Source: a virus
DNA: 45,909 nucleotides
Virus record (IMG/VR): IMGVR_UViG_3300018868_000009
Location: 1-45,909 of that record
Reading direction: 5' to 3' (one strand)
Positions within the stretch are counted from its first letter, which is position 1; every line of letters starts with the position of its first letter. Below, one piece after another: positions 1 through 45,909 of this stretch. Below the pieces are notes generated by a model. It ran no database searches and was not told where the DNA came from. It saw nothing but the letters and a program-made list of their open reading frames with translations. The translations under genes and the position numbers were made by a program.

Positions 1-82
1 GCATATAATAAACTCACCATTATATTAAAAACGAATAATAATCCACTTACTAAACAACATAATACCACTAAGGTATAAACAT
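1..82 (-). CDS. Small membrane protein, C-terminus cut off by window edge
   Basis: An open frame begins at an ATG (bases 82-80) and runs off the left end of the window, giving at least 27 residues. The translation starts MRNVYTLVVLCCLVSGLLFV and is almost entirely hydrophobic, so it is a membrane segment or signal anchor. A GAGG element lies directly upstream and overlaps the end of the preceding gene, as expected for translational coupling. No family can be assigned from so short a piece. The coding call rests on the ribosome binding site, the tight spacing and the clear hydrophobic helix. Confidence 0.55.
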
Positions 83-85
83 TCC

Positions 86-289
86 TCATAATGGTGCCGC
101 TATTAAATCATTATCTGATAGTAGAACCGTAGTAATCGGATCAGGTCTCCATCTAAATGATAATGGAGTTTCCAATATCACCGTATAGAGTAACTTAGAA
201 CCATAATGCCGTGAGGTTAATACTTTACCGATAATAGCATTACTACCACATAAACCAATTACCCTTGTATTATCTTTAATAATATTCAT
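86..289 (-). CDS. Hypothetical protein, 67 aa
   Basis: This gene encodes a small protein with no motif I recognise. The sequence has a beta-rich look (alternating hydrophobic residues, GSNAIIGKVLTSRHYGSKLL) and contains tryptophan, proline and charged residues, so it looks like a folded domain. The ATG is preceded by AAAGGTATATT. Nearly the same leader precedes the next gene upstream (start at 454), which supports both starts. It is followed four bases later by the gene for a small membrane protein. It belongs to a run of short early-type genes. Function unknown. Confidence 0.7.
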   Translation of the reverse strand: MNIIKDNTRVIGLCGSNAIIGKVLTSRHYGSKLLYTVILETPLSFRWRPDPITTVLLSDNDLIAAPL

Positions 290-298
290 AATATACCT

Positions 299-454
299 TT
301 ATAATACCACAATTTCTTCATCACGCACAATAATACCAAATTCTTCTTTGAATTGTGCTTTAACCTTGTCCTTATACTCCTCTTCGGAGTTTGCTTCAAA
401 ATTATTACCACCAAATTCCAGTTTTACTACTGAATAATATTCTTTGCTACTCAT
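299..454 (-). CDS. Hypothetical protein, 51 aa
   Basis: A short open frame with an ATG at 454 and a TAA at 299-301 encodes an acidic 51-residue protein starting MSSKEYYSVVKLEFGGNNFE and ending in VRDEEIVVL. The leader AAGGTATATT before the ATG is nearly identical to that of the next gene downstream, which is good evidence that both are translated. The composition (many Glu and Lys, periodic hydrophobics) is protein-like. Family unknown. It is the first gene after the terminator-like hairpin at 478-513, so it may have its own promoter or depend on readthrough. Confidence 0.65.
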   Translation of the reverse strand: MSSKEYYSVVKLEFGGNNFEANSEEEYKDKVKAQFKEEFGIIVRDEEIVVL

Positions 455-477
455 AATATACCTTATAAAAAACTATT

Positions 478-513
478 AAAAAACTCTTAGCGATAGTTAA
501 AAACTATTGTCGC
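478..513 (-). terminator. Rho-independent terminator after the GP88-like unit
   Basis: Read on the minus strand, the arms GCGA...TAGTT and AACTA...TCGC can pair (9 bp with a 3-base bulge, 3-base loop). They are followed by TAAGAG and a run of six T. The stem is clearly more G+C-rich than its surroundings. It lies just past the GP88-like gene and overlaps the stop codon of the extra open frame at 487-681, so it would end transcripts coming from the promoters near 1962 and 2255. Confidence 0.6.
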
Positions 514-681
514 TGGAGGTGTCGCATGATAGGTGCTCTGTATTGGTCTTAGTTTGATCCTGTGATCCTCCAAGCGTTTCCTACCATTCCTGAAAGGTTC
601 CTGAGCGATATAAAGTACCACAAATACCGGAATATTATAAAACTCAGAAATCCTCAGTAATTCTCTATGCAGCTTCGAGCA
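487..681 (-). other. Open frame without ATG, overlapping the GP88-like gene end
   Basis: After the GP88-like stop, a frame displaced by +1 stays open for 64 codons, from just after a TGA at 682-684 to a TAA at 487-489. Its translation is protein-like, with the hydrophobic core FYNIPVFVVLYIAQEPFRNG followed by basic, Arg-rich sequence. It contains no ATG; CTG, GTG and TTG codons are the only in-frame candidate starts, and none has a convincing ribosome binding site. It could be a small gene with a rare start, a tail reached by +1 frameshifting from the GP88-like gene, or the remnant of a gene that lost its start. I cannot decide between these. It ends inside the terminator hairpin at 478-513. 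Confidence 0.35.
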
Positions 682-1414
682 TCATTACAGGATATTTCAC
701 AAAACCACTAGTATCCTTCTTCGCCTTACCTTTAGCATACAATCCCACTACTACCTGCTTTGGATCAAGGAATCTCAAATCACTCTCATCACCATTGAAT
801 ACAGGTAATCCCATATAACTATCAGGCATTGGTAAGGTTTTCTTAATACCAAAAACGGTTGCAATGTTATATCCTGCTTTTCTTGCTAATAATACATCTA
901 GGTCATTACCATCAGCAGCGGAGAAGGTTAAGTGGTAATTACTGATATTATTCACTTTTCTTCCTAGTACCTTGGTATAGTCATAGAATTGGACAAAACC
1001 GAATGCATTGAATATATTAGAATAAACAACCTTACCCATTTGGACTGGATACTTTTCCCATGAGATATCGGAAGTACCATTTAAACGGAATACAGGAATT
1101 AAATTCATTCTCTTGGATTGTTTAATAGCGAGAGTGATATCCTTTACTAATAACTCCATAAACTGGTTACGGTCATTATAGAAAAGCTCGGTCTTGCGGA
1201 TCCGTGCCTTTTGAATATTATTGGTAAATTCACCTTTTTTAAACATTCCACCTCGACCTGCCGTATTCAAGCAAGCAGCGGAGCATCCTGCTGTTGCTTT
1301 TGGACAGGTATTATGACCCGATAGAGTATGGGGCGCCAAATGGAGAATATAGGTATTATAACCTTTCTTCATTCCCTTTAAGGTTTTTGGGTTACCTACT
1401 GATAATAAATGCAT
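665..1414 (-). CDS. GP88-like phage protein, 249 aa
   Basis: The protein resembles the phage family known as 'gene product 88' (named after a mycobacteriophage L5 gene), whose biochemical role is not known to me. The recognisable part is the N-terminal third: LSVGNPKTLKG, then HTLSGHNTCPKATAGC and SAACLNTAGRGG, with three clustered cysteines at about residues 37-48. Later segments include FRLNGTSDISWEK and YDYTKVLGR. The cysteine cluster could bind metal, but this is inference. The ATG follows AAAGGAATAGT. The gene sits among small early-type genes and is followed by a terminator, consistent with an early, host-directed role. The assignment is from memory of the motif pattern, so moderately sure. 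Confidence 0.6.
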   Translation of the reverse strand: MHLLSVGNPKTLKGMKKGYNTYILHLAPHTLSGHNTCPKATAGCSAACLNTAGRGGMFKKGEFTNNIQKARIRKTELFYNDRNQFMELLVKDITLAIKQSKRMNLIPVFRLNGTSDISWEKYPVQMGKVVYSNIFNAFGFVQFYDYTKVLGRKVNNISNYHLTFSAADGNDLDVLLARKAGYNIATVFGIKKTLPMPDSYMGLPVFNGDESDLRFLDPKQVVVGLYAKGKAKKDTSGFVKYPVMMLEAA

Positions 1415-1460
1415 ACTATTCCTTTAAAAATTTCAATCAAAGTAAAACACTATAATCCGA

Positions 1461-1640
1461 TTAACTGGAGAATAATTTTGATAAAGCGTCCTGGACACTT
1501 ATTGCCACTTCTGCTTCATCACCTTCATAATCTTGGTAATCGCTCATTGCGGAATAGATAGCGTCCAATTGCTCATCACTTAATTCTACCTCTACATTAG
1601 GACGATTATCCTCGATTTTAACTAATTTATATACTAACAT
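1461..1640 (-). CDS. Acidic hypothetical protein, 59 aa
   Basis: A short gene encodes a 59-residue acidic protein (MLVYKLVKIEDNRPNVEVEL at the start, ending DALSKLFSS) with a central stretch very rich in Asp, Glu and Ser. The ATG at 1640 has a strong ribosome binding site (AAAAGGAG, seven bases upstream). The composition suggests a small soluble protein that could bind a basic partner, or act as a DNA mimic like many early phage proteins, but no family is recognised. It lies between the basic protein at 1702-1932 and the GP88-like gene. Confidence 0.7.
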   Translation of the reverse strand: MLVYKLVKIEDNRPNVEVELSDEQLDAIYSAMSDYQDYEGDEAEVAISVQDALSKLFSS

Positions 1641-1667
1641 ATTGCTACTCCTTTTAAATAATCTTAC

Positions 1668-1693
1668 TAATAACCTCTATAAAAAGGTTATTA
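1668..1693 (-). repeat. Inverted repeat, 8-bp stem, in intergenic gap
   Basis: TAATAACC and GGTTATTA flank a 10-base loop in the gap between the gene ending at 1702 and the gene starting at 1640. On the minus strand the hairpin is not followed by a T-run, so it is not a typical terminator. It could protect the 3' end of the upstream mRNA or pause polymerase. Confidence 0.4.
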
Positions 1694-1701
1694 TAAAACT
1701 A

Positions 1702-1932
1702 CTATACCGCTCTCATTACAAGGGTTTTTAACTTAGCAATTTTCGCTTCTGCTTTGGCGATAGCGTCCAAGCGCTTACTATCCAATGCCTTCTGCTTAGC
1801 GACCTTAGCGCTTACCTTAGCATTGCGAGCATCCTGCAGGTCTTCCTTAATTACTGCTTTAAGGGTTTTGACCAGGTCACGCTTCTGCTTAGTGGTTAAA
1901 TTGGTGATAACTTGATTAATATCTGAAAACAT
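1702..1932 (-). CDS. Small basic, Lys/Ala-rich helical protein, 76 aa
   Basis: The protein is strongly basic and low in complexity. From residue 25 to the end it is a Lys/Ala-rich helix (ARNAKVSAKVAKQKALDSKR and AIAKAEAKIAKLKTLVMRAV) that looks like a charged coiled coil or a nucleic-acid-binding helix. The N-terminal 25 residues have hydrophobic heptad-like spacing. The ATG follows AAAAAAAGGAATTAAA. It is the first gene after the promoter at 1962-1989, so it should be expressed early and strongly. A histone-like or mRNA-binding role is possible but is only inference from composition. Confidence 0.65.
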   Translation of the reverse strand: MFSDINQVITNLTTKQKRDLVKTLKAVIKEDLQDARNAKVSAKVAKQKALDSKRLDAIAKAEAKIAKLKTLVMRAV

Positions 1933-1961
1933 TTTAATTCCTTTTTTTAATTGATAAAACC

Positions 1962-1989
1962 ATTATACAGGTATTGGTAATAATGGCGA
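1962..1989 (-). promoter_or_regulatory. Sigma70-type promoter (TCGCCA-16-TATAAT)
   Basis: On the minus strand a perfect -10 box TATAAT (1967-1962), preceded by TG at the extended position, lies 16 bases from a weaker -35 box TCGCCA (1989-1984). It directs transcription into the basic protein gene at 1702-1932. The 14 bases starting at the -10 box, TATAATGGTTTTAT, are identical to those of the promoter at 2255-2282. Confidence 0.6.
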
Positions 1990-2012
1990 GATATATCTGC
2001 TGCTCCGTTGTA

Positions 2013-2177
2013 TTAAAGCGACACTCTAGAGCGGATATCCAAAGTGCTTGGAAGCAGCGTCCGAACGGTCTTGCGTGGTTTGCGTGTAATGATGGTGCCG
2101 CCACTCTTGAGGAATACCAAAATATCCTCTTGGATGGCGATATCCTTAATAATACGGTTGATAGGTACTGAGCGCAT
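2013..2177 (-). CDS. Small basic protein, 54 aa (conserved T4-like type)
   Basis: The minus-strand frame has an ATG at 2177 with AAAGG eight bases upstream and encodes MRSVPINRIIKDIAIQEDIL followed by VFLKSGGTIITRKPRKTVRT. The pattern 'FL-x-SGG-x-I' followed by a basic Lys/Arg stretch matches a small basic protein often seen in T4-like marine phages, from memory; its function is unknown. A plus-strand frame over the same bases is longer, but lacks a ribosome binding site and runs against all other genes, so I prefer this one. It lies just downstream of the promoter at 2255-2282. A dyad (2201-2218) sits in its leader. Confidence 0.65.
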   Translation of the reverse strand: MRSVPINRIIKDIAIQEDILVFLKSGGTIITRKPRKTVRTLLPSTLDIRSRVSL

Positions 2178-2200
2178 ATTTTTGCCTTTATGTTAATAAG

Positions 2201-2218
2201 TGTTGTATTGGAACAACG
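2201..2218. repeat. Dyad TGTTGT-N6-ACAACG
   Basis: One of five copies of an 18-bp dyad in gene-free DNA. Here TGTTGT ATTGGA ACAACG lies in the leader between the promoter at 2255-2282 and the gene starting at 2177. The outermost base pair is mismatched. In RNA it could form a short hairpin in the 5' leader. Confidence 0.55.
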
Positions 2219-2254
2219 GTTTTTGGTGTAATTCCGTTTTCATTCAATAAAACC

Positions 2255-2282
2255 ATTATACACGGACTGGCAAAAATGGCAA
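2255..2282 (-). promoter_or_regulatory. Sigma70-type promoter (TTGCCA-16-TATAAT)
   Basis: A perfect -10 box TATAAT (2260-2255), with TG at the extended -10 position, is 16 bases downstream of TTGCCA (2282-2277), which matches the -35 consensus at five of six positions. It would start transcription near 2248 and drive the small basic protein gene at 2013-2177. With its twin at 1962-1989 it shares the block TATAATGGTTTTAT. Confidence 0.7.
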
Positions 2283-2340
2283 GTGGTATTAATGAGATTG
2301 GCAGAGGGCGCCGAGGTATACTGGTGAAAAGCTCCAGGAG

Positions 2341-2358
2341 TGTTGTATGGGAGCAACG
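2341..2358. repeat. Dyad TGTTGT-N6-GCAACG (imperfect)
   Basis: A degenerate copy of the 18-bp dyad (TGTTGT ATGGGA GCAACG). It lies in the G+C-rich part of the gene-free region, upstream of the promoter at 2255-2282. Confidence 0.4.
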
Positions 2359-2404
2359 CCGTTGGCAGGTTGCAGCCCGATATGTTGGCGCTGTTGCCTA
2401 GATG

Positions 2405-2422
2405 TGTTGTAAAAAAACAACA
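2405..2422. repeat. Perfect dyad TGTTGT-A6-ACAACA
   Basis: A perfect 6-6-6 palindrome. It is identical, over 20 bases including two flanking bases, to the copy at 11979-11996, more than 9 kb away. Such exact conservation in non-coding DNA points to a protein-binding site or a conserved RNA hairpin. Confidence 0.65.
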
Positions 2423-2517
2423 GGACAGACAGTTAAGTAAAAAAGCTGGGGGTGGTCAAGCTGTTGTTTCAGTAACTTTTTTACTCGGCCATTTTTCAAG
2501 GAATATCGAAATTTTTC

Positions 2518-2802
2518 CTAGGAGGAATCAGAGGATCCTAATTTTTTTCCTGAGCCCCGGATCACAGGAACCTTCTTTGCTTGAGTTTCTTCTACTCCAC
2601 TATTACTTTCCACAGAGTTCGGGAAATTAACAGAAACATCTGCGAACTTGTAACCATCTCGATCTACCAGAAAAAATTCGTGTGGAACTATCTTATTAGA
2701 AATCTCCCTACACTCTCTTTCATATTCTTCAAAGGTCTTAATGGACTGTGGAAAGTTTCTCTTGAATTCTTTGTATTGGGCTTTAAGTGAACTATTCGTC
2801 AT
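2518..2802 (-). CDS. Hypothetical charged protein, 94 aa
   Basis: The product is hydrophilic. The N-terminal half (SSLKAQYKEFKRNFPQSIKT, then FEEYERECREISNKI) looks helical. It is followed by a short HEFFLVDRDGYKFADVSVNF stretch likely to form beta strands, and a disordered Ser/Lys-rich tail. The start ATG overlaps the stop of the preceding small basic gene (ATGA), indicating a translationally coupled pair. No family is recognised. It is the last gene before the gene-free region. Confidence 0.7.
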   Translation of the reverse strand: MTNSSLKAQYKEFKRNFPQSIKTFEEYERECREISNKIVPHEFFLVDRDGYKFADVSVNFPNSVESNSGVEETQAKKVPVIRGSGKKLGSSDSS

Positions 2803-2930
2803 GTGACAGCCTCTGTGTGCTTATGTTGGAGAGATTTCTTTAATAATTTCTTATACAGTTTCTTCTCTTTAGTGAGGTTGTGCATCAGTATAGCTTTATA
2901 CAGTTTTCTGATTAGTTTCTTTGATTTCAT
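2799..2930 (-). CDS. Small highly basic protein, 43 aa
   Basis: A 43-codon frame begins at an ATG four bases after the preceding gene's stop and ends in TGA overlapping the next gene's ATG. The product is very Lys-rich (MKSKKLIRKLYKAILMHNLT then KEKKLYKKLLKKSLQHKH), with a helical, amphipathic pattern. It could bind nucleic acid or membranes, but this is inference from charge. The perfect ATGA coupling with both neighbours supports it. Confidence 0.6.
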   Translation of the reverse strand: MKSKKLIRKLYKAILMHNLTKEKKLYKKLLKKSLQHKHTEAVT

Positions 2931-2933
2931 GTT

Positions 2934-3110
2934 CTATCGTCCTTCATCGTGTTCCTTTATCCATAGTAGTGCGTTATCAAAATTCATCCATCCTGATACT
3001 GGTCGATTTCTACTATCAGTCCATTGGTAAGTAATGGATTCTCCCACCCACCATTGGTTGGCTTCATGGTTCCATCGAGCCGAAGCATAAGATTGTTTAG
3101 TTAGATTCAT
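2934..3110 (-). CDS. Small Trp-rich hypothetical protein, 58 aa
   Basis: This frame starts inside the end of the preceding gene (14-base overlap) and encodes a 58-residue protein with five tryptophans (NHEANQWWVGESITYQWTDS, then GWMNFDNALLWIKEHDE). The pattern suggests a compact beta domain. There is no strong ribosome binding site, so translation probably depends on coupling to the upstream gene. Family unknown. Confidence 0.6.
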   Translation of the reverse strand: MNLTKQSYASARWNHEANQWWVGESITYQWTDSRNRPVSGWMNFDNALLWIKEHDEGR

Positions 3111-3345
3111 TTGGAGGAGAATGCCATTTCATTTTGAATATTTCTGATTCTACCTGTGAACTGAACTCAAGGTATGGTGTATACTCTTTGCGTTTCTTGA
3201 GGACAACACCTTGCTCACATAACCAGAGGTTGAAGTGAAGTTGGTTATCGTTACGGTTCTTTAACCACCAAGTGGCAGCAGAAAAATAATATGGATCCAC
3301 GGGAATGATGGGAAGTGTAGGCTTAGGAATTTTGGTGTTGTTCAT
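3097..3345 (-). CDS. Hypothetical protein, 82 aa
   Basis: The protein begins with a proline-rich segment (IPKPTLPIIPVDPYYFSAAT), followed by a Trp/Asn-rich middle and a charged C-terminus. I recognise no family. It lies in the run of short genes between the 2OG oxygenase cluster and the gene-free region and overlaps the following gene by 14 bases. It is likely an early, host-interacting or regulatory protein only by virtue of location and size. Confidence 0.65.
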   Translation of the reverse strand: MNNTKIPKPTLPIIPVDPYYFSAATWWLKNRNDNQLHFNLWLCEQGVVLKKRKEYTPYLEFSSQVESEIFKMKWHSPPNESN

Positions 3346-3369
3346 CGAATTTTTTTAAGTTGGAATAAT

Positions 3370-3582
3370 CTATAATACTACACCAAACACATATTTCTGA
3401 TACTCTTGTAAGGTGCTCTCAGTATAGGTGTAAGTGTTCTTTAGTTTATCTTGGAATGCCATCCAAGACCTCATTTTATGGCCAGGAGAATATATTACGA
3501 AAGAGGTATTGGAATCCACAGTTACCACCATTTTATAGTAATTGTCCCGTTCTAATTTTAATTCTTTCGGTTCTTGGTTCAT
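3370..3582 (-). CDS. Hypothetical protein, 70 aa
   Basis: A small soluble protein with alternating hydrophobic residues (YYKMVVTVDSNTSFVIYSPG) suggesting a beta sheet, and a helical C-terminus. Its ATG overlaps the stop of the upstream gene (ATGA), so the two are coupled. No family recognised. Confidence 0.65.
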   Translation of the reverse strand: MNQEPKELKLERDNYYKMVVTVDSNTSFVIYSPGHKMRSWMAFQDKLKNTYTYTESTLQEYQKYVFGVVL

Positions 3583-3731
3583 ATTCTCGGTTGCTCAGAA
3601 ATGCTGAGGAATGATTTAAGTTCTTTTAATTGATATACTTTGATACCATTTGGAATGGTTGCCGGAAGCGCCTGGAAAATCGCCGGTGAAACTGAGAGGT
3701 TATTAAGGAAGGATCTTCTAGTGGTATTCAT
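3579..3731 (-). CDS. Hypothetical protein, 50 aa
   Basis: A 50-codon frame between the first 2OG oxygenase-like gene and the 70-aa gene. It starts at 3731, one base after the oxygenase stop, and ends overlapping the next ATG. The product (MNTTRRSFLNNLSVSPAIFQ and onwards) contains a T-R-R-S-F-L string that matches the twin-arginine signal pattern, but there is no good hydrophobic core, so I regard that as chance. Function unknown. Confidence 0.55.
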   Translation of the reverse strand: MNTTRRSFLNNLSVSPAIFQALPATIPNGIKVYQLKELKSFLSISEQPRI

Positions 3732-3732
3732 C

Positions 3733-4461
3733 TTACGTTTCGCTTAATGTGCCATATAGTCCATCAAAAACCAGATAGTGTTCTAATGCTTCTCTGATGA
3801 CAGACCATTCTTGTAAGAATCGAATACTGAGAATTAATCGAGGTTTCTTGGCGGTCCAGTTTAAAGCATGGAGTTTATCGGTTCTGACAAAACTGGCATA
3901 TTCATTAAACTTGGTTAATTCATTACATCTATAAACTGGTTCACCCACGGTAGCCCAGCGTTCTTCTATAGAATTACCTTTTACTTGAGCTCTTGGTGAT
4001 TTTTTATCTGGATACTCTGGATGTTGAAATTCAACTATGTGAATACTAGGTTCATTCTGCCATGGTACTATAGTATCCCACCAAACCATTTCTTGGTCAT
4101 CATCTCCATTCAGAAGAATATTAAACCGAGCAGGAACAATCTCTTTGATTCCTTCGTGAGTATCAATATGTGGATTACCACGAATATCTTTTCTGGCTTC
4201 CATACTCTTATACACAAAGAACTGTATACGAGAAGTGTCAGGAACTAATCCAAGGCGTTCAAAGTGTTTGTTAATTTCTTGCCATGCATCAGAACTCAAC
4301 CATTCAAGTTTTTGTTCTGTTGATAATGGATCGTATAGTAGTCCTGAATGACCAATACCCTTCTCTTGAAACTCCTGTACCAGCGGATCGGTAATCGCCT
4401 TAATCCAATCTAAACTCTCTTGACTAAGTTTAAAGGGTATAGTGTAGTATGGAATATCCAT
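3733..4461 (-). CDS. 2OG-Fe(II) oxygenase-like protein, 242 aa
   Basis: The protein looks like a 2-oxoglutarate/Fe(II)-dependent hydroxylase of the double-stranded beta-helix fold. The iron-binding facial triad is visible as H98-I-D100 in GNPHIDTHEG and a distal His in RTDKLHALNWTA near residue 207. An Arg in KKPRLILSIRF is placed to bind 2-oxoglutarate. The arrangement resembles the aspartyl/asparaginyl-hydroxylase-like enzymes of marine T4-like phages. The substrate cannot be read from sequence. It is the last of three such genes (with 4463-5143 and 5310-6080) downstream of a radical SAM gene, which suggests a shared modification pathway or a shared regulatory unit. Confidence 0.7.
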   Translation of the reverse strand: MDIPYYTIPFKLSQESLDWIKAITDPLVQEFQEKGIGHSGLLYDPLSTEQKLEWLSSDAWQEINKHFERLGLVPDTSRIQFFVYKSMEARKDIRGNPHIDTHEGIKEIVPARFNILLNGDDDQEMVWWDTIVPWQNEPSIHIVEFQHPEYPDKKSPRAQVKGNSIEERWATVGEPVYRCNELTKFNEYASFVRTDKLHALNWTAKKPRLILSIRFLQEWSVIREALEHYLVFDGLYGTLSET

Positions 4462-4462
4462 T

Positions 4463-5143
4463 TTAAATGTCGTATACTGAAAATATTAAATGTGTTCTAA
4501 TTTCTCTTGACGGTGATATATTAATAGCATTGTGGTTCACATTAGTTTCTAAAAACCAAACTCGACCATCTGCTGGTATATGAACCACTTTAATCTCATC
4601 ACCATCTTCAGCCATCATAAAGGAATAATCATTCGTTGTCAAGGCTATATGATATCTAATTGTGGTGTGTGGATCGATGTGTAAATGAAAGGATGCTGAC
4701 GGACCTAATGTGGCACCATGGATCCAACGAATCTGTCCTTTACCATAAGTCTTGGTGTGGTAATCTTGTAATTGGTCTGTTATCACTTTGATATAGGAGT
4801 TGGCAACTAAGTCATCCATCTCCGTAAATTCTTCTGTAGATAAGTTAAAGTTTCTCATCAAATACTCTTGGCCGGAAGTAAGTGGTCCAACAAACTTGGA
4901 TCTAAATTCTCCATTCTTATCAATACAGGCTTGTGGTATATTTTTAGGATGAGTAAAGTTGATGGTTGATTGGTTGTGTTTAATCTCCGTACCAGAAACT
5001 AAACCGTTCTCTGTATAACCTACAGCATTACCGATATCAATAACATCCTTCTTTAATCTCTCCAAATCGATTATCAAAGGTATTGGGTCAATTAACTTAT
5101 CAACTTTATCATAAGTAACTAATTGTTTATTTTTTATATTCAT
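4463..5143 (-). CDS. Aspartyl/asparaginyl hydroxylase-like 2OG oxygenase, 226 aa
   Basis: The C-terminal 90 residues carry the hallmarks of the Asp/Asn beta-hydroxylase family. These are H155-I-D157 in SFHLHIDPHTTIRYH, then the small-residue/hydrophobic strand GRVWFLETNVNHNAIN with H204 as third iron ligand, and Arg213/216 in SREIRTHLIF as likely 2-oxoglutarate contact. The N-terminal 140 residues are not recognisable. Marine T4-like phages often carry such enzymes; proposed targets include peptides or nucleotides, but none is established here. Its start overlaps the end of the 55-aa gene upstream. Confidence is high for the fold, low for the substrate. Confidence 0.75.
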   Translation of the reverse strand: MNIKNKQLVTYDKVDKLIDPIPLIIDLERLKKDVIDIGNAVGYTENGLVSGTEIKHNQSTINFTHPKNIPQACIDKNGEFRSKFVGPLTSGQEYLMRNFNLSTEEFTEMDDLVANSYIKVITDQLQDYHTKTYGKGQIRWIHGATLGPSASFHLHIDPHTTIRYHIALTTNDYSFMMAEDGDEIKVVHIPADGRVWFLETNVNHNAINISPSREIRTHLIFSVYDI

Positions 5144-5294
5144 GTATAGTACCTAGAATTGCCATACTGTGGGTTCCAGCAATACCTTGTGCTCTATAAT
5201 AAAGGTGTGTTGGTCCATAATCTAAGTCCAATTCGATCTGTTCTGTTAATGGCCAAAAAAACTTAATCTCTTGTTGATTGAAATTGGTAAACAT
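5127..5294 (-). CDS. Hypothetical protein, 55 aa
   Basis: This frame has an ATG at 5294 and a TAA at 5127, overlapping the next gene's start by 17 bases. The translation (MFTNFNQQEIKFFWPLTEQI, then DYGPTHLYYRAQGIAG and an Ala/Ile-rich end) is protein-like. A possible ribosome binding site (GGAG) precedes it. It lies between two 2OG oxygenase-like genes and may be their small partner, but no function can be assigned. Confidence 0.6.
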   Translation of the reverse strand: MFTNFNQQEIKFFWPLTEQIELDLDYGPTHLYYRAQGIAGTHSMAILGTIHEYKK

Positions 5295-5309
5295 AAATTC
5301 TCCAAAAAA

Positions 5310-6080
5310 TTATTTGAAATGTTCTACTAGTCCTGTTTTTTTTAAAAAATCCAAACTAAAAACTCCATCGATCCTAAGACTAAAACCCATCACCTCACTT
5401 GGTTCACCGCCATGCCATTGGTGATTATCAAATGTTGATATGTAACCTTTTGCAAAATGTTTTTCTTGTGTGTCAGCATCATAAACGAAAAAATCTTTTT
5501 GTTTGTTAAATCGAATCCATAGAAACTGGTCTTTCATTGACTTTTCTGAATAATCTCTATGTATTGGGGTATAATTTCCTTCGGGGTTTAAAAATACTAC
5601 GACACGACCAATTTCATTAAAAAATCTCTGATTATTAATCCAGTCAAATAAAAAATCAAAATCTTTTCTTGGTGGCATATCCTTAGTTTCACTATCTAAA
5701 TGCTTTCGATGAAACTTACCACTATTTCCTCCTAAAGATTTATCCAATGACCTAATAGCCAAGGCCTGATTTAATGACCTACTTTTTGTTGTTAATAAAG
5801 TATAAAACAATTGTTGGTCATGAGATAACAAATTCCATTCTTCTTCATCTTTTAGTTTTTCATTGACACCAACCCAACAAGTTTTTACCTCAACAAAATT
5901 TTTATTAATTAACCAAGTGCGACCCACAGCATCTTCAGGACCACTAAATGCAATTGTAATATTTTTTTTGTTTCTTGCAATGGCATAAGCCATTTTCTTT
6001 TCCAAATCGGATATATCATTAAGATTAAAATACTCATCCAATTCGAACATTGCGTTTTTTAATATTGGAGCATAAATCAT
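5310..6080 (-). CDS. Cupin/2OG-oxygenase-like protein, 256 aa
   Basis: The C-terminal half resembles an Fe(II)/2OG oxygenase: H174-R-D176 in NYTPIHRDYSEK, a beta strand FLWIRFNKQKDFFVYD, then STFDNHQWHGGEP (H220 or H223 as the third ligand) and FSLRIDG with Arg236. The N-terminal 130 residues are unlike the two neighbouring oxygenases, so this is probably not a recent duplicate. It overlaps the radical SAM gene by four bases (ATGA), so the two are translated together; a joint role in a modification or biosynthesis step is a reasonable inference. Substrate unknown. Confidence 0.6.
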   Translation of the reverse strand: MIYAPILKNAMFELDEYFNLNDISDLEKKMAYAIARNKKNITIAFSGPEDAVGRTWLINKNFVEVKTCWVGVNEKLKDEEEWNLLSHDQQLFYTLLTTKSRSLNQALAIRSLDKSLGGNSGKFHRKHLDSETKDMPPRKDFDFLFDWINNQRFFNEIGRVVVFLNPEGNYTPIHRDYSEKSMKDQFLWIRFNKQKDFFVYDADTQEKHFAKGYISTFDNHQWHGGEPSEVMGFSLRIDGVFSLDFLKKTGLVEHFK

Positions 6081-7564
6081 TTTAATCCCCGATGTTTTAT
6101 CTTTAAGTTTATATAAGTTTGACCTTTATTTAAAATCTCTTGTCTAAACTTATTCCTAGCCATATCAGCCGTATCTGATTCCAGAACTTCCGTATCTGAT
6201 AATTTTATAAAATAGGTACTCTTTACTCTTGGTCTAAATTGATCCAGTTGTTCAGTTACACTTTTTGATATTTCATTGGCTTTAGAGGAACTCATACTCT
6301 CATGTTCCCATCTTAGTCCAGAATTGTTTTCTTTAAAATTAACAATTTTAATTCCAAACTTTTCAGGATTCAAAGACATTTCACTTTTCCACACATTAAA
6401 CTTTTGATTGTCAATAGACAAACTTTTAAAGTGTACTTCTTCCCACAAATCTGAATTATCCAGAAACCATTGTTTTGCTTCGTGTACAGATTCTTCTGTT
6501 TCTCCTGGTAAACCAATAATCATTTCAAATAATATATGACTATCAGGATTCTTTTCCTTAAATTCTTTAAGACATTCTTTTAGTTTATTTGGATCAGCAC
6601 CTTTGCCAATTTTTTTACCGGCATTTCTATTAAAAGTTTCAACACCAAAACTAAAATATTTCCAACCAATTTGGCCAACGAGATCCATCATTTCTGGTTT
6701 GGATGCTATTAGGTCTAAACGACCATAAGCCCAAAAGTCAAAAGGTCCAACTTCATCATGAACCTCTTTCATCATTCTCATTTTCTCAACAGTATCATTA
6801 AAAGTATCATCCATAAAAAAATAACGATTACTCTTATACTGCTCTTGATACAATTTAATATCTTCTGCTATCTGTTCTTTAGGTCTTACATAATCATTCT
6901 TGGTTTTTCCGTTGAGTGGAAAAGCACAAAAAGAACATTTAAAAATGCAACCTCTCGATATCTCTAAAGGTAAGACTTCATTAGGTTGTATAAAATCGGT
7001 TTCATGGAATCTAGTTTGTATATCAGTTACATCATTTACTGGATAAGACTCTTGGCAATTTATAGATTTACATTCATATGATATTCTTTTATTATAAAGT
7101 GTACCAATAGTTTCGGTTGTAAATTTTAAATCATTATTTTTGCCAGAAATATAATCCGATAAGGCAATAATGGCAATATCAGCATAACCATTAACAATCC
7201 AATCAGCATCATAAATCCATTTCATTCTTTCAGCTTTACTACCACCTATAACGATTGGTGATCTCTTTTTAATTTCTTCCCAAAAACCCCAATCGTCATC
7301 AAATCTAGTTATCTTGTCGTGATAAACTCTTTGACCTGGTTTATATTCTTGTTTACCTGGACCCATAAAGGTGGAACTAAAACCAATCCATAATGGCTTA
7401 GGTCCAGCGTCAATATAATCCAAAAGTTCTTGTGGTTTCCAAAATGAAAGATAATCTATAACTTCAACATCATAATTATATTTTCGTAATTCCGTGGCCA
7501 ACCTATAAGCACCTAGTGTTCTAGGTCCGGTCATGGGTGGAGAATCAGTTAATAAGTAAATCAA
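6077..7564 (-). CDS. B12-binding-type radical SAM enzyme, 495 aa
   Basis: The N-terminal 190 residues look like a cobalamin-binding-type Rossmann domain (MIYLLTDSPP, LATELRKYNYDVEVIDYL, SPIVIGGSKAER), although the classic DxHxxG motif is not seen. A radical SAM barrel follows, with the [4Fe-4S] motif C206-x3-C210-x2-C213 in EISRGCIFKCSFCAF, a YFFMDDTFN strand and FSFGVETFN. This layout is typical of B12-dependent radical SAM enzymes that methylate or rearrange unreactive carbons. The start codon appears to be TTG at 7564, overlapping the GroES-like stop; the next in-frame ATG (residue 11) would cut a conserved strand. It is coupled to the oxygenase gene that follows. The substrate is unknown. 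Confidence 0.8.
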   Translation of the reverse strand: MIYLLTDSPPMTGPRTLGAYRLATELRKYNYDVEVIDYLSFWKPQELLDYIDAGPKPLWIGFSSTFMGPGKQEYKPGQRVYHDKITRFDDDWGFWEEIKKRSPIVIGGSKAERMKWIYDADWIVNGYADIAIIALSDYISGKNNDLKFTTETIGTLYNKRISYECKSINCQESYPVNDVTDIQTRFHETDFIQPNEVLPLEISRGCIFKCSFCAFPLNGKTKNDYVRPKEQIAEDIKLYQEQYKSNRYFFMDDTFNDTVEKMRMMKEVHDEVGPFDFWAYGRLDLIASKPEMMDLVGQIGWKYFSFGVETFNRNAGKKIGKGADPNKLKECLKEFKEKNPDSHILFEMIIGLPGETEESVHEAKQWFLDNSDLWEEVHFKSLSIDNQKFNVWKSEMSLNPEKFGIKIVNFKENNSGLRWEHESMSSSKANEISKSVTEQLDQFRPRVKSTYFIKLSDTEVLESDTADMARNKFRQEILNKGQTYINLKIKHRGLK

Positions 7565-7821
7565 TCTTCAAAAACTAAAACTACGTCATCCTCATTTATG
7601 ATCCAGAGGTCTTGATTCTCATATTTGGTCTGGCGCCCAGCATTCCAGTTAGGAAGAATGCTATCACCAATCTTGAGGTCTAATACTTCTGGCCCCACGG
7701 CAAGGATCACTCCACGGTTAACCTCATCTCGGTCAGCCACAGATAATACGATTCCTGATTTGGTAATCTTTTCTTTTTGGATCAATTCCACAAGGAGATT
7801 ATTTCTGATAGGTTTTAACAT
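7561..7821 (-). CDS. GroES/gp31-like co-chaperonin, 86 aa
   Basis: The protein has the cpn10 fold signature: MLKPIRNNLLVELIQKEK at the N-terminus, a mobile loop that would contact GroEL (TKSGIVLS), RGVILAVGPE, a loop ending ILPNWNAGRQTKYE, and the closing strand DLWIINEDDVVLVFED. At 86 residues it is slightly shorter than bacterial GroES (about 97). T4 gp31 and RB49 CocO replace host GroES for folding the major capsid protein, and this is probably its counterpart. No GroEL gene is present, so it would act with host GroEL. It overlaps both neighbours. Confidence 0.85.
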   Translation of the reverse strand: MLKPIRNNLLVELIQKEKITKSGIVLSVADRDEVNRGVILAVGPEVLDLKIGDSILPNWNAGRQTKYENQDLWIINEDDVVLVFED

Positions 7822-8038
7822 TGTTCTCTTTCAATTTTCTACATCCATCAATAACTTCGGTCGGCACATCTGGATGCCAACCTCCCAATAACATATCACA
7901 ATTATAACGGACTGTTACTGGTTTGTCAAACATTCTGTGGTAATCTTCATTCTGGACAAAACCAAACGCAGTAGAGATCAGCAAGATTGCGGCAATCAAT
8001 TTTAAGGGTTCGATTATATCTCTTATATCTCTGAACAT
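7799..8038 (-). CDS. Small membrane-anchored or secreted protein, 79 aa
   Basis: After a charged start (MFRDIRDIIEP) there is one hydrophobic segment at residues 13-29 (LKLIAAILLISTAFGFV), then about 50 hydrophilic residues containing two cysteines that could form a disulfide in the periplasm. This fits a single-span inner membrane protein with a periplasmic tail. Its start codon overlaps the previous stop (TAATG). No family recognised. Confidence 0.65.
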   Translation of the reverse strand: MFRDIRDIIEPLKLIAAILLISTAFGFVQNEDYHRMFDKPVTVRYNCDMLLGGWHPDVPTEVIDGCRKLKENNVKTYQK

Positions 8039-8157
8039 TAATGTATTTGTGCTTTGATTTGGTTGATGATATTTTGAACTTCGTTTCTTATTTCACTAGC
8101 ATGTGGTAACCAAACTAGAATATGTTGTAGTAATTTTAAAAGTTCTCTAGGATCCAT
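8038..8157 (-). CDS. Small helical protein, 39 aa
   Basis: A 39-codon frame (MDPRELLKLLQHILVWLPHA, then ending in NQIKAQIH) lies in the gap between two genes and joins the next one by TAATG. It is predicted helical from its leucine spacing. It starts just inside the previous gene's end. Coding is supported by the tight fit on both sides; function unknown. Confidence 0.5.
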   Translation of the reverse strand: MDPRELLKLLQHILVWLPHASEIRNEVQNIINQIKAQIH

Positions 8158-8407
8158 TTTTATATTTTAGAAATTTAATCACAGGCAAACTATTTGCCAC
8201 TTTAATGTATGCATCCTTCATGGTGGGAGCCACTACTCTACAATGGAATATTCCATCTTCAATGATGATATCAAACGGTGCTAAACCAACAAAATTTTCA
8301 TTCACGATACATTGAATATTCCAAGCTTTTGATTCTCGACAACGAACCATCAAATCATCAAATATTTTTTGTGGATCGAATGGATCCGTTTCCGTTACTT
8401 CAGGCAT
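8147..8407 (-). CDS. Hypothetical protein, 86 aa
   Basis: The sequence has a mixed alpha/beta appearance (KIFDDLMVRCRESKAW, NIQCIVNENFVGLAPFDIII, then FHCRVVAPTMKDAYIKVANS). I chose the ATG at 8407; a GTG two codons upstream (8413) is possible. It overlaps both neighbours by a few bases in a run of five short genes. No family recognised. Confidence 0.65.
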   Translation of the reverse strand: MPEVTETDPFDPQKIFDDLMVRCRESKAWNIQCIVNENFVGLAPFDIIIEDGIFHCRVVAPTMKDAYIKVANSLPVIKFLKYKNGS

Positions 8408-8609
8408 CTTCACTTAGAAATCTAGGACCAGTTTCACCTTCTTCCAACACAAAATCTTCTGCTAGTGCTTCAGCATCATCAATGTGTCGAACAATCCGTT
8501 TTTGAAAGAACTTATCATCCAAATACATATTCACAGCGTAGCCGTTATCAGTTTTAATCACATCGGCCTTTTTGTTGCCGTTCATAAATTTAGACATTGC
8601 GATTTCCAT
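8400..8609 (-). CDS. Hypothetical protein, 69 aa
   Basis: The core reads KADVIKTDNGYAVNMYLDDK followed by FFQKRIVRHIDDAEALAEDF, a pattern resembling small conserved proteins of unknown function in T4-like marine phages (from memory). The ATG at 8609 follows GGAGAAGATAAAA and overlaps the preceding gene by 20 bases. The ATG at 8597 is an alternative start. The acidic C-terminus overlaps the next gene. Confidence 0.65.
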   Translation of the reverse strand: MEIAMSKFMNGNKKADVIKTDNGYAVNMYLDDKFFQKRIVRHIDDAEALAEDFVLEEGETGPRFLSEDA

Positions 8610-8805
8610 TTTTATCTTCTCCGAAAGCAAATACTTGAGCCGACTTTTCGGCTTGTTCTTTTGTTAAGTAATATATTGAACCAAGAATTTCATCTTTAGA
8701 ATGGAATTCCACTTTATACGGTTGTATATATTCTTTTTCGAAAAAGACCACAGCCCGGCGCCCACCGGCCTCACCAATAAATGTAACAAGTTCTTCAAGT
8801 ACCAT
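8590..8805 (-). CDS. Hypothetical protein, 71 aa
   Basis: A small protein with likely beta strands (RRAVVFFEKEYIQPYKVEFH) and a helix (TKEQAEKSAQVFAFGED). It starts at the last base of the CobT-like gene's stop codon (TAATG), so it is coupled to that gene, and it overlaps the next gene too. No family recognised. Confidence 0.65.
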   Translation of the reverse strand: MVLEELVTFIGEAGGRRAVVFFEKEYIQPYKVEFHSKDEILGSIYYLTKEQAEKSAQVFAFGEDKNGNRNV

Positions 8806-10937
8806 TATGCAATCATTCCAATAAAACGATTTAATACAACACGGTTAGATAAACGGTTACCAGCATATTTACTAAATGCGGAAACCAAACCACGGGTAGT
8901 GGCATTCTCTCTTACTTCAAATTCAACATCATCATCTGTATCTAGGCCTTCTGAACGGAGTAAGTAATACTCATCATATCCAGCATTAGTAACAGTCAAA
9001 CATTTGTTCTTACGGAACTCAGATTTATATTTGTCCAGATTGGATGTTTTAGGAAAAAAGTCATATGATGCACGACCAAATTCACGACCGGACAAAACAT
9101 AGAATCCCACAATATTACAATTGGTTCTTTTCTTTAAAATCTTAATATAACTGGAGGTTATCTCACGGCCACTATATCCTGTATGAACTTCATTTCTATT
9201 CACAGGATCACGGATTACGAATTGTTTATCCATCCTGTAACCAGCACCACCATCCAACTCAGGACTATTATAGCCTGAATGAATATGTCCATTAGGACTT
9301 TCTGTGTAAACCTGTTTCAAACTGTGGCCATCACCGTCAGTCAAAAATACGGTATTCACAATCTGCAATTTGTATTGTTTCTGAAAGTGAGGAATAATCG
9401 TCATAGCAGAAATGATTGCTTCTGACAAAGGAGTTCCACCTAATTGAAACCAACTTGGTTTAAATGAACGATATTGTGAAAGTGATACTAAGGCCGATCC
9501 AGCATATGTAAATTCAGCAGCGGACATTTTACTCGACAAAACATTAAGTAATTTGTATGGATGTGTGCAAATATCTCCTACTTTTGGTTTAGGTGAATAA
9601 GCACCACGATCAAATTCGGAAGTGAAAGCATACACCTCATATGGAATATTTACCTTCTTGCAAAACATAACCAAATTGATTAATTGTTTGACTGTGTTTT
9701 CCATGTGATTCGACATACTACCCGACCAATCGAGAAACATTACCAATCCGTGTGACTTTGCACCAGGAATCACCGTCATCTTTTTGAAGATATCATCGAT
9801 CATATTGTATGCGTAGATTTTATTCATGTTCAATTCACCAGTTTTGGCAATTGAAGCACGTTTCATCTGGTCAGCATTTTTACGGAGTTCAAATTCTTTA
9901 GAAAGATATCCAACAACCTTTTTGGAATCATTACGCAATTTCTGAAAACCTTTAATATCCAAACCAGTAACATTTGGATAGCCTCTTTCAGCAAATGTAG
10001 AAATATCTACTTTATACTGAGCCCACAATTTTTTATAACTAAAGATTGCTTCATTTAAATCGATTGTTGGAATGTTACCATAGTAGTAAGCTCGGTTATC
10101 ATTCTTGAATAACTTACTTTCGTTTTTGCGATACGATTCATCCGTGTGTGAACGGATGCCATCTTCTGATCCAGATTCACCATGACCTTCAGGATTGGAA
10201 CCATATTGTTCCGGTTTATCCTCATTACTATCGATTTCATCCCAATCGTTATCTTGGCTTTTACTTTCTCTTTCTTCGGTATCTTCATCCCAATCATCCT
10301 CATCGGAATCTTCATAGCCTTCAGGAGAAAATTCATCAAGTTCTTCCTCACCATCAGGATCAAACATGAGTTTTTTCTTCTCTTGCTCTTCCTTCATGTA
10401 TTCCATTACTTCTCTGGCAACTTCGATTACGTTATCATAAGTTTCGGTAGATTCAATTTTTTCAACCAAATAACGCTCAGTAGAATTAAATTTAATATTT
10501 TGTGCAGCGCCACCTTTGGTATAAAGGTTAACACGGTCAATAAAATTCATATCATTCAAATCGGTGCCATTGGTGCCGAAAAAATCTTTATCGATTAGTT
10601 CTTTATAGGCCCTAATAAACGAGGTTCGGATTCCTGGATATTTGGTTTTGATTTTTCTTTCGATACGAGAATCTTCCAACACATTCATAATGGACATTGG
10701 AATCTTTTCTTCGTATGCTTTGGTCATTCCACTTAATGGAGTGTAGAGAGCATGGCCAACTTCATGACCCATAAAAAGGTCATAAAGATAACCCGAAATA
10801 TCTTTATCTAAAATAGGTACGGTTAATACACGATTTTTAACATCGAAAGAGGCAGTTTGCACATTGCGCTGTTCGATGGTTAAATTTTCAGTAGCCATTA
10901 GTTTGGCTAGTAGTGATTTAGAATGAATTAGTTCCAT
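8805..10937 (-). CDS. CobT-like VWA protein with HExxH motif, 710 aa
   Basis: This large protein resembles the CobT-like/VWA proteins found in T4-like marine phages. In order: a zinc-protease-like motif H58-E-V-G-H62 in LFMGHEVGHALYTPLSG, followed by MSIMNVLEDSRIERKIK; a very acidic Asp/Glu linker at about residues 165-240; and a C-terminal von Willebrand A domain with the MIDAS motif DWSGSMSNH near residue 400 and VFLTDGDGHS. In bacteria CobT works with the AAA+ protein CobS as a cobalt chelatase. In phages the pair has been suggested to be something else, such as a peptidase or a metal-chelation complex, and no role is settled. No CobS-like gene is in this window. A strong promoter lies just upstream (10960-10988). 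Confidence 0.75.
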   Translation of the reverse strand: MELIHSKSLLAKLMATENLTIEQRNVQTASFDVKNRVLTVPILDKDISGYLYDLFMGHEVGHALYTPLSGMTKAYEEKIPMSIMNVLEDSRIERKIKTKYPGIRTSFIRAYKELIDKDFFGTNGTDLNDMNFIDRVNLYTKGGAAQNIKFNSTERYLVEKIESTETYDNVIEVAREVMEYMKEEQEKKKLMFDPDGEEELDEFSPEGYEDSDEDDWDEDTEERESKSQDNDWDEIDSNEDKPEQYGSNPEGHGESGSEDGIRSHTDESYRKNESKLFKNDNRAYYYGNIPTIDLNEAIFSYKKLWAQYKVDISTFAERGYPNVTGLDIKGFQKLRNDSKKVVGYLSKEFELRKNADQMKRASIAKTGELNMNKIYAYNMIDDIFKKMTVIPGAKSHGLVMFLDWSGSMSNHMENTVKQLINLVMFCKKVNIPYEVYAFTSEFDRGAYSPKPKVGDICTHPYKLLNVLSSKMSAAEFTYAGSALVSLSQYRSFKPSWFQLGGTPLSEAIISAMTIIPHFQKQYKLQIVNTVFLTDGDGHSLKQVYTESPNGHIHSGYNSPELDGGAGYRMDKQFVIRDPVNRNEVHTGYSGREITSSYIKILKKRTNCNIVGFYVLSGREFGRASYDFFPKTSNLDKYKSEFRKNKCLTVTNAGYDEYYLLRSEGLDTDDDVEFEVRENATTRGLVSAFSKYAGNRLSNRVVLNRFIGMIA

Positions 10938-10959
10938 GAGTTCTCCGAGTTAATAATCC

Positions 10960-10988
10960 ATTATCTCACAAATATCGCTTACCGTCAA
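10960..10988 (-). promoter_or_regulatory. Sigma70 promoter (TTGACG-17-GATAAT) for the CobT-like gene
   Basis: TTGACG (10988-10983) and GATAAT (10965-10960) are separated by the optimal 17 bases and point at the CobT-like gene, whose ATG is at 10937 behind GGAGAACTC. Each box has a single mismatch to consensus. A dyad (11005-11022) lies 16 bases upstream of the -35 box. Confidence 0.75.
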
Positions 10989-11004
10989 GAAATATTTGGC
11001 CGAG

Positions 11005-11022
11005 TGTTGTTTTTATACAACA
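11005..11022. repeat. Perfect dyad TGTTGT-N6-ACAACA
   Basis: The arms are identical to those at 2405 and 11979 but the spacer differs (TTTTAT), so the arms rather than the centre are conserved. It sits immediately upstream of the promoter at 10960-10988. Confidence 0.65.
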
Positions 11023-11028
11023 TATCGA

Positions 11029-11190
11029 CTATTGATACATTTCTTTCATTTTTTGATAGTTGGATTGATCTTTTTCGAATCCGGACAATACTGCCCATTT
11101 GCGAATTACTGAATCTAAAGCTTTCCAATTGGGAACTCCATCATCATTTACAGGTGCATCTAACCAAATGTAGTGTCCAATATCATTCAT
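11029..11190 (-). CDS. Hypothetical protein, 53 aa
   Basis: The start is placed at the ATG (11190) that follows AAGGAAAGAAGC, giving MNDIGHYIWLDAPVNDDGVP and a helical C-terminus (WKALDSVIRKWAVLSGFEKD). A longer frame upstream is open but lacks a ribosome binding site and overlaps the previous gene more. The gene overlaps its upstream neighbour by eight bases. Family unknown. Confidence 0.6.
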   Translation of the reverse strand: MNDIGHYIWLDAPVNDDGVPNWKALDSVIRKWAVLSGFEKDQSNYQKMKEMYQ

Positions 11191-11371
11191 GCTTCTTTCC
11201 TTCATCTTTATCAAAAATTTGTTGCTCAATCGATGCTGCCAAATCTTCGGCAAGCTTAGGATTGAACTTTACTAAAAAATATGCTACATCAGCTGTATCG
11301 ATGTGACGCATATTGTATAATATTTCATCAATTCCTCGATGAATCTGATTTTCTTCCCATTGTGCTAACAT
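11183..11371 (-). CDS. Hypothetical protein, 62 aa
   Basis: The start is set at the ATG (11371) with a strong GAGG five bases upstream, giving MLAQWEENQIHRGIDEILYN and a continuing helical, acidic sequence (PKLAEDLAASIEQQIFDKDE). It looks all-helical. It follows the 51-aa gene by seven bases. Family unknown. Confidence 0.6.
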   Translation of the reverse strand: MLAQWEENQIHRGIDEILYNMRHIDTADVAYFLVKFNPKLAEDLAASIEQQIFDKDEGKKHE

Positions 11372-11378
11372 AATTTCC

Positions 11379-11534
11379 TCATTGTATAGTAAAATTCTCA
11401 TTGGATGTGACAGTTGAGCCTCTACTTTTAGCTAAACCGACTGATTCCAACCATTGTAACTCAATTTCCAGCTCCTTGGCACTCAAATTGCTCAAGTATG
11501 CCTTATATTCTTGCCATTCTTCTGTATTTAACAC
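11379..11534 (-). CDS. Small helical protein with GTG start, 51 aa
   Basis: A 51-codon frame opens with GTG at 11534, preceded by AGGTATTATA, and overlaps the upstream stop by one base (TAGTG). The product (residues LNTEEWQEYKAYLSNLSAKE onward, then LEIELQWLESVGLAKSRG) is helical and acidic. It is missed if only ATG starts are considered. A plus-strand frame over it has no support. Function unknown. Confidence 0.55.
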   Translation of the reverse strand: MLNTEEWQEYKAYLSNLSAKELEIELQWLESVGLAKSRGSTVTSNENFTIQ

Positions 11535-11920
11535 TATAATACCTCATTCTTTCGACCAAAACCTGCTGGATTCATTCCAGGAGTGACATAAACGTAATTT
11601 CCTTTGTGTAAAGGCGCTACACAAGTACCGGTGTAGTCAATTTTCTCTCTTTCGACCAAGGTCATCTTGTGATAATCCTTCATAATTCCCGATTTTGTGA
11701 GTGCTCCTCGAAATCCTGTGTCTAAACTGGCAATCTTTGGAGTTTCTCGACCTGCAGGAATAGAGGAAAGATATCCTGTAAGAGTTTTACTCTTGGATGT
11801 CGGAATAGTAGTTTTGGGAGAGATTAATTTAATCGATGCTAGCCATTCTTCGTGTTGCAACTTCTTGGCTTTTGAAACTTTGCGTTTCTTCGATTTTGGA
11901 ATATAACCATAAATTAACAT
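11534..11920 (-). CDS. Conserved hypothetical phage protein, 128 aa
   Basis: A basic N-terminus (PKSKKRKVSKAKKLQHEEW) is followed by PSLDTGFRGA-like sequence (IASLDTGFRGALTKSGIMKD) and a well-conserved-looking C-terminus (YTGTCVAPLHKGNYVYVTPG, then MNPAGFGRKNEVL). I recall similar proteins in T4-like cyanophages and pelagiphages, without known function. The ATG follows GGAGAAATGTT and is 24 bases downstream of the -10 box of the best promoter in the window, so strong early expression is expected. Confidence 0.7.
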   Translation of the reverse strand: MLIYGYIPKSKKRKVSKAKKLQHEEWLASIKLISPKTTIPTSKSKTLTGYLSSIPAGRETPKIASLDTGFRGALTKSGIMKDYHKMTLVEREKIDYTGTCVAPLHKGNYVYVTPGMNPAGFGRKNEVL

Positions 11921-11943
11921 AACATTTCTCCATAAGAGAAACC

Positions 11944-11972
11944 ATTATATTACAGATTACATTTGGTGTCAA
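11944..11972 (-). promoter_or_regulatory. Perfect sigma70 promoter (TTGACA-17-TATAAT)
   Basis: On the minus strand TTGACA (11972-11967) and TATAAT (11949-11944) match consensus at all 12 positions with a 17-base spacer. It starts transcription near 11937, just before the 128-aa gene (ATG at 11920). Such promoters are used by T4-like phages for immediate-early transcription by unmodified host RNA polymerase. A perfect dyad (11979-11996) lies six bases upstream of the -35 box. Confidence 0.85.
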
Positions 11973-11978
11973 TGGTTG

Positions 11979-11996
11979 TGTTGTAAAAAAACAACA
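11979..11996. repeat. Perfect dyad TGTTGT-A6-ACAACA next to a promoter
   Basis: An exact copy of the 2405-2422 dyad, including the A6 centre and two 5' flanking bases. It lies six bases upstream of the -35 box of the perfect promoter, a position suited to an activator or repressor. In minus-strand RNA its arms could pair around a U-rich loop. Confidence 0.65.
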
Positions 11997-12060
11997 TTAA
12001 TACCAATACCATTTATTTTAAACGGCAGCATACCTACTTATATCAAAAATTCAAAAAAAG

Positions 12061-12252
12061 TTACTTTATTTTGGTAAACTTCTTTTCGATTTCTTCCTCG
12101 GTGTAAGCATCCTCATATTCCCAATTTTTTAACTGCTTTTTAATTTCGGGATGCTCCGTGGTACGCTTCTTACTATTTAAAAAATTCTTAGCGTAACTAT
12201 AATCATCTTTGTAATCTTGATCTTTTCTAAACTTACCTACAAACTTCGTCAA
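12061..12252 (-). CDS. Small charged protein, 63 aa (conserved T4-like type)
   Basis: The start codon appears to be TTG at 12252, behind GGAGAAGTAAG. The product (start LTKFVGKFRKDQDYKDDYSY, later RTTEHPEIKKQLKNWEYEDA) is highly charged and probably disordered or helical. Similar short proteins occur in T4-like marine phages next to the RNase H region, from memory; no function is known. It is the last gene before the promoter region at 11944. Confidence 0.6.
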   Translation of the reverse strand: MTKFVGKFRKDQDYKDDYSYAKNFLNSKKRTTEHPEIKKQLKNWEYEDAYTEEEIEKKFTKIK

Positions 12253-12262
12253 CTTACTTCTC

Positions 12263-12634
12263 CTATTTCATGGTTTCAAAAGTTATACCTCGAATTTTAC
12301 TTTCCGGCATATTATGCATATCATCTGCTGAAATATAGGTAATATCAGCATGAGGATAACAAATTTTTACAAGTTTTAATAACTGGCAAATTGTACCATC
12401 AGAATCATTGAATGAGAAGATTTCATCAACACACTTCAGGTTTTTTATAATTTCACGGCGAGTGTCATACGATTGGACGTATCCACCTTCAGACCATTGC
12501 ATCCACCAATCAGAATGGATTCCAACAACGAGCCAATCTCCTTTGGTTTTGCACTTCTTTAAAAATTTAAGTTCTTCTAATGTGAGTGGGTCATAGGTTC
12601 CACAAACAATAACAATTCGGTCTTTTTCGAACAT
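12263..12634 (-). CDS. Cytidylyltransferase-like protein lacking HxGH, 123 aa
   Basis: The fold looks like a nucleotidyltransferase of the cytidylyltransferase superfamily: strand IVIVCGTYDPLTLEEL, then GDWLVVGIHSDWWMQW, TRREIIKNLKCVDEIF and SKIRGITFE in the place of the ISSTxIR motif. The catalytic HxGH motif expected right after 'GTYDPLT' is replaced by LEEL, so normal catalysis is doubtful. It may be an inactive paralogue that binds nucleotide or a partner. It overlaps the DUF6433-like gene by one base and lies downstream of RNase H. Compare the second, intact nucleotidyltransferase domain at 26365-28140. Confidence 0.6.
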   Translation of the reverse strand: MFEKDRIVIVCGTYDPLTLEELKFLKKCKTKGDWLVVGIHSDWWMQWSEGGYVQSYDTRREIIKNLKCVDEIFSFNDSDGTICQLLKLVKICYPHADITYISADDMHNMPESKIRGITFETMK

Positions 12635-13062
12635 TAGGGTAATAGATTTGGAAATGCCTCTTTTACAAATTTATAATCTAAACCCCTAACTCCTAAATCT
12701 TTTCGTAAAATACCAACAACTACTTCGGCCTCACGGGGTTCGATTGACTCCAATAACTGCAATAACAATTGATTACGTTTTTCTGGTGTTAATTTCTCAG
12801 CATCAGGATTGTTTTTTTGAACCAAATAAAGCTTTCGTATTTCGGTTGACAATTGACATTGTGAAAGTCCAGGAATTTTATTTGTTTCTGGAATCTTATA
12901 TCCCTCAGGCATATCGTGTATCAACCATTGACTATCTGGATGATAAGTTAATTGTAAAACATCCACCAGTAGTTTTGATAGGTTGTTTTCGATTACTGCC
13001 ATTCTTTCTTTTTTATTATTAGCTTCTTCAAACTCATCAAACACTTCATACAGATTCTTCAT
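12634..13062 (-). CDS. DUF6433-like T4-type phage protein, 142 aa
   Basis: The sequence pattern (MKNLYEVFDEFEEANNKKER, PDSQWLIHDMPEGYKIP, TPEKRNQLLLQLLESIEPRE, then GLDYKFVKEAFPNLLP) matches, from memory, a conserved T4-like phage family listed as DUF6433. No biochemical role is known to me. It is mostly helical. It follows the RNase H gene with a one-base overlap, so the two are coupled; a DNA metabolism role is an inference from this position. Confidence 0.65.
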   Translation of the reverse strand: MKNLYEVFDEFEEANNKKERMAVIENNLSKLLVDVLQLTYHPDSQWLIHDMPEGYKIPETNKIPGLSQCQLSTEIRKLYLVQKNNPDAEKLTPEKRNQLLLQLLESIEPREAEVVVGILRKDLGVRGLDYKFVKEAFPNLLP

Positions 13063-13910
13063 TAAAATTCCTCAATCACTTCCATTAAATTCTTTAGTTT
13101 GTATTCCATGAAATAATTTAACAACTTATTTCTTTTGGCAGGTTGTGTTTCTTCATATGTATTTATAATTTTAGATTTGATATCACCAGGAATGAGCCTT
13201 AGGTCAATAAGTGTTTGGTTGCGTGAAAAACCAACTCTTGCGCTTGTATCTTCCCATTCACCATAGTTTTCAGCCAAATACTTTTCAATCACCTTTTGTG
13301 TAATTGGTTTCTGCCTTAGTTCACGAACAAAACAATCGGATGGTGAGAAAATGTTTGGAATACCATCACCCTTATCACCACGAATAATCTTCTCTTTTAA
13401 CTCCAATAATGGGTCAATCGATTTAACATATTTCTTCTGTGAAGGATTGTATTGCTTGACATTAGCACCATACATTTGTAATTGTAAGAAATCTCCGTCA
13501 CTAGATAGAATTAAAACTTTTTGGTGTGGTGCATAAATCGGAACTAATGTACCAATGATATCATCAGCTTCAGCACCTTCAACATCGATTACTTTGTATG
13601 GAAAGTTTTCTTTGAGTTCCAACTTAAACTTAGCCAACATATCAAAAATAAGGTGCCAATCTAAATCCGACTTTTCACGGGTTTTCTTACGACCAGCTTT
13701 GTAGAAAGGAAAGAATTCTTTTCTCCAGTATTTACGGTTATCACAACATAATACCACTTCACCATACTCAGCTTTAAAATTCTTAATGTGGGTTCGGATG
13801 ATGTTTAGTATCATGTGGCGAATTAGATTTTCATCTAGTTTGCCTTTTTGATTAGCGATTTGCGCCATGAGTCCGGCGAGTAATACTTGATTTAGGTCAA
13901 TGAGTATCAT
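13062..13910 (-). CDS. rnh: T4-type RNase H, 5'-3' exonuclease, 282 aa
   Basis: This is a FEN1-family nuclease like T4 RNase H, which removes RNA primers from lagging-strand fragments and degrades flap DNA. Conserved acidic clusters are present: MILIDLNQVLLAG at the N-terminus, VVLCCDNRKYWRK, then VEGAEADDIIGTL, LILSSDGDFLQLQ, and RGDKGDGIPN, which corresponds to the helix-hairpin-helix metal site. The length (282) is close to T4 RNase H (305). A near-perfect sigma70 promoter (13947-13975) lies directly upstream, so it heads its own transcript with the DUF6433-like gene. Confidence 0.85.
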   Translation of the reverse strand: MILIDLNQVLLAGLMAQIANQKGKLDENLIRHMILNIIRTHIKNFKAEYGEVVLCCDNRKYWRKEFFPFYKAGRKKTREKSDLDWHLIFDMLAKFKLELKENFPYKVIDVEGAEADDIIGTLVPIYAPHQKVLILSSDGDFLQLQMYGANVKQYNPSQKKYVKSIDPLLELKEKIIRGDKGDGIPNIFSPSDCFVRELRQKPITQKVIEKYLAENYGEWEDTSARVGFSRNQTLIDLRLIPGDIKSKIINTYEETQPAKRNKLLNYFMEYKLKNLMEVIEEF

Positions 13911-13946
13911 AATAAATTTTCTAGTGGTATTTTCAGTAATATACCT

Positions 13947-13975
13947 ATTGTATCACGTTTCGTTGAGTTTGTCAA
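13947..13975 (-). promoter_or_regulatory. Sigma70 promoter (TTGACA-17-TACAAT) for rnh
   Basis: TTGACA (13975-13970) and TACAAT (13952-13947) with a 17-base spacer point at the RNase H gene (ATG at 13910). Only one of 12 positions differs from consensus. The -35 box lies inside the end of the upstream 114-aa gene. Confidence 0.8.
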
Positions 13976-14297
13976 ATATTTTTTGGATGAAGGCGGAAGA
14001 AGTGGTAGTTTTCCTAGCGAGAACACCAAACCAATGTGCTGGTATTAATTCGGAGATATATTCGAGTGGGGCTGCAAAAACGGCATCAAACCGATCAACA
14101 TTGTCCAAAACGTCATCCTCGATGTTATCTTTGAATAGTATGACATGATACTCATCTCCAAGGTCCGAACCACCCACCTTGACTCCTGGATTCTTGTAGG
14201 TGGCACCTTCGATGTGAACTGTATCCTTTTTGGGACCCGGTAAAAAAAAGTAGGCATCGAATTCTTCCTCAGTTAGTACCTTTAAGAAGTCTAGCAT
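13953..14297 (-). CDS. Hypothetical protein, 114 aa
   Basis: A soluble alpha/beta protein (TEEEFDAYFFLPGPKKDTVH, DLGDEYHVILFKDNIEDDV, then IPAHWFGVLARKTTTSSAFI). I recognise no family. The ATG follows AAGGAATACA. It overlaps the GIY-YIG gene upstream by 29 bases, and its 3' end carries the rnh promoter. Confidence 0.7.
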   Translation of the reverse strand: MLDFLKVLTEEEFDAYFFLPGPKKDTVHIEGATYKNPGVKVGGSDLGDEYHVILFKDNIEDDVLDNVDRFDAVFAAPLEYISELIPAHWFGVLARKTTTSSAFIQKIFDKLNET

Positions 14298-14703
14298 TGT
14301 ATTCCTTGATATGTGATTTTCTGACTCGTACCATTATCCATGTATTGTAGTAATCTTCCGATTCCATAACACCACGAATAAACTGTTCTTTAGCTTCGAG
14401 ATAACCACACTCTCCCTTGGACTGGCAAAGATGCAAAATTTCTCGACTAAAGTTTTCATGACCTAATGATAACACATCTTGCTTCAGTATGTCACTACTT
14501 CCATAGTAAGTTTGCCAATCACTTGGAGCCTTATACTTCTTTTTCTTACCTTTGACTTGCTTGGTTTTGGCAGAATAAAAGAATTTCTTGCCTATGTATT
14601 TCCTATCATTCGTCAGGTTTTTAATCTGATACACGAACCCGTAATTATTACCAATCAAATCTTCCGTAAAATCTTTACCATCATATTGCCAGATTAATCC
14701 CAT
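14269..14703 (-). CDS. GIY-YIG-like endonuclease, 144 aa
   Basis: The protein shows the GIY-YIG core: NYGFVYQIKNLTNDRKYIGK at residues 20-39, with YGFVYQI standing for 'GIY' and KYIGKK for 'YIG'. A basic stretch, QTYYGSSDIL, and a helix with Glu (LEAKEQFIRG) in the place of the metal-binding Glu follow. A short stand-alone GIY-YIG protein of this size is seen in T4-like phages as a putative endonuclease. The lack of a large DNA-binding domain argues against a classical homing enzyme. It could cut host DNA or branched DNA; substrate unknown. Confidence 0.65.
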   Translation of the reverse strand: MGLIWQYDGKDFTEDLIGNNYGFVYQIKNLTNDRKYIGKKFFYSAKTKQVKGKKKKYKAPSDWQTYYGSSDILKQDVLSLGHENFSREILHLCQSKGECGYLEAKEQFIRGVMESEDYYNTWIMVRVRKSHIKEYNARLLKGTN

Positions 14704-14879
14704 TCTCCATTATCCATATCATCTTCATCCTCTATATAGTCCTCGGATAATTCTTCGATGATTTCGCCACAAAATGGGCAATGTTCTGGCAATTCTTGTG
14801 AGACCATTTCTTCCATAAATTCCACCGCATAGGTTGATTCGCAATTTTCGCAATTTCCGGATAGTATTTTATTTGTCAT
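14694..14879 (-). CDS. Zinc-ribbon acidic protein, 61 aa
   Basis: Two CxxC pairs (CENC at residues 10-13 and CPFC at about 34-37) form a likely zinc ribbon: SGNCENCESTYAVEF ... EHCPFCGEI. The C-terminal 20 residues are almost all acidic. Such small zinc ribbons often act as adaptors to RNA polymerase or as nucleic-acid-binding modules; the role here is unknown. It overlaps the next gene by ten bases. Confidence 0.7.
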   Translation of the reverse strand: MTNKILSGNCENCESTYAVEFMEEMVSQELPEHCPFCGEIIEELSEDYIEDEDDMDNGEWD

Positions 14880-14887
14880 GTTGTTCT

Positions 14888-15070
14888 TTAGTGTCGGTTC
14901 TCGATGTGATATAAATCGAGTTTAGTTTTAAGTTCATAACAATGTGCTACATGTTGGCACAATTCTCCAACAGGTCTAAATTTAGGATCATTGGGAGTAT
15001 TTTTACAATACATCTCATGTTTTGTATTTTCTAATGGACAATACAATTGTTTATTTAATTCACTTGTCAT
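14888..15070 (-). CDS. Cys-rich small protein A, 60 aa
   Basis: Five cysteines and three nearby histidines are arranged as CPLENT...C...C...C, suggesting a zinc or Fe-S site. The sequence is clearly related to the next gene upstream (15092-15289): both share LYCPLENT/LCPFENT near the start and a C-terminal pattern 'LC-x-H-x4-C' (ELCQHVAHCYELKTKL versus HLCEHKFECNNIKESL). This indicates an ancient tandem duplication. No known family comes to mind. Confidence 0.7.
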   Translation of the reverse strand: MTSELNKQLYCPLENTKHEMYCKNTPNDPKFRPVGELCQHVAHCYELKTKLDLYHIENRH

Positions 15071-15091
15071 TTAATTCTTTCTTTTTGACTA

Positions 15092-15289
15092 TTATATTGC
15101 CAATAAAATTTGATTAGTTAATAATGGAGAATAATTTATATTATTCAATAACGATTCTTTAATGTTATTACATTCAAACTTGTGTTCACAAAGGTGACTA
15201 GTTTGATTTTTTTGGTGTTCAGGTAACATCGAACAAAACTGGCCACACCAAGTATTCTCGAACGGACATAATTCTAGTTCATCTGTCAT
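15092..15289 (-). CDS. Cys-rich small protein B, paralogue of A, 65 aa
   Basis: This protein starts MTDELELCPFENTWCGQFCS and has five cysteines, with two histidines nearby, in a spacing like its neighbour at 14888-15070, then a hydrophobic tail of about 20 residues that the neighbour lacks. It probably binds a metal. It directly follows nrdB by 12 bases, so it is likely transcribed with the ribonucleotide reductase/Fe-S genes. Function unknown. Confidence 0.7.
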   Translation of the reverse strand: MTDELELCPFENTWCGQFCSMLPEHQKNQTSHLCEHKFECNNIKESLLNNINYSPLLTNQILLAI

Positions 15290-15301
15290 AGATAACTTTC
15301 A

Positions 15302-16288
15302 CTATTTGGCCCACACATCACCCCAATCTCCGGACAAAGCACCTTTTGCATAATCGGTTGCTCTGTTCTCAAAGAAGTTTGTATGTGTTGGTGCGTTAAT
15401 CATTTCCTCCACCCACGGTAAAGGATTACGTTTCACTTTAAACTGACCTTTGAGACCTAAAGAAATCAATCTACGGTCTGCAATATAACGAATATACTTC
15501 TTAACATCTTCTGCTGATAAATCTTCCATACCACCCATTTGAAATGCGAGGTCAATAAACTTATCTTCTAATTCTACCATCTTTTCAGCAATGGTGTATA
15601 ATCTACCTTTTAATTCATCGTTCCAAATTTCACGATTTTCTTCTATATATGTCCTAAACAATTTAACCATATTCTCGGTGTGCTGAGTTTCATCAACAAT
15701 AGACCAAGTTACAATTTGGCCCATGCCTTTCATCTTGCCATGGCGTGGAAAGTTTAATAACATAATGAATGAACTAAACAACTGCATACCTTCAGTAAAT
15801 GCTGAGAATACGGCAATATGTGTTGCGGTATTCTCCTTAGTGGTATTCTGTGCTGAAATATTCATCACATAATCATGTTTCTCTTTCATCTCGGCATATT
15901 CCATGAAATCGTTGTATAACGTATCAGGAAGGCCCAAGGTTTCAATCAAGTGGGAATATGCAGCAATGTGTAATGCTTCTCTTGCAGCAAAACCTAAAAG
16001 CATCATCCGAATTTCGGGCTGAGGGAAATAAGGAAGATAATTATGAACATAGCCACCAGCAACGTCAATGTCTCCTTGAGTGAAGAATCGGAAGATGTGT
16101 GTGAGAAATTGTTTTTCTTCTTTGGTGAGTTTCTTTTTCCAATCTTTAACATCTTCGAGCATAGGTACTTCGGTATGGAGCCAATGTGATTGCTCATGCT
16201 TAAGCCAAGCATCATAAGCCCAAGGATAATTAAAAGGTTTGAAATATGTGCGTTCATCGGTAACCCTCGATTCTATTTTCTTAATCAT
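15302..16288 (-). CDS. nrdB: Ribonucleotide reductase small subunit, class I, 328 aa
   Basis: NrdB carries the di-metal site and tyrosyl radical of class I ribonucleotide reductase, which makes deoxyribonucleotides from host ribonucleotides. The ligand pattern is complete and correctly spaced: D73 (in TQGDIDV), E104 and H107 (REALHIAAY), radical Tyr111, E166 (FTEGMQLF), E200 and H203 (VDETQHTE). The 31- and 34-residue spacings equal those of E. coli NrdB. It is the last of four genes nrdA - iscU - A-type carrier - nrdB. This split, with two Fe-S assembly genes between the subunits, is notable. Confidence 0.9.
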   Translation of the reverse strand: MIKKIESRVTDERTYFKPFNYPWAYDAWLKHEQSHWLHTEVPMLEDVKDWKKKLTKEEKQFLTHIFRFFTQGDIDVAGGYVHNYLPYFPQPEIRMMLLGFAAREALHIAAYSHLIETLGLPDTLYNDFMEYAEMKEKHDYVMNISAQNTTKENTATHIAVFSAFTEGMQLFSSFIMLLNFPRHGKMKGMGQIVTWSIVDETQHTENMVKLFRTYIEENREIWNDELKGRLYTIAEKMVELEDKFIDLAFQMGGMEDLSAEDVKKYIRYIADRRLISLGLKGQFKVKRNPLPWVEEMINAPTHTNFFENRATDYAKGALSGDWGDVWAK

Positions 16289-16302
16289 TATTCTCTTTAC
16301 TG

Positions 16303-16626
16303 TTAAACATTAAATGATGAGCCACATCCGCAGGTGCTTTTAACTTCTGGATTGGATATGACAAATTGTGAATTAAATTTTTCTTCTTTATAATCTAATG
16401 TTGCGTCCATTAAATATTGTGCTGACATGGAATCAACAAATACTTTAACATCATCTTTTTCAATCACAAAATCATCTTCTTCTTGATTTTCATCAAAACT
16501 AAATTCATATTGAAATCCTGAACAACCTCCTCCTTTTACGGACATTCTTAATGCCATATTAGGATTCTTTTCTTCTACAATCAAATCTTTTATTTTACTA
16601 AATGCATTATCGGTTACTTTAACCAT
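16303..16626 (-). CDS. A-type Fe-S carrier (IscA/ErpA-like), 107 aa
   Basis: The protein has the three invariant cysteines of A-type carriers: C35 in KGGGCSGFQYEF, and C99 and C101 in STCGCGSSFNV at the very C-terminus. Length (107) is exactly that of bacterial IscA. A-type proteins carry iron or Fe-S clusters to target enzymes. Such genes are known in marine T4-like phages, often labelled 'HesB-like'. Its G+C content is low (18 of 60 bases in a sampled stretch), like the rest of the phage and unlike the adjacent iscU. Confidence 0.9.
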   Translation of the reverse strand: MVKVTDNAFSKIKDLIVEEKNPNMALRMSVKGGGCSGFQYEFSFDENQEEDDFVIEKDDVKVFVDSMSAQYLMDATLDYKEEKFNSQFVISNPEVKSTCGCGSSFNV

Positions 16627-16627
16627 T

Positions 16628-17011
16628 TTATACCTTACATAAACATTTGAGTTTGTAATCTTTTATCGCTGCTTTAATCGCATCTTCAGCAAGTATTGAG
16701 CAGTGGATTTTGACTGGTGGGAGAGCAAGTTCCTCCGCAATCTGAGAGTTCTTAATCGATCCTGCCTGCTCAAGCGTTTTACCTTTGACCCACTCGGTAA
16801 CAAGGCTCGAGCTAGCAATAGCCGATCCGCAACCGTAAGTTTTAAATTTTGCATCTGTAATAATCCCATCTTTTACTTTGATTTGGAGCTTCATTACATC
16901 ACCACACGCTGGAGCACCCACCATACCGGTGCCAACAGTATCATCAATTTCCATCTTACCTACATTTCTAGGATTTTCATAATGATCCAATACTTTTTCT
17001 GAATAAGCCAT
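16628..17011 (-). CDS. iscU: IscU Fe-S cluster scaffold, 127 aa
   Basis: The sequence is a complete IscU. It begins MAYSEKVLDHYENPRNVG and keeps the three cluster cysteines C36 (GAPACGDVMK), C61 (YGCGSAIASSS) and C104 (VKIHCSILAEDA), with D38, H103 and the LPPVK motif (97-101) bound by HscA. It should accept sulfur from host IscS and use host HscA/HscB, since neither is encoded here. The C-terminus KCLCKV has two extra cysteines. I chose the ATG at 17011 (ribosome binding site GAAGGATAAA, homologous start) over an upstream in-frame codon at 17038. Its G+C content (28 of 60 in a sampled stretch) exceeds that of neighbouring genes, suggesting fairly recent capture from a proteobacterium. Confidence 0.9.
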   Translation of the reverse strand: MAYSEKVLDHYENPRNVGKMEIDDTVGTGMVGAPACGDVMKLQIKVKDGIITDAKFKTYGCGSAIASSSLVTEWVKGKTLEQAGSIKNSQIAEELALPPVKIHCSILAEDAIKAAIKDYKLKCLCKV

Positions 17012-17012
17012 T

Positions 17013-18797
17013 TTATCCTTCGCATGCAATACAATCATTGCCTTGGGCTATTTGTGTCATATCTAATTCTTTAATGACATTTCTTTCAATCTTCTTGGAA
17101 ACTTTATCTGCCTTACCAATCTTTTCAGAACGGCAATAGTATAATGTTTTCAATCCTTTTTTCCATGCCATAAAGTGAACAGCATGGATATACTTAATGT
17201 GAACATCTGGTCTAAAAAATAGATTTAATGATTGTGCTTGATCAATATATGCTTGGCGGTCAGCAGCAAGGTCGATAACCCAACGCTGGTCAATCTCCAT
17301 GGAAGTTTTGAACACATCCTTTTCAGCTTCACTTAAAATATCTAAATGTTGGCATGATCCATCGTTTGCAATAATGCTGGACCAAATATCAGCATAGTCC
17401 TGCTCATCTTTTGATTTTTCTTTGACAATCTTATCCAGCCAACGGTTCTTGTTTAAGAAAGAGCCCGAAAGAGTATCCTGCCGATAAGCATTGGCACGGT
17501 AAGGTTCAATACTAGGACTAGTATTCCCCATGATAATGGAAGAAGAAGCATTGGGAGCAATAGCCATAAGATGACTAAACCTACGACCGGTACCAGCCGC
17601 ATCAGGAGCTTCACCTCTCTCGGTACCCAATTCAATGTTCGCTGCATCTAAACCCTTTCGAATAGTTTTAAATATCTTGTTATTGGCTACTTTGGCCATA
17701 ACTCCTTCAAAAGCGATCCCGTTACGTTGTAGATAAGCATGAAAGCCGAGAGCGCCGATACCAATAGAACGCTCTCGTTCAGCGGAGTATCTAGCCCTAG
17801 AGATAGCGTCAGGAGCATTAGCAATGAAGTAATTAAGCACGTTATCAAGCATTTCAGCCACATCTTTAAGAAAAAGTTTATTGTTTTTCCATTCATCATA
17901 GGTCTCCAAATTTAAGCTTGATAAACAACATACGGCAGTTCTCTGTTCGTTTGTTGGTAAAATGATTTCTGAGCAAAGGTTTGATTGGTGTACCTTCAAT
18001 CCTTTTTCTTTTAGAAAAGATGGAAGTTCACGGTTACTTGTATCAATATAGTGAATATAAGGTTCACCTGTATTCATACGAATCTCTAACAGTTGTTGCC
18101 ATAGGTGTCGAGCAGATACCACTTCACGGATTTCTCCTGAGTGTGGATCCTTTAGTTCCCAATCATCACTTGCTTCGGGATCTAACATACATCTTTCCAG
18201 AATTTGCATGAAAGCATCGGGAATGTTTACACCATGGTGGAGATTCAAACAACGAACATTTGGATCGCCTGTCGGCTTTCGCATTTCTAAAAAAGAAATG
18301 ATATCAGGATGAGATATATCAAGGTAAGCGGCATAAGAACCACGCCGAGTGCGACCTTGGCGATAGGCCAAAGAACTCGCATCGTAAATTTTGAGATGAG
18401 GCATAACGCCTGTTGACTTATCATCAGCAGCACGGATACCAAATCCGATACCAACACCGCCGCCAAGCATAGAGAGCCAATTAGTTTCCGAAAGGTTATC
18501 AACTAATCCCTCCGCAGTATCTTCAATATAATTAAGGAAGCATGATATAGGCATGCCACGCTTACTACGACCAAAAGAGAGAATGGGAGTAGAATAAGAG
18601 AGCCAATGTTTACTGCTGTATTCATATAATCTTTGTGCATGATCTAAGTTTGTTCCAAATGATTTTGACACGAAAGCGAACCTGTGTTGTGGAGAAGTTT
18701 CATCTTCTCGCATATAAGATTCTTGAAGCCTTTTGATTCCAAGTTCATCGAATAGTTCATCTCGCTTTAAATCTATGTTGATGCCAAAATAATCCAT
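17013..18797 (-). CDS. nrdA: Ribonucleotide reductase large subunit, class I, 594 aa
   Basis: NrdA contains the catalytic site of class I ribonucleotide reductase. Visible residues: C86 (GMPISCFLNY) and C290 or C291 (TAVCCLSSLNL) as the redox pair, N273, C275 and E277 in SNLCSEIILPT for radical chemistry, the Tyr pair in LKTLYYCRSEK for radical transfer, and a C-terminal CIAC pair that takes electrons from thioredoxin or glutaredoxin. At 594 residues it is much shorter than E. coli NrdA (761) and has no obvious N-terminal ATP-cone, so dATP feedback inhibition is probably lost. The start is set at the ATG 18797 behind AAGG. Confidence 0.9.
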   Translation of the reverse strand: MDYFGINIDLKRDELFDELGIKRLQESYMREDETSPQHRFAFVSKSFGTNLDHAQRLYEYSSKHWLSYSTPILSFGRSKRGMPISCFLNYIEDTAEGLVDNLSETNWLSMLGGGVGIGFGIRAADDKSTGVMPHLKIYDASSLAYRQGRTRRGSYAAYLDISHPDIISFLEMRKPTGDPNVRCLNLHHGVNIPDAFMQILERCMLDPEASDDWELKDPHSGEIREVVSARHLWQQLLEIRMNTGEPYIHYIDTSNRELPSFLKEKGLKVHQSNLCSEIILPTNEQRTAVCCLSSLNLETYDEWKNNKLFLKDVAEMLDNVLNYFIANAPDAISRARYSAERERSIGIGALGFHAYLQRNGIAFEGVMAKVANNKIFKTIRKGLDAANIELGTERGEAPDAAGTGRRFSHLMAIAPNASSSIIMGNTSPSIEPYRANAYRQDTLSGSFLNKNRWLDKIVKEKSKDEQDYADIWSSIIANDGSCQHLDILSEAEKDVFKTSMEIDQRWVIDLAADRQAYIDQAQSLNLFFRPDVHIKYIHAVHFMAWKKGLKTLYYCRSEKIGKADKVSKKIERNVIKELDMTQIAQGNDCIACEG

Positions 18798-18845
18798 AAT
18801 CACCTTGTTATTGTTATTGTTGAATGATATACTACTTAACCTTTT

Positions 18846-19859
18846 TTAAATCTTTTTCCAATTCACAAACTCCATCATCGCTCTCAAATTAACAAAGGTA
18901 TTTTTATCTATAAATTCTTGAATTTCATCCGGTGAAAAACCATCGAGAATCATATCATTAATATCTTTAGCCTCTACCATTTCTGGCCAGATCACCACAT
19001 TAAAATGGTTATCAATTGCGTGATGGATCTTGTTAACTATTTCTTTGTTACGAGGCTCGTTATCAAAGATTAAAACCACCTTGGACTTGTCCAATACATC
19101 GGTAATCGATTCCAAATTAGAGTCTGCCGTTGCTACTGCGTTTTCTAGAAACATCGAATCAATTGGACCTTCTACAACATATACTAACTTATCCGTATCT
19201 ATCCTGTCAAGGCCATAAACTTTTTTATTATCATCATGTAGCTTCAATGTTATGTATCTAAGTTTGGATTCACCTAATGACCGACCTTGAACGGCAAGAA
19301 GATTCTTTTCTTTATCGTAGAAAGGTATAACTAACCGCTTATCATTTTGATGAAGGCCTTCTTTCTTAATCCCCAAACTTTGTATGAAGGCTGCAAAATC
19401 TTCCGCATAATATAGTTGCGAATAAAGGGTCTCCGGGATACTCCTTTGCTGAACATAGTTCTTAGCAAAATGCGCCTTTGGTAACGACTCAATTGTTGGA
19501 AGTTCCAAGGCTTTTTTGAAAGTGGGTTTTTCTGTTTTAAATTCTTCAAATTCCGGCTTCGGATAGTTGTTGTTCCCTGTTTCACCATTTTTATATCTTT
19601 CAAGCTGATACTCTTGTAACAGATTTGAATCAACCTGTTTCAGAAAATTATAGAATGTGGTCGACACACCACAATTATGACACATATAAAAGTAGTCATT
19701 TTGTTTTCGATGAATGTAACCACGAGCTTTTAGCTTATTCTTCTGTGAGTCGCCACAGAGCGGACACCGGAAATTATAAAGGTCATCCTTCTTTTTGGTA
19801 AACCTTTGTAATTTCGGCGAAACCTGTAACAGGAAAGACCTGTCAATAAAAACACTCAT
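18846..19859 (-). CDS. 61: DNA primase, T4 gp61-type, 337 aa
   Basis: Primase makes RNA primers for lagging-strand synthesis and works with the gp41 helicase encoded at 39795. The N-terminal zinc finger has C32-x2-C35 (FRCPLCGDSQ) and C60-x2-C63 (YMCHNCG). The toprim core follows: RLVIPFYDKEKNLLAVQGRS, KLVYVVEGPIDSMFLENAVA, VVLIFDNEPRNKE. Length is close to T4 gp61 (342). It lies upstream of nrdA and downstream of the lysis genes. Confidence 0.85.
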   Translation of the reverse strand: MSVFIDRSFLLQVSPKLQRFTKKKDDLYNFRCPLCGDSQKNKLKARGYIHRKQNDYFYMCHNCGVSTTFYNFLKQVDSNLLQEYQLERYKNGETGNNNYPKPEFEEFKTEKPTFKKALELPTIESLPKAHFAKNYVQQRSIPETLYSQLYYAEDFAAFIQSLGIKKEGLHQNDKRLVIPFYDKEKNLLAVQGRSLGESKLRYITLKLHDDNKKVYGLDRIDTDKLVYVVEGPIDSMFLENAVATADSNLESITDVLDKSKVVLIFDNEPRNKEIVNKIHHAIDNHFNVVIWPEMVEAKDINDMILDGFSPDEIQEFIDKNTFVNLRAMMEFVNWKKI

Positions 19860-19894
19860 AATATTGTAATACCAATCAAAAAATAAAAAACTAA

Positions 19895-20317
19895 TTAACC
19901 ATGAAATAACTTGGTTATTGTATCAGTATTGAAGTGAGAAATCAACCATGATAGAACAATAATACCACCGGCAAGCATCCATTTATATTGGTTGAGTTTA
20001 TCGAGAGATTCTTTCTCGGATTTGTTATGGTTGTTAATCTCGACCCTAAGATCCTTGATTTCTTCCATAATGCGCAATTCGGTAATCTGGACTTTATCGA
20101 TTACAGTATCGATGCGGTCGTGAATGTCTTTGATTTCGGCATTCTTTTCCATTCGTTTTTGTTCCATCTCTTTGTAGATTTGTGTGGCGTATCGTTCTTG
20201 TTGCATGACAAGCTTTTCGATTACATGATCCATTTTTTGGCAAAGAGAAGTTATTGTTGCCACTTGGGTTTTCAAAACACCAACATCGACTTTTAATTCT
20301 GTAACATTATCTGGCAT
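19895..20317 (-). CDS. Coiled-coil protein with C-terminal membrane anchor, 140 aa
   Basis: Residues 1-110 form a long heptad-repeat coiled coil (QVATITSLCQKMDHVIEKLV ... ELRIMEEIKDLRVEINNHNK). A single hydrophobic segment of about 17 residues (YKWMLAGGIIVLSWLISHF) and a short tail follow. This tail-anchored plan is seen in small phage lysis proteins (XhlA-like holin accessory proteins), and it directly follows the holin gene, so a lysis or holin-partner role is likely but not proven. Confidence 0.65.
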   Translation of the reverse strand: MPDNVTELKVDVGVLKTQVATITSLCQKMDHVIEKLVMQQERYATQIYKEMEQKRMEKNAEIKDIHDRIDTVIDKVQITELRIMEEIKDLRVEINNHNKSEKESLDKLNQYKWMLAGGIIVLSWLISHFNTDTITKLFHG

Positions 20318-20345
20318 CGCTATTCTCTTTTATTTATTAAGGTTA

Positions 20346-20714
20346 TTAACGATTTCTCGTTGGTATTGTTTGTATTTCAGTAGAACTTTCTTCTAATGTT
20401 CCACCAGCTGCAAATCCGCCACCCATGCCAACACCAAATCCCAAGCTTGCTATTTTTTCTCTCGTTCTACCATAGGATGAAATTCCTAATATAGCACCCA
20501 TCGCCAAATAAAATAATCCACCACCGCGGAGTGTCATTGGTTCCCATTGTGTGTAAACATGGCCCGAATACTCACCTTGTAATATTGTCCAACCTACTGG
20601 TGCAAGTATAAAATCGAAAACACATATACACAAAAATGTCCAAGCCATATATGGACGCCAATTTCTTGAAATCCAATCATTTTGATAAATTTGTTCAGTT
20701 TTTTTCTTAGTCAT
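20346..20714 (-). CDS. Three-helix holin (GTA holin 3TM-like), 122 aa
   Basis: The sequence NDWISRNWRPYMAWTFLCIC, then QWEPMTLRGGGLFYLAMGAI and LGISSYGRTREKI, matches the family of three-transmembrane holins described in gene transfer agents and proteobacterial phages. Hydrophobic segments are at about 24-46, 64-82 and, more weakly, 88-105. Holins form holes in the inner membrane and time lysis. It sits next to the endolysin and spanins in a complete lysis cassette. The Gly-rich C-terminal tail is unremarkable. Confidence 0.8.
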   Translation of the reverse strand: MTKKKTEQIYQNDWISRNWRPYMAWTFLCICVFDFILAPVGWTILQGEYSGHVYTQWEPMTLRGGGLFYLAMGAILGISSYGRTREKIASLGFGVGMGGGFAAGGTLEESSTEIQTIPTRNR

Positions 20715-21329
20715 TTAACTTTTCAATATTAAAAGAGCTTGATTATAATTTGCTCTTCTTTCTAATAAACCTGTATCGCCACCATTAACGATCCTACTAA
20801 CCTTATCTATACCTTGTTTTTCAAGATAATGGTTTAAATTTTGTGTTTTCCAAAACCAGCAAGCTGATTCTGTGGCACCATCCACCGTCAACAGATAATC
20901 ACAAACCTCTTCAATCGGCATATTTGTGTAGTTAGCAAAATCTTGGTAACTACTTCTACCTGTTAGCTGTATGATCCCACGACCATGAAACAACCAACCG
21001 TCACCACTTTCTTCATCACCGTTACCCATACGATTGGCATAAACATAATTGGCAATCTTTTCTGGTTGCCTTGCATATTGATTAGTAAACTCAACATTAG
21101 GAAACCTTCGAGGCCAAACTCTCATTAGGCCTTCAGCACTATAATTTAAATTTTCATTTAATTGTGTGAAGTTTCCTGACTCAACGGAACACTCCGCTAT
21201 GAAAGCAGCAATACGCTCAATTGTATCTAATTCTGTATCAGGGAAAAACAAAGCAAATGAGTTGAACCAATTTTTTACATTCGGATTACCTGGCAACATT
21301 TTAGCCAGTTGTTGAACAGAAAAACTCAT
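20715..21329 (-). CDS. Endolysin, GH19 (chitinase-like lysozyme), 204 aa
   Basis: The protein is a glycoside hydrolase family 19 endolysin that cuts peptidoglycan glycan strands. Family features: IAAFIAECSVESGNFTQLNE with the catalytic Glu pair, LNYSAEGLMRVWPRRFP, KIANYVYANRMGNGDEESGD, HGRGIIQLTGRSSYQDF, and WFWKTQNLNHY near the C-terminus. No signal peptide is present, so it needs the holin next door (one base before its stop). Complete for the family. Confidence 0.9.
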   Translation of the reverse strand: MSFSVQQLAKMLPGNPNVKNWFNSFALFFPDTELDTIERIAAFIAECSVESGNFTQLNENLNYSAEGLMRVWPRRFPNVEFTNQYARQPEKIANYVYANRMGNGDEESGDGWLFHGRGIIQLTGRSSYQDFANYTNMPIEEVCDYLLTVDGATESACWFWKTQNLNHYLEKQGIDKVSRIVNGGDTGLLERRANYNQALLILKS

Positions 21330-21330
21330 T

Positions 21331-21594
21331 TTACTTTACCGATTCAAAAATCTTCTTTTGTTCTTTGTACCATTTTTGCCAAGATTCTAATTCTTTAGCG
21401 ACTTCGTGATACATTCCATAATTCTCAATAACAACACCAAAGATTTCACTTGCGGCCGCACCGGAAGGAATTTCTTTAAGTTCGGGTGCAGGTTTCATTA
21501 AAGCATCATTTGCTTTAGGAAACGTTTGTGTGACCGGAACAGTCGAACATCCAAAAATACTAACAATACAGAGAGCAATTAATGTTCTTTTCAT
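21331..21594 (-). CDS. Outer-membrane spanin lipoprotein (o-spanin), 87 aa
   Basis: An N-terminal lipoprotein signal peptide (MKRTLIALCIVSIFGCS) ends in a lipobox with Cys16, followed by a Pro-rich periplasmic segment and a charged C-terminal helix. This is the layout of Rz1-like o-spanins. It overlaps the inner spanin by four bases and precedes the endolysin. Together the two spanins bridge the periplasm and fuse the membranes in the last step of lysis of Gram-negative hosts. Confidence 0.75.
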   Translation of the reverse strand: MKRTLIALCIVSIFGCSTVPVTQTFPKANDALMKPAPELKEIPSGAAASEIFGVVIENYGMYHEVAKELESWQKWYKEQKKIFESVK

Positions 21595-22031
21595 TTTTTA
21601 CTCCCATCACGGTTACGAGCAGCATCATTTAGAATATTAATAACACTCTGTTCAACTTTACAATGTAAATCGAGTGTGGCTGCTTGGGCTCTCATCCTGC
21701 TTTTATTAGTATCAGTAATTCTTTTTATCTCTTGTTGTTGTTTCAACATTTCTTCAAAAAGTTTATTATTAAGAGCTTGTGAATCCACTTCAGCTTTGCT
21801 AATCTTCTGCTGTAACTCTTTAATCTTTTCTTTGTATTCGTTATCTTTAGCAATACCACCTTCCATCCATACGGCAAACACCAAACAAACAATTGATATG
21901 ATCTGTATTAGTTTTGTGTATCCACCAATGAATGGAATGTTATTAAAAAGTGTGCTGACGAGGAATACCAATATACTTGCACCAAGCAATATATGAAAAA
22001 ACACATCAGGTAAAAAACTTAGTATCCACAT
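21591..22031 (-). CDS. Inner-membrane spanin-like protein (i-spanin), 146 aa
   Basis: Two N-terminal hydrophobic segments (about 9-25 and 38-55) are followed by a periplasmic coiled coil (YKEKIKELQQKISKAEVDSQ ... MLKQQQEIKRITDTNKSR). One Cys is near the C-terminus (DLHCKVEQS), as in Rz-type i-spanins, which often dimerise through disulfides. Two segments rather than one is unusual for Rz but seen in phage variants. Paired with the o-spanin by a four-base overlap. Confidence 0.7.
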   Translation of the reverse strand: MWILSFLPDVFFHILLGASILVFLVSTLFNNIPFIGGYTKLIQIISIVCLVFAVWMEGGIAKDNEYKEKIKELQQKISKAEVDSQALNNKLFEEMLKQQQEIKRITDTNKSRMRAQAATLDLHCKVEQSVINILNDAARNRDGSKK

Positions 22032-22052
22032 GATTATCTCACTTATTAAAAA

Positions 22053-22355
22053 TTATAATTTAGGTGAACTTCTTTTAGCCATCGAAATCATTACTGGTGT
22101 TTTCTTTTTCTTCATATTAACACCAGGTTCACCACCTTTACCACCGGCACCAGCAATAGCGCCAGAGCTTACTGCATTAGTTGGTCCAGCAACTGCGGCT
22201 GCGGCACCATCTTCTTTAACTGGTACACAATTAGGTACTGTTGCACCATTCTTTTGTTTTGTACCAATAGCGGTATATCCTGTCCAACAAGCTTTCTTTA
22301 AATCGCCGGTTGGTTGTTTAACTTTTTCGTCCAAGTATTGTTTAAATGATTTCAT
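22053..22355 (-). CDS. Virion-associated protein with capsid-targeting-like N-terminus, 100 aa
   Basis: The start is set at ATG 22355, which overlaps the previous stop (TAATG), giving MKSFKQYLDEKVKQ. The first ten residues match the pattern of the T4 capsid-targeting sequence (MKTYQEFIAE) and include an L-x-E site for the prohead protease. A motif DLKKACWTGYTAIGTKQKNG, then TVPNCVP, follows; I have seen it in other marine T4-like phages. The middle is Ala/Gly-rich low complexity and the C-terminus is basic. Probably a small protein packed in the prohead. Not a known enzyme. Confidence 0.65.
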   Translation of the reverse strand: MKSFKQYLDEKVKQPTGDLKKACWTGYTAIGTKQKNGATVPNCVPVKEDGAAAAVAGPTNAVSSGAIAGAGGKGGEPGVNMKKKKTPVMISMAKRSSPKL

Positions 22356-22837
22356 TAACAGTTCCACTTTCTTAATGATAGTGCTTTACGAGTTGGTTCG
22401 CCGTTAGGTTTCTTCATCGGACCTTCCATACCACTCATTCGAGCACAAAATGATTTTCTACGATTTGCTGCTTTAGAACCAGGTTTTAATTTCGATGGAG
22501 GTGTTGTAACTGCCATCGATAATTTGGAACCAGGATGTTCTCTACGATACGAAGCGATACCTTTACGGTTTAATCCGCCTTTTGGATCTTTACCTGCTTT
22601 TCTTTGCCAAGCAGCAGATTCTTCTATATGATTTTTAATCCATGCATCAGGACTTTTTCCATGCTTAGATACAAAATCATCATGTAAATCTTTACCGGTA
22701 GTATTACCTTTTTTAGATATATCTGTCATCAATTTATCAATTGATTCATAGTCGTGGTTATCCAACTTCTTTAAGCCTTTTTCCAAGGCGGTAACACAAC
22801 AGCAATTTTCTTCTAAGTATTGTTTAAATGTTTTCAT
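22355..22837 (-). CDS. Virion protein, DUF6321-like, with capsid-targeting-like N-terminus, 160 aa
   Basis: The N-terminus MKTFKQYLEENCCC is nearly identical to that of the next gene (MKSFKQYLDE) and resembles the T4 capsid-targeting sequence, with a candidate L-E-E cleavage site. The C-terminal half (GLNRKGIASYRREHPGSKLS, then PGSKAANRRKSFCARMSGME and PTRKALSLRKWNC) is very basic and matches, from memory, a marine phage family called DUF6321. The basic domain could bind DNA inside the capsid. It overlaps both neighbours. Confidence 0.7.
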   Translation of the reverse strand: MKTFKQYLEENCCCVTALEKGLKKLDNHDYESIDKLMTDISKKGNTTGKDLHDDFVSKHGKSPDAWIKNHIEESAAWQRKAGKDPKGGLNRKGIASYRREHPGSKLSMAVTTPPSKLKPGSKAANRRKSFCARMSGMEGPMKKPNGEPTRKALSLRKWNC

Positions 22838-23220
22838 ATCTGTCGTAATATCTCTGCGATATTCATATCAACTGGTATTTCAGATGATCGAATGTTTTTG
22901 CCATTGATACCATAAATCATATCGGGCATCGTGTTTAAATATAACAAAAATGTTTTCAAAATATCATAATCTCGTTCATCTATTCTATAAAATAATATTC
23001 TGGCGGTTACTACCGGACCAAAAACATTATTTAATAGAATGATATGATTTAATATCAATCTTTCTTTGAGGGATTTGGAAACTTTATACCTACGAAACAA
23101 CCTCTTTAGGTATTTGGTTCTTTTAATATCTCCTTCAAATTCCGACATTACGCAATGTGAAGATGTATAACACTTCATTGCATACATCATAAAATTTTCT
23201 TCATTCAAATCATCAAACAT
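22834..23220 (-). CDS. Conserved T4-like marine phage protein, 128 aa
   Basis: The pattern MFDDLNEENFMMYAMKCYTS, KRTKYLKRLFRRYKVSKSLK, RLILNHIILLNNVFGPVVTA is one I recall from many T4-like cyanophages and pelagiphages as a conserved protein of unknown function. It is all-helical and basic in its first half. It lies within the virion block between two genes with capsid-targeting-like N-termini but does not itself have one. Confidence 0.7.
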   Translation of the reverse strand: MFDDLNEENFMMYAMKCYTSSHCVMSEFEGDIKRTKYLKRLFRRYKVSKSLKERLILNHIILLNNVFGPVVTARILFYRIDERDYDILKTFLLYLNTMPDMIYGINGKNIRSSEIPVDMNIAEILRQI

Positions 23221-23229
23221 AATTTATAA

Positions 23230-23598
23230 CTATTCTTTTAAGAGTTCTTCTAATTCCGTTTCGTTAGCAATAGTAGCAAAAGATTCGTAACCCTCTTTGG
23301 TAAAATTATAATTATAGTAAAAATAATAATTTTCTTTAGATTCTTCTAAATTCAAAGCCACAACTTCTTCACCTTCTTGTATATCTCTGAAAATTATTCT
23401 AGGTAATTGAATACCATATGGTGCCATTATCTTTGATGCGTTCACCCAACCAAGGTAAGGATTCAACCAACATTCAGTTAAACAAAGGTCTAACTGCTCA
23501 TTTATAGAATCGATTGAATCTATAAAAGAATCGGAAGTAGAAACAACGGAGATATTCTCTCCGCTGTGTTCTCTTATAAACTCACCAAACTTTAACAT
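23230..23598 (-). CDS. Hypothetical virion-block protein, 122 aa
   Basis: It begins MLKFGEFIREHSGEN, which again fits the pattern M-x-x-F-x-x-(F/Y)-(I/L)-x-E with a candidate I-R-E prohead-protease site. The rest is acidic (FRDIQEGEEVVALNLEESKE) with an aromatic stretch (ENYYFYYNYNF). No family recognised. Located next to the 215-aa structural protein with a one-base overlap, so co-translated. Confidence 0.65.
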   Translation of the reverse strand: MLKFGEFIREHSGENISVVSTSDSFIDSIDSINEQLDLCLTECWLNPYLGWVNASKIMAPYGIQLPRIIFRDIQEGEEVVALNLEESKENYYFYYNYNFTKEGYESFATIANETELEELLKE

Positions 23599-24245
23599 TA
23601 AACTCCACCAAAGATGCTATTAGCACTTGTATTAGCAGAACTTGTGTTAGATGCAACTGGACTTGCTAAAGCAACTAAAGTTTCTTTCAAGAAACGAACT
23701 GTACCATCGCTATTGATTTTGCGTGTAATACGATTCCAACCTTGATTGACACTACCAAGTTTAGTATTAGCAACAGTAGAACCACCAGCACCACTTGTAC
23801 CTGATGTGTTAGCCATACGAGTACCTGTTACTAAGATCGTATCGTTAGCAAAGTTAGCTTGTGTATTGGCGCCGTAATTAATTGCGGTACCAAAGTAAAC
23901 AGTTTCACCAGCTGCAATCGGTTGAACTGTATTACCAACAAAAGTGATTCGTTTGTCCGCAACGGCCGTGGTCATACTTGAAACACGGTTATTAGCTCTC
24001 CAAAAATCAACATCGTTTTGATCAACAATTGAAGCATCAAAGAAACGTGATAGTGCGTTGTTAGCTAAAGCGTAAGCATACTGACCATTCGCAACAGTTA
24101 GTGTTGGATTGGTTGTAAAAGTAATTACGTTTGTTCCTAATGCTGTCGCATTTGCTGTTACTAATGTTGCAACAGGACGCACTTCCCGCATATCTGGAAA
24201 GTGTGGCTTACTGTTAGCAGCATCTGTGTTAGACCATAATGGCAT
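23598..24245 (-). CDS. Putative virion structural protein, 215 aa
   Basis: The protein opens with MPLWSNTDAANSKPHFPD and is rich in Thr, Asn, Ala, Ser and Val with beta-like alternation, typical of phage capsid-decoration, tail or fibre proteins. It contains GWNRITRKINSDGTVRFLKE, which I recall from structural proteins of T4-like marine phages, and ends in an Asn/Ser/Ala-rich low-complexity tail. The ATG follows AAAAGGAGAAAAAA and a late-promoter-like GATAAATA lies 33 bases upstream. Role within the particle is unknown. Confidence 0.65.
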   Translation of the reverse strand: MPLWSNTDAANSKPHFPDMREVRPVATLVTANATALGTNVITFTTNPTLTVANGQYAYALANNALSRFFDASIVDQNDVDFWRANNRVSSMTTAVADKRITFVGNTVQPIAAGETVYFGTAINYGANTQANFANDTILVTGTRMANTSGTSGAGGSTVANTKLGSVNQGWNRITRKINSDGTVRFLKETLVALASPVASNTSSANTSANSIFGGV

Positions 24246-24277
24246 TTTTTTCTCCTTTTAACCTTTGGTTCTGATTG

Positions 24278-24285
24278 TATTTATC
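24278..24285 (-). promoter_or_regulatory. Possible T4-type late promoter GATAAATA
   Basis: On the minus strand GATAAATA differs from the T4 late -10 element TATAAATA at one position. It lies immediately after the stop of the 326-aa gene and about 33 bases before the ATG of the 215-aa structural protein. Its place in a true gap is the main support. Confidence 0.45.
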
Positions 24286-25266
24286 TTATTTCTTACTTAG
24301 CCTGTCGAATGCCATTTGGCCAGGAACTACATTCTTCATCAATGGATCAATCTCAACGGTATCTCTTTTGATTCCCGTTAATGTTGTTCCACCAACCATG
24401 ACTGCTCTTGCTTGAGGCTTCTTTTGGTCCATGTTATCTTGACCATCAGGTTTATCAATTTTTGGTTTTTTACCATAAGATTGAGCTTTATCGTCTTTCT
24501 CCCAATCGTAGGTTTCTTCTTTCACACCCTTAGCTTTATAAAGGGATTTAATAATACGAGCAGACTTTGTTCTTTCAGCTTGAACCGATTCTTTATTCAA
24601 ATGCTTTTCTAAACGGTCAATAGCAGAAGTCATATCATCTTTGTTTGTATCAGCAACAGGCACAGTCACTTTAGATGGATCCTGGTGTAATTTTTCTTGA
24701 CGTTTTTTCTCAATGTCGTTATGCTTCTTTTCTCTTTCATCAGCAGCTGCACGCCATCTATCTAAAGCAGTAGTTTTTGGCATTTTGGCTTCATCTAAAA
24801 CTTCTTCACTTGTAGGTTTGCGATCAGTTAAACGGTCTATTGCTCCGTCCCAACTTTTAGAACGCTTCTTGATTCTTACATTGAATGCTTTACGTTGTTC
24901 ACCAGGTTTTTTCTCAGGAATAGGCTTTTGTTGGCCCAACCAAGATTTAACTGTTTTCTTGGAGATTTCAACAATCTGTTCTACTTCTTCATTATCAGTT
25001 GCTTCTAGGATGTTTTCTTCACGAAAATTATGTTCGTGGTTTTGTTTCCATTGTAGAAATTGGCCAGATTTTGAATGAGAAATCTTTGTGTCCGTAGAAA
25101 CAAAGTTAGGATTAATTCCTCTAGATTTCAGAAATTGGTTTAACAGCTGTTGCTCAGATGCTTCAACAATACCTGCTTTGGCACCCCACGGATCCAAAGG
25201 ATCAATACCTGACTTTCCTCTGGCGGGTTCAGGATTCTGTTTAATGATATCCTTTAATCTTTTCAT
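24286..25266 (-). CDS. Hydrophilic virion-block protein, 326 aa
   Basis: A highly charged, probably largely unstructured protein (starting MKRLKDIIKQNPEPARGKSG). It contains NEEVEQIVEISKKTVKSWLG near residue 95, a motif I recall as recurring in T4-like marine phages. The I-V-E within it would be a prohead-protease site. Near the C-terminus is VMVGGTTLTGIKRDTVEIDP, which looks like an ordered beta segment. I infer an internal or core (scaffold-like) head protein that is cut during maturation. The N-terminus only loosely fits the capsid-targeting pattern. No enzymatic motif seen. Confidence 0.6.
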   Translation of the reverse strand: MKRLKDIIKQNPEPARGKSGIDPLDPWGAKAGIVEASEQQLLNQFLKSRGINPNFVSTDTKISHSKSGQFLQWKQNHEHNFREENILEATDNEEVEQIVEISKKTVKSWLGQQKPIPEKKPGEQRKAFNVRIKKRSKSWDGAIDRLTDRKPTSEEVLDEAKMPKTTALDRWRAAADEREKKHNDIEKKRQEKLHQDPSKVTVPVADTNKDDMTSAIDRLEKHLNKESVQAERTKSARIIKSLYKAKGVKEETYDWEKDDKAQSYGKKPKIDKPDGQDNMDQKKPQARAVMVGGTTLTGIKRDTVEIDPLMKNVVPGQMAFDRLSKK

Positions 25267-26351
25267 TTTGCATCACTTTTAATTTTATTGAAAGCTGAAC
25301 GAGCTAAATCTCTGGCACGGGACATTGGTGTGTGTATATTACCGCCTTTGTCCTTAACATTCTTTGACATTTTTTTCCAACCATCTTTTTCTAGAGCAGC
25401 TTCACGATCTTGACGGTCAACGTCCATTTGATTAAATTTACCTTCTTCAACTTGTTCAAATTCTTCTGGTAATTTACCTTTAGGACCGTGAGTACCTAAA
25501 GCAGATTTGATAGCAGGTTTAAGTTCTTTTGCTCGATCTCCACGGCGTTTTTCGGCATAAGCACCAGTTTCTTTACTGACACCAGGAGTATTCATTCCTG
25601 GAATGTTTCCTAGATTGGTTTGACCTGTGCGAGGAAACTTATGTGGCAAATTCATACCTGTCCGAGCAAGTAATTTATCAGCTTCTTCAACTTGTTCAAC
25701 TTCTTCATTACGATTCTTTGCAAGGTTCTCAGGAGCAGAGATAGAATCTTTCTTAGGACCTTTAGCATCAGCAACAGTCAATGGGGTGTCACCTTTAGCT
25801 TTACGGAGATAAGCAGGCACATCCGATTTACGGACTGTTTCTAGAAGCCTAGCAGCAAAAGATTTACTCTCTTTAACTTTCTTTTTACCACGGAGAATAT
25901 CAAAATCTTGACCATCAATTTTATTATTATGGTTGGCATCAATCTTAGCTTGATTACCTTTGAGTTCTTCTTTCATGTTCTTATCAGCAATAGCCTTTTT
26001 CATGGATTCTTTTTTATTACCATCTTTATCCATATCCAAAAAATCTGGTTTAGCGGCTTCTTTCATCTCTTTGTCCTTAGGACCTTTGAGAGCATCAACA
26101 GGAGATTTAGTTTGATCTTGGCGAGCTTTCTTAGAATTACCATAAGAAGAACCATACACTTTTGTTCCAGTTGGAGTTGCAACTTTTTCGTGGCCAGATT
26201 CACTCAATGTTTGTGATTCAACAGGTTGTGCAGGAGCAAATGGAACTCGGCCATTTGGAGTTTCCACTACAACAGGTTTTGGTTCTTCTTTTCCAAGAAC
26301 CTTATTGACCGCATCGATCATTGATTGACTTACTTTACTGGATGAAAACAT
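25263..26351 (-). CDS. Hydrophilic virion-block protein with EF-hand-like loops, 362 aa
   Basis: The ATG at 26351, behind GGAGAATAAAA, gives MFSSSKVSQSMIDAVNKVLG; a longer frame upstream is not needed. The protein is mostly disordered and charged. Two segments resemble calcium-binding EF-hand loops: KPDFLDMDKDGNKKESMKKA and KIDANHNNKIDGQDFDILRG. Two acidic motifs, NEEVEQVEEADK and PEEFEQVEEGKF, resemble the one in the 326-aa neighbour, suggesting shared protease sites or duplicated modules. Likely a prohead core or internal protein; this is inference from composition and position. Confidence 0.6.
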   Translation of the reverse strand: MFSSSKVSQSMIDAVNKVLGKEEPKPVVVETPNGRVPFAPAQPVESQTLSESGHEKVATPTGTKVYGSSYGNSKKARQDQTKSPVDALKGPKDKEMKEAAKPDFLDMDKDGNKKESMKKAIADKNMKEELKGNQAKIDANHNNKIDGQDFDILRGKKKVKESKSFAARLLETVRKSDVPAYLRKAKGDTPLTVADAKGPKKDSISAPENLAKNRNEEVEQVEEADKLLARTGMNLPHKFPRTGQTNLGNIPGMNTPGVSKETGAYAEKRRGDRAKELKPAIKSALGTHGPKGKLPEEFEQVEEGKFNQMDVDRQDREAALEKDGWKKMSKNVKDKGGNIHTPMSRARDLARSAFNKIKSDAK

Positions 26352-26364
26352 TTTTATTCTCCGT

Positions 26365-28140
26365 TTATTTTCTTTTCTTTTTCGAAACACTTGTTGCTCG
26401 AATTTTATTATCATTAGGTGTCACTAAAGGTTCTTTATTTGTGGCACCACCAAGAGTTCCTCCGACACCCATATCATAGGCACCAGGATCATCTATTGCT
26501 TCTTTTCTAAACTCACCAAAAGCTTTCTGTTCACTATATGTTTGATCACCTAAACCAATTCCTACACCAGATCGTGAATTGAATGTTGCACCAATTCCTA
26601 ATCCTTGATTCTTTTGCATACTGTAAATGTCATTAAACGTTTTTCTTTTTAAGCTTTTGGTTTTTTCTTTATCTTGCTGGAAGTTGGGCTCTTTCGGCGT
26701 GGATTGGATTTTGATTTTGGGATCGCTGGCTTCGTATGCACGGAAGGTGTAACCGGAGTTACTGGCGAGGTCACCGTCACGGACGTCATCTTGCTTTCCG
26801 GCTTTTCGCTGGATTTGCTGGACTGGACTGTTGTTGTCAACGAGGACTTGACCGGTTTTACTTTTAATTTTTCTAAGAAATTTGTTAGAAATTTGAACAT
26901 TTTTATCTTCCTTGAATAATGATTCTATCTTGTAATTAGTATACGATTTGTTATTCCTACACAACCAATCTTCAGCTGTTTCATTCAATACCCTTGAATC
27001 CAGAAATTCATTAGTGGATTCATATATTTGGTGGATATCTTCTTCTTTACTATCTATGTCGCCTGTATTATCTAATGGAACAAATACTTTAAAGGCTTCG
27101 GTGAAATATTTAGTATTTCTCTGCGATTTTGCCCATTTGTCACGGCGGACCGACTCAATCATCATTCTGGAGAGTAATGAATTTCGTTCTTTACTGGCTT
27201 CATCTGATGTGTCCACAAAGACCATCATGGTTTCATAACCCAATTCTTCAAGTTCTTCTTTAATATGTTCAATCTTCTCATTATCATCAGCAGGACCATT
27301 AACAATCAATGGACCACGGTTGCGGATAGCTTCTCTCCGTATATCTTTGGATTGTTCAGATAATCTCTGTTTATCAGCCAAGTAATCGATGGCTTGGACA
27401 AAATTGAGTTCTACGATACGGCTTTCGGAGATGGCTTCACGGATAACAATATCTTTACCTGAACCAGGACCACCAGTTACAAAGATTGCTTTGAAAATAC
27501 CACGGTCAACATCTTCGTGTATTCCCATACCTTTACGGACATCCTTATACAACTCTTTGGCATGAGCTTCGTGTTTCACCATGTGTGTGGAGAGACCTTT
27601 TTTGAATTCTTGATATTTGTTTGATTTGGCATGTTCCCGCATCTTGGTGCCGGACATACCTTCAGCACCTTCTGCGTCAGGATCTCTAGATCCGGATGAG
27701 TGAACTGTGATTTTTTTGAAATTATACGGTACATGACCTGACTTGTCGGCTTTACCATTATAACTGTTTAATTTTTCTTTATACTCTTTGACACGATCCG
27801 AACCAGCAACTACATGAAGGTGTGTAACACCTTGTTTATGGAGCTTTTCAGCGTGATGAAAGATTGTTGGATGTTCTTTATCCGAACCTTCAATATTAGT
27901 ATTTGGGAAAGCTCTCTTGGCGTGCTTAATTTTATCCTTCTGACTTAGTGGATCTTTTTTAGCATTCGTTGTATGTGAAAGAACAACATGATGTTCAGCA
28001 TTATGTTTAGCTGCTACTTCTTTAACCTTGTTGATAACCTTTTCATGACCCGCTGTTGGTGGATTCATCCGACCAAAAGCCAACACGGCATGCTTACCAG
28101 ATCCTTCTTTTTCTTCGACTAATTCTAGGAACGATTTCAT
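26365..28140 (-). CDS. NadR-like nucleotidyltransferase-kinase with capsid-targeting-like N-terminus, 591 aa
   Basis: Three parts are visible. Residues 1-10 (MKSFLELVEE) resemble the T4 capsid-targeting sequence. Residues 17-170 form a nucleotidyltransferase: AFGRMNPPTAGHEKVINK with an intact T-x-G-H motif, LHVVAGSDRVKEYKEK, and GMSGTKMREHAK as the ISSTxxR-type motif. Residues 215-400 are a P-loop kinase domain with Walker A GGPGSGKD (223-230) and LIVNGPADDN. The order adenylyltransferase then kinase is that of NadR (NMN adenylyltransferase plus nicotinamide riboside kinase), so NAD synthesis is a plausible role, though other nucleotide substrates are possible. The last 190 residues are charged and low in complexity. 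I chose the ATG 28140 because it starts the targeting-like motif. Confidence 0.7.
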   Translation of the reverse strand: MKSFLELVEEKEGSGKHAVLAFGRMNPPTAGHEKVINKVKEVAAKHNAEHHVVLSHTTNAKKDPLSQKDKIKHAKRAFPNTNIEGSDKEHPTIFHHAEKLHKQGVTHLHVVAGSDRVKEYKEKLNSYNGKADKSGHVPYNFKKITVHSSGSRDPDAEGAEGMSGTKMREHAKSNKYQEFKKGLSTHMVKHEAHAKELYKDVRKGMGIHEDVDRGIFKAIFVTGGPGSGKDIVIREAISESRIVELNFVQAIDYLADKQRLSEQSKDIRREAIRNRGPLIVNGPADDNEKIEHIKEELEELGYETMMVFVDTSDEASKERNSLLSRMMIESVRRDKWAKSQRNTKYFTEAFKVFVPLDNTGDIDSKEEDIHQIYESTNEFLDSRVLNETAEDWLCRNNKSYTNYKIESLFKEDKNVQISNKFLRKIKSKTGQVLVDNNSPVQQIQRKAGKQDDVRDGDLASNSGYTFRAYEASDPKIKIQSTPKEPNFQQDKEKTKSLKRKTFNDIYSMQKNQGLGIGATFNSRSGVGIGLGDQTYSEQKAFGEFRKEAIDDPGAYDMGVGGTLGGATNKEPLVTPNDNKIRATSVSKKKRK

Positions 28141-28144
28141 TGTT

Positions 28145-28717
28145 TTAAGATGCACCTATCTTCATATTTGTCAAAGGACCATTGTTGTGTTTAGATTGTA
28201 AACTCAAAACTTTGGCGCCTTTTGTATCATGTTCGTGTTCGTGTGCATGAACGTTAATATTTGCTTCGCCACCTTTATGGAAAGATAAATGATGAGCATT
28301 TCTAATTTTATGATATGTTTCATTGTCGGACGGATCGCTTACCGTAGCTTTGGCTTTCTTATCATGACCACCTTGGCCATGAACTTTAACATAAGGTAAA
28401 GAATGTTCTGAATTGCCTTTAATGTAAGTATGTAGAATATGATGTTTTAATTCTTCCGGATGAGTTTTAGCCATTGAAGAATAACCTTTATGCAGTTTAT
28501 CTCTCACTTCATTATTAATTATTTTGGCGTGTTCGCCGGCTTTTTTGTATAACTCACTTTTTTTATATTTTGGATTTTCTACTTTTTTCTCATTATCTAG
28601 GTGTTTAGGCCCTTTGATAGCTCTTACTGCTGCAGCTTTATTTGTGCCAAGTCCATGTTTAGTCATAAACTCTTGGTGGCGTGTTTGTACATGGCCATGG
28701 ATATCATACTCACTCAT
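28145..28717 (-). CDS. His-rich virion-block protein, 190 aa
   Basis: The protein is unusually rich in His and Lys (NVHAHEHEHDTKGAKVLSLQ). Its ATG follows a strong GGAG and overlaps the previous gene by eight bases. The C-terminal SLQSKHNNGPLTNMKIGAS looks like a folded end. Its length, His-rich style and position suggest it may be the second half of a larger protein, together with the 263-aa gene upstream, that is a single chain in relatives; this is a guess. No enzyme family is recognised with confidence. Confidence 0.6.
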   Translation of the reverse strand: MSEYDIHGHVQTRHQEFMTKHGLGTNKAAAVRAIKGPKHLDNEKKVENPKYKKSELYKKAGEHAKIINNEVRDKLHKGYSSMAKTHPEELKHHILHTYIKGNSEHSLPYVKVHGQGGHDKKAKATVSDPSDNETYHKIRNAHHLSFHKGGEANINVHAHEHEHDTKGAKVLSLQSKHNNGPLTNMKIGAS

Positions 28718-29501
28718 GATTTTCTCCTGAATGTTTGCCTAAAAACTTACTGAGTTCTTTTGTTCCGCCATTATGAAAAGGAATCTTATTAACTTTACTT
28801 GACTTAGCAGACAATCCAAGATAGTGATGTTTTGCTGTAGCGGGTTTTTTATGAAATTTGACAGCAATGTCCGATGGGTTTTCTTGTTGAGTGGCTTTGA
28901 GGCCTGTTTTTCTCTCAATGTCGCCAGGTTTTGGAGTTAAATGAACTTCGTGAACACCTTCATAACCTCTTTTTTTAGCATGTTCATGAAAAACTCTGGA
29001 TTGTTCTTTAGCTCTATCTTCTTGGGTTTTTACTTCGTGTGTACCATATTTCTTATCATGATCGGCTAATTTTGATTTGTGATATTTGTCCTGTGTTTCA
29101 TGTTCTTTGTCAATATACTTTCCAGAATTTAAATGTTTAGCCAATTGAGTTTCGTTGTAACCACCACGATAAGTATTTAATTCCGCTGATGCCGCCTTTG
29201 CAGCTTTATGTTTAGCACTATCTGCGGCTGACATGGCAGGTTTTTTGGCAAGTTCATCCAATCTTTCTTCATGTAACTTGTCGACCAAAATTAAACCATG
29301 GTCTTTTTTCAATTCTTTAGCTGCTTCATCTGGAGTTAAATGTCCGGAAACTGTGTGAGCCAAATCGCCATATTTGTTATGGACGTTATATACATTGTTC
29401 TCGGTATCATGACTTAACTTATACATTCCTTTGGTTGGATGATAAAAAGAATGGAATCCTTTTTTAATCTGTTCCAATAAGTAACTTTTAAAACTTATCA
29501 T
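28710..29501 (-). CDS. Nuclease-like virion protein with capsid-targeting-like N-terminus, 263 aa
   Basis: The N-terminus MISFKSYLLEQIKKG fits the capsid-targeting-like pattern with an L-L-E site. The middle is a long charged helical region with many His and Lys. Near the C-terminus, QENPSDIAVKFHKKP then YLGLSAKSSKVNKIPFHNGG has the shape of a PD-(D/E)xK nuclease core: P-S-D on one strand and S-x-K on the next, with Ser where Glu/Asp is usual. The 454-aa protein at 37323 has a similar pair (NPADLWIVD and GVSLKQ). If packed in the head it could attack host DNA on entry. Function is inferred. Confidence 0.55.
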   Translation of the reverse strand: MISFKSYLLEQIKKGFHSFYHPTKGMYKLSHDTENNVYNVHNKYGDLAHTVSGHLTPDEAAKELKKDHGLILVDKLHEERLDELAKKPAMSAADSAKHKAAKAASAELNTYRGGYNETQLAKHLNSGKYIDKEHETQDKYHKSKLADHDKKYGTHEVKTQEDRAKEQSRVFHEHAKKRGYEGVHEVHLTPKPGDIERKTGLKATQQENPSDIAVKFHKKPATAKHHYLGLSAKSSKVNKIPFHNGGTKELSKFLGKHSGENHE

Positions 29502-30718
29502 TTTCTCACCTTTAACAAATTCTGTTTAGCAAACTCAGCACGATTAACCAACTTAGTAGGTTCTTCTTTACCGCCTTCAGGTTTATGGTTCACTACAAAA
29601 CCCTCAGGTTTAGATTTCTTACCATCAATATGGTGGTGATATCTACCTTCATGAGTTTCTAATGAGTTAACCAAAGCGTTTTTAGCCTGATGTAAATGGT
29701 GGTGCATGGAGAATAGGTTACCGTAATGTTCTTTATGCTTTTCTACATGAGCAATCTGTTTCTTACCTTCACCAGTTTTTTCTGTTTTAGATTTTTCTGT
29801 TGAAACTTTAGAAGCTAACTTTTCATGAGCATCATGTAAGTGTTGCTTAAATCCTTTGACACTTGGAACTTCATCATGCCTTACTGTTTTGTTTATGTAT
29901 GTTGATAGGTGGCCAGCTTCTCCACTATGTTTTGGATGAACGGCATCATACATTTTGTGGCCATGTGTATCATGGATTTCTTTGGCGGCTGTCATATGTT
30001 TTTGAAAGTGTTTCTCATTCTCGGGCGAATGCTTTACTTTACTTGTGTCATGTTCAGCACCATGTAAGTGGACATCCGGATGATCTTTGAACTTACTCAT
30101 ATCTGGATGAGGAGAAACGGACATATGACCGATATCAGATCCGTGATATTGTTGATGTACCACTACGCCAACCTTGGATTTCTTAATCTTATCTGCTTCA
30201 CCTTTTTCCTTAGGAGTATAGGTGATTGTATTAGGTGTAAATGACACCTTAGAATCTTTGGCTTCCACGATATAACCCTCATGGAGAGTTTTGGTATCAG
30301 CATGGTGCATTAAATCACCTTGGTATACACCAGTTTTTGGTGTTACCTTAGGTAGATGCTTTAAAGCGTGTTTGAGTGTTTTTACTAAACCCGGTGCGTG
30401 GCCGTGGTTCTTTTCAATATCTTTATCTGTATGATTGATCTTGGGGTTCTTATTGAAGGCCGACTTGGTGGCCACAAAGAATTTACCATTTTTAGGGTGA
30501 TGACCAAAAACGATTGATGGAGAACCATCATATTTCATCGTCAGGTTACTATTTTGATGTCCAGCAGTAATGTGTGCATGAGCTTGATTTAAAACACCAA
30601 AAGCGTGTTCAAAACCCTTGTGGCCATGCATCAAAGGACGATCTTCAGCATGATGTATATGCTTCAAGCTCGAAGCTTCTTCAGATTCTTCTTTTAAAAA
30701 AGTTACAAACGATTTCAT
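29498..30718 (-). CDS. Ligase-like nucleotidyltransferase with capsid-targeting-like N-terminus, 406 aa
   Basis: The protein begins MKSFVTFLKEESEEASS (capsid-targeting-like; candidate L-K-E site). Residues 58-110 carry LTMKYDGSPSIVFGHH, where K62-Y-D-G is the motif I of DNA/RNA ligases and mRNA capping enzymes, whose Lys is adenylated. LHEGYIVEAKDSKVSFTPN resembles motif IV and KKSKVGVVVHQQYHG motif V. I recall a T4-like phage family, DUF6267, with this plan. The remaining sequence is His/Lys-rich. It could seal nicks or RNA in the newly infected cell. It is the first gene after the best late promoter (30765-30772), starting 47 bases downstream. Confidence 0.65.
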   Translation of the reverse strand: MKSFVTFLKEESEEASSLKHIHHAEDRPLMHGHKGFEHAFGVLNQAHAHITAGHQNSNLTMKYDGSPSIVFGHHPKNGKFFVATKSAFNKNPKINHTDKDIEKNHGHAPGLVKTLKHALKHLPKVTPKTGVYQGDLMHHADTKTLHEGYIVEAKDSKVSFTPNTITYTPKEKGEADKIKKSKVGVVVHQQYHGSDIGHMSVSPHPDMSKFKDHPDVHLHGAEHDTSKVKHSPENEKHFQKHMTAAKEIHDTHGHKMYDAVHPKHSGEAGHLSTYINKTVRHDEVPSVKGFKQHLHDAHEKLASKVSTEKSKTEKTGEGKKQIAHVEKHKEHYGNLFSMHHHLHQAKNALVNSLETHEGRYHHHIDGKKSKPEGFVVNHKPEGGKEEPTKLVNRAEFAKQNLLKVRK

Positions 30719-30764
30719 TGATTATCTTTCTGGACTTGCAACACACTTTGGTTGCCGGTTTACT

Positions 30765-30772
30765 TATTTATA
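30765..30772 (-). promoter_or_regulatory. T4-type late promoter TATAAATA
   Basis: A perfect match to the T4 late -10 element on the minus strand, in a true intergenic gap of 124 bases. Transcription would begin near 30754 and enter the virion block (29498 downwards). T4 late promoters need the phage sigma factor gp55 and coactivator gp33, which are not encoded in this window. Confidence 0.7.
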
Positions 30773-30842
30773 CAACATTCAACCTTTCGGTGTAACAACT
30801 TAGAAAGATTGGCTTCGATACATAGTGTCGAAAATATTGGAT

Positions 30843-31538
30843 TTAAAACTTGGATCCTTCAAAATCCAACCAATAGGTGTTTATTTGACCTTTACCACGC
30901 AATGCATAGAATGGTAAAGTATGCATTAAACCTCTACTGGAGTTATAGTATATCAAATTTTTAGGGCTTTCGTCAAGTGCCCAAGCAAAATGTGTTGTTC
31001 CTGTGTCACCACCTACGAATGTTTCCGAGGTCATAATGTGGTAAATATTGGTTAGAAAGTCGGTGCTGGTTTTCCATCCATCGACCTGTATATCCGTTGG
31101 ATGACAAATGATCTTTTCGTGGTCCATATATTCTTCGGAACTATATTGTTGAAGTATCGATTCAAATACTGGCTTTGGCCAATTTCGGTAAGTATTGTAA
31201 GGTGCGTCAAGTAAAGGACAAACAACAATCTTCTTTTGCATCTTTTCTTTATTTGGTATTTTTACCAAATCTCCAGAGATATCTCTAAAGTCCCAAAGAT
31301 TTATGTTTTTCCAATTTAACTTTTCTGTGCCAGGTTGTGCTGAGAAGTAATCAGTATTTAAAATCATCCATCGATGAAAATCCCTAACATATTCAGCTGG
31401 ACTTAAACCGTCCATCAAAATGTGGAATTTTAAATTTGGATTATCTTTTCTGAGGTATTCAACAACATTAGCAATAGCAACCAAATCGCCATTGCGAATA
31501 CAATTGCCGAATACTCCACATTCGATATTGAGAATCAT
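30843..31538 (-). CDS. GT9-like glycosyltransferase, 231 aa
   Basis: The protein resembles heptosyltransferase-type (GT9, GT-B fold) enzymes: an N-terminal GNCIRNGDLVAIANVVEYLR, a central strand IVVCPLLDAPYNTYRNWP, and the C-terminal donor-site motif TFVGGDTGTTHFAWALDESP. At 231 residues it is shorter than cellular GT9 enzymes (about 320). It overlaps the upstream gene by four bases. It is the last gene of the glycan cassette. Sugar and acceptor unknown. Confidence 0.65.
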   Translation of the reverse strand: MILNIECGVFGNCIRNGDLVAIANVVEYLRKDNPNLKFHILMDGLSPAEYVRDFHRWMILNTDYFSAQPGTEKLNWKNINLWDFRDISGDLVKIPNKEKMQKKIVVCPLLDAPYNTYRNWPKPVFESILQQYSSEEYMDHEKIICHPTDIQVDGWKTSTDFLTNIYHIMTSETFVGGDTGTTHFAWALDESPKNLIYYNSSRGLMHTLPFYALRGKGQINTYWLDFEGSKF

Positions 31539-32272
31539 ATTACCAAATCTTTTACATACACCAATTTTGCATTACGGTCACCGTAGTAATGTCGTTTGAA
31601 ATCAAATTCAACACCATGGCCATCCCAAATTCTCATATCTTCATCCCAACAAACAATCGTTTCTTTGTGCATTAAGTCAGCAATGATACCGATGCCTGTA
31701 AATGTGGTGATAAAAGGTTTAGGACTATTCTTAATGAGATTTAGATTATACATGATCGGTTTTGTATAGTCAAGATAAAACACTTCATTGGGATCAAGAT
31801 TTGTTCCACCTTCGACCACATTTGTATTTCTTCGTGTATCTATATTAGGATCTTGTTTTGATGACCATCGATCACCAATGATTGTTTTAGTGATAGTTTC
31901 AATTTCAGCATCAACCATTGGATCAACTTCAATTTCAAAATCATCATCAACTTTAAAATCTAATTGATAATTGTCACGAACCCAATTTTCATATCGACAA
32001 GTTTCGATTGGTCGATCTGCTGCTTCTTGGTCCATGCGAGTCCATGAACTAATTGTTAATATATCACCATAGTTAAAGACCTCATCGTGAAAATATACTT
32101 CACTAAACATGGGTTGATATTTTAAAAACTGTTTGATGCCGGCAAATTTTCTCATTTCTGGCCGAATAAACAATTCAATCTTTTGGTCAAAACGTTTTGA
32201 TATTCCTGAGATCACAGGTAAAGCATTACAAAAGTCGCCTAAGTTGGCGGTGCAATCAATCCTCAGCTTCAT
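31535..32272 (-). CDS. GT9-like glycosyltransferase-related protein, 245 aa
   Basis: The ATG at 32272 has a strong AGGAG seven bases upstream. The start MKLRIDCTANLGDFCNALPV has the Gly-Asp-x-x-x-x-x-P pattern of heptosyltransferase N-termini, and PFITTFTGIGIIADLMHKET resembles the donor-site region. Together with the next gene it may form a pair of related enzymes. It overlaps the preceding HtrL/YibB-like gene by 17 bases. Sugar specificity unknown. Confidence 0.55.
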   Translation of the reverse strand: MKLRIDCTANLGDFCNALPVISGISKRFDQKIELFIRPEMRKFAGIKQFLKYQPMFSEVYFHDEVFNYGDILTISSWTRMDQEAADRPIETCRYENWVRDNYQLDFKVDDDFEIEVDPMVDAEIETITKTIIGDRWSSKQDPNIDTRRNTNVVEGGTNLDPNEVFYLDYTKPIMYNLNLIKNSPKPFITTFTGIGIIADLMHKETIVCWDEDMRIWDGHGVEFDFKRHYYGDRNAKLVYVKDLVI

Positions 32273-33059
32273 TAAAACTCCTAAGTGCGACAAACCAATC
32301 TTGGTCATTAACTCGATGTAATTCGAAAAATTCAGGCTTTTGTAAATATGCCATCAATAATAATGTTTGATCATCATCCACCAAACCATTTTTAAATAAG
32401 TCATCAAGACTGTGGTGTACCAATCCTTCTAATATTGGCCACATCTCTTTACCTGCAACGATACAAGGACCTGTGATGTGAACATCATTATTTGATATTA
32501 CATCTTGGATGAATGTTCCATCAACCCAATCTTTAATGTTGAAAAGGTGAATTTTGTTTTTATCAAAAGAATATTCCCACCTTTTGTTTCCACCTAAGGT
32601 ATTTTCATCACGGCAATAACCAAAGTCCAGCCAAGCAACTAAATCAGTTTCAATGATGTTGGATTGTATGGCACGATTGACAAAAGCAGATTTTAAAGCA
32701 TTGACGAGAACGTAGTCAGCATTCCAATATTCTGGATTTTTTACTTGCATGGGATTTATTTTAGCTTGATAATCGGGGTTCGTTTGTACCTTTTTGATTT
32801 CTTCCCTGAGCATTTTAAAACTTTCGGGAAAATCAAGCGTAAGAATTTCGGTTGGTCGATCTTGGCGGAGAAACTTAATCTCATCGACCATATCTTTTGA
32901 TGTATATACCACCATATCGTTTTCAAGTTTAGCCATGTGACTAAATCTTTCTAGATAGGTTTCATTTGTTCTTTGTAGGTAATGTGGTAATCCTTTATCG
33001 GGACTCCATTCACCACGGCCAATGTCAAAGAAAGCTGTTACAATTGTAATATCATTCAT
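32256..33059 (-). CDS. HtrL/YibB-like glycan-locus protein, 267 aa
   Basis: The N-terminus NDITIVTAFFDIGRGEW matches the HtrL/YibB family, which is found in lipopolysaccharide core loci and has a GT-A-like glycosyltransferase look. Further features are MVVYTSKDMVDEIKFLR, the central VAWLDFGYCRD (candidate DxD-like site), and HITGPCIVAGKEMW. The molecular function of the family is not firmly known. It starts four bases before the end of the methyltransferase gene upstream. Confidence 0.65.
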   Translation of the reverse strand: MNDITIVTAFFDIGRGEWSPDKGLPHYLQRTNETYLERFSHMAKLENDMVVYTSKDMVDEIKFLRQDRPTEILTLDFPESFKMLREEIKKVQTNPDYQAKINPMQVKNPEYWNADYVLVNALKSAFVNRAIQSNIIETDLVAWLDFGYCRDENTLGGNKRWEYSFDKNKIHLFNIKDWVDGTFIQDVISNNDVHITGPCIVAGKEMWPILEGLVHHSLDDLFKNGLVDDDQTLLLMAYLQKPEFFELHRVNDQDWFVALRSFNEAED

Positions 33060-33613
33060 TTTTTTCTCAATACAAAAATTCTGTTGTCATAACTTGCGTC
33101 ACTACCCGTGTCAATAAACTCAAAATCGCAGTTGGGAGGAATAACTTTTATAAACTCACCAACCGCAGCAACACTTTCAATATCTTCAATTATCAATATA
33201 CCACCAGTTTTTAATTTTGGCAAATATAATTTAATACATTCAACTTGTGAATCTACGGAGTGTGGACCATCATCAATAACAATGTTCAATTCAGGAAGTG
33301 AATTTACATATTCTACACTATAAGCATCAGCAATGTCAATTTTTATGTTTGGAACATCTTTAGTATTATTCTTCGATTCTCCATTCCAATCATTAATGTC
33401 AACGCCATAGATGTGTCCGTTTGGAAAGTAATCACTCCATAATAATAAACTACCACCTTTTAATATACCAATTTCCAATAAATTAACTTCTTGGCCTTGA
33501 AATTTTAAGAATTCTTTACCGCATAATAAAGAAAGATATTTGTGTTTAGATTCTTTATCTGTGTTATGATATTTGTCAGGATTTTTGTCATGCAATTCAG
33601 CAAGAGTTTTCAT
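33056..33613 (-). CDS. Class I SAM methyltransferase, 185 aa
   Basis: A Rossmann-fold methyltransferase: motif I is VNLLEIGILKGGSLLLWSDY (SAM-binding, E-x-G), followed by HIYGVDINDW, NIVIDDGPHSVDSQVECI and GGILIIEDIES. The pattern I-D-D-G-x-H and the length suggest a sugar or macrocin-type O-methyltransferase (TylF-like). It sits among glycosyltransferases, so a sugar O-methylation is plausible. Overlaps both neighbours by four bases. Confidence 0.75.
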   Translation of the reverse strand: MKTLAELHDKNPDKYHNTDKESKHKYLSLLCGKEFLKFQGQEVNLLEIGILKGGSLLLWSDYFPNGHIYGVDINDWNGESKNNTKDVPNIKIDIADAYSVEYVNSLPELNIVIDDGPHSVDSQVECIKLYLPKLKTGGILIIEDIESVAAVGEFIKVIPPNCDFEFIDTGSDASYDNRIFVLRKK

Positions 33614-34347
33614 TCGTAATAAAATTTCTTATAATTATTAATAATTTCAATTTCGGGTGGTTGATTACTTATAAAGGTTTCATAATCAAATCCTGGTTGA
33701 TGATTATGTGTATCTGCACGATGTGGATTAACTGAATAATCTTTACCAGCCAAAAAGTAATATACATTCATAAAACAATCAATATAACCAATCGTTGGAT
33801 AAACCATTTGAATCATGTCAAAGTATTTTTTGAACCATTCAATATTACTATCATAATGTTCTAAGAATGTGGATACTTTAAATATTGAACCACCACCAGC
33901 ACCATACTGTGTAAATGTTGGTCGTTTGCCACAATGTATTTCAATCATTTCAATTACAGTTTCGGGAATATGATTACCAATCTTTGTATCAGCACAAGCG
34001 TGTTCCCAACTCTCATCAATCGTAATAGGTTTAATTATTAATACATCATCTTCAACCATCATCATATATGGTGACGTTGCATTGAGGCAAGCCGTTTTAA
34101 ATCTTTCTAGAAATCTTAGTGTTTTATCCAAATCATAACCAATTGGTGGTACAGGACCACCCAAAGGATTATCGTATATAACATAATCACACTTATTATC
34201 TTCAGCCATCTTTTGAAATTCTAACTTTCGACCATCGATGGCTAAGAAATAGTAATTATAAAAATGGTGTTTCTTTATATTCTGTATAATACATTCGGTT
34301 GATTTCGGATAAACCGAAGCAATGTGAAAAAAGTCAGGACTAAACAC
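33610..34347 (-). CDS. GT-A-type glycosyltransferase, 245 aa
   Basis: The protein has the profile of a GT-A glycosyltransferase. An N-terminal FHIASVYPKSTECIIQNIKK is followed by NYYFLAIDGRKLEF, then SPYMMMVEDDVLIIKP, where E-D-D-V would be the metal-binding DxD. TQYGAGGGSIFKVSTF and YIDCFMNVYYFLAG lie in the acceptor region. The apparent start is GTG at 34347, eight bases inside the upstream gene; the next ATG would remove the first conserved strands. Donor and acceptor unknown. Confidence 0.6.
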   Translation of the reverse strand: MFSPDFFHIASVYPKSTECIIQNIKKHHFYNYYFLAIDGRKLEFQKMAEDNKCDYVIYDNPLGGPVPPIGYDLDKTLRFLERFKTACLNATSPYMMMVEDDVLIIKPITIDESWEHACADTKIGNHIPETVIEMIEIHCGKRPTFTQYGAGGGSIFKVSTFLEHYDSNIEWFKKYFDMIQMVYPTIGYIDCFMNVYYFLAGKDYSVNPHRADTHNHQPGFDYETFISNQPPEIEIINNYKKFYYE

Positions 34348-34867
34348 GTTTGAGCACCGTCAATCCATTATTGTTAGTTAAACGGCAAACCATTTCCCAT
34401 TCAGGATGGATGTCCATGAACTCTTGAATTGCTGGCCAAATACCTTTGCCGCCAAACTCACCATTAAATTCATAAGATGTAGTATCATGAAATCCAATAA
34501 ACTTTTTAGCTTTATCAGCATGAAGCCTTAATTCTTCTTGTACCTGCTCATAGATGTGTAGGCTATCAACAAATAAGAAATCAGTAGGTTCAATTTCAAT
34601 CTTCCTTGTGTCAGCAATGTGTAGAGTTACATTTCTACCTGAATTTTTGGCTTCTTCAAAGAATTCTGGAATACCCGGTTGCGGACTGAATTCGTAACTG
34701 TGTAATTCAACATCGTGATTTAGAAACGCTCGAGTGCTTTGAGCCCAACCAACACCAAGTTCGGTAACATGACTACATTCAGAAGTTAACATCGACAATA
34801 GTGGCAAATGTTCATGTATGTCGGTAACTCTATCGCAAGCTTCTTCGTATTCTTTTTTAAAGTCCAT
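34340..34867 (-). CDS. Class I SAM methyltransferase-like protein, 175 aa
   Basis: The start is set at ATG 34867, behind AGGA. The fold is suggested by SHVTELGVGWAQSTRAFLNH (motif I), VELHSYEFSP, then TDFLFVDSLHIYEQVQEELR and KKFIGFHDTTSYEFNG. This resembles the methyltransferase family 24 group often found beside glycosyltransferases. One of three methyltransferase-like genes in the cassette. Substrate unknown. Confidence 0.65.
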   Translation of the reverse strand: MDFKKEYEEACDRVTDIHEHLPLLSMLTSECSHVTELGVGWAQSTRAFLNHDVELHSYEFSPQPGIPEFFEEAKNSGRNVTLHIADTRKIEIEPTDFLFVDSLHIYEQVQEELRLHADKAKKFIGFHDTTSYEFNGEFGGKGIWPAIQEFMDIHPEWEMVCRLTNNNGLTVLKRV

Positions 34868-34868
34868 T

Positions 34869-35726
34869 TTAAGTCCTATAAACAAAATAATTATTCGGGT
34901 CTTCCTGATTATACTTCTTCATAATAAACTCTCGCCATTCGGGAACACGATCATACTGATGAACGATTGAAAAAGGAACTCCCAAGGATGTTTTAACAAT
35001 ACCATTTTCAAAGGTTGGTGGAGCTTCAAGTAGTAGTGGTCTGAATTGTTCAATTTTGGATGGGTCTACCGTGGTACCAGCTTGGCAGGCCCAGCCGTTA
35101 AGTTGTTTTGCAAAGTAAATAATATCTTTATATGGTTGTGTTTGTATCAACACATTATAAACGGCTTGGTCTACGATTGGAATGGGTCTACCAATGGCGT
35201 TTGTGAAGATATTGAACACCAAATCTTTCACATATTCAGATGTACCACCGATGGTTCCAACATTGTAGATTTCATTATCTTTAAACTTATTATAAACATA
35301 GTCACCGTAAGTTTGTAATAGGTTTTCATTACCCCACGGTTCATCTTTATATTTCATACCTTCGGAACCAGCAACCAATTTATACTTTTGTCCTAATTTA
35401 GATTCTAACCATTTCATAGGATTGGTTTGAAAGTAAACATCTTTTACATCCGTGGTTACCACATAACGATATTTTTGCCAATTGGTACTGAGATAATCAT
35501 AGATAGATAAAAATCTAGCCACATGGATTGGTGCATTGGTTTGAATCATTGGTACTACGATGAATTTTCGTTTGATTAATTCTAGTGTGGTTTCTTTTGA
35601 AGCATTACCAACGACCATCACTTTATCGCCAGTAAATCCACATTCATCGATTGATTCAACCCAAGGTTTTAACTGGTTATAGTTATAGTTTGTGAAGGCA
35701 CCGATGATAAGGTCTTTTTGCGCCAT
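34869..35726 (-). CDS. GT-A-type glycosyltransferase-like protein, 285 aa
   Basis: The protein has the look of a nucleotide-diphospho-sugar transferase: DLIIGAFTNYNYNQLKPWVE, then YRYVVTTDVKDVYFQTNPMK, where D-V-K-D occupies the DxD position. EIYNVGTIGGTSEYVKDLVF and IVDQAVYNVLIQ follow, typical of the acceptor half. It begins 58 bases before the end of the upstream GT2 gene, an unusually long overlap for this genome. Sugar unknown. Confidence 0.6.
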   Translation of the reverse strand: MAQKDLIIGAFTNYNYNQLKPWVESIDECGFTGDKVMVVGNASKETTLELIKRKFIVVPMIQTNAPIHVARFLSIYDYLSTNWQKYRYVVTTDVKDVYFQTNPMKWLESKLGQKYKLVAGSEGMKYKDEPWGNENLLQTYGDYVYNKFKDNEIYNVGTIGGTSEYVKDLVFNIFTNAIGRPIPIVDQAVYNVLIQTQPYKDIIYFAKQLNGWACQAGTTVDPSKIEQFRPLLLEAPPTFENGIVKTSLGVPFSIVHQYDRVPEWREFIMKKYNQEDPNNYFVYRT

Positions 35727-36427
35727 GGGAAATCTCCATTATATTTGTCATTCATTATATTATTTCCATTAAGAAAGAATTCTTTAGAAACGGAACCTGC
35801 ATTACCAGCAACTCGATAGTTTACTGTATATTCATTTGTGCAATCGAATTTGGGAAAGTATTGTGCTACTGTTTGAAAAAATACTCTATCTTGACCCCAA
35901 CCACCATGCCACGCAGAGGCCAATTTTATCGCAATTTCTGTTTTGAGGCAATAACTATTGGTATCGATATGATTGACACCATGATAAGTTTGCCACTTTC
36001 CCAATGATTCACAATCATCATGGCAAATAAAATCTATACTTTCATAGATGTCACGGAGAGAATAACACCAATCCAACTTTTTATCTTCTATTGTTTTGAT
36101 GCAGGATTCTACATGGTTAGGTTTCAACCAATTATCTTGGTCGAGATATAACACATAATCAGTATTAACCAAATGAGTGAAAGCGGCATATACACGATGG
36201 CCATAGAAACCATTGGCTCCCACATTCAAAGGCAAATTACAAACAAATATCTTTTTATAGTTTGGATGCATTTCAAATACTCTTATATGATTTTTTACTG
36301 CATGAACAAAATCAGGACCATCACAAACAATATAACACTTAGTATCATAAGTTTGATCCAATACAGATTCAATAGCATCATAAACTGTTGGTGCACCCGT
36401 TGTGGGTATAATTACTGTTGCGCTCAT
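35669..36427 (-). CDS. Glycosyltransferase family 2 protein, 252 aa
   Basis: A classical GT2 fold: SATVIIPTTGAPTVYDAIES and VLDQTYDTKCYIVCDG at the N-terminus, NVGANGFYGHRVYAAF, then TDYVLYLDQDNWLKPNHVES with D-Q-D as the metal site, and AWHGGWGQDRVFFQTV near the acceptor loop. The start is the ATG at 36427, which overlaps the previous stop (TAATG). It transfers a sugar from a nucleotide donor; the acceptor is unknown. The C-terminal 19 codons overlap the next gene. Confidence 0.8.
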   Translation of the reverse strand: MSATVIIPTTGAPTVYDAIESVLDQTYDTKCYIVCDGPDFVHAVKNHIRVFEMHPNYKKIFVCNLPLNVGANGFYGHRVYAAFTHLVNTDYVLYLDQDNWLKPNHVESCIKTIEDKKLDWCYSLRDIYESIDFICHDDCESLGKWQTYHGVNHIDTNSYCLKTEIAIKLASAWHGGWGQDRVFFQTVAQYFPKFDCTNEYTVNYRVAGNAGSVSKEFFLNGNNIMNDKYNGDFPWRKKTLSSVPSQTITITS

Positions 36428-37014
36428 TACCATTTCCAAAATAATTGATAACCATCATGACACAAAGGTCGACCACTTTTTTGCATATAATCAAACACGA
36501 ATTGACCTTTGCCGGCCAACTTGCCGTTATCAATCCAATTATCATCTACACCAATCAATGCACCACCAGATAAAGAAGGTGCAATCGTAAGTAATTCATA
36601 TAGATGGTGTAAGGCACTCATATAAACAACATCAGGTTCATCCCTCGGAGCATCAAAACTGTCCAAGTAAAGAAAATCAATTTTTCTTTTACTATCTAAA
36701 AAATGTTGATTGAGTTTTTTTAAGTAGGTGATACTATCAGATTCCACAACGGTTGTTTTATTAGAAACTTTACTTTGGCAATATTGAACACTCTCTTTGG
36801 CCAAATCTACTGTGTAAAAATCTCCACCATATTCAGAAATGTATTTGTCGAACATTAAACTGCTTTGTCCGTCACCTTCATAGTTGTTTTCTTGACGAGC
36901 ACAACCAGTTTCTACTATTAGGGGATTTTGGCGTTGTTTTAAAAAATCAAAGATATAATCAAATCCACTTTGTCGATGGCCAAGTCTACTCCTCACATCA
37001 TCATAAAATTTCAT
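36427..37014 (-). CDS. Class I SAM methyltransferase-like protein, 195 aa
   Basis: Motif I is NPLIVETGCARQENNYEGDG, followed by SLMFDKYISEYGGDFYTVDL, KIDFLYLDSFDAPRDEPDVV and GGALIGVDDNWIDNG. The pattern is that of class I methyltransferases, probably acting on a sugar or small molecule given the neighbours. It is the first gene of the glycan cassette, three bases after the stop of a replication-region gene, so no separate promoter is evident. Confidence 0.65.
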   Translation of the reverse strand: MKFYDDVRSRLGHRQSGFDYIFDFLKQRQNPLIVETGCARQENNYEGDGQSSLMFDKYISEYGGDFYTVDLAKESVQYCQSKVSNKTTVVESDSITYLKKLNQHFLDSKRKIDFLYLDSFDAPRDEPDVVYMSALHHLYELLTIAPSLSGGALIGVDDNWIDNGKLAGKGQFVFDYMQKSGRPLCHDGYQLFWKW

Positions 37015-37017
37015 AAT

Positions 37018-37323
37018 TTACTCTCTTGTTAGTTTCAATATTCTTTCAATTTGTTTTTCGATTAACGGTTTACGGTTAGGCCAATATATATATTCTTTAT
37101 CTCCGGTCGAATGGAGTTTAGAAAGAAAAGGAATAATAATCTTTTCTACCGCAGCCAATCGAGTCAAATAATCTTCAGCTGTTTTTTCAGATGCAGTTTG
37201 AACAGCATCTTTAACCGACTTATCAACAATTGAATTATACTCTGCTTCTGATACGGCAGAAAATCCAAAGTCATCATCGGTTTCAAATTCTTGTGATAGT
37301 TTATCGAAATCAATTAGTGGCAT
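37018..37323 (-). CDS. Conserved T4-like marine phage protein, 101 aa
   Basis: An acidic N-terminus (DKLSQEFETDDDFGFSAVSE) is followed by a helical part and the C-terminal block GDKEYIYWPNRKPLIEKQIE, which I recall as the conserved end of a small T4-like marine phage protein of unknown function. It overlaps the 454-aa gene by one base (TAATG). It may be needed by the replication machinery, but that is only inferred from location. Confidence 0.65.
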   Translation of the reverse strand: MPLIDFDKLSQEFETDDDFGFSAVSEAEYNSIVDKSVKDAVQTASEKTAEDYLTRLAAVEKIIIPFLSKLHSTGDKEYIYWPNRKPLIEKQIERILKLTRE

Positions 37324-38687
37324 TAATATACCTTTCCAAATGGACCATATTTTTTACCTTTTTTCTGAGCAAAGAAAACAATATCAGTTAATAATTTACT
37401 TAATTCTTTGTCGGATAATGATAATAATTCAGAAATTAAATCCAATTGCATTAATTTAGACACCGCAGCTCCCAGATCGGATTTATAAACTATTTTTAAA
37501 TTTGTTTTAAATTCTTTATCTGAAGCGACTGAGGAGCTGAATTTTACTCCTGCTTTGTTTGTAGCTTTATTAAATTTATCAACAATCTTATCTATTTCTA
37601 CATCATCAATTTTTCTTAGATATTGATTGTGATCATTTTTAAAATTAACTCCATAATCTCCAAAGATTTTATCAACATCTTTTACTCCAGCTTGTCCTAA
37701 TTTTGCCAGAGGTTTACCAACTTGACCAGGTTCATATTTTAAATTTTTAAGGTGTCGAACATCCGTTGACATTATATCAAATTTATATTTTACATTATAA
37801 TAATTATCTGTTATAAAAATTTCAGTATGTTTTGCGTGAAAACTCATAGGATTATTAGGATAGTATTTTGTTGAAACACCAACATCTTCCATTATTGATT
37901 TAAAAAGTTCAATGTTTCCAACAGGTACAGGTTTAATATTTAATTTGCAAACAATTTCAGAAATTTCACAACGTAAATCTTTAATGATATCAAATTCTTT
38001 CATTGTTTTTTCTTCGCTTGTTAAAACATTAACAGGAACATATATTGCATTTTGATCCGTTTGTTTTAATGATACTCCAATAACAATTGATTTTCTATAA
38101 TACCCTCTTAATAAAGAATTTAATTCTTGAATTTTCTCATCTTTTTCTCTAACATTATTAGGAAGTCTATTACCATATTTAATTGTTTCTTCCAATTTTT
38201 TTTCTAAATTTGGTTCTTTTTTCGTATCAACTATCCATAAATCAGCAGGATTCCAAGTATTGACATTTCCAGATCCTCCTGCTTTCCTAAACATTATATT
38301 AACAAATTCCATAAAGTTTTCTCCTCGGTCAAACCGAGCCTCTTTAAATTGTGGAGCTGAATATTTGTCCAATAGTGCTTTTTGTTGGCCAAAATAGGAC
38401 AGTAACCATTTATCTGGAATAGGATCACTATCCTTTTTTATGTTAAACGTTGGATCAAAGATTTTTTGTAATTCGGAATATCTTTTATCCAATTTAACAT
38501 TCATCCAATTAGGCCATTTTAACTTTTTTTTTGGATTCGAATTCTCATAGGCCGATATAACTTCAACTTGTTCTTTTTTACTGATGAACTGATTGGTGGG
38601 CATTAATTTGGTATAATTTACGTTGTTCTTCAATGCTCTCTGAAAGATCCATTTTGAACCATCTTCTTGATTATCTGTTTTAGACAT
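37323..38687 (-). CDS. PD-(D/E)xK-like nuclease candidate, 454 aa
   Basis: The middle of the protein carries NTWNPADLWIVDTKKEP, and about 45 residues later YYRKSIVIGVSLKQTDQNAI. This is the pattern of a restriction-type nuclease core, with D of PAD on one strand and S-x-K on the next, preceded by RFDRGENFMEFVNIMF with a candidate helix Glu. The rest is Lys/Asn-rich and unlike any enzyme I know. Base composition is more A+T-rich than in the neighbouring replication genes, suggesting separate origin. It lies next to the DUF4338/DruA-like gene, with one base between. Function unproven. Confidence 0.5.
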   Translation of the reverse strand: MSKTDNQEDGSKWIFQRALKNNVNYTKLMPTNQFISKKEQVEVISAYENSNPKKKLKWPNWMNVKLDKRYSELQKIFDPTFNIKKDSDPIPDKWLLSYFGQQKALLDKYSAPQFKEARFDRGENFMEFVNIMFRKAGGSGNVNTWNPADLWIVDTKKEPNLEKKLEETIKYGNRLPNNVREKDEKIQELNSLLRGYYRKSIVIGVSLKQTDQNAIYVPVNVLTSEEKTMKEFDIIKDLRCEISEIVCKLNIKPVPVGNIELFKSIMEDVGVSTKYYPNNPMSFHAKHTEIFITDNYYNVKYKFDIMSTDVRHLKNLKYEPGQVGKPLAKLGQAGVKDVDKIFGDYGVNFKNDHNQYLRKIDDVEIDKIVDKFNKATNKAGVKFSSSVASDKEFKTNLKIVYKSDLGAAVSKLMQLDLISELLSLSDKELSKLLTDIVFFAQKKGKKYGPFGKVY

Positions 38688-38688
38688 T

Positions 38689-39798
38689 TTACCTAATAAT
38701 TTGAATATCTTTACCTGAAGTCCAGATTTCGAGTTCTGTCCTCAACCTACCCTCACTTTTGAGGGTTTCGTATCTATTTATAGCTTTGCTCCGCCACCAT
38801 TCGATGATGTTACTCAACTCATGTTTCTCATAATTAGTACCAGGAATCAATGTGTCAGTTTTACAAGTCATATACTCAACACAGTTACTATACCCAAAAT
38901 CGGATGTATAATACCTTTTCTTCTCTGTCAACTTTTTAGCATTTTCAATCGTTATATTAAACTCATCACCTTCGGTTGTTCCTTTGAGTGCTGCTTTAGT
39001 CAAGGCAATAATCTTGGTGAAGGTTCTCAATTTTCTACTGGTGGTTGAAGTATCACCAGCTAATAAATCTCCAGTAATATTCTCCACATAATCTTTCAAA
39101 TCATGGTATCTTTGGCCGTGCATCATAGGTACCATATCAGATTCGGTTAATCCCCTAAAACGAATATAAGGCTTCATGCCATCATATTGAGATACTGATT
39201 TTGTGGTACCATACAAACTGGTGGTTTCAAATAAACACAGGTTCATATCATATTTCTTATTACAGATTTCTCTTACGGTATGGCTGGTACAGATGGCTGA
39301 TAGAAGTTTACCACCAAGGTAATTAAATCCAAACGGCTGTGCTGGCACAATAACGAATCCCATCATCGTAGCTGTATTAAAGCGTTTGGCTGTATCTTCC
39401 TGTTGAATCCAAACCTGTCCTAAGAGTTCATTTCGGGGTTTCATATAGATGACTGGTGAACCTAACCGAATGAATCCTAGAATCTTTCCTGAGTTCTTTT
39501 CTTTGACTGCCAATTGAACATTTTTGCCAACTGGTGCTTTGTTAATGTGTGATGAGGTAATGGAAAGTAATGTTTCCCATGTTTCATTTGGTATCTCCAA
39601 TACTTCAATATCCATATTTTTTGGATGCATGGAGAAATCAGAGAATAAATCGTCCTCTGGTGGAAATAATGATGATGGTAAATTATCGAGATTCTTTAAC
39701 TTCTCATCACGCATGTATTCTTCGGTACTTCCAATGTTACTGAAGTAATCGTGAAAAGTTTTGGAACAATGCAATGCTTGTTCTCTGGTCAATATCAT
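38689..39798 (-). CDS. DUF4338/DruA-like protein, 369 aa
   Basis: The central part (about residues 105-245) reads GKILGFIRLGSPVIYMKPRN, FGFNYLGGKLLSAICTSHTV and LCLFETTSLYGTTKSVSQYD. The order 'gives G-F-I-x-L-G-S-P, R-N/R-D, N-L-x-x-K-L-L, L-x-E-T, G-T' resembles the DUF4338 family, which includes DruA of the Druantia anti-phage system. The resemblance is by eye only. A conserved T4-like gene unrelated to defence is the alternative. It overlaps gp41 by four bases, which suggests it was placed here long ago and is expressed with the replisome. Confidence 0.45.
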   Translation of the reverse strand: MILTREQALHCSKTFHDYFSNIGSTEEYMRDEKLKNLDNLPSSLFPPEDDLFSDFSMHPKNMDIEVLEIPNETWETLLSITSSHINKAPVGKNVQLAVKEKNSGKILGFIRLGSPVIYMKPRNELLGQVWIQQEDTAKRFNTATMMGFVIVPAQPFGFNYLGGKLLSAICTSHTVREICNKKYDMNLCLFETTSLYGTTKSVSQYDGMKPYIRFRGLTESDMVPMMHGQRYHDLKDYVENITGDLLAGDTSTTSRKLRTFTKIIALTKAALKGTTEGDEFNITIENAKKLTEKKRYYTSDFGYSNCVEYMTCKTDTLIPGTNYEKHELSNIIEWWRSKAINRYETLKSEGRLRTELEIWTSGKDIQIIR

Positions 39799-41174
39799 AC
39801 TTTGAAGCCTTCAAATGATTTCTTCGGATGTTGGATTTTATTATGAGCACCGATTTGGCCAGAATCCACAATACCATTTTGTGCTGATTGTTCAATATCA
39901 AATAATCTCATTTTGGCCCGATCAACACCGATTGTAAATCGTTTATAGTGTGTTGGATCATTATATCGATTCTTTAATTGTTTCACCATAATTTGGCCAA
40001 GTTCTTCTAATTCTTCACTTGTAATAAGAGCAAACATCAGGTCGGCGGTTGCAGGCAACCCGAAACTCTCACTCGTATCTTCCAAGCCTGGATCGCTCGA
40101 TGTAAATCCGCTTCTGGTAGTTTGAGTTGCAGATACAATAGGAACATTACATTCAACCGCAAGACCTCTAAGTTCTTCTGCGATGGACTTGACGTAGGTG
40201 TAAGAGTTGATATTCGCACCAGCTTTGATACGAGAAGAACAACAGATATTAAGATAATCCACGAAAATAATGTCAGGCACGAAAGACCTCTTGAGATTAA
40301 GTTCATTTAATAAAGTCCTAAAGTGAGTAGTTGAAGCTGCAGCGGTTGGATATTCTTTAATGATAAGCTTGCCGGTGGTTTTTTCACGAACTTTGTTAAC
40401 TCGTTTATCATACATATCTTTTGGTAAATCAACCAAATCATCCAATGTTACATTCAACAAGTTAGCATCTATTCTTTCAGCAATCTTTTCTTCAGCCATT
40501 TCCAAAGTGATGTAGAGGACATTTTTTCCCTGAACCATACAAGAGGCAGCAACATGGCACATAAACAAAGATTTACCCACGCCAGTACCAGCAAGAGCAA
40601 TATTAAGAGTTTTTGCTGGGAGTCCACCTTTTGTAATTTTGTTGAAATATTCCAGATCAAAGGGGATTCTTTCTTCTTTTCTGTGATAAAATTCATATCG
40701 TTCATCCGAGTTCTCCAAGTAATCATGGCCTACTGTTGTATCAAAACTGATTGCTAGTGCATCCGAAAGAATTTTTGGAATTGCACCTTTGTCGTTTGCT
40801 TTATCTTTACCATCCAAAATCGATATCGATCCCAATACAGCATTGTATATGGCTTTCTCTTGACAAAACTTTTCGGTCTTATCTACAAGCCATTGTATTT
40901 GAGTTTCTTCGGATTTATTGTGTTCAACATCTTTAAGATATTCTTCACACTTGATAACCTCTTCATCGGAAAGATTTGTTCTTTCTTTAACGGCAATACT
41001 AATAGCTTCAATTGTTGGAACAGTATTGTATGTTTCGGTAAATGAGGTAATTTCGTTGAATAAGGTTCTCTCGGTTCTGTCCGAGAAATATTCAGGTTTA
41101 ATAAAGGGTAATACTTTTCTTAAAAATTCCTCGTTATAAACGAGGTTCTTCAATATCGCTTGTTCCAGTTTCAT
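39795..41174 (-). CDS. 41: Replicative DNA helicase, T4 gp41/DnaB-type, 459 aa
   Basis: The replicative helicase unwinds DNA ahead of the polymerase as a hexamer with primase. The C-terminal RecA-like domain has Walker A LAGTGVGKSLFMCH near residue 200, NVLYITLEMAEEKIAERID, the Walker B strand PDIIFVDYLNICC, and VPIVSATQTTRSGFTSSDPG with the DnaB-type Gln. The N-terminal domain starts KLEQAILKNLVYNEEFLRKV. The start is the ATG at 41174 behind AGGAAATGATTG. Length matches T4 gp41 (475). Confidence 0.9.
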   Translation of the reverse strand: MKLEQAILKNLVYNEEFLRKVLPFIKPEYFSDRTERTLFNEITSFTETYNTVPTIEAISIAVKERTNLSDEEVIKCEEYLKDVEHNKSEETQIQWLVDKTEKFCQEKAIYNAVLGSISILDGKDKANDKGAIPKILSDALAISFDTTVGHDYLENSDERYEFYHRKEERIPFDLEYFNKITKGGLPAKTLNIALAGTGVGKSLFMCHVAASCMVQGKNVLYITLEMAEEKIAERIDANLLNVTLDDLVDLPKDMYDKRVNKVREKTTGKLIIKEYPTAAASTTHFRTLLNELNLKRSFVPDIIFVDYLNICCSSRIKAGANINSYTYVKSIAEELRGLAVECNVPIVSATQTTRSGFTSSDPGLEDTSESFGLPATADLMFALITSEELEELGQIMVKQLKNRYNDPTHYKRFTIGVDRAKMRLFDIEQSAQNGIVDSGQIGAHNKIQHPKKSFEGFKV

Positions 41175-41451
41175 CAATCATTTCCTGCTCAATGTTGGAT
41201 GACATAATTTGACACAACAAGTCACCAATGTAGTTTTTAAAGTCATTATCTTTTTCCAAGTTCTTTTTCTTGATGGTGGATTCTATCACATCAAACTTGA
41301 ATTGTAAATAGACCTGTTCATCTTTTTCTTCAAACGCAACTCTACCATATTTGTATGTGGTATCTTTGTAAGGACCATCAAGTAATTTTATATGTACCGC
41401 AGCATCATCTTCCTTTGGGTATATAAAACAATAATCAATTCCCTCAATCAT
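41134..41451 (-). CDS. Conserved small acidic protein between uvsX and gp41, 105 aa
   Basis: The pattern IEGIDYCFIYPKEDDAAVHI, KLLDGPYKDTTYKYGRVAFE, then an acidic helical tail, is known to me from T4-like marine phages in this same position, without a known function. The second of two tandem ATG codons has the better spacing from GGAG. It overlaps uvsX by eight bases and gp41 by 41 bases, so all three are probably co-translated. Confidence 0.7.
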   Translation of the reverse strand: MIEGIDYCFIYPKEDDAAVHIKLLDGPYKDTTYKYGRVAFEEKDEQVYLQFKFDVIESTIKKKNLEKDNDFKNYIGDLLCQIMSSNIEQEMIDETGTSDIEEPRL

Positions 41452-42526
41452 CATCTACTCCATTCATGGTTACAATTTCATCAAACAAATTCTCATCTCC
41501 TCCTTGCATAATATCTCCTGATGCAATTTGGTATTTTTCTTTAACATAAGTTTGAAATTTTTCACTAGTAATCATTGGTATCCAAAAATCTTTAGTGTCG
41601 GTTTCTTTGATACGATATTTCTTATCTTCTATTTCACCAGTAGAAACGTCCACCCTTGAATACCATCCGTTAGTTGGCTTAACAACCAAACCTGCGTCCA
41701 ATGCCAGATCAAGTAAACCTGACCAACGAGAAATGCCGCCATCAAAAGATACAGAAACAGGAATTTTAGATTTTTCTTTAACATATCGTGATTTCTCCAC
41801 GTTAATTATGAAATTATAACCTACAACCTCTGTGCCTTCTTTTTCTTGTTGGCGCCCAAGGATGAAAATGTTATCGGCCGAATAATAAGAACCTGTTCCA
41901 CCACCAACGATAGCTTTGGGGAACATACCAATTTCCATATATGTGTGATTAACAACAATCATAGGAACATCTTTCATTGTCAGGTGTGGTAACACCATAC
42001 GAAATAATGATTTTACTGCTTTTGCTCTGGACATATCACCAACAGTTTTACCTTCTAGAGCATCATTAACTTCTTTTCTTGAAGCTAGATTGCCGATGGA
42101 ATCGATAACAATAATTAATTTATCATCTCTTTCCAATTCAGCCAACTGTTGCATTACATCAATTTTTAATTGCTCTATATCAGTAAGTGGAGTGTGTAAT
42201 ACCCGATTAGTATCAATACCAAAAGAGTCAAAATAAGATTGCGGCGTACCGAATTCAGAATCGTAGAAAAGAAGTGCAGCATCGGGATATTTGTCCAAGT
42301 AAGATTTAGCCATCAGTAGAGAAAAGGCCGTTTTAAAATGTTTGGATGGACCTGCCCACATTGTAAGACCCGGTGTTAATCCGCCATCCAAGCGACCACT
42401 TAATGCCACATTAATAATAGGCACCGATGTTGGGATCATATCCTTCTGTGTGAAGAATTTGGACTTTGATAAAATAGCCGATTCTTTAATCGAACTATTC
42501 TTTTTAATTTTGTCAAGTATACTCAT
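41444..42526 (-). CDS. uvsX: UvsX RecA-like recombinase, 360 aa
   Basis: UvsX forms filaments on single-stranded DNA and pairs homologous strands in T4-type recombination-dependent replication. The ATP site is the T4-style Walker A MWAGPSKHFKTAFSLL (59-66), with ALLFYDSEFGTP and the Walker B KLIIVIDSIGNLASRKE. The DNA-binding loop region includes VVNHTYMEIGMFPKAIVGG. Length is close to T4 UvsX (391). The C-terminal tail is acidic, as in T4 UvsX. Confidence 0.9.
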   Translation of the reverse strand: MSILDKIKKNSSIKESAILSKSKFFTQKDMIPTSVPIINVALSGRLDGGLTPGLTMWAGPSKHFKTAFSLLMAKSYLDKYPDAALLFYDSEFGTPQSYFDSFGIDTNRVLHTPLTDIEQLKIDVMQQLAELERDDKLIIVIDSIGNLASRKEVNDALEGKTVGDMSRAKAVKSLFRMVLPHLTMKDVPMIVVNHTYMEIGMFPKAIVGGGTGSYYSADNIFILGRQQEKEGTEVVGYNFIINVEKSRYVKEKSKIPVSVSFDGGISRWSGLLDLALDAGLVVKPTNGWYSRVDVSTGEIEDKKYRIKETDTKDFWIPMITSEKFQTYVKEKYQIASGDIMQGGDENLFDEIVTMNGVDDD

Positions 42527-43425
42527 TATTTTTCCCTTTTACGAAATGCAAGCTCAGCATCATCTACATACATACTATCTATCTTGGACTTCCGATTAGG
42601 AAATCCACGTTTACCTTTTGATATTGGAGGAATACTTTCACCTGAAGCACTATCAATTATAATAGGTTCTTCCTCTTTTTCTTCAATATCAACAATATTT
42701 TCTTTTTCAATTTCAACCGAATCATCCGACACCGGTTTGCTTTGGAAGAAATCATCCCAATTCTTTTCTTTTGGCTTCTGCATTGAGATATTCGCCGCTA
42801 TCAATAATAACACAGCCAACGGGTCAAATACAAGCATAATGATTAAGATTACCAACCGAACGGCCTTATCTACGGCACCTTCACCTTCAAAGAACATATC
42901 TGCCACATATTTGATTGGACCAATGTCAGCTACCAATTTATTCTCCTCACGGAGAAGTGGCAGGCGTTTCTTGTTAATTTCGGTAAGTTCTCTTTGGGTG
43001 GATTGTATTTGGCGATCCAACTGATTACTTGCTGTTGAAGGATCCTTGGCTCTTGCCAATAAGTAATTCAATCTATTATCGGCAATCTTTTGTTGTTGAC
43101 TGAGTGTTTTGAGTTCTACTGAATTTGCACCAGCATCCAAGGTGGAATCAATGTGTGCTTTGGCTAAGAAACCAAAAATACCCATTGAGGTAATTAACAT
43201 GAGTAACATCACGGCAATCACCAAATAGGATTTTAATAAAAATGGTGCGGTCTTCCAATTACGATATAACCAAGAAGCTGTAACTAACTTGGCAAACTCA
43301 AGTGAAGCGCCCATGAAAACGATAGGCCAAAATGCACCTAAGAAAATGGCACCAAGGCCAATGATTGAATAGTATGCAGCAATACCAGAAAGTAAAAATG
43401 CTGCAGCAAATGTAAAATATATCAT
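42526..43425 (-). CDS. Four-helix membrane protein, 299 aa
   Basis: Hydrophobic segments lie at about residues 2-20, 24-42, 65-87 and 187-211. A coiled coil or charged helical loop runs between the third and fourth (QQKIADNRLNYLLARAKDPS ... ELTEINKKRLPLLREENKLV), and the last 85 residues are acidic, then basic. A similar membrane protein between uvsX and gp43 is present in T4-like cyanophages and pelagiphages, from memory. Its role is unknown; anchoring the replisome to the membrane is one idea. It overlaps the polymerase gene by four bases. Confidence 0.7.
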   Translation of the reverse strand: MIYFTFAAAFLLSGIAAYYSIIGLGAIFLGAFWPIVFMGASLEFAKLVTASWLYRNWKTAPFLLKSYLVIAVMLLMLITSMGIFGFLAKAHIDSTLDAGANSVELKTLSQQQKIADNRLNYLLARAKDPSTASNQLDRQIQSTQRELTEINKKRLPLLREENKLVADIGPIKYVADMFFEGEGAVDKAVRLVILIIMLVFDPLAVLLLIAANISMQKPKEKNWDDFFQSKPVSDDSVEIEKENIVDIEEKEEEPIIIDSASGESIPPISKGKRGFPNRKSKIDSMYVDDAELAFRKREK

Positions 43426-45909
43426 GAGAAAAAATCCTCTAATGTGCTAACCTTCTCTGTCGACCACTTCATACAATCCAAAATTACTTTAATTGGTTCT
43501 AAGAATGATTTTTCGAATTGCAAATCATAATCGATATAATCATTAAGTCCAAATTCAACAGGCAAACGACCGGGAAATGATATTACGGTATCCTTGAATG
43601 GATTTGGCATCTTGAGGTAACTATACTTCAACTTCTCACCCTCTTGAATGAGTGGATATTTTTTAGTGAGTTTCTTCTCTTTGAGAAAGTGGTTATATAA
43701 AATAGCTCCCTTTACATGGATCGGTGTTCCCGATTTATATAAAGAAAGTCCATCAGAGTATTTAGCCAATCCATTAACTCCACGGGGAGAAGAAATTTCT
43801 TCAGGAGGCAACTTCATGAAATCCACTTTAGCCTGTTTGATGAATCTGTGGATATCTTCTTCGGTGCCTTTCAACATAATTGAAATGGCTTCTTTCATCT
43901 TTTCACGGATAGCGGATGGAGTGGAAGATTTAATCATCTCCAAGCCCATTACCTTCATCTGAGGTTCTTTATATTGAATACCTTCATTGTTATACACATT
44001 AAGAATATATCGCTTCTTGGCAGTCCAAATACCTTTATCAGATAATCCTTCACGCTTCATCTGCATTTTTTGATCATACGCTCCAACATAGTCGGCCAAT
44101 TCTTGATAGGAAGCATCAATAAACGGTTGAATCTTATCATTACAAACTTTGTCCATGAACCTAATGATGACGTTTGGATCATCCACTCGAGCACCGTAGA
44201 CTTTTGTAACAAGAGGCGCAAGGCATAAGTAAATCGAATCAGTATCACTCGCAATAACGTAATCATCATTTTTAGTATCCAATAATTTATTCATATATGA
44301 ATTTAATTTGGCCTCAATCCATCGGATCGAAAATTGGCCAGCTAGTGTGACGGCAAGAGCCATCCGCAAATCATAGAACCTAAAGTATTGCGAACCCAAA
44401 GCACCGTAAGCGGAGTTTAGTGATACTTTTTTTGCTAACTGGAGATTGTCATAACGAGCAATTCGTTTTTCAATCTCATACTTCTTGGAATCATCAGTTT
44501 CATTTTCATATTCTTGTTTTGCTTGTAACATCAACTTCTTAAACTTCTTACGATCTTCATACATTTCTTCCATCATCTTGGGTAAGAAACCTTGTATGTC
44601 GGTACGAAAGAATTGGCCATTTGGTGTAATGGTCATATTGGATTCTTTTGCAAGCCAATCCAAATCAACTTTCTTTTCTAATAATTTTTCAACAGATACT
44701 CCTGAAGAAATGATTTTTCTCACCTCATCAGGATAATCTTCAGGTTCAACAATTGTTTCAGGTGATATGTTATATTGAATTATCAAATGTGGATAAAGTG
44801 AGTTCAAATCAAAGCTGGCCATCCAATCATGTTTGCCAACTTGAACTTCTTTAACATATGCACCTTCAAAAGCAGAATCTTTTTCTTTTACAACTCTAGG
44901 CGGAACAATGATATTCTTTTCCAACAAATAGGAATACGTCATGGCATCCCACATTCTGGTCTGCGCAAAGATATCATCATAATTTGATTTGGTATCATAC
45001 GCCAAAGTTACACCTAATTCCAATAACTTTAGTTTATCTTCCAACTTAACAACAATCTCAACGTCCTTGATGTTATACTCAATAAACTTTTGATAGTTTA
45101 ATTTATACAACTCATGTAGATTATCATATTCATCAAAAGATAATTTACCTTCACCCAACTCAAGCTGAGCGATTGCATCTAACTTATATGATTCTTGTGA
45201 TTTTCCACCAGGAGCATACCACTTATACAACTCAATATAATCTAGTGCAGATACACCAAGAATATCATATGCAATTTGTGGCCGACCCATGATTATCGTT
45301 TTACGTTCCGAAACATAATTCCACGGAGATAACTTCTTCATTGCATCTTCACCAAGAATTCGTTTGAATCGATTGATGATGTATGGTATATCAAAGAACT
45401 TGGTGTTCCAACCAGTAATGATATCAGGACATCGATCTGTCCATAAACTCATGAATTGTCGGCATAAAGAATGTTCATCTTTACACTTCACATAAATTTC
45501 TTTGTCCTGAACCACATAATCTCCACAACCAAACACATAGGTTTGACCATGCAGATACTTAATACAAATAGCGGTGATAGGTTCATTGGCTTCGTAAGGA
45601 TTAGGAAATCCATTATCAGAACCCACCTCGATATCAACTACCGCAATGAGAACTTTTTCTTGATCATAGTCGACCATGCCTTGATGTTGATCTGCAATAA
45701 AAGCATACTCAAATCGAGTTTGGCCATAAATCGTTGGACCATTTGAAACTCCTTGGAATTGTTTGATGTAATCTCTAGCATCACGCATGTTGCTAAAGAT
45801 TTTTTGATCTAGGTAATTACCTTCTAGTGTGGTAAACTTAGTTACTTTTTTGGAAGGAAGAAAAAGAGAAGGAGAATATTCAATTCTCTGCTTTACTCTT
45901 TTACCATCC
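43422..45909 (-). CDS. 43: DNA polymerase gp43, family B, 5' end beyond window
   Basis: The replicative polymerase with proofreading exonuclease. Motifs present: Exo I AVVDIEVGSDNGFP, Exo III-like DYDNLHELYKLNY... IEYNIKDVEIVVKLE, Pol A SFDLNSLYPHLIIQY, Pol B SLNSAYGALGSQYFRFYD, and Pol C YVIASDTDSIYLCL. The C-terminus STLEDFFS resembles the clamp-binding tail of T4 gp43. A first ATG is at 45788, but the frame stays open to the window edge and its upstream part (DGKRVKQRIEYSPSLFLPSK) aligns with T4 gp43 sequence before SMKDARDW. The true start is therefore beyond base 45909 and the gene is partial here (828 residues visible). Confidence 0.9.
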   Translation of the reverse strand, partial: DGKRVKQRIEYSPSLFLPSKKVTKFTTLEGNYLDQKIFSNMRDARDYIKQFQGVSNGPTIYGQTRFEYAFIADQHQGMVDYDQEKVLIAVVDIEVGSDNGFPNPYEANEPITAICIKYLHGQTYVFGCGDYVVQDKEIYVKCKDEHSLCRQFMSLWTDRCPDIITGWNTKFFDIPYIINRFKRILGEDAMKKLSPWNYVSERKTIIMGRPQIAYDILGVSALDYIELYKWYAPGGKSQESYKLDAIAQLELGEGKLSFDEYDNLHELYKLNYQKFIEYNIKDVEIVVKLEDKLKLLELGVTLAYDTKSNYDDIFAQTRMWDAMTYSYLLEKNIIVPPRVVKEKDSAFEGAYVKEVQVGKHDWMASFDLNSLYPHLIIQYNISPETIVEPEDYPDEVRKIISSGVSVEKLLEKKVDLDWLAKESNMTITPNGQFFRTDIQGFLPKMMEEMYEDRKKFKKLMLQAKQEYENETDDSKKYEIEKRIARYDNLQLAKKVSLNSAYGALGSQYFRFYDLRMALAVTLAGQFSIRWIEAKLNSYMNKLLDTKNDDYVIASDTDSIYLCLAPLVTKVYGARVDDPNVIIRFMDKVCNDKIQPFIDASYQELADYVGAYDQKMQMKREGLSDKGIWTAKKRYILNVYNNEGIQYKEPQMKVMGLEMIKSSTPSAIREKMKEAISIMLKGTEEDIHRFIKQAKVDFMKLPPEEISSPRGVNGLAKYSDGLSLYKSGTPIHVKGAILYNHFLKEKKLTKKYPLIQEGEKLKYSYLKMPNPFKDTVISFPGRLPVEFGLNDYIDYDLQFEKSFLEPIKVILDCMKWSTEKVSTLEDFFS

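Follow-up and report, generated by a model that had tools for sequence, protein, structure and literature searches.

The stretch of DNA analysed here, referred to as the window, is a 45.9 kb fragment of a T4-like phage, a virus of aquatic bacteria. Six genes follow one another on its minus strand in the order GroES, radical SAM enzyme (rSAM), OxC, ORF55, OxB and OxA. The intergenic distances are -4 bp for GroES/rSAM, -4 for rSAM/OxC, +15 for OxC/ORF55, -17 for ORF55/OxB and +1 for OxB/OxA. The cluster coordinates given in a preliminary description of the locus proved correct throughout, as did its statement that the first oxygenase gene (OxC) overlaps the rSAM gene by four bases. Because neighbouring phage genes are equally spaced, the four-base overlap and the tight spacing alone were not taken as functional evidence. 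The first gene of the unit (7561-7821, minus strand) encodes a GroES-like co-chaperonin (Cpn10), recognised by PF00166 (E=2.4e-13) and phrog_3188 (E=1.2e-17), which probably stands outside the pathway. A candidate promoter (7901-7929, minus strand) with a perfect sigma-70 consensus (TTGACA-17 nt-TATAAT, 12/12) sits within an upstream 79-aa ORF and is directed into all six genes. All 12 consensus positions are also matched at the corresponding site (position 6836) of the closest phage, L002, and overlapping coding sequence may also account for this conservation.

The rSAM gene (6077-7564, minus strand, 495 aa) begins with a TTG start within its 4-bp overlap with GroES. The protein contains a radical SAM domain, as seen from PF04055 (E=1.5e-19) and the cysteine motif C206-x3-C210-x2-C213, and a DTFND motif lies at 253-257. 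All three cysteines of CxxxCxxC are invariant in an alignment of eight rSAM homologs, in which no DxHxxG motif is visible. The earlier label of a B12-type enzyme fits the family better than the window protein: the B12-binding domain PF02310 is matched by 7/8 homologs (best E=1.4e-7), but only weakly by the protein itself (E=0.18). By family membership it looks like a cobalamin-type enzyme, for which activity and the binding of cobalamin and a 4Fe-4S cluster are predicted. The PhpK-family B12 radical SAM P-methyltransferases (TIGR04479) are the top NCBIfam match of the window rSAM (E=2e-21) and of most of its relatives. However, the score of 75.8 bits against a cut-off of 600 places the protein outside that family, and assignment as a PhpK P-methyltransferase was rejected, the match covering mainly the rSAM domain.

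The three remaining enzymes had been described as proteins with H-x-D...H signatures. When sequences of this length are shuffled, 31% of them still carry a loose HxD/E...H...R pattern, and motif counting was consequently dropped as evidence. The signatures were instead judged genuine from their invariance among distant homologs of each protein, and they are accompanied by fold or profile support. In OxC (5310-6080, minus strand, 256 aa, no Pfam family), H174, D176, H223 and R236 are invariant in an alignment of 10 sequences, down to 23% identity. In OxB (4463-5143, minus strand, 226 aa), the corresponding residues are H155, D157, H204 and R216 (4 sequences), and in OxA (3733-4461, minus strand, 242 aa, no Pfam family) they are H98, D100, H198 and R208 (7 sequences). 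Thus, each protein has the metal triad HxD/E...H and a distal Arg/Lys for 2OG. Their little similarity to each other, also remarked upon earlier, is borne out by their profiles, which do not detect one another in the window.

The double-stranded beta-helix is seen in OxC by fold, in OxB by a profile match to Cpz10 and, more weakly, in OxA. All fold matches are remote, with TM about 0.4 and about 10% identity. The AlphaFold2 model of OxC (pLDDT 79, pTM 0.81) forms a double-stranded beta-helix and matches solved 2OG-oxygenase folds with Z up to 12, AspH-type and prolyl-hydroxylase-like folds being among the structure matches. The OxA model (pLDDT 68) gives a weaker 2OG-oxygenase match (Z 8.8), and its top fold matches are AviO1, EvdO2, KanJ and PHD2, the first three of which are antibiotic-pathway enzymes. 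Neither the OxC nor the OxA profile gave a meaningful match among PDB sequences. OxB resembles Asp/Asn-beta-hydroxylases, and its match to PF05118 (E=0.0024) remains below the curated cut-off (18.2 vs 22.6 bits), making it only a relative of that family rather than a member. This relationship is supported by the profile match to Cpz10 (PDB 7v4f, E=1.1e-15), the best solved relative; the next is the free-L-proline cis-4-hydroxylase cis-P4H (4p7w, E=0.006). Cpz10 hydroxylates a glycyluridine intermediate of caprazamycin (PMC9814697), and the relationship of OxB to it extends across about 124 residues and includes a shared metal-binding pattern. Cpz10, however, belongs to a nucleoside-antibiotic cluster, whereas other caprazamycin genes were not seen in the window. 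The combined alignments and models support the description of OxA, OxB and OxC as Fe(II)/2OG oxygenase-like proteins with predicted activity.

ORF55 (5127-5294, minus strand), a 55-aa ORF, had been suggested as a small partner or even a substrate peptide, and the latter role does not fit its distribution. It appears to be a truncated version of a 92-aa ORF found in L002 (10605-10883; 81% identity over 47 aa, pS 0.75, pN 0.16), its end being overlapped by OxB. L002, in which OxB and OxA are missing from the equivalent position, is the only relative found with it; beside the rSAM-OxC pair of L004-L007 it is absent, and no match was obtained in phage records. ORF55 was therefore rejected as a RiPP precursor, no conserved precursor peptide being present beside the enzymes, and it is probably a bystander.

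A tblastn search of 50,697 annotated phage records with all four enzymes of the cluster returned no match. The rSAM-OxC pair, including its overlap, is present in L002, L004, L005 and L006/L007 and is kept down to 48% identity. The identities of rSAM and OxC to the window drop together, being 88 and 80% in L002, 63 and 59% in L004, 48 and 48% in L005, 48 and 49% in L006, 32 and 34% in L014, and 32 and 23% in L017, respectively. Comparison of the window with L004 gives dN 0.30 and dS >2 for both genes, which indicates strong constraint. Single-sequence scans of viral contigs with OxA and OxB found nothing; this reflects strict seeds, because profiles later found both proteins in L004-L006. Likewise, a pattern scan of bacterial genomes gave no relative of OxC, strict seeds making this weak evidence of absence.

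Clustering was assessed on 29 phage contigs by counting genes within 5 kb of an rSAM, with random placement as the null. Such proximity was found for 9/12 OxC genes (expected 2.8), 25/37 OxB/PF05118 genes (expected 8.2) and 16/26 fatty-acid desaturases (expected 5.3), each about threefold over chance (P<=0.0004 in all cases), although random placement is a weak null that ignores shared ancestry and the general tendency of phage accessory genes to cluster. The conserved pair and this clustering agree with the earlier view of a pathway-like set rather than isolated genes. Independent occurrence in relatives, which would speak against that view, is found in part: OxB/PF05118/OxC matches are missing on 8/29 rSAM contigs, and OxC occurs on the 21-22 kb contigs L015 and L016, where no rSAM is present, yet the rSAM-OxC pair is conserved. 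The set is therefore modular rather than fixed. The window cluster contains tailoring enzymes only, whereas richer related phage clusters add PP-loop proteins, GARS-type ATP-grasp ligases, a ketosynthase, GNAT acetyltransferases, a desaturase, and PhyH and TauD oxygenases, with up to ten oxygenases.

The reading preferred here, to which roughly even chances are assigned, is that the cassette constitutes a minimal phage-borne module for tailoring a small molecule. In its favour are the kinship of OxB with Cpz10, the antibiotic-pathway enzymes matched by OxA, the conserved rSAM-OxC pair, the clustering around rSAM, the biosynthesis-like genes of the richer phage clusters and the NRPS genes beside bacterial rSAM homologs. 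The operon, probably driven by the conserved promoter of sigma-70 type (7929-7901), would yield one cobalamin-type rSAM and three Fe(II)/2OG oxygenases. The rSAM-OxC pair forms the core of this model: since the two genes overlap and remain linked in widely diverged phages, their products most probably work one after the other on a single substrate. A chemically demanding reaction at a C-H bond (such as methylation or formation of a C-C bond) would fall to the rSAM, and hydroxylation of its product to OxC, OxB and OxA. Enzymatic activity and the order of steps are predicted here, as is a free small-molecule product. No scaffold-building gene (NRPS, ketosynthase or ligase) was recognised near the cluster in the window, itself a fragment outside which ligases or desaturases may lie, and consequently only a host-made substrate could be tailored, most likely an amino-acid-, nucleoside- or lipid-derived metabolite. 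During infection, the product might make the host more competitive, inhibit rivals or control metabolism. The points against small-molecule tailoring are the missing scaffold-building genes, the separable genes, the remote fold matches, the normal phage spacing, the weak null of the clustering analysis and the placement of NRPS-linked homologs in another clade.

The main rival, considered unlikely, is tailoring of membrane lipids or LPS, in which host acyl chains or lipid A would be altered by hydroxylation, methylation or desaturation, which might serve to prevent superinfection or adjust the membrane. The clustering of desaturases with the rSAM family suits this explanation, as does the ketosynthase adjoining OxC in L015. 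A paralog in L004 is nearest to the lipid 2-hydroxylases OlsC (E=2.5e-5) and LpxO (7e-5), and the window rSAM matches the lipid-type B12-rSAM models TIGR04072 (E=7e-15) and HpnJ (E=3e-13), but all NCBIfam scores are far below their cut-offs. Moreover, the window cluster is without any lipid-type gene, OxB has no match to the LpxO/OlsC models (NCBIfam) while its family matches Cpz10, and the PP-loop proteins and ATP-grasp ligases of relatives do not suit lipid tailoring.

It is improbable that the enzymes modify a phage or host protein post-translationally by hydroxylation and C-methylation, whether in a RiPP-like manner or on tail fibres. AspH-type and prolyl-hydroxylase-like folds have protein substrates in other systems, the L004 cluster runs on into tail-fibre-like genes, and rSAM relatives weakly match RiPP C-methyltransferase models. 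Nevertheless, OxB and OxA find their best matches among small-molecule enzymes, the desaturases, ketosynthase and ligases of relatives do not fit, and the only candidate precursor, ORF55, is not conserved. It is quite improbable that the locus is a hypervariable region in which unrelated accessory oxygenases have collected without sharing a pathway, for instance to deplete 2OG, as has been suggested for cyanophages. The genes are separable, and the part of the literature consulted describes 2OG oxygenases as common in T4-like phages and proposes 2OG modulation (PMC3037559). Against such a gathering stand the retention of rSAM-OxC and its overlap in divergent phages and the excess of clustering specifically around rSAM. 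Some phages modify their bases by means of oxygenases and radical enzymes, and the rSAM domain weakly matches MiaB/RimO-type models. Base modification, raised in the preliminary description and considered here as TET/JBP-like oxidation or rSAM methylation in phage DNA or tRNA, is nevertheless very improbable: TET_JBP is matched by none of OxA, OxB and OxC at E<=1, their closest solved structures are small-molecule or protein hydroxylases, PP-loop neighbours in relatives match QueC only weakly, and a B12-binding domain is recognised at the N-terminus of most rSAM family members.

Small-molecule tailoring by a phage has a predicted parallel in jumbo cyanophages such as S-SSM6a, for which a 2OGFeDO-rich secondary-metabolite cluster has been proposed (PMC7824862). 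Both cases concern T4-like phages with several 2OG oxygenases and predicted making or decorating of secondary metabolites or glycans. The S-SSM6a-type cluster differs in being based on carbamoyltransferases, a halogenase and HAD phosphatases, with radical SAM unmentioned (PMC7824862), whereas the core partner in the window is an rSAM of probable B12 type. Cyanophages and pelagiphages likewise carry several small 2OG-Fe(II) oxygenases, but in the portions of those reports consulted these are mostly treated as single auxiliary genes, and pairing with a B12-type rSAM is not described there (PMC3037559, PMC11561400). Among the open-licence papers searched, none on phage clusters of B12-type rSAM and oxygenases was found.

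Oxygenases are among the commonest unexplained genes of aquatic phages, and their link to one B12-type rSAM family delimits a unit of two to four genes amenable to expression and assay. Should a small molecule be made, phages would be directing host chemistry that depends on vitamin B12, which is scarce in many waters, and phage-borne biosynthesis would reach beyond prophage bacteriocin-type clusters and the earlier predicted cyanophage cluster. A broader proposal, tentative and somewhat short of an even chance, is that a large, virus-dominated family of cobalamin-type rSAM enzymes, together with oxygenases dedicated to them such as OxC, forms modular, natural-product-like clusters in aquatic phages, through which infected cells make phage-specified small molecules. 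Relatives of the rSAM are encoded on >500 viral stretches. Bacterial homologs are rare; those of Vallitalea and Ca. Endobugula sertula have NRPS genes as neighbours and fall in a different clade from that of the window rSAM, which is all viral. One bacterial contig, L117, carries two rSAM genes and two PF05118 genes together with TauD-like and desaturase genes.

The operon on the minus strand of the window is best accounted for as a predicted small-molecule tailoring cassette, because of the solved relatives of its enzymes, its biosynthetic neighbours and its modular behaviour. The 45.9-kb window is a piece of a T4-like phage genome; its DNA polymerase shares about 51% identity with those of Synechococcus T4-like phages, and the nearest match of its ribonucleotide reductase is from an Alcaligenes phage (62%). 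The gene order is GroES, a 495-aa radical SAM protein (rSAM, 7564-6077), the oxygenase-like OxC (6080-5310), a 55-aa ORF (5294-5127), and the oxygenase-like OxB (5143-4463) and OxA (4461-3733). Successive intergenic gaps are -4, -4, +15, -17 and +1 bases, the second confirming the four-base overlap of rSAM with the first oxygenase noted in the preliminary description. A perfect sigma-70 consensus, a candidate promoter, lies upstream of GroES (7929-7901) and occupies an equivalent place in the closest phage relative, L002; because the site overlaps a short protein-coding ORF, coding constraint may account for some of this conservation.

The rSAM protein is predicted to be B12-type by family, as previously proposed, because its PF04055 match is clear, three cysteines are invariant among homologs, the DTFND motif is retained apart from a single conservative substitution, and a B12-binding domain is visible in seven of eight homologs. 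No subfamily can be assigned, since the top NCBIfam model, of PhpK type, scores 76 bits, far below the cut-off of 600. As for the H-x-D...H signatures, motif counts provide no evidence, since the loose HxD...H...R pattern matches 31% of shuffled proteins; what stands is that these residues in OxA, OxB and OxC are each invariant among that protein's own homologs. The OxC model is a double-stranded beta-helix (pLDDT 79, pTM 0.81) whose structural matches to 2OG oxygenases reach Z 12. OxB scores slightly below the PF05118 cut-off, and its family profile matches L-proline cis-4-hydroxylase (E=0.006) and Cpz10 (E=1e-15), the caprazamycin-pathway enzyme that hydroxylates a glycyluridine intermediate (PMC9814697). 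Judged from its model (pLDDT 68; top folds EvdO2, KanJ and AviO1, Z 8 to 9), OxA would be the least supported 2OG oxygenase of the three.

The overlapping rSAM-OxC pair recurs in L002 and in the relatives L004, L005 and L006/L007. Identity to the window drops in parallel for both proteins, and both are under strong purifying selection. OxA and OxB homologs are nearby in L006 and an OxA homolog in L005. In L002 neither accompanies the pair up to the end of the contig, 1.3 kb further on; the L002 rSAM frame is split into two ORFs, through either assembly error or decay. The rSAM family was confirmed in at least 521 viral stretches versus 17 bacterial or archaeal loci. Among the matches listed, an OxA, OxB or OxC match occurs in the flanks of 20 of 45 dereplicated viral loci. 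Across 29 contigs of at least 43 kb, window included, matches within 5 kb of rSAM numbered 9 of 12 for OxC (2.8 under random placement), 25 of 37 for OxB/PF05118 (8.2) and 16 of 26 for desaturases (5.3); eight contigs had neither OxB/PF05118 nor OxC. With the four closest contigs removed, 5 of 7 OxC matches remained near rSAM (expected 1.1, P=0.002). Random placement keeps neither relatedness nor general accessory-gene clustering, so the P values of these comparisons are optimistic.

These desaturases, together with an LpxO/OlsC-like oxygenase paralog in L004, make lipid or LPS tailoring a serious rival. The cassette could also act on proteins; nothing positive speaks for base modification. 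Richer versions of the cluster occur in other phages. In L004, two rSAM genes and some ten oxygenase-like ORFs are found together with a desaturase, PP-loop proteins, GNATs, PhyH- and TauD-type genes and a pair of GARS-type ATP-grasp ligases. L017 and L022 have similar gene sets, and in L015 a ketosynthase adjoins OxC. Among bacteria, NRPS genes lie next to rSAM homologs in Vallitalea sp. and Ca. Endobugula sertula, an asparagine-synthase-like gene adjoins the Enhygromyxa homolog, and a 349-kb contig (L117) groups rSAM, PF05118, TauD and desaturase genes. The window's rSAM clade is all viral and the NRPS-linked homologs are placed elsewhere in the tree, so they serve as a parallel in family context rather than as orthologs.

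The abundance of 2OG oxygenases in aquatic phages is already known (PMC3037559, PMC11561400), and an oxygenase-rich secondary-metabolite cluster was predicted earlier in jumbo cyanophages (PMC7824862). No report of oxygenases paired with a B12-type rSAM family was found in the literature searched. Methylotroph phages from Lake Baikal that carry methanol dehydrogenase were reported to have radical SAM proteins, which were ascribed to PQQ synthesis (PMC7678222). One 104-kb phage contig carries both a PQQ-type methanol-dehydrogenase-like ORF (L014, 712-2577) and a B12-type rSAM (L025, 15884-17395); if the Baikal proteins are of the same kind, their assignment may need review.

Elsewhere in the window, IscA/ErpA-like (107 aa) and IscU-like (136 aa) ORFs, named from sequence, adjoin the ribonucleotide reductase genes (16303-17038, minus strand) and could possibly supply Fe-S to rSAM; similar pairs lie near the rSAM cluster in L005 and L006. 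A run of glycosyltransferase- and methyltransferase-like ORFs (30843-37014, minus strand) suggests a second, glycan-related cluster. The 49-kb phage contig of L068 has eight FA_desaturase genes, several near rSAM. Five tandem rSAM-family genes followed by adenylate-forming-ligase-like genes in a gammaproteobacterial genome bin (L118, 51-9464) may represent an uncharacterised bacterial gene cluster. TctC-type periplasmic binding protein genes adjoin rSAM in several phage contigs, for example at L039 (3989-4918), and make up 5 of 138 neighbour proteins. In one clade (L061, L064, L099 and L111) phage-encoded Hsp70 and Hsp20 genes directly flank the rSAM gene.

Follow-up and report, generated by a model that had tools for sequence, protein, structure and literature searches.

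Known internal and injected head proteins

The internal proteins of bacteriophage T4 and their capsid-targeting sequence (CTS) reportedly go back to the work of Mullaney and Black in 1996. IPI-IPIII carry a ten-residue N-terminal tag with aromatic residues at positions 4 and 7, I, L or V at position 8 and E at position 10, which is also the composition of the tags described below (PMC9026906, PMC3012670, PMC12373910). Mutagenesis of the T4 CTS assigned residues 4 and 7 to targeting and residues 8 and 10 to cleavage, and a CTS with Asp at residue 10 was packaged but remained uncleaved (PMC9026906). The T4 CTS proteins IPI-IPIII are injected (PMC12373910). Another head enzyme of T4, the injected ADP-ribosyltransferase Alt, likewise has a short propeptide cleaved by gp21, but its propeptide, MELITE, falls outside the tag pattern (PMC5694885). 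The ejection proteins of the giant phages SPN3US and phiKZ, which include enzymes (vRNAP), are processed, packed into the head and ejected, as we propose here; unlike the proteins of our locus, they mostly have propeptides of more than 100 residues with A/S-x-E sites and no ten-residue I/L-x-E tag (PMC5694885).

Mass spectrometry of purified virions of cyanophage S-SM1 revealed the cytidylyltransferase T4-GC190, which an earlier study of S-PM2 had not seen. The S-SM1 report gives it only as a structural protein without an assigned role, and its available text makes no mention of a targeting tag (PMC3037559). Our literature search on capsid targeting and cyanophages retrieved no work describing tags of this kind in cyanophages.

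Six tagged genes in one block

The window, i.e., the whole stretch of viral DNA analysed (a 46-kb fragment of 45,909 nt), contains a block of eleven genes at positions 22053-30718, and not ten as the initial annotation had counted. The six similar decapeptides it had pointed out are all present at real gene starts on the minus strand, each with an ATG (22355, 22837, 23598, 28140, 29501 and 30718), so that six of the eleven genes are tagged. None of the window genes outside the block has such a start. The features are as follows, all on the minus strand:

30765..30772, minus: T4-type late promoter motif TATAAATA, 54 nt upstream of tagged gene 1 (DUF6267)
29498..30718, minus: tagged gene 1, MKSFVTFLKE and a DUF6267 (phrog_455) body (Pfam E = 4.9e-94)
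28710..29501, minus: tagged gene 2, MISFKSYLLE and a 263-aa Lys/His-rich body; M1, F4 and E10 invariant in its alignment (A2)
28145..28717, minus: untagged Lys/His-rich protein of 190 aa between tagged genes; no family found
26365..28140, minus: tagged gene 3, MKSFLELVEE and cytidylyltransferase-like plus P-loop kinase-like domains (PHROG matches)
25263..26414, minus: untagged Lys-rich protein of 383 aa; the ATG taken as its start may be internal; weak PHROG matches only
24286..25266, minus: Lys-rich protein of 326 aa whose start, MKRLKDIIKQ, resembles a degenerate tag; its PHROG match is weak (E = 5.9e-6)
24278..24284, minus: late-promoter-like ATAAATA upstream of the 23598..24245 gene
23598..24245, minus: untagged protein with the start MPLWSNTDAANSKPH, similar by eye, at the N-terminus only, to S-SM1 GC425 / HTVC008M MGLWGATDADESKPK (tblastn with GC425 gave no hit)
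23230..23598, minus: tagged gene 4, MLKFGEFIRE and a 122-aa acidic body
22834..23220, minus: untagged DUF7207 (phrog_407) protein (Pfam E = 2.9e-35), syntenic in cyanophages (GC198)
22355..22837, minus: tagged gene 5, MKTFKQYLEE and a basic body (+0.10 per residue) with a DUF6321 C-terminus (Pfam E = 3.4e-23)
22053..22355, minus: tagged gene 6, MKSFKQYLDE and a basic body of 100 aa whose Gly-rich tail ends in Lys

The cleavage motif (I/L)-x-E had been assigned to five tags and V-E-E to the sixth; the five were confirmed, and the sixth also contains L7-V8-E9, the motif being present in all six. Aromatic residues at 4 and 7, I/L at 8 and E10 occur together in five of the six tags, the exception being MKSFLELVEE with L7 and V8. 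A pattern fitted to the six tags matched 6 of the 1027 start codons in the window, all six inside the block, and 14 of 11,290 internal Met positions at related loci. A second pattern, M..[FY]..[FYW][ILV].E, was taken from the published T4 mutagenesis and not from the six tags. It matched 5 of the 64 window genes (5/964 start codons), every one of them inside the block; the background was 19 matches at 11,290 internal Met positions (P about 1e-7 for 5/64 genes).

The tag in T4, S-SM1 and related genomes

The literature-based pattern matched only two of 2594 start codons in T4, those of IPII and IPIII, and one of 3881 in S-SM1, that of the cytidylyltransferase GC190. Within five related near-complete genomes (G001-G005, 151-236 kb), real genes with the tag are located between gp41 and gp61, except for two in G004, where the tagged gene at 96380 adjoins a HAD-type gene that is also tagged and has a late promoter of its own. 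No replication or metabolic genes with the tag were found in these five genomes. The occurrence of the pattern on non-virion genes of relatives, named in the initial annotation as evidence against its reading, was seen in no case in S-SM1 and G001-G005 (six complete or near-complete genomes). The possibility that the pattern is widespread on marine T4-like genes generally was rejected by genome-wide scans of the same genomes.

All 286 of 286 tagged starts in the relatives are ATG, though 44% of candidate start codons are non-ATG. As one search seed (MKTFKQYL) itself contained the tag, the query families were removed from the count, after which 102 of 2833 other genes were still tagged versus the 14 of 11,290 internal Met; the relatives' loci are mutually related and these counts are not independent. 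The number of different body clusters with the tag ranges from 12 under loose to 26 under strict clustering. In some proteins homologous to those at 22053 and 22355 the tag is shortened or altered. The gp21 protease is encoded in 5/5 of the related near-complete genomes, and gp21, gp22 and gp23 are absent from the window.

The DUF6267 gene and the predicted late promoter

In 27 relatives of the DUF6267 protein (28-90% identity), the tag never varies at E10 and keeps F4, F7 and L8 in at least 90%, so that constraint falls on positions 4, 7, 8 and 10, with drift at 2, 3, 5, 6 and 9. The body contains the ligase/nucleotidyltransferase-like motifs K62-x-D64-G65, E372-G373 and K389, in which K62, D64, E372, G373 and K389 are invariant in the 27 relatives. 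The structural model has a pLDDT of 85 overall and below 50 for residues 1-18, the tag being predicted as unstructured on a folded body. The description of this protein as ligase-like agrees with the conserved motifs; the three best matches in the fold search were ligases, but not significant (E 0.34 to 0.99), and a sequence search against solved structures returned nothing. DUF6267 proteins of HTVC008M, Syn19 and S-SM1 are without a canonical tag and freshwater relatives are tagged, thus tagging is not essential to the DUF6267 family. No mention of DUF6267, DUF6321 or DUF7207 was found in the literature searched.

The motif TATAAATA was found in 98 of 111 relatives, mostly 51-56 nt upstream, compared with 53 of 2575 untagged genes (2.1%). 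In four related genomes it also stands before gp22, the head-scaffold gene, and it lies upstream of the S-SM1, HTVC008M and Syn19 genes that resemble the 23598..24245 gene in start and position. Judging from the predicted promoter motif common to tagged gene 1 and gp22, the block would be expressed late.

The cytidylyltransferase/kinase gene and GC190

The 26365 protein matched phrog_3041/395 cytidyltransferase (E = 2.8e-62), followed by phrog_2071 ATPase (E = 1.6e-6). An identity as cytidylyltransferase plus P-loop kinase is thereby supported. The order of the two domains is that expected from the earlier label "NadR-like", but no NadR-specific match was obtained. The protein is homologous to S-SM1 GC190 (SSM1_190; 36% identity, 1e-34), an enzyme encoded in the same genomic interval with the tag MKKFSAFLNE, which, unlike the six of the window, is the sole tagged gene of its genome. 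Among marine GC190 proteins, F4, F7, L8 and E10 are kept in 80/80 and residue 9 varies; many of these tags read FLTEAE, six letters of the T4 gp23 cleavage site. The tag on GC190 is a likely reason for the presence of a cytidylyltransferase in cyanophage particles.

Other genes of the block

The 28710 protein had been called nuclease-like, for which family and fold searches gave no support (moderate model, pLDDT 70, no fold match). Proteins of the block have a more basic composition than the other proteins (p = 4e-4), with one acidic tagged body (23230), so the description "small basic proteins" holds for the 22053 and 22355 bodies and not for the 23230 one. The ATG of tagged gene 6 at 22355 overlaps the stop of the preceding gene. 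The Syn19 gene at the place of the 23598..24245 gene is annotated as a virion structural protein.

T4 gp61.1 starts with MKTFKEFIKE and adjoins gp61 in the gp41-gp61 interval, the interval that also holds the block of the window, but unlike the window enzymes it has only 54 aa and no known function. Its tail is similar to that of the 22053 protein, but the two belong to different PHROG families and homology is not claimed.

Interpretation and alternative explanations

The block very probably encodes late internal head proteins of a Kyanoviridae-like phage, with T4-type tags, an enzyme cargo and presumed cleavage and injection. Targeting of the tagged proteins to the head by a T4-type CTS, as first suggested in the initial annotation, is well supported by genome-wide specificity, conserved functional positions, the late promoter and the published detection of GC190 in S-SM1 virions by mass spectrometry (PMC3037559). 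The tag, its constraint pattern, its specificity and the predicted late promoter are read from sequence; we infer the targeting of the other five proteins, and also cleavage, injection and any counter-defence role. The CTS decapeptide would bind the six proteins to the prohead scaffolding core, a gp21-type protease would probably cut the tag after E10 (or E9), and the folded bodies would be retained in the DNA-filled head and reach the host cell together with the genome.

As in T4 IPI-IPIII, one label is placed on unrelated bodies, the late promoter motif is T4-like, and the relatives of the window have a gp21-type protease. Unlike T4, the window belongs to a distant clade (Kyanoviridae-like, freshwater), its cargo extends to proteins of enzyme size (263-591 aa), and its tagged genes form one late gp41-gp61 block and are not at the T4 ip loci. 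Given unrelated bodies, several of them enzymes, the label is likely a portable address open to new cargo, and the proposed mobile address label agrees with the same DUF6267 body being tagged or untagged according to the phage and with the 12 to 26 tagged bodies.

It is rather unlikely that the tag leads to the prohead core proteins which are assembly or scaffold parts, acting or digested in the head, and not enzymes delivered to the host. Such a role would suit the late promoter motif common to tagged gene 1 and the scaffold gene gp22, and some block proteins that are low-complexity, Lys-rich and resemble core proteins. However, the bodies keep KxDG and cytidylyltransferase motifs needless for scaffolding, which argues against it, the homologous tagged enzyme GC190 persists in mature virions (PMC3037559), and IPI-IPIII of T4 are injected (PMC12373910).

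Similarly doubtful is packaging via the tag without cleavage, the decapeptide being a scaffold-binding helix only. The P1' residues after E10 are K, N, H, E and Q in the window tags and A in T4 and marine tags, which makes cleavage less certain; packaging without cleavage is known from the T4 Asp10 variant (PMC9026906), and in certain homologues the tag has no I/L-x-E at its usual position. On the other hand, no residue is kept more strictly than E10, which in T4 nevertheless serves cleavage and not targeting, and gp23 keeps its L-x-E sites where checked (LNE before T in relatives, LTE before T in S-SM1).

That the N-terminal likeness arose by duplication, shuffling or an AT-rich, Lys/Phe-rich start bias with no targeting role is highly improbable: in its favour are the AT-richness of the genome and the C-terminal modules common to several body families, which indicate that shuffling occurs in the block, but the internal-Met background is about 0.1-0.2%, the relatives' tagged starts are exclusively ATG, constraint is limited to the four functional positions, and the pattern singles out IPII, IPIII and GC190 in other genomes. 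Chance or start-codon bias was rejected from the window and internal-Met counts and the ATG-only starts.

On the reading as tagged and injected head proteins, six unrelated neighbours with a T4-type head label suggest that such phages probably reach the cell with ready-made enzymes, and this lake-type, Kyanoviridae-like group of bacterial viruses probably enters with its own enzyme set. The coliphage T4 mechanism would thereby be extended to abundant environmental phages whose accessory proteins mostly lack a function, and a gene-start scan for the tag and late promoter would predict virion-borne proteins and candidate injected counter-defence enzymes. More tentatively, a large and environmentally common T4-like clade may inject a variable kit of tagged enzymes that acts before phage gene expression, with gp41-gp61 as the loading site and T4 gp61.1 as an overlooked internal protein. 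If true, the injected kit would serve nucleic-acid repair or nucleotide/NAD counter-defence ahead of phage expression. The kit in that reading comprises ligase-like, polynucleotide-kinase/phosphatase-like, nucleotidyltransferase/kinase and peptidase proteins.

Gene Block and Specificity of the Tag

The 45.9-kb IMG/VR phage fragment carries its genes on the minus strand, including T4-like replication genes (DNA polymerase gp43, UvsX, helicase gp41, primase gp61) that share 35-63% identity with those of cyanophage S-SM1. Ribonucleotide reductase and RNase H are also encoded. In the interval between gp41 and gp61, a run of apparent glycosyl/methyltransferase-type genes, judged as such by eye, is followed by an eleven-gene block (22053-30718). 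Six of the block genes start with decapeptides that the initial annotation had read as T4-type capsid-targeting sequences (CTS, here tags).

The first regular expression was fitted post hoc to the six decapeptides themselves and matched 6 of 1027 start codons in the window, all of them block genes; for this reason, it was replaced by a pattern based on published mutational data for the T4 tag, where residues 4 and 7 affect targeting, residues 8 and 10 affect cleavage, and Asp at position 10 blocks cleavage only (PMC9026906). The literature-based pattern, M..[FY]..[FYW][ILV].E, matched only the internal proteins IPII and IPIII in T4 (2/2594 starts of reading frames of at least 60 aa) and a single gene in S-SM1, the cytidylyltransferase of the GC190 family (1/3881). 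In the window it picked out five block genes and nothing else (5/964; P about 1e-7 against internal Met), while the sixth tag, MKSFLELVEE, failed solely through Leu at residue 7. The initial annotation was right about the tag.

The looser fitted pattern matched T4 gp61.1 (MKTFKEFIKE), a 54-aa protein encoded next to gp61 (L186, NC_000866, 18966-19130, minus strand) and possibly an internal protein that has been overlooked in T4. The small tagged proteins (window 22053-22355 and homologues in loci L104, L119 and L101) end in a Gly-rich stretch and a Lys run (GAIAG.GGKGGEPGV..KKKK) resembling the gp61.1 tail, and PHROGs gave no link between proteins of this type and gp61.1.

Among 27 DUF6267 proteins with 28-90% identity to that of the window, E10 never varies, and F4, F7 and L8 are each conserved in at least 90%, whereas residues 2, 3, 5, 6 and 9 vary; the conserved positions are those that matter in the T4 tag. 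All 80 marine GC190 homologues start with MK[KSN]F[SN]AFL[TNSIV]EA; their common form includes FLTEAE, which is also the sequence of the T4 gp23 site. When the window DUF6267 protein was modelled, the first 18 residues had confidence below 50 and the remainder was well folded, as expected for a detachable label.

Tagged Genes in Related Phages

The relatives comprised 178 loci from IMG/VR searches with 3017 genes, 286 of them tagged; these loci share kinship, and p-values are indicative only. Every tagged start was ATG, compared with 56% among candidate start codons. After removal of the query families, 102 of 2833 genes were still tagged, against 14 of 11,290 internal Met. The tagged bodies formed from 12 (loose linking) to 26 (strict linking) clusters, including DUF6267, cytidylyltransferase, DUF6321 proteins, the family of block gene 28710 and a HAD-type protein matching a polynucleotide-kinase PHROG.

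In five related near-complete genomes (G001-G005, 151-236 kb), tagged real genes were found between gp41 and gp61: three in G001, two in G003 and one each in G002, G004 and G005. No tag was seen on replication or metabolic genes of these genomes. G004 has two more tagged genes outside the interval, at 96380 and at 122013, the latter with no function assigned.

Long tagged proteins of L163 (8648-10282, QSFKSFISEGRPSQ) and L100 (9011-10171, IPFKTFVDECWTG) contain a second, internal tag-like segment, as if tagged modules were fused in tandem that the protease might cut apart. In G001 (116345-117536), as well as in L093, L099 and L101, DUF6267 is present as two adjacent frames (148 + 251 aa), with the tag on the first.

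Late Promoter Motif

The motif TATAAATA, the late promoter of T4, was located at the block and at the second tagged locus of G004:

30772-30765, minus strand: presumed late promoter TATAAATA, 54 nt upstream of the first tagged gene
95748-96758 of G004 (L300): HAD-type protein (MFSYSIFLSE) behind its own TATAAATA, then the HExxH peptidase-like protein at 96380 (MKSYLSYLNE)

Of 111 relatives, 98 have TATAAATA in the 120 nt before the tagged DUF6267 gene, nearly always at 51-56 nt, as against only 53 of 2575 untagged genes. In the related genomes the motif is rare and is found largely on the coding strand. It stands before gp22 in G001, G002, G003 and G005, before gp14, gp18 and gp23 in G004, and before gp18 and gp22 in S-SM1, where a variant precedes gp20. 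Given this placement upstream of tagged and head genes, the block is predicted, as far as sequence can tell, to be expressed together with the head genes despite its location among replication genes. ATAAATA is about five-fold depleted in the whole window (5 vs. 24 expected), with all five copies on the coding strand, a pattern that would fit selection against stray late promoters.

Virion Evidence and Proposed Route

The packaging proposed in the initial annotation is probably right. Sullivan et al. (2010, PMC3037559) detected the cytidylyltransferase T4-GC190, a homologue of the window 26365 protein, in purified S-SM1 particles; the protein set of an earlier study on S-PM2 did not include it. 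In Syn19, the gene at the position of the untagged block gene 23598 carries the annotation virion structural protein.

In T4, CTS proteins attach to the core and lose their tag to gp21, after which the bodies remain in the head until they are injected; IPI, IPII and IPIII act as inhibitors, each against different type IV restriction enzymes of the GmrSD kind (PMC9026906, PMC12373910). The six tagged block proteins, several of them probable enzymes, would follow the same route of core binding, gp21 cleavage, head retention and injection. The gp21 homologues are present in relatives, and gp23 L-x-E sites are kept where checked; the window fragment itself carries neither gp21 nor gp23. Tag cleavage appears less certain than targeting because the P1' residues differ. 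The block would represent internal proteins of the T4 type, several of them probable enzymes, in an environmental clade of T4-like phages; they are probably packaged and, by analogy with T4, would be injected and act as enzymes in the host.

Probable Cargo

The 26365 protein combines a cytidylyltransferase domain with a P-loop ATPase/kinase domain. In DUF6267 the KxD residues are invariant, with E-G and K positions further along the chain; the top-ranking folds matched to it are ligases, none significant. For 28710, family and fold searches supported no function. A counter-defence role of the cargo is plausible because the stretch between gp41 and gp61 in T4 forms an anti-toxin-antitoxin island (dmd, tifA/61.4, adfA/61.2; PMC9391042).

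A second small cytidylyltransferase-like protein (12263-12634; PF01467, E=4.1e-7) is untagged and lies away from the block. This phage genome also carries, beside ribonucleotide reductase, genes that by eye look like Fe-S cluster assembly genes (IscA/HesB-like and NifU-like), plus a radical SAM protein, at 16303-17038 and 6077-7564.

Follow-up and report, generated by a model that had tools for sequence, protein, structure and literature searches.

We read the locus described here as a capsid-borne nucleotidyltransferase/ligase module. It lies in an IMG/VR virus record (IMGVR_UViG_3300018868_000009), a 45.9-kb fragment of 45,909 nucleotides that we refer to as the window, and its main open reading frame (ORF) encodes a 591-residue protein that combines a leader resembling that of a T4 internal protein with a nucleotidyltransferase domain, a P-loop domain, and a disordered basic tail (Table 1). 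With moderate confidence in the explanation as a whole, we propose that this protein is an internal enzyme carried in the capsid of a freshwater T4-like phage and that it acts together with a ligase-fold partner, DUF6267. What is new is the module as a whole, in which a nucleotidyltransferase that we propose to be capsid-borne is joined to a degenerate kinase domain and accompanied by a ligase-fold partner. The nucleotidyltransferase itself has packaged relatives that have been published as virion-borne NMN adenylyltransferase (NMNAT)-like proteins or cytidylyltransferases (PMC3037559, PMC9602691, PMC10665884), and the original prediction was mistaken in holding that no packaged version was known.

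Table 1 Features of the locus, with coordinates in the window
Feature	Position	Strand	Basis or remark
Main ORF: leader, nucleotidyltransferase domain, P-loop domain, disordered basic tail	26365..28140	minus	591 aa
Capsid-targeting-like leader MKSFLELVEE, residues 1-10	28111..28140	minus	IPIII match; pattern in 68/68 family members
Nucleotidyltransferase domain, residues 17-208	27517..28092	minus	PF01467 at cut-off; VIA-align Z 13-15 to CoaD, NMNAT, NadD
TAGH, T29-H32, (H/T)xGH motif	28045..28056	minus	T29, G31, H32 invariant in alignment A1
SGTKMR, residues 163-168, SxTxxR-type motif	27637..27654	minus	S163, M167, R168 invariant in alignment A1
Interdomain [LIM][HN]E209, putative prohead-protease site	27514..27522	minus	inferred
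P-loop domain, residues 210-400, zeta-toxin/polynucleotide-kinase type, degenerate	26941..27513	minus	
GGPGSGKD, residues 223-230, Walker A with Asp for Ser/Thr	27451..27474	minus	D230 in 68/68
DUF6267 protein, ligase-fold partner, leader MKSFVTFLKE	29498..30718	minus	PF19782, 316 bits
KYDG, residues 62-65 (K62-Y-D-G65), ligase-type motif I in DUF6267	30524..30535	minus	K62, D64, G65 invariant, 42 sequences
Basic, His-rich, Cys-free ORF, leader MISFKSYLLE	28710..29501	minus	relatives keep leader pattern
Basic, 12% His, Cys-free ORF without leader	28145..28717	minus	
Basic Cys-free ORF, start MFSSSKVSQ	25263..26351	minus	resembles S-SCSM1_92, annotated virion protein
Basic, Lys-rich, Cys-free ORF, end of block	24286..25266	minus	

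The frame is open on the minus strand from an ATG at 28140 to a stop codon ending at 26365, and the protein starts with MKSFLELVEEKEGS. The three motifs on which the original prediction was built (T29-A-G-H32, S163-G-T-K-M-R168, and G223-G-P-G-S-G-K-D230) are all present. In the AF2 model (mean pLDDT 68.2), both domains reach about 85, and most of residues 404-591 fall below 50. The protein is strongly matched by two PHROG families annotated as cytidyltransferase, phrog_3041 (2.8e-62) and phrog_395 (4.1e-39), and its nucleotidyltransferase domain is homologous to the cyanophage virion cytidylyltransferase family (T4-GC190/phrog_395, phrog_3041). By tblastn, 528 phage records match it, mostly from Synechococcus and Prochlorococcus phages and often annotated as “cytitidyltransferase”; none does so over 80% of its length, and most of the matches listed span the first domain only. 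Viral contigs, by contrast, are rich in full-length relatives; 120 were found there, of which 80 were kept. From 81 hit rows, we retained 67 non-identical sequences starting at query residue 1, and 52 of these together with the window protein make up alignment A1 (53 sequences), in which the named motifs are invariant or nearly so. Given the relatives in viral contigs, the phage records, and the conservation of the motifs, the ORF is not a product of chance. A search of genome_contigs for a cellular origin or neighborhood returned 34 loci, which are probably phage contigs as well, since nearly all are titled MAG and 21 have DUF6267 nearby.

The rest of the window carries T4-like replication genes (polymerase, UvsX, helicase, primase, and ribonucleotide reductase) and an endolysin; because the record is a 45.9-kb fragment, capsid and protease genes are not to be expected in it. 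Next to the helicase gene, a protein encoded at 38689-39798 (minus strand) matches Druantia DruA (PF14236, 34.6 bits against a cut-off of 27) and, over its full length, phrog_19197, a family of unknown function. Two iron-sulfur cluster genes of the Fe-S_biosyn and NifU_N families lie between the ribonucleotide reductase genes (16303-17038, minus), and a radical SAM protein of 495 residues (6077-7564, minus; PF04055, 71 bits) gave no match in the PHROG search.

The case for packaging starts from the N-terminus. T4 IPII and IPIII are described as carrying an N-terminal leader of about 10 residues for core packaging, as being trimmed by gp21, and as being injected with the DNA (PMC9958956). The first ten residues of the window protein, MKSFLELVEE, match the start of IPIII taken from the T4 record, MKTYQEFIAE, position for position, and a leader of this form is kept in all 68 family members. 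The pattern M[KR]x[FY]xx[FYL][ILV]xE occurs at 3 of the 53 gene starts in the window (the 26365, 29498, and 22355 ORFs), against 0.004 expected from internal positions, a probability that is not fully independent because the pattern was drawn from IPIII and phage homologs including the window protein. Beyond the leader there is no similarity to the T4 internal proteins (IPIII) or Alt, which contain no nucleotidyltransferase. Closer counterparts are S-SCSM1_91 (ORF91; 35% identity, leader MKSFLQFLKE) and SSM1_190 of S-SM1 (T4-GC190; 37% identity, leader MKKFSAFLNE), which resemble the window protein in nucleotidyltransferase family, leader type, and basic neighbors but lack the P-loop domain. 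Both were reported from virions, T4-GC190 from those of S-SM1 (PMC3037559) and ORF91 from those of S-SCSM1 (PMC9602691), and the genes beside ORF91 (89, 90, 92, and 93) are annotated as virion proteins. A cytidylyltransferase (ORF154), whose kinship to the window protein is the statement of PMC10665884, was detected in S-CREM2 virions with three unique peptides, and two further phages are cited there beside S-SCSM1; the authors of both PMC9602691 and PMC10665884 allow for carry-over of detected proteins. The T4 prohead protease family PF03420 is encoded in three of the four large related records. The capsid-targeting-like N-terminus of the original prediction thus stands, and since the same leader is found on homologs detected in virions, the packaging that it proposed gains indirect support: by analogy with these homologs, the window protein is very probably packaged in the capsid.

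The main ORF belongs to a six-gene block (24286-30718) that is basic (pI 9.2-9.7) and nearly free of cysteine, with 1 Cys in 2139 residues versus 135 in 11328 elsewhere. The product of its ORF at 25263..26351 matches S-SCSM1_92 with an E value of 1.1e-10 in an unfiltered blastp search of a database of 15 proteins. In the ORF at 28710-29501, the stretch NPSDIAV...LGLSAKS resembles, by eye, both a PD-(D/E)XK nuclease core and the SPADIY...SLK stretch of the virion protein S-SCSM1_90; Pfam and PHROG searches of this ORF gave no match. Absence of Cys is not a feature of every leader-bearing gene, because the DUF6321 protein encoded at 22355-22837 (minus) has the leader MKTFKQYLEE and five Cys. The helicase region is separated from this presumably packaged block by a gene run at 30843-37014 (minus), in which three genes have weak or clear glycosyltransferase or methyltransferase matches.

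Judged by its motifs, the nucleotidyltransferase domain is intact. It matches Pfam CTP_transf_like (PF01467) exactly at the cut-off (21.0 of 21.0 bits), and its (H/T)xGH and SxTxxR motifs are common to CoaD and others. By VIA-align, CoaD scores highest (Z 14.9), followed by an NMN adenylyltransferase (13.9), nicotinate types (13.1), and a second NMN adenylyltransferase (13.0). The comparison with NadR on which the original prediction relied holds for the order of the domains and not for the kinase family. NCBIfam matches among the 53 members are all weak; the commonest function-specific one is TIGR01526 (NadR; 25 of 53, best 3.2e-5), ahead of CoaD (19 of 53) and the nicotinate type TIGR00482 (10 of 53). 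Against the PDB, a wider nucleotidyltransferase profile gave weak matches to the UPF0348 protein MJ0951 (0.0014), NadR 6gye (0.0039), NMN adenylyltransferase 9x6f (0.038), and CoaD 5ts2 (0.086), while the whole of alignment A1 found no useful match there by sequence (best E 0.52). Neither the nucleotidyltransferase alignment nor the P-loop alignment gave a decisive result in single-sequence hhalign comparisons with E. coli NadR, NadD, and CoaD (best E 0.007-0.01). NadR chains are absent among the best 50 VIA-align and the best 50 Foldseek rows, from which their exclusion does not follow. A Trp serves for stacking in NAD-type pockets; none of the 68 members has a Trp in this domain, whereas E. 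coli NadR and NadD have four each and the S-CREM1 homolog has two. ATP sulfurylase, ranked first by Foldseek across both domains, was rejected as kin; with a TM-score of only 0.21, we take this match to reflect domain order. Conversion of NMN to NAD is, tentatively and somewhat short of probable, the single most likely reaction of this domain, a phage-specific substrate coming next, and NAD synthesis is a plausible role of the locus. The window also encodes a second CTP_transf_like protein (12263-12634, minus, 123 aa, 30.7 bits) with GTYDPLTLEEL and without the usual (H/T)xGH.

The P-loop domain tells a different story from the kinase that had been predicted. The GGPGSGKD sequence is there, and kinase activity is doubtful. 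Pfam P-loop matches of the window protein fall below cut-off, Zeta_toxin and AAA_33 being the best, and AAA_28 (PF13521), to which the E. coli NadR kinase belongs with 106.7 bits, is absent from its eight Pfam families at E<=1. Foldseek and VIA-align place the domain with adenylate, guanylate, and polynucleotide kinases; polynucleotide kinase 4gp7 reaches a VIA-align Z of 13.0 and is equaled as a match by guanylate and adenylate kinases. A Walker A of the form GxxGSGK[ST] together with the catalytic Asp is found in the stand-alone relatives but not in the window clade, where GKD closes the Walker A motif of all 68 sequences, another residue takes the place of the catalytic Asp, INGPA or INGTT stands where IDGTG would be, and the domain is shorter by about 19 residues. 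Because of these losses, the domain of the window clade, as far as its residues tell, is degenerate or re-purposed and not a ribosylnicotinamide kinase, although GKD need not rule out catalysis by a P-loop. In HTVC008M, Melnitz, and Atu_ph07, the relatives keep GGPGSGK[TS] and N[SV]D. The stand-alone marine kinases, which exceed the Zeta_toxin/AAA_33 cut-offs, have GK[ST] in all 79 readable cases and NSD in 77 of 80 loci, one of the 80 being truncated without a readable Walker A.

The constant partner of the nucleotidyltransferase is DUF6267, a name for which a literature search found no paper. The protein contains the KxDG motif I of the RNA/DNA ligase superfamily, and EGFV (372-375) and K389..R393 are conserved, with E372, G373, and V375 invariant in alignment A2 (42 sequences, i.e., 41 of the 56 relatives left after removal of near-identical ones, plus the DUF6267 of the window). 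Its model is of high quality (mean pLDDT 89.5), and 49 of the best 50 VIA-align rows are RNA, DNA, or tRNA ligases over 168-207 residues, led by Naegleria RNA ligase (Z 8.7), with T4 Rnl2 and a tRNA ligase at 8.1 each. These Z values (6.1-8.7) are middling and Foldseek alone gave no significant match (best E 0.32), but the fold found by VIA-align is that of a ligase adenylation domain, and DUF6267 looks like a predicted RNA-ligase-fold enzyme with ligase motifs. It lies upstream of the nucleotidyltransferase in all 51 loci having at least 3.5 kb upstream, and each of the 41 DUF6267 loci that extend for 5 kb or more from the DUF6267 start contains the nucleotidyltransferase, many of the loci counted being close relatives; 8 of 79 DUF6267 loci show no nucleotidyltransferase, all of them with less flank. 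DUF6267 occurs in 468 phage records. It precedes the nucleotidyltransferase match by 221-282 bases in four cyanophage records and the kinase match by 563 bases in HTVC008M, and in three loci (L269, L294, and L295) its end runs straight into the nucleotidyltransferase. Different parts of phrog_455 match DUF6267 and the main ORF protein. The pair can be split, as in S-SCSM1, where DUF6267 lies at 221 kb and the nucleotidyltransferase gene at 89 kb, and the DUF6267 proteins of S-SM1 and HTVC008M have no leader.

Some marine relatives appear to be polyproteins. L236 (2959-6543) fuses the kinase, PAP2, a weak Pol-beta-type domain, and the (H/T)xGH nucleotidyltransferase in one chain, and L260 (2179-4611) fuses the kinase, a weak Pol-beta-type domain, and the nucleotidyltransferase. 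The sequence [LIMV]xE[AGS] stands just before the nucleotidyltransferase in 17 of 17 distinct long marine ORFs, compared with 75 of 1264 other windows of sequence, although the 17 are related, so that this count overstates their independence. The known cleavage preference of the T4 prohead protease is the basis for taking such sequences as sites, and these LxE|A-type sequences look like putative prohead-protease processing sites. Within the window protein, E209 is found in 68 of 68 members, with L, I, or M at position -2 in all of them, and it lies at the place corresponding to [LIVMF]xE[GN][LVI]YD, which follows a variable leader in 73 of 79 stand-alone kinases. We keep E209 only as an idea for a candidate cleavage site, weak on its own because 5 of the 13 near-invariant Glu also have a hydrophobic residue at -2.

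In the explanation that we favor, the leader MKSFLELVEE would bring the protein into the prohead core and would probably be clipped by the phage’s gp21-type prohead protease, and the protein would then enter the cell along with the DNA. Early in infection, the (H/T)xGH-type nucleotidyltransferase would take a nucleotide from ATP (or CTP) and join it to a substrate that is a phosphate monoester. The P-loop domain would descend from a packaged zeta/polynucleotide-type kinase, which is a separate gene in marine relatives, and, its kinase signature lost, would probably bind a nucleotide or a protein rather than phosphorylating. The enzyme would act in the same process as DUF6267, which has a predicted ligase fold, KxDG, and, in this clade, its own leader. 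Of this explanation, the sequence motifs, the match of the leader, the pairing of the genes, and the predicted folds are observed, and packaging in this phage, cleavage, activity, substrate, and the common process are deduced from them.

Other explanations give NAD the central place. One of them, close to the original prediction, is a true packaged NadR-like bifunctional enzyme, with NMN adenylyltransferase and ribosylnicotinamide kinase activities that would counter NAD depletion or raise NAD at entry. E. coli NadR and L093 share the order of a nucleotidyltransferase followed by a P-loop domain, TIGR01526 is matched more often than CoaD, 6gye and 9x6f rank ahead of 5ts2, and the S-CREM1 homolog is annotated as “bifunctional NadR-like”. 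However, the window protein scores only 12.7 bits over 59 of the 325 positions of TIGR01526, whose cut-off is 341, and the homologs of S-CREM1, S-SM1, and S-SCSM1 have no kinase domain. Unlike the window protein, NadR has an AAA_28 kinase with GGESSGKS and no capsid leader, and E. coli NadR has an N-terminal helix-turn-helix. The claim of both NAD activities is not supported, the kinase half here belonging to another P-loop family and lacking the Walker A Ser/Thr and the catalytic Asp. Jumbo-phage NAD salvage fusions, in which a HIGH nucleotidyltransferase is joined to a P-loop kinase or Nudix domain, are described with NAPRTase pairs (PMC7824862); they are phage-borne NAD enzymes of the same broad fold as the window nucleotidyltransferase, and the part of that paper devoted to them holds no mention of packaging that we found. 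NARP1 (PMC12774641) is another phage-borne NAD enzyme, as the window protein possibly is. No NAPRTase was found in the four large related records, which may be incomplete, and we consider the bifunctional enzyme improbable. A monofunctional packaged NMNAT with a vestigial kinase part, whose NAD would feed the phage or an NAD-using partner at entry, is a tenable if somewhat doubtful possibility. It agrees with the weak profile lean to NMNAT/NadR, with the fold scores to NMNATs (Z 13.0-13.9), and with the published view of the S-SCSM1 homolog as NMNAT-like (PMC9602691), but the CoaD fold score is slightly higher, the Trp is lacking in all 68 members, and NAD supply alone would leave the pairing with DUF6267 unexplained.

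In another reading, DUF6267, a polynucleotide-kinase-type P-loop protein, and nucleotidyltransferases would be delivered together as a virion-borne kit for repair or end modification of nucleic acid, probably RNA. The ligase fold and KxDG of DUF6267, the match to 4gp7, the Zeta_toxin/AAA_33 scores of the stand-alone kinases, and the L236 polyprotein all point this way, and the repair pairs represented by C. thermocellum PNK, T4 Rnl2, and fungal Trl1 provide fold matches to both the P-loop domain (4gp7) and DUF6267 (2hvq, 6n0v). In contrast to those pairs, the P-loop domain of the window protein is degenerate, and we know of no counterpart of the nucleotidyltransferase in PNK plus RNA ligase pairs. 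The equally good matches of the P-loop domain to guanylate and adenylate kinases also count against such a kit, as does the fact that the (H/T)xGH enzymes known so far mostly act on small molecules, and we regard it as rather unlikely. It is likewise improbable that the protein is mainly a structural core protein, with enzyme folds kept as scaffolds and catalysis irrelevant: the long basic disordered tail, the nearly Cys-free basic block, and the degenerate P-loop would suit this role, but the catalytic motif residues of the nucleotidyltransferase and DUF6267 are invariant.

From a biological perspective, reports of virion-detected “cytidylyltransferases” in cyanophages go back to 2010 and have offered no more than a guess about NAD. 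The constant pairing with DUF6267, the leader common to both, and a P-loop domain that looks active when alone but is degenerate in the fusion of this clade turn these proteins into a concrete, testable module. One could imagine, as a speculation that we think unlikely in its full form, that the heads of freshwater and marine T4-like phages hold a ready-made kit of DUF6267, a P-loop protein of the polynucleotide-kinase type, and an (H/T)xGH nucleotidyltransferase. Genes of their own, fusions, or polyproteins would encode these parts, and the prohead protease would cut them apart within the prohead at [LIM]xE|A/G. On injection, before phage gene expression, such a kit would repair or re-cap nucleic acid or supply a dinucleotide cofactor to the ligase. 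Should the injected proteins indeed target RNA or NAD during the first minutes, this would be a means of counter-defense or host takeover that needs no gene expression.
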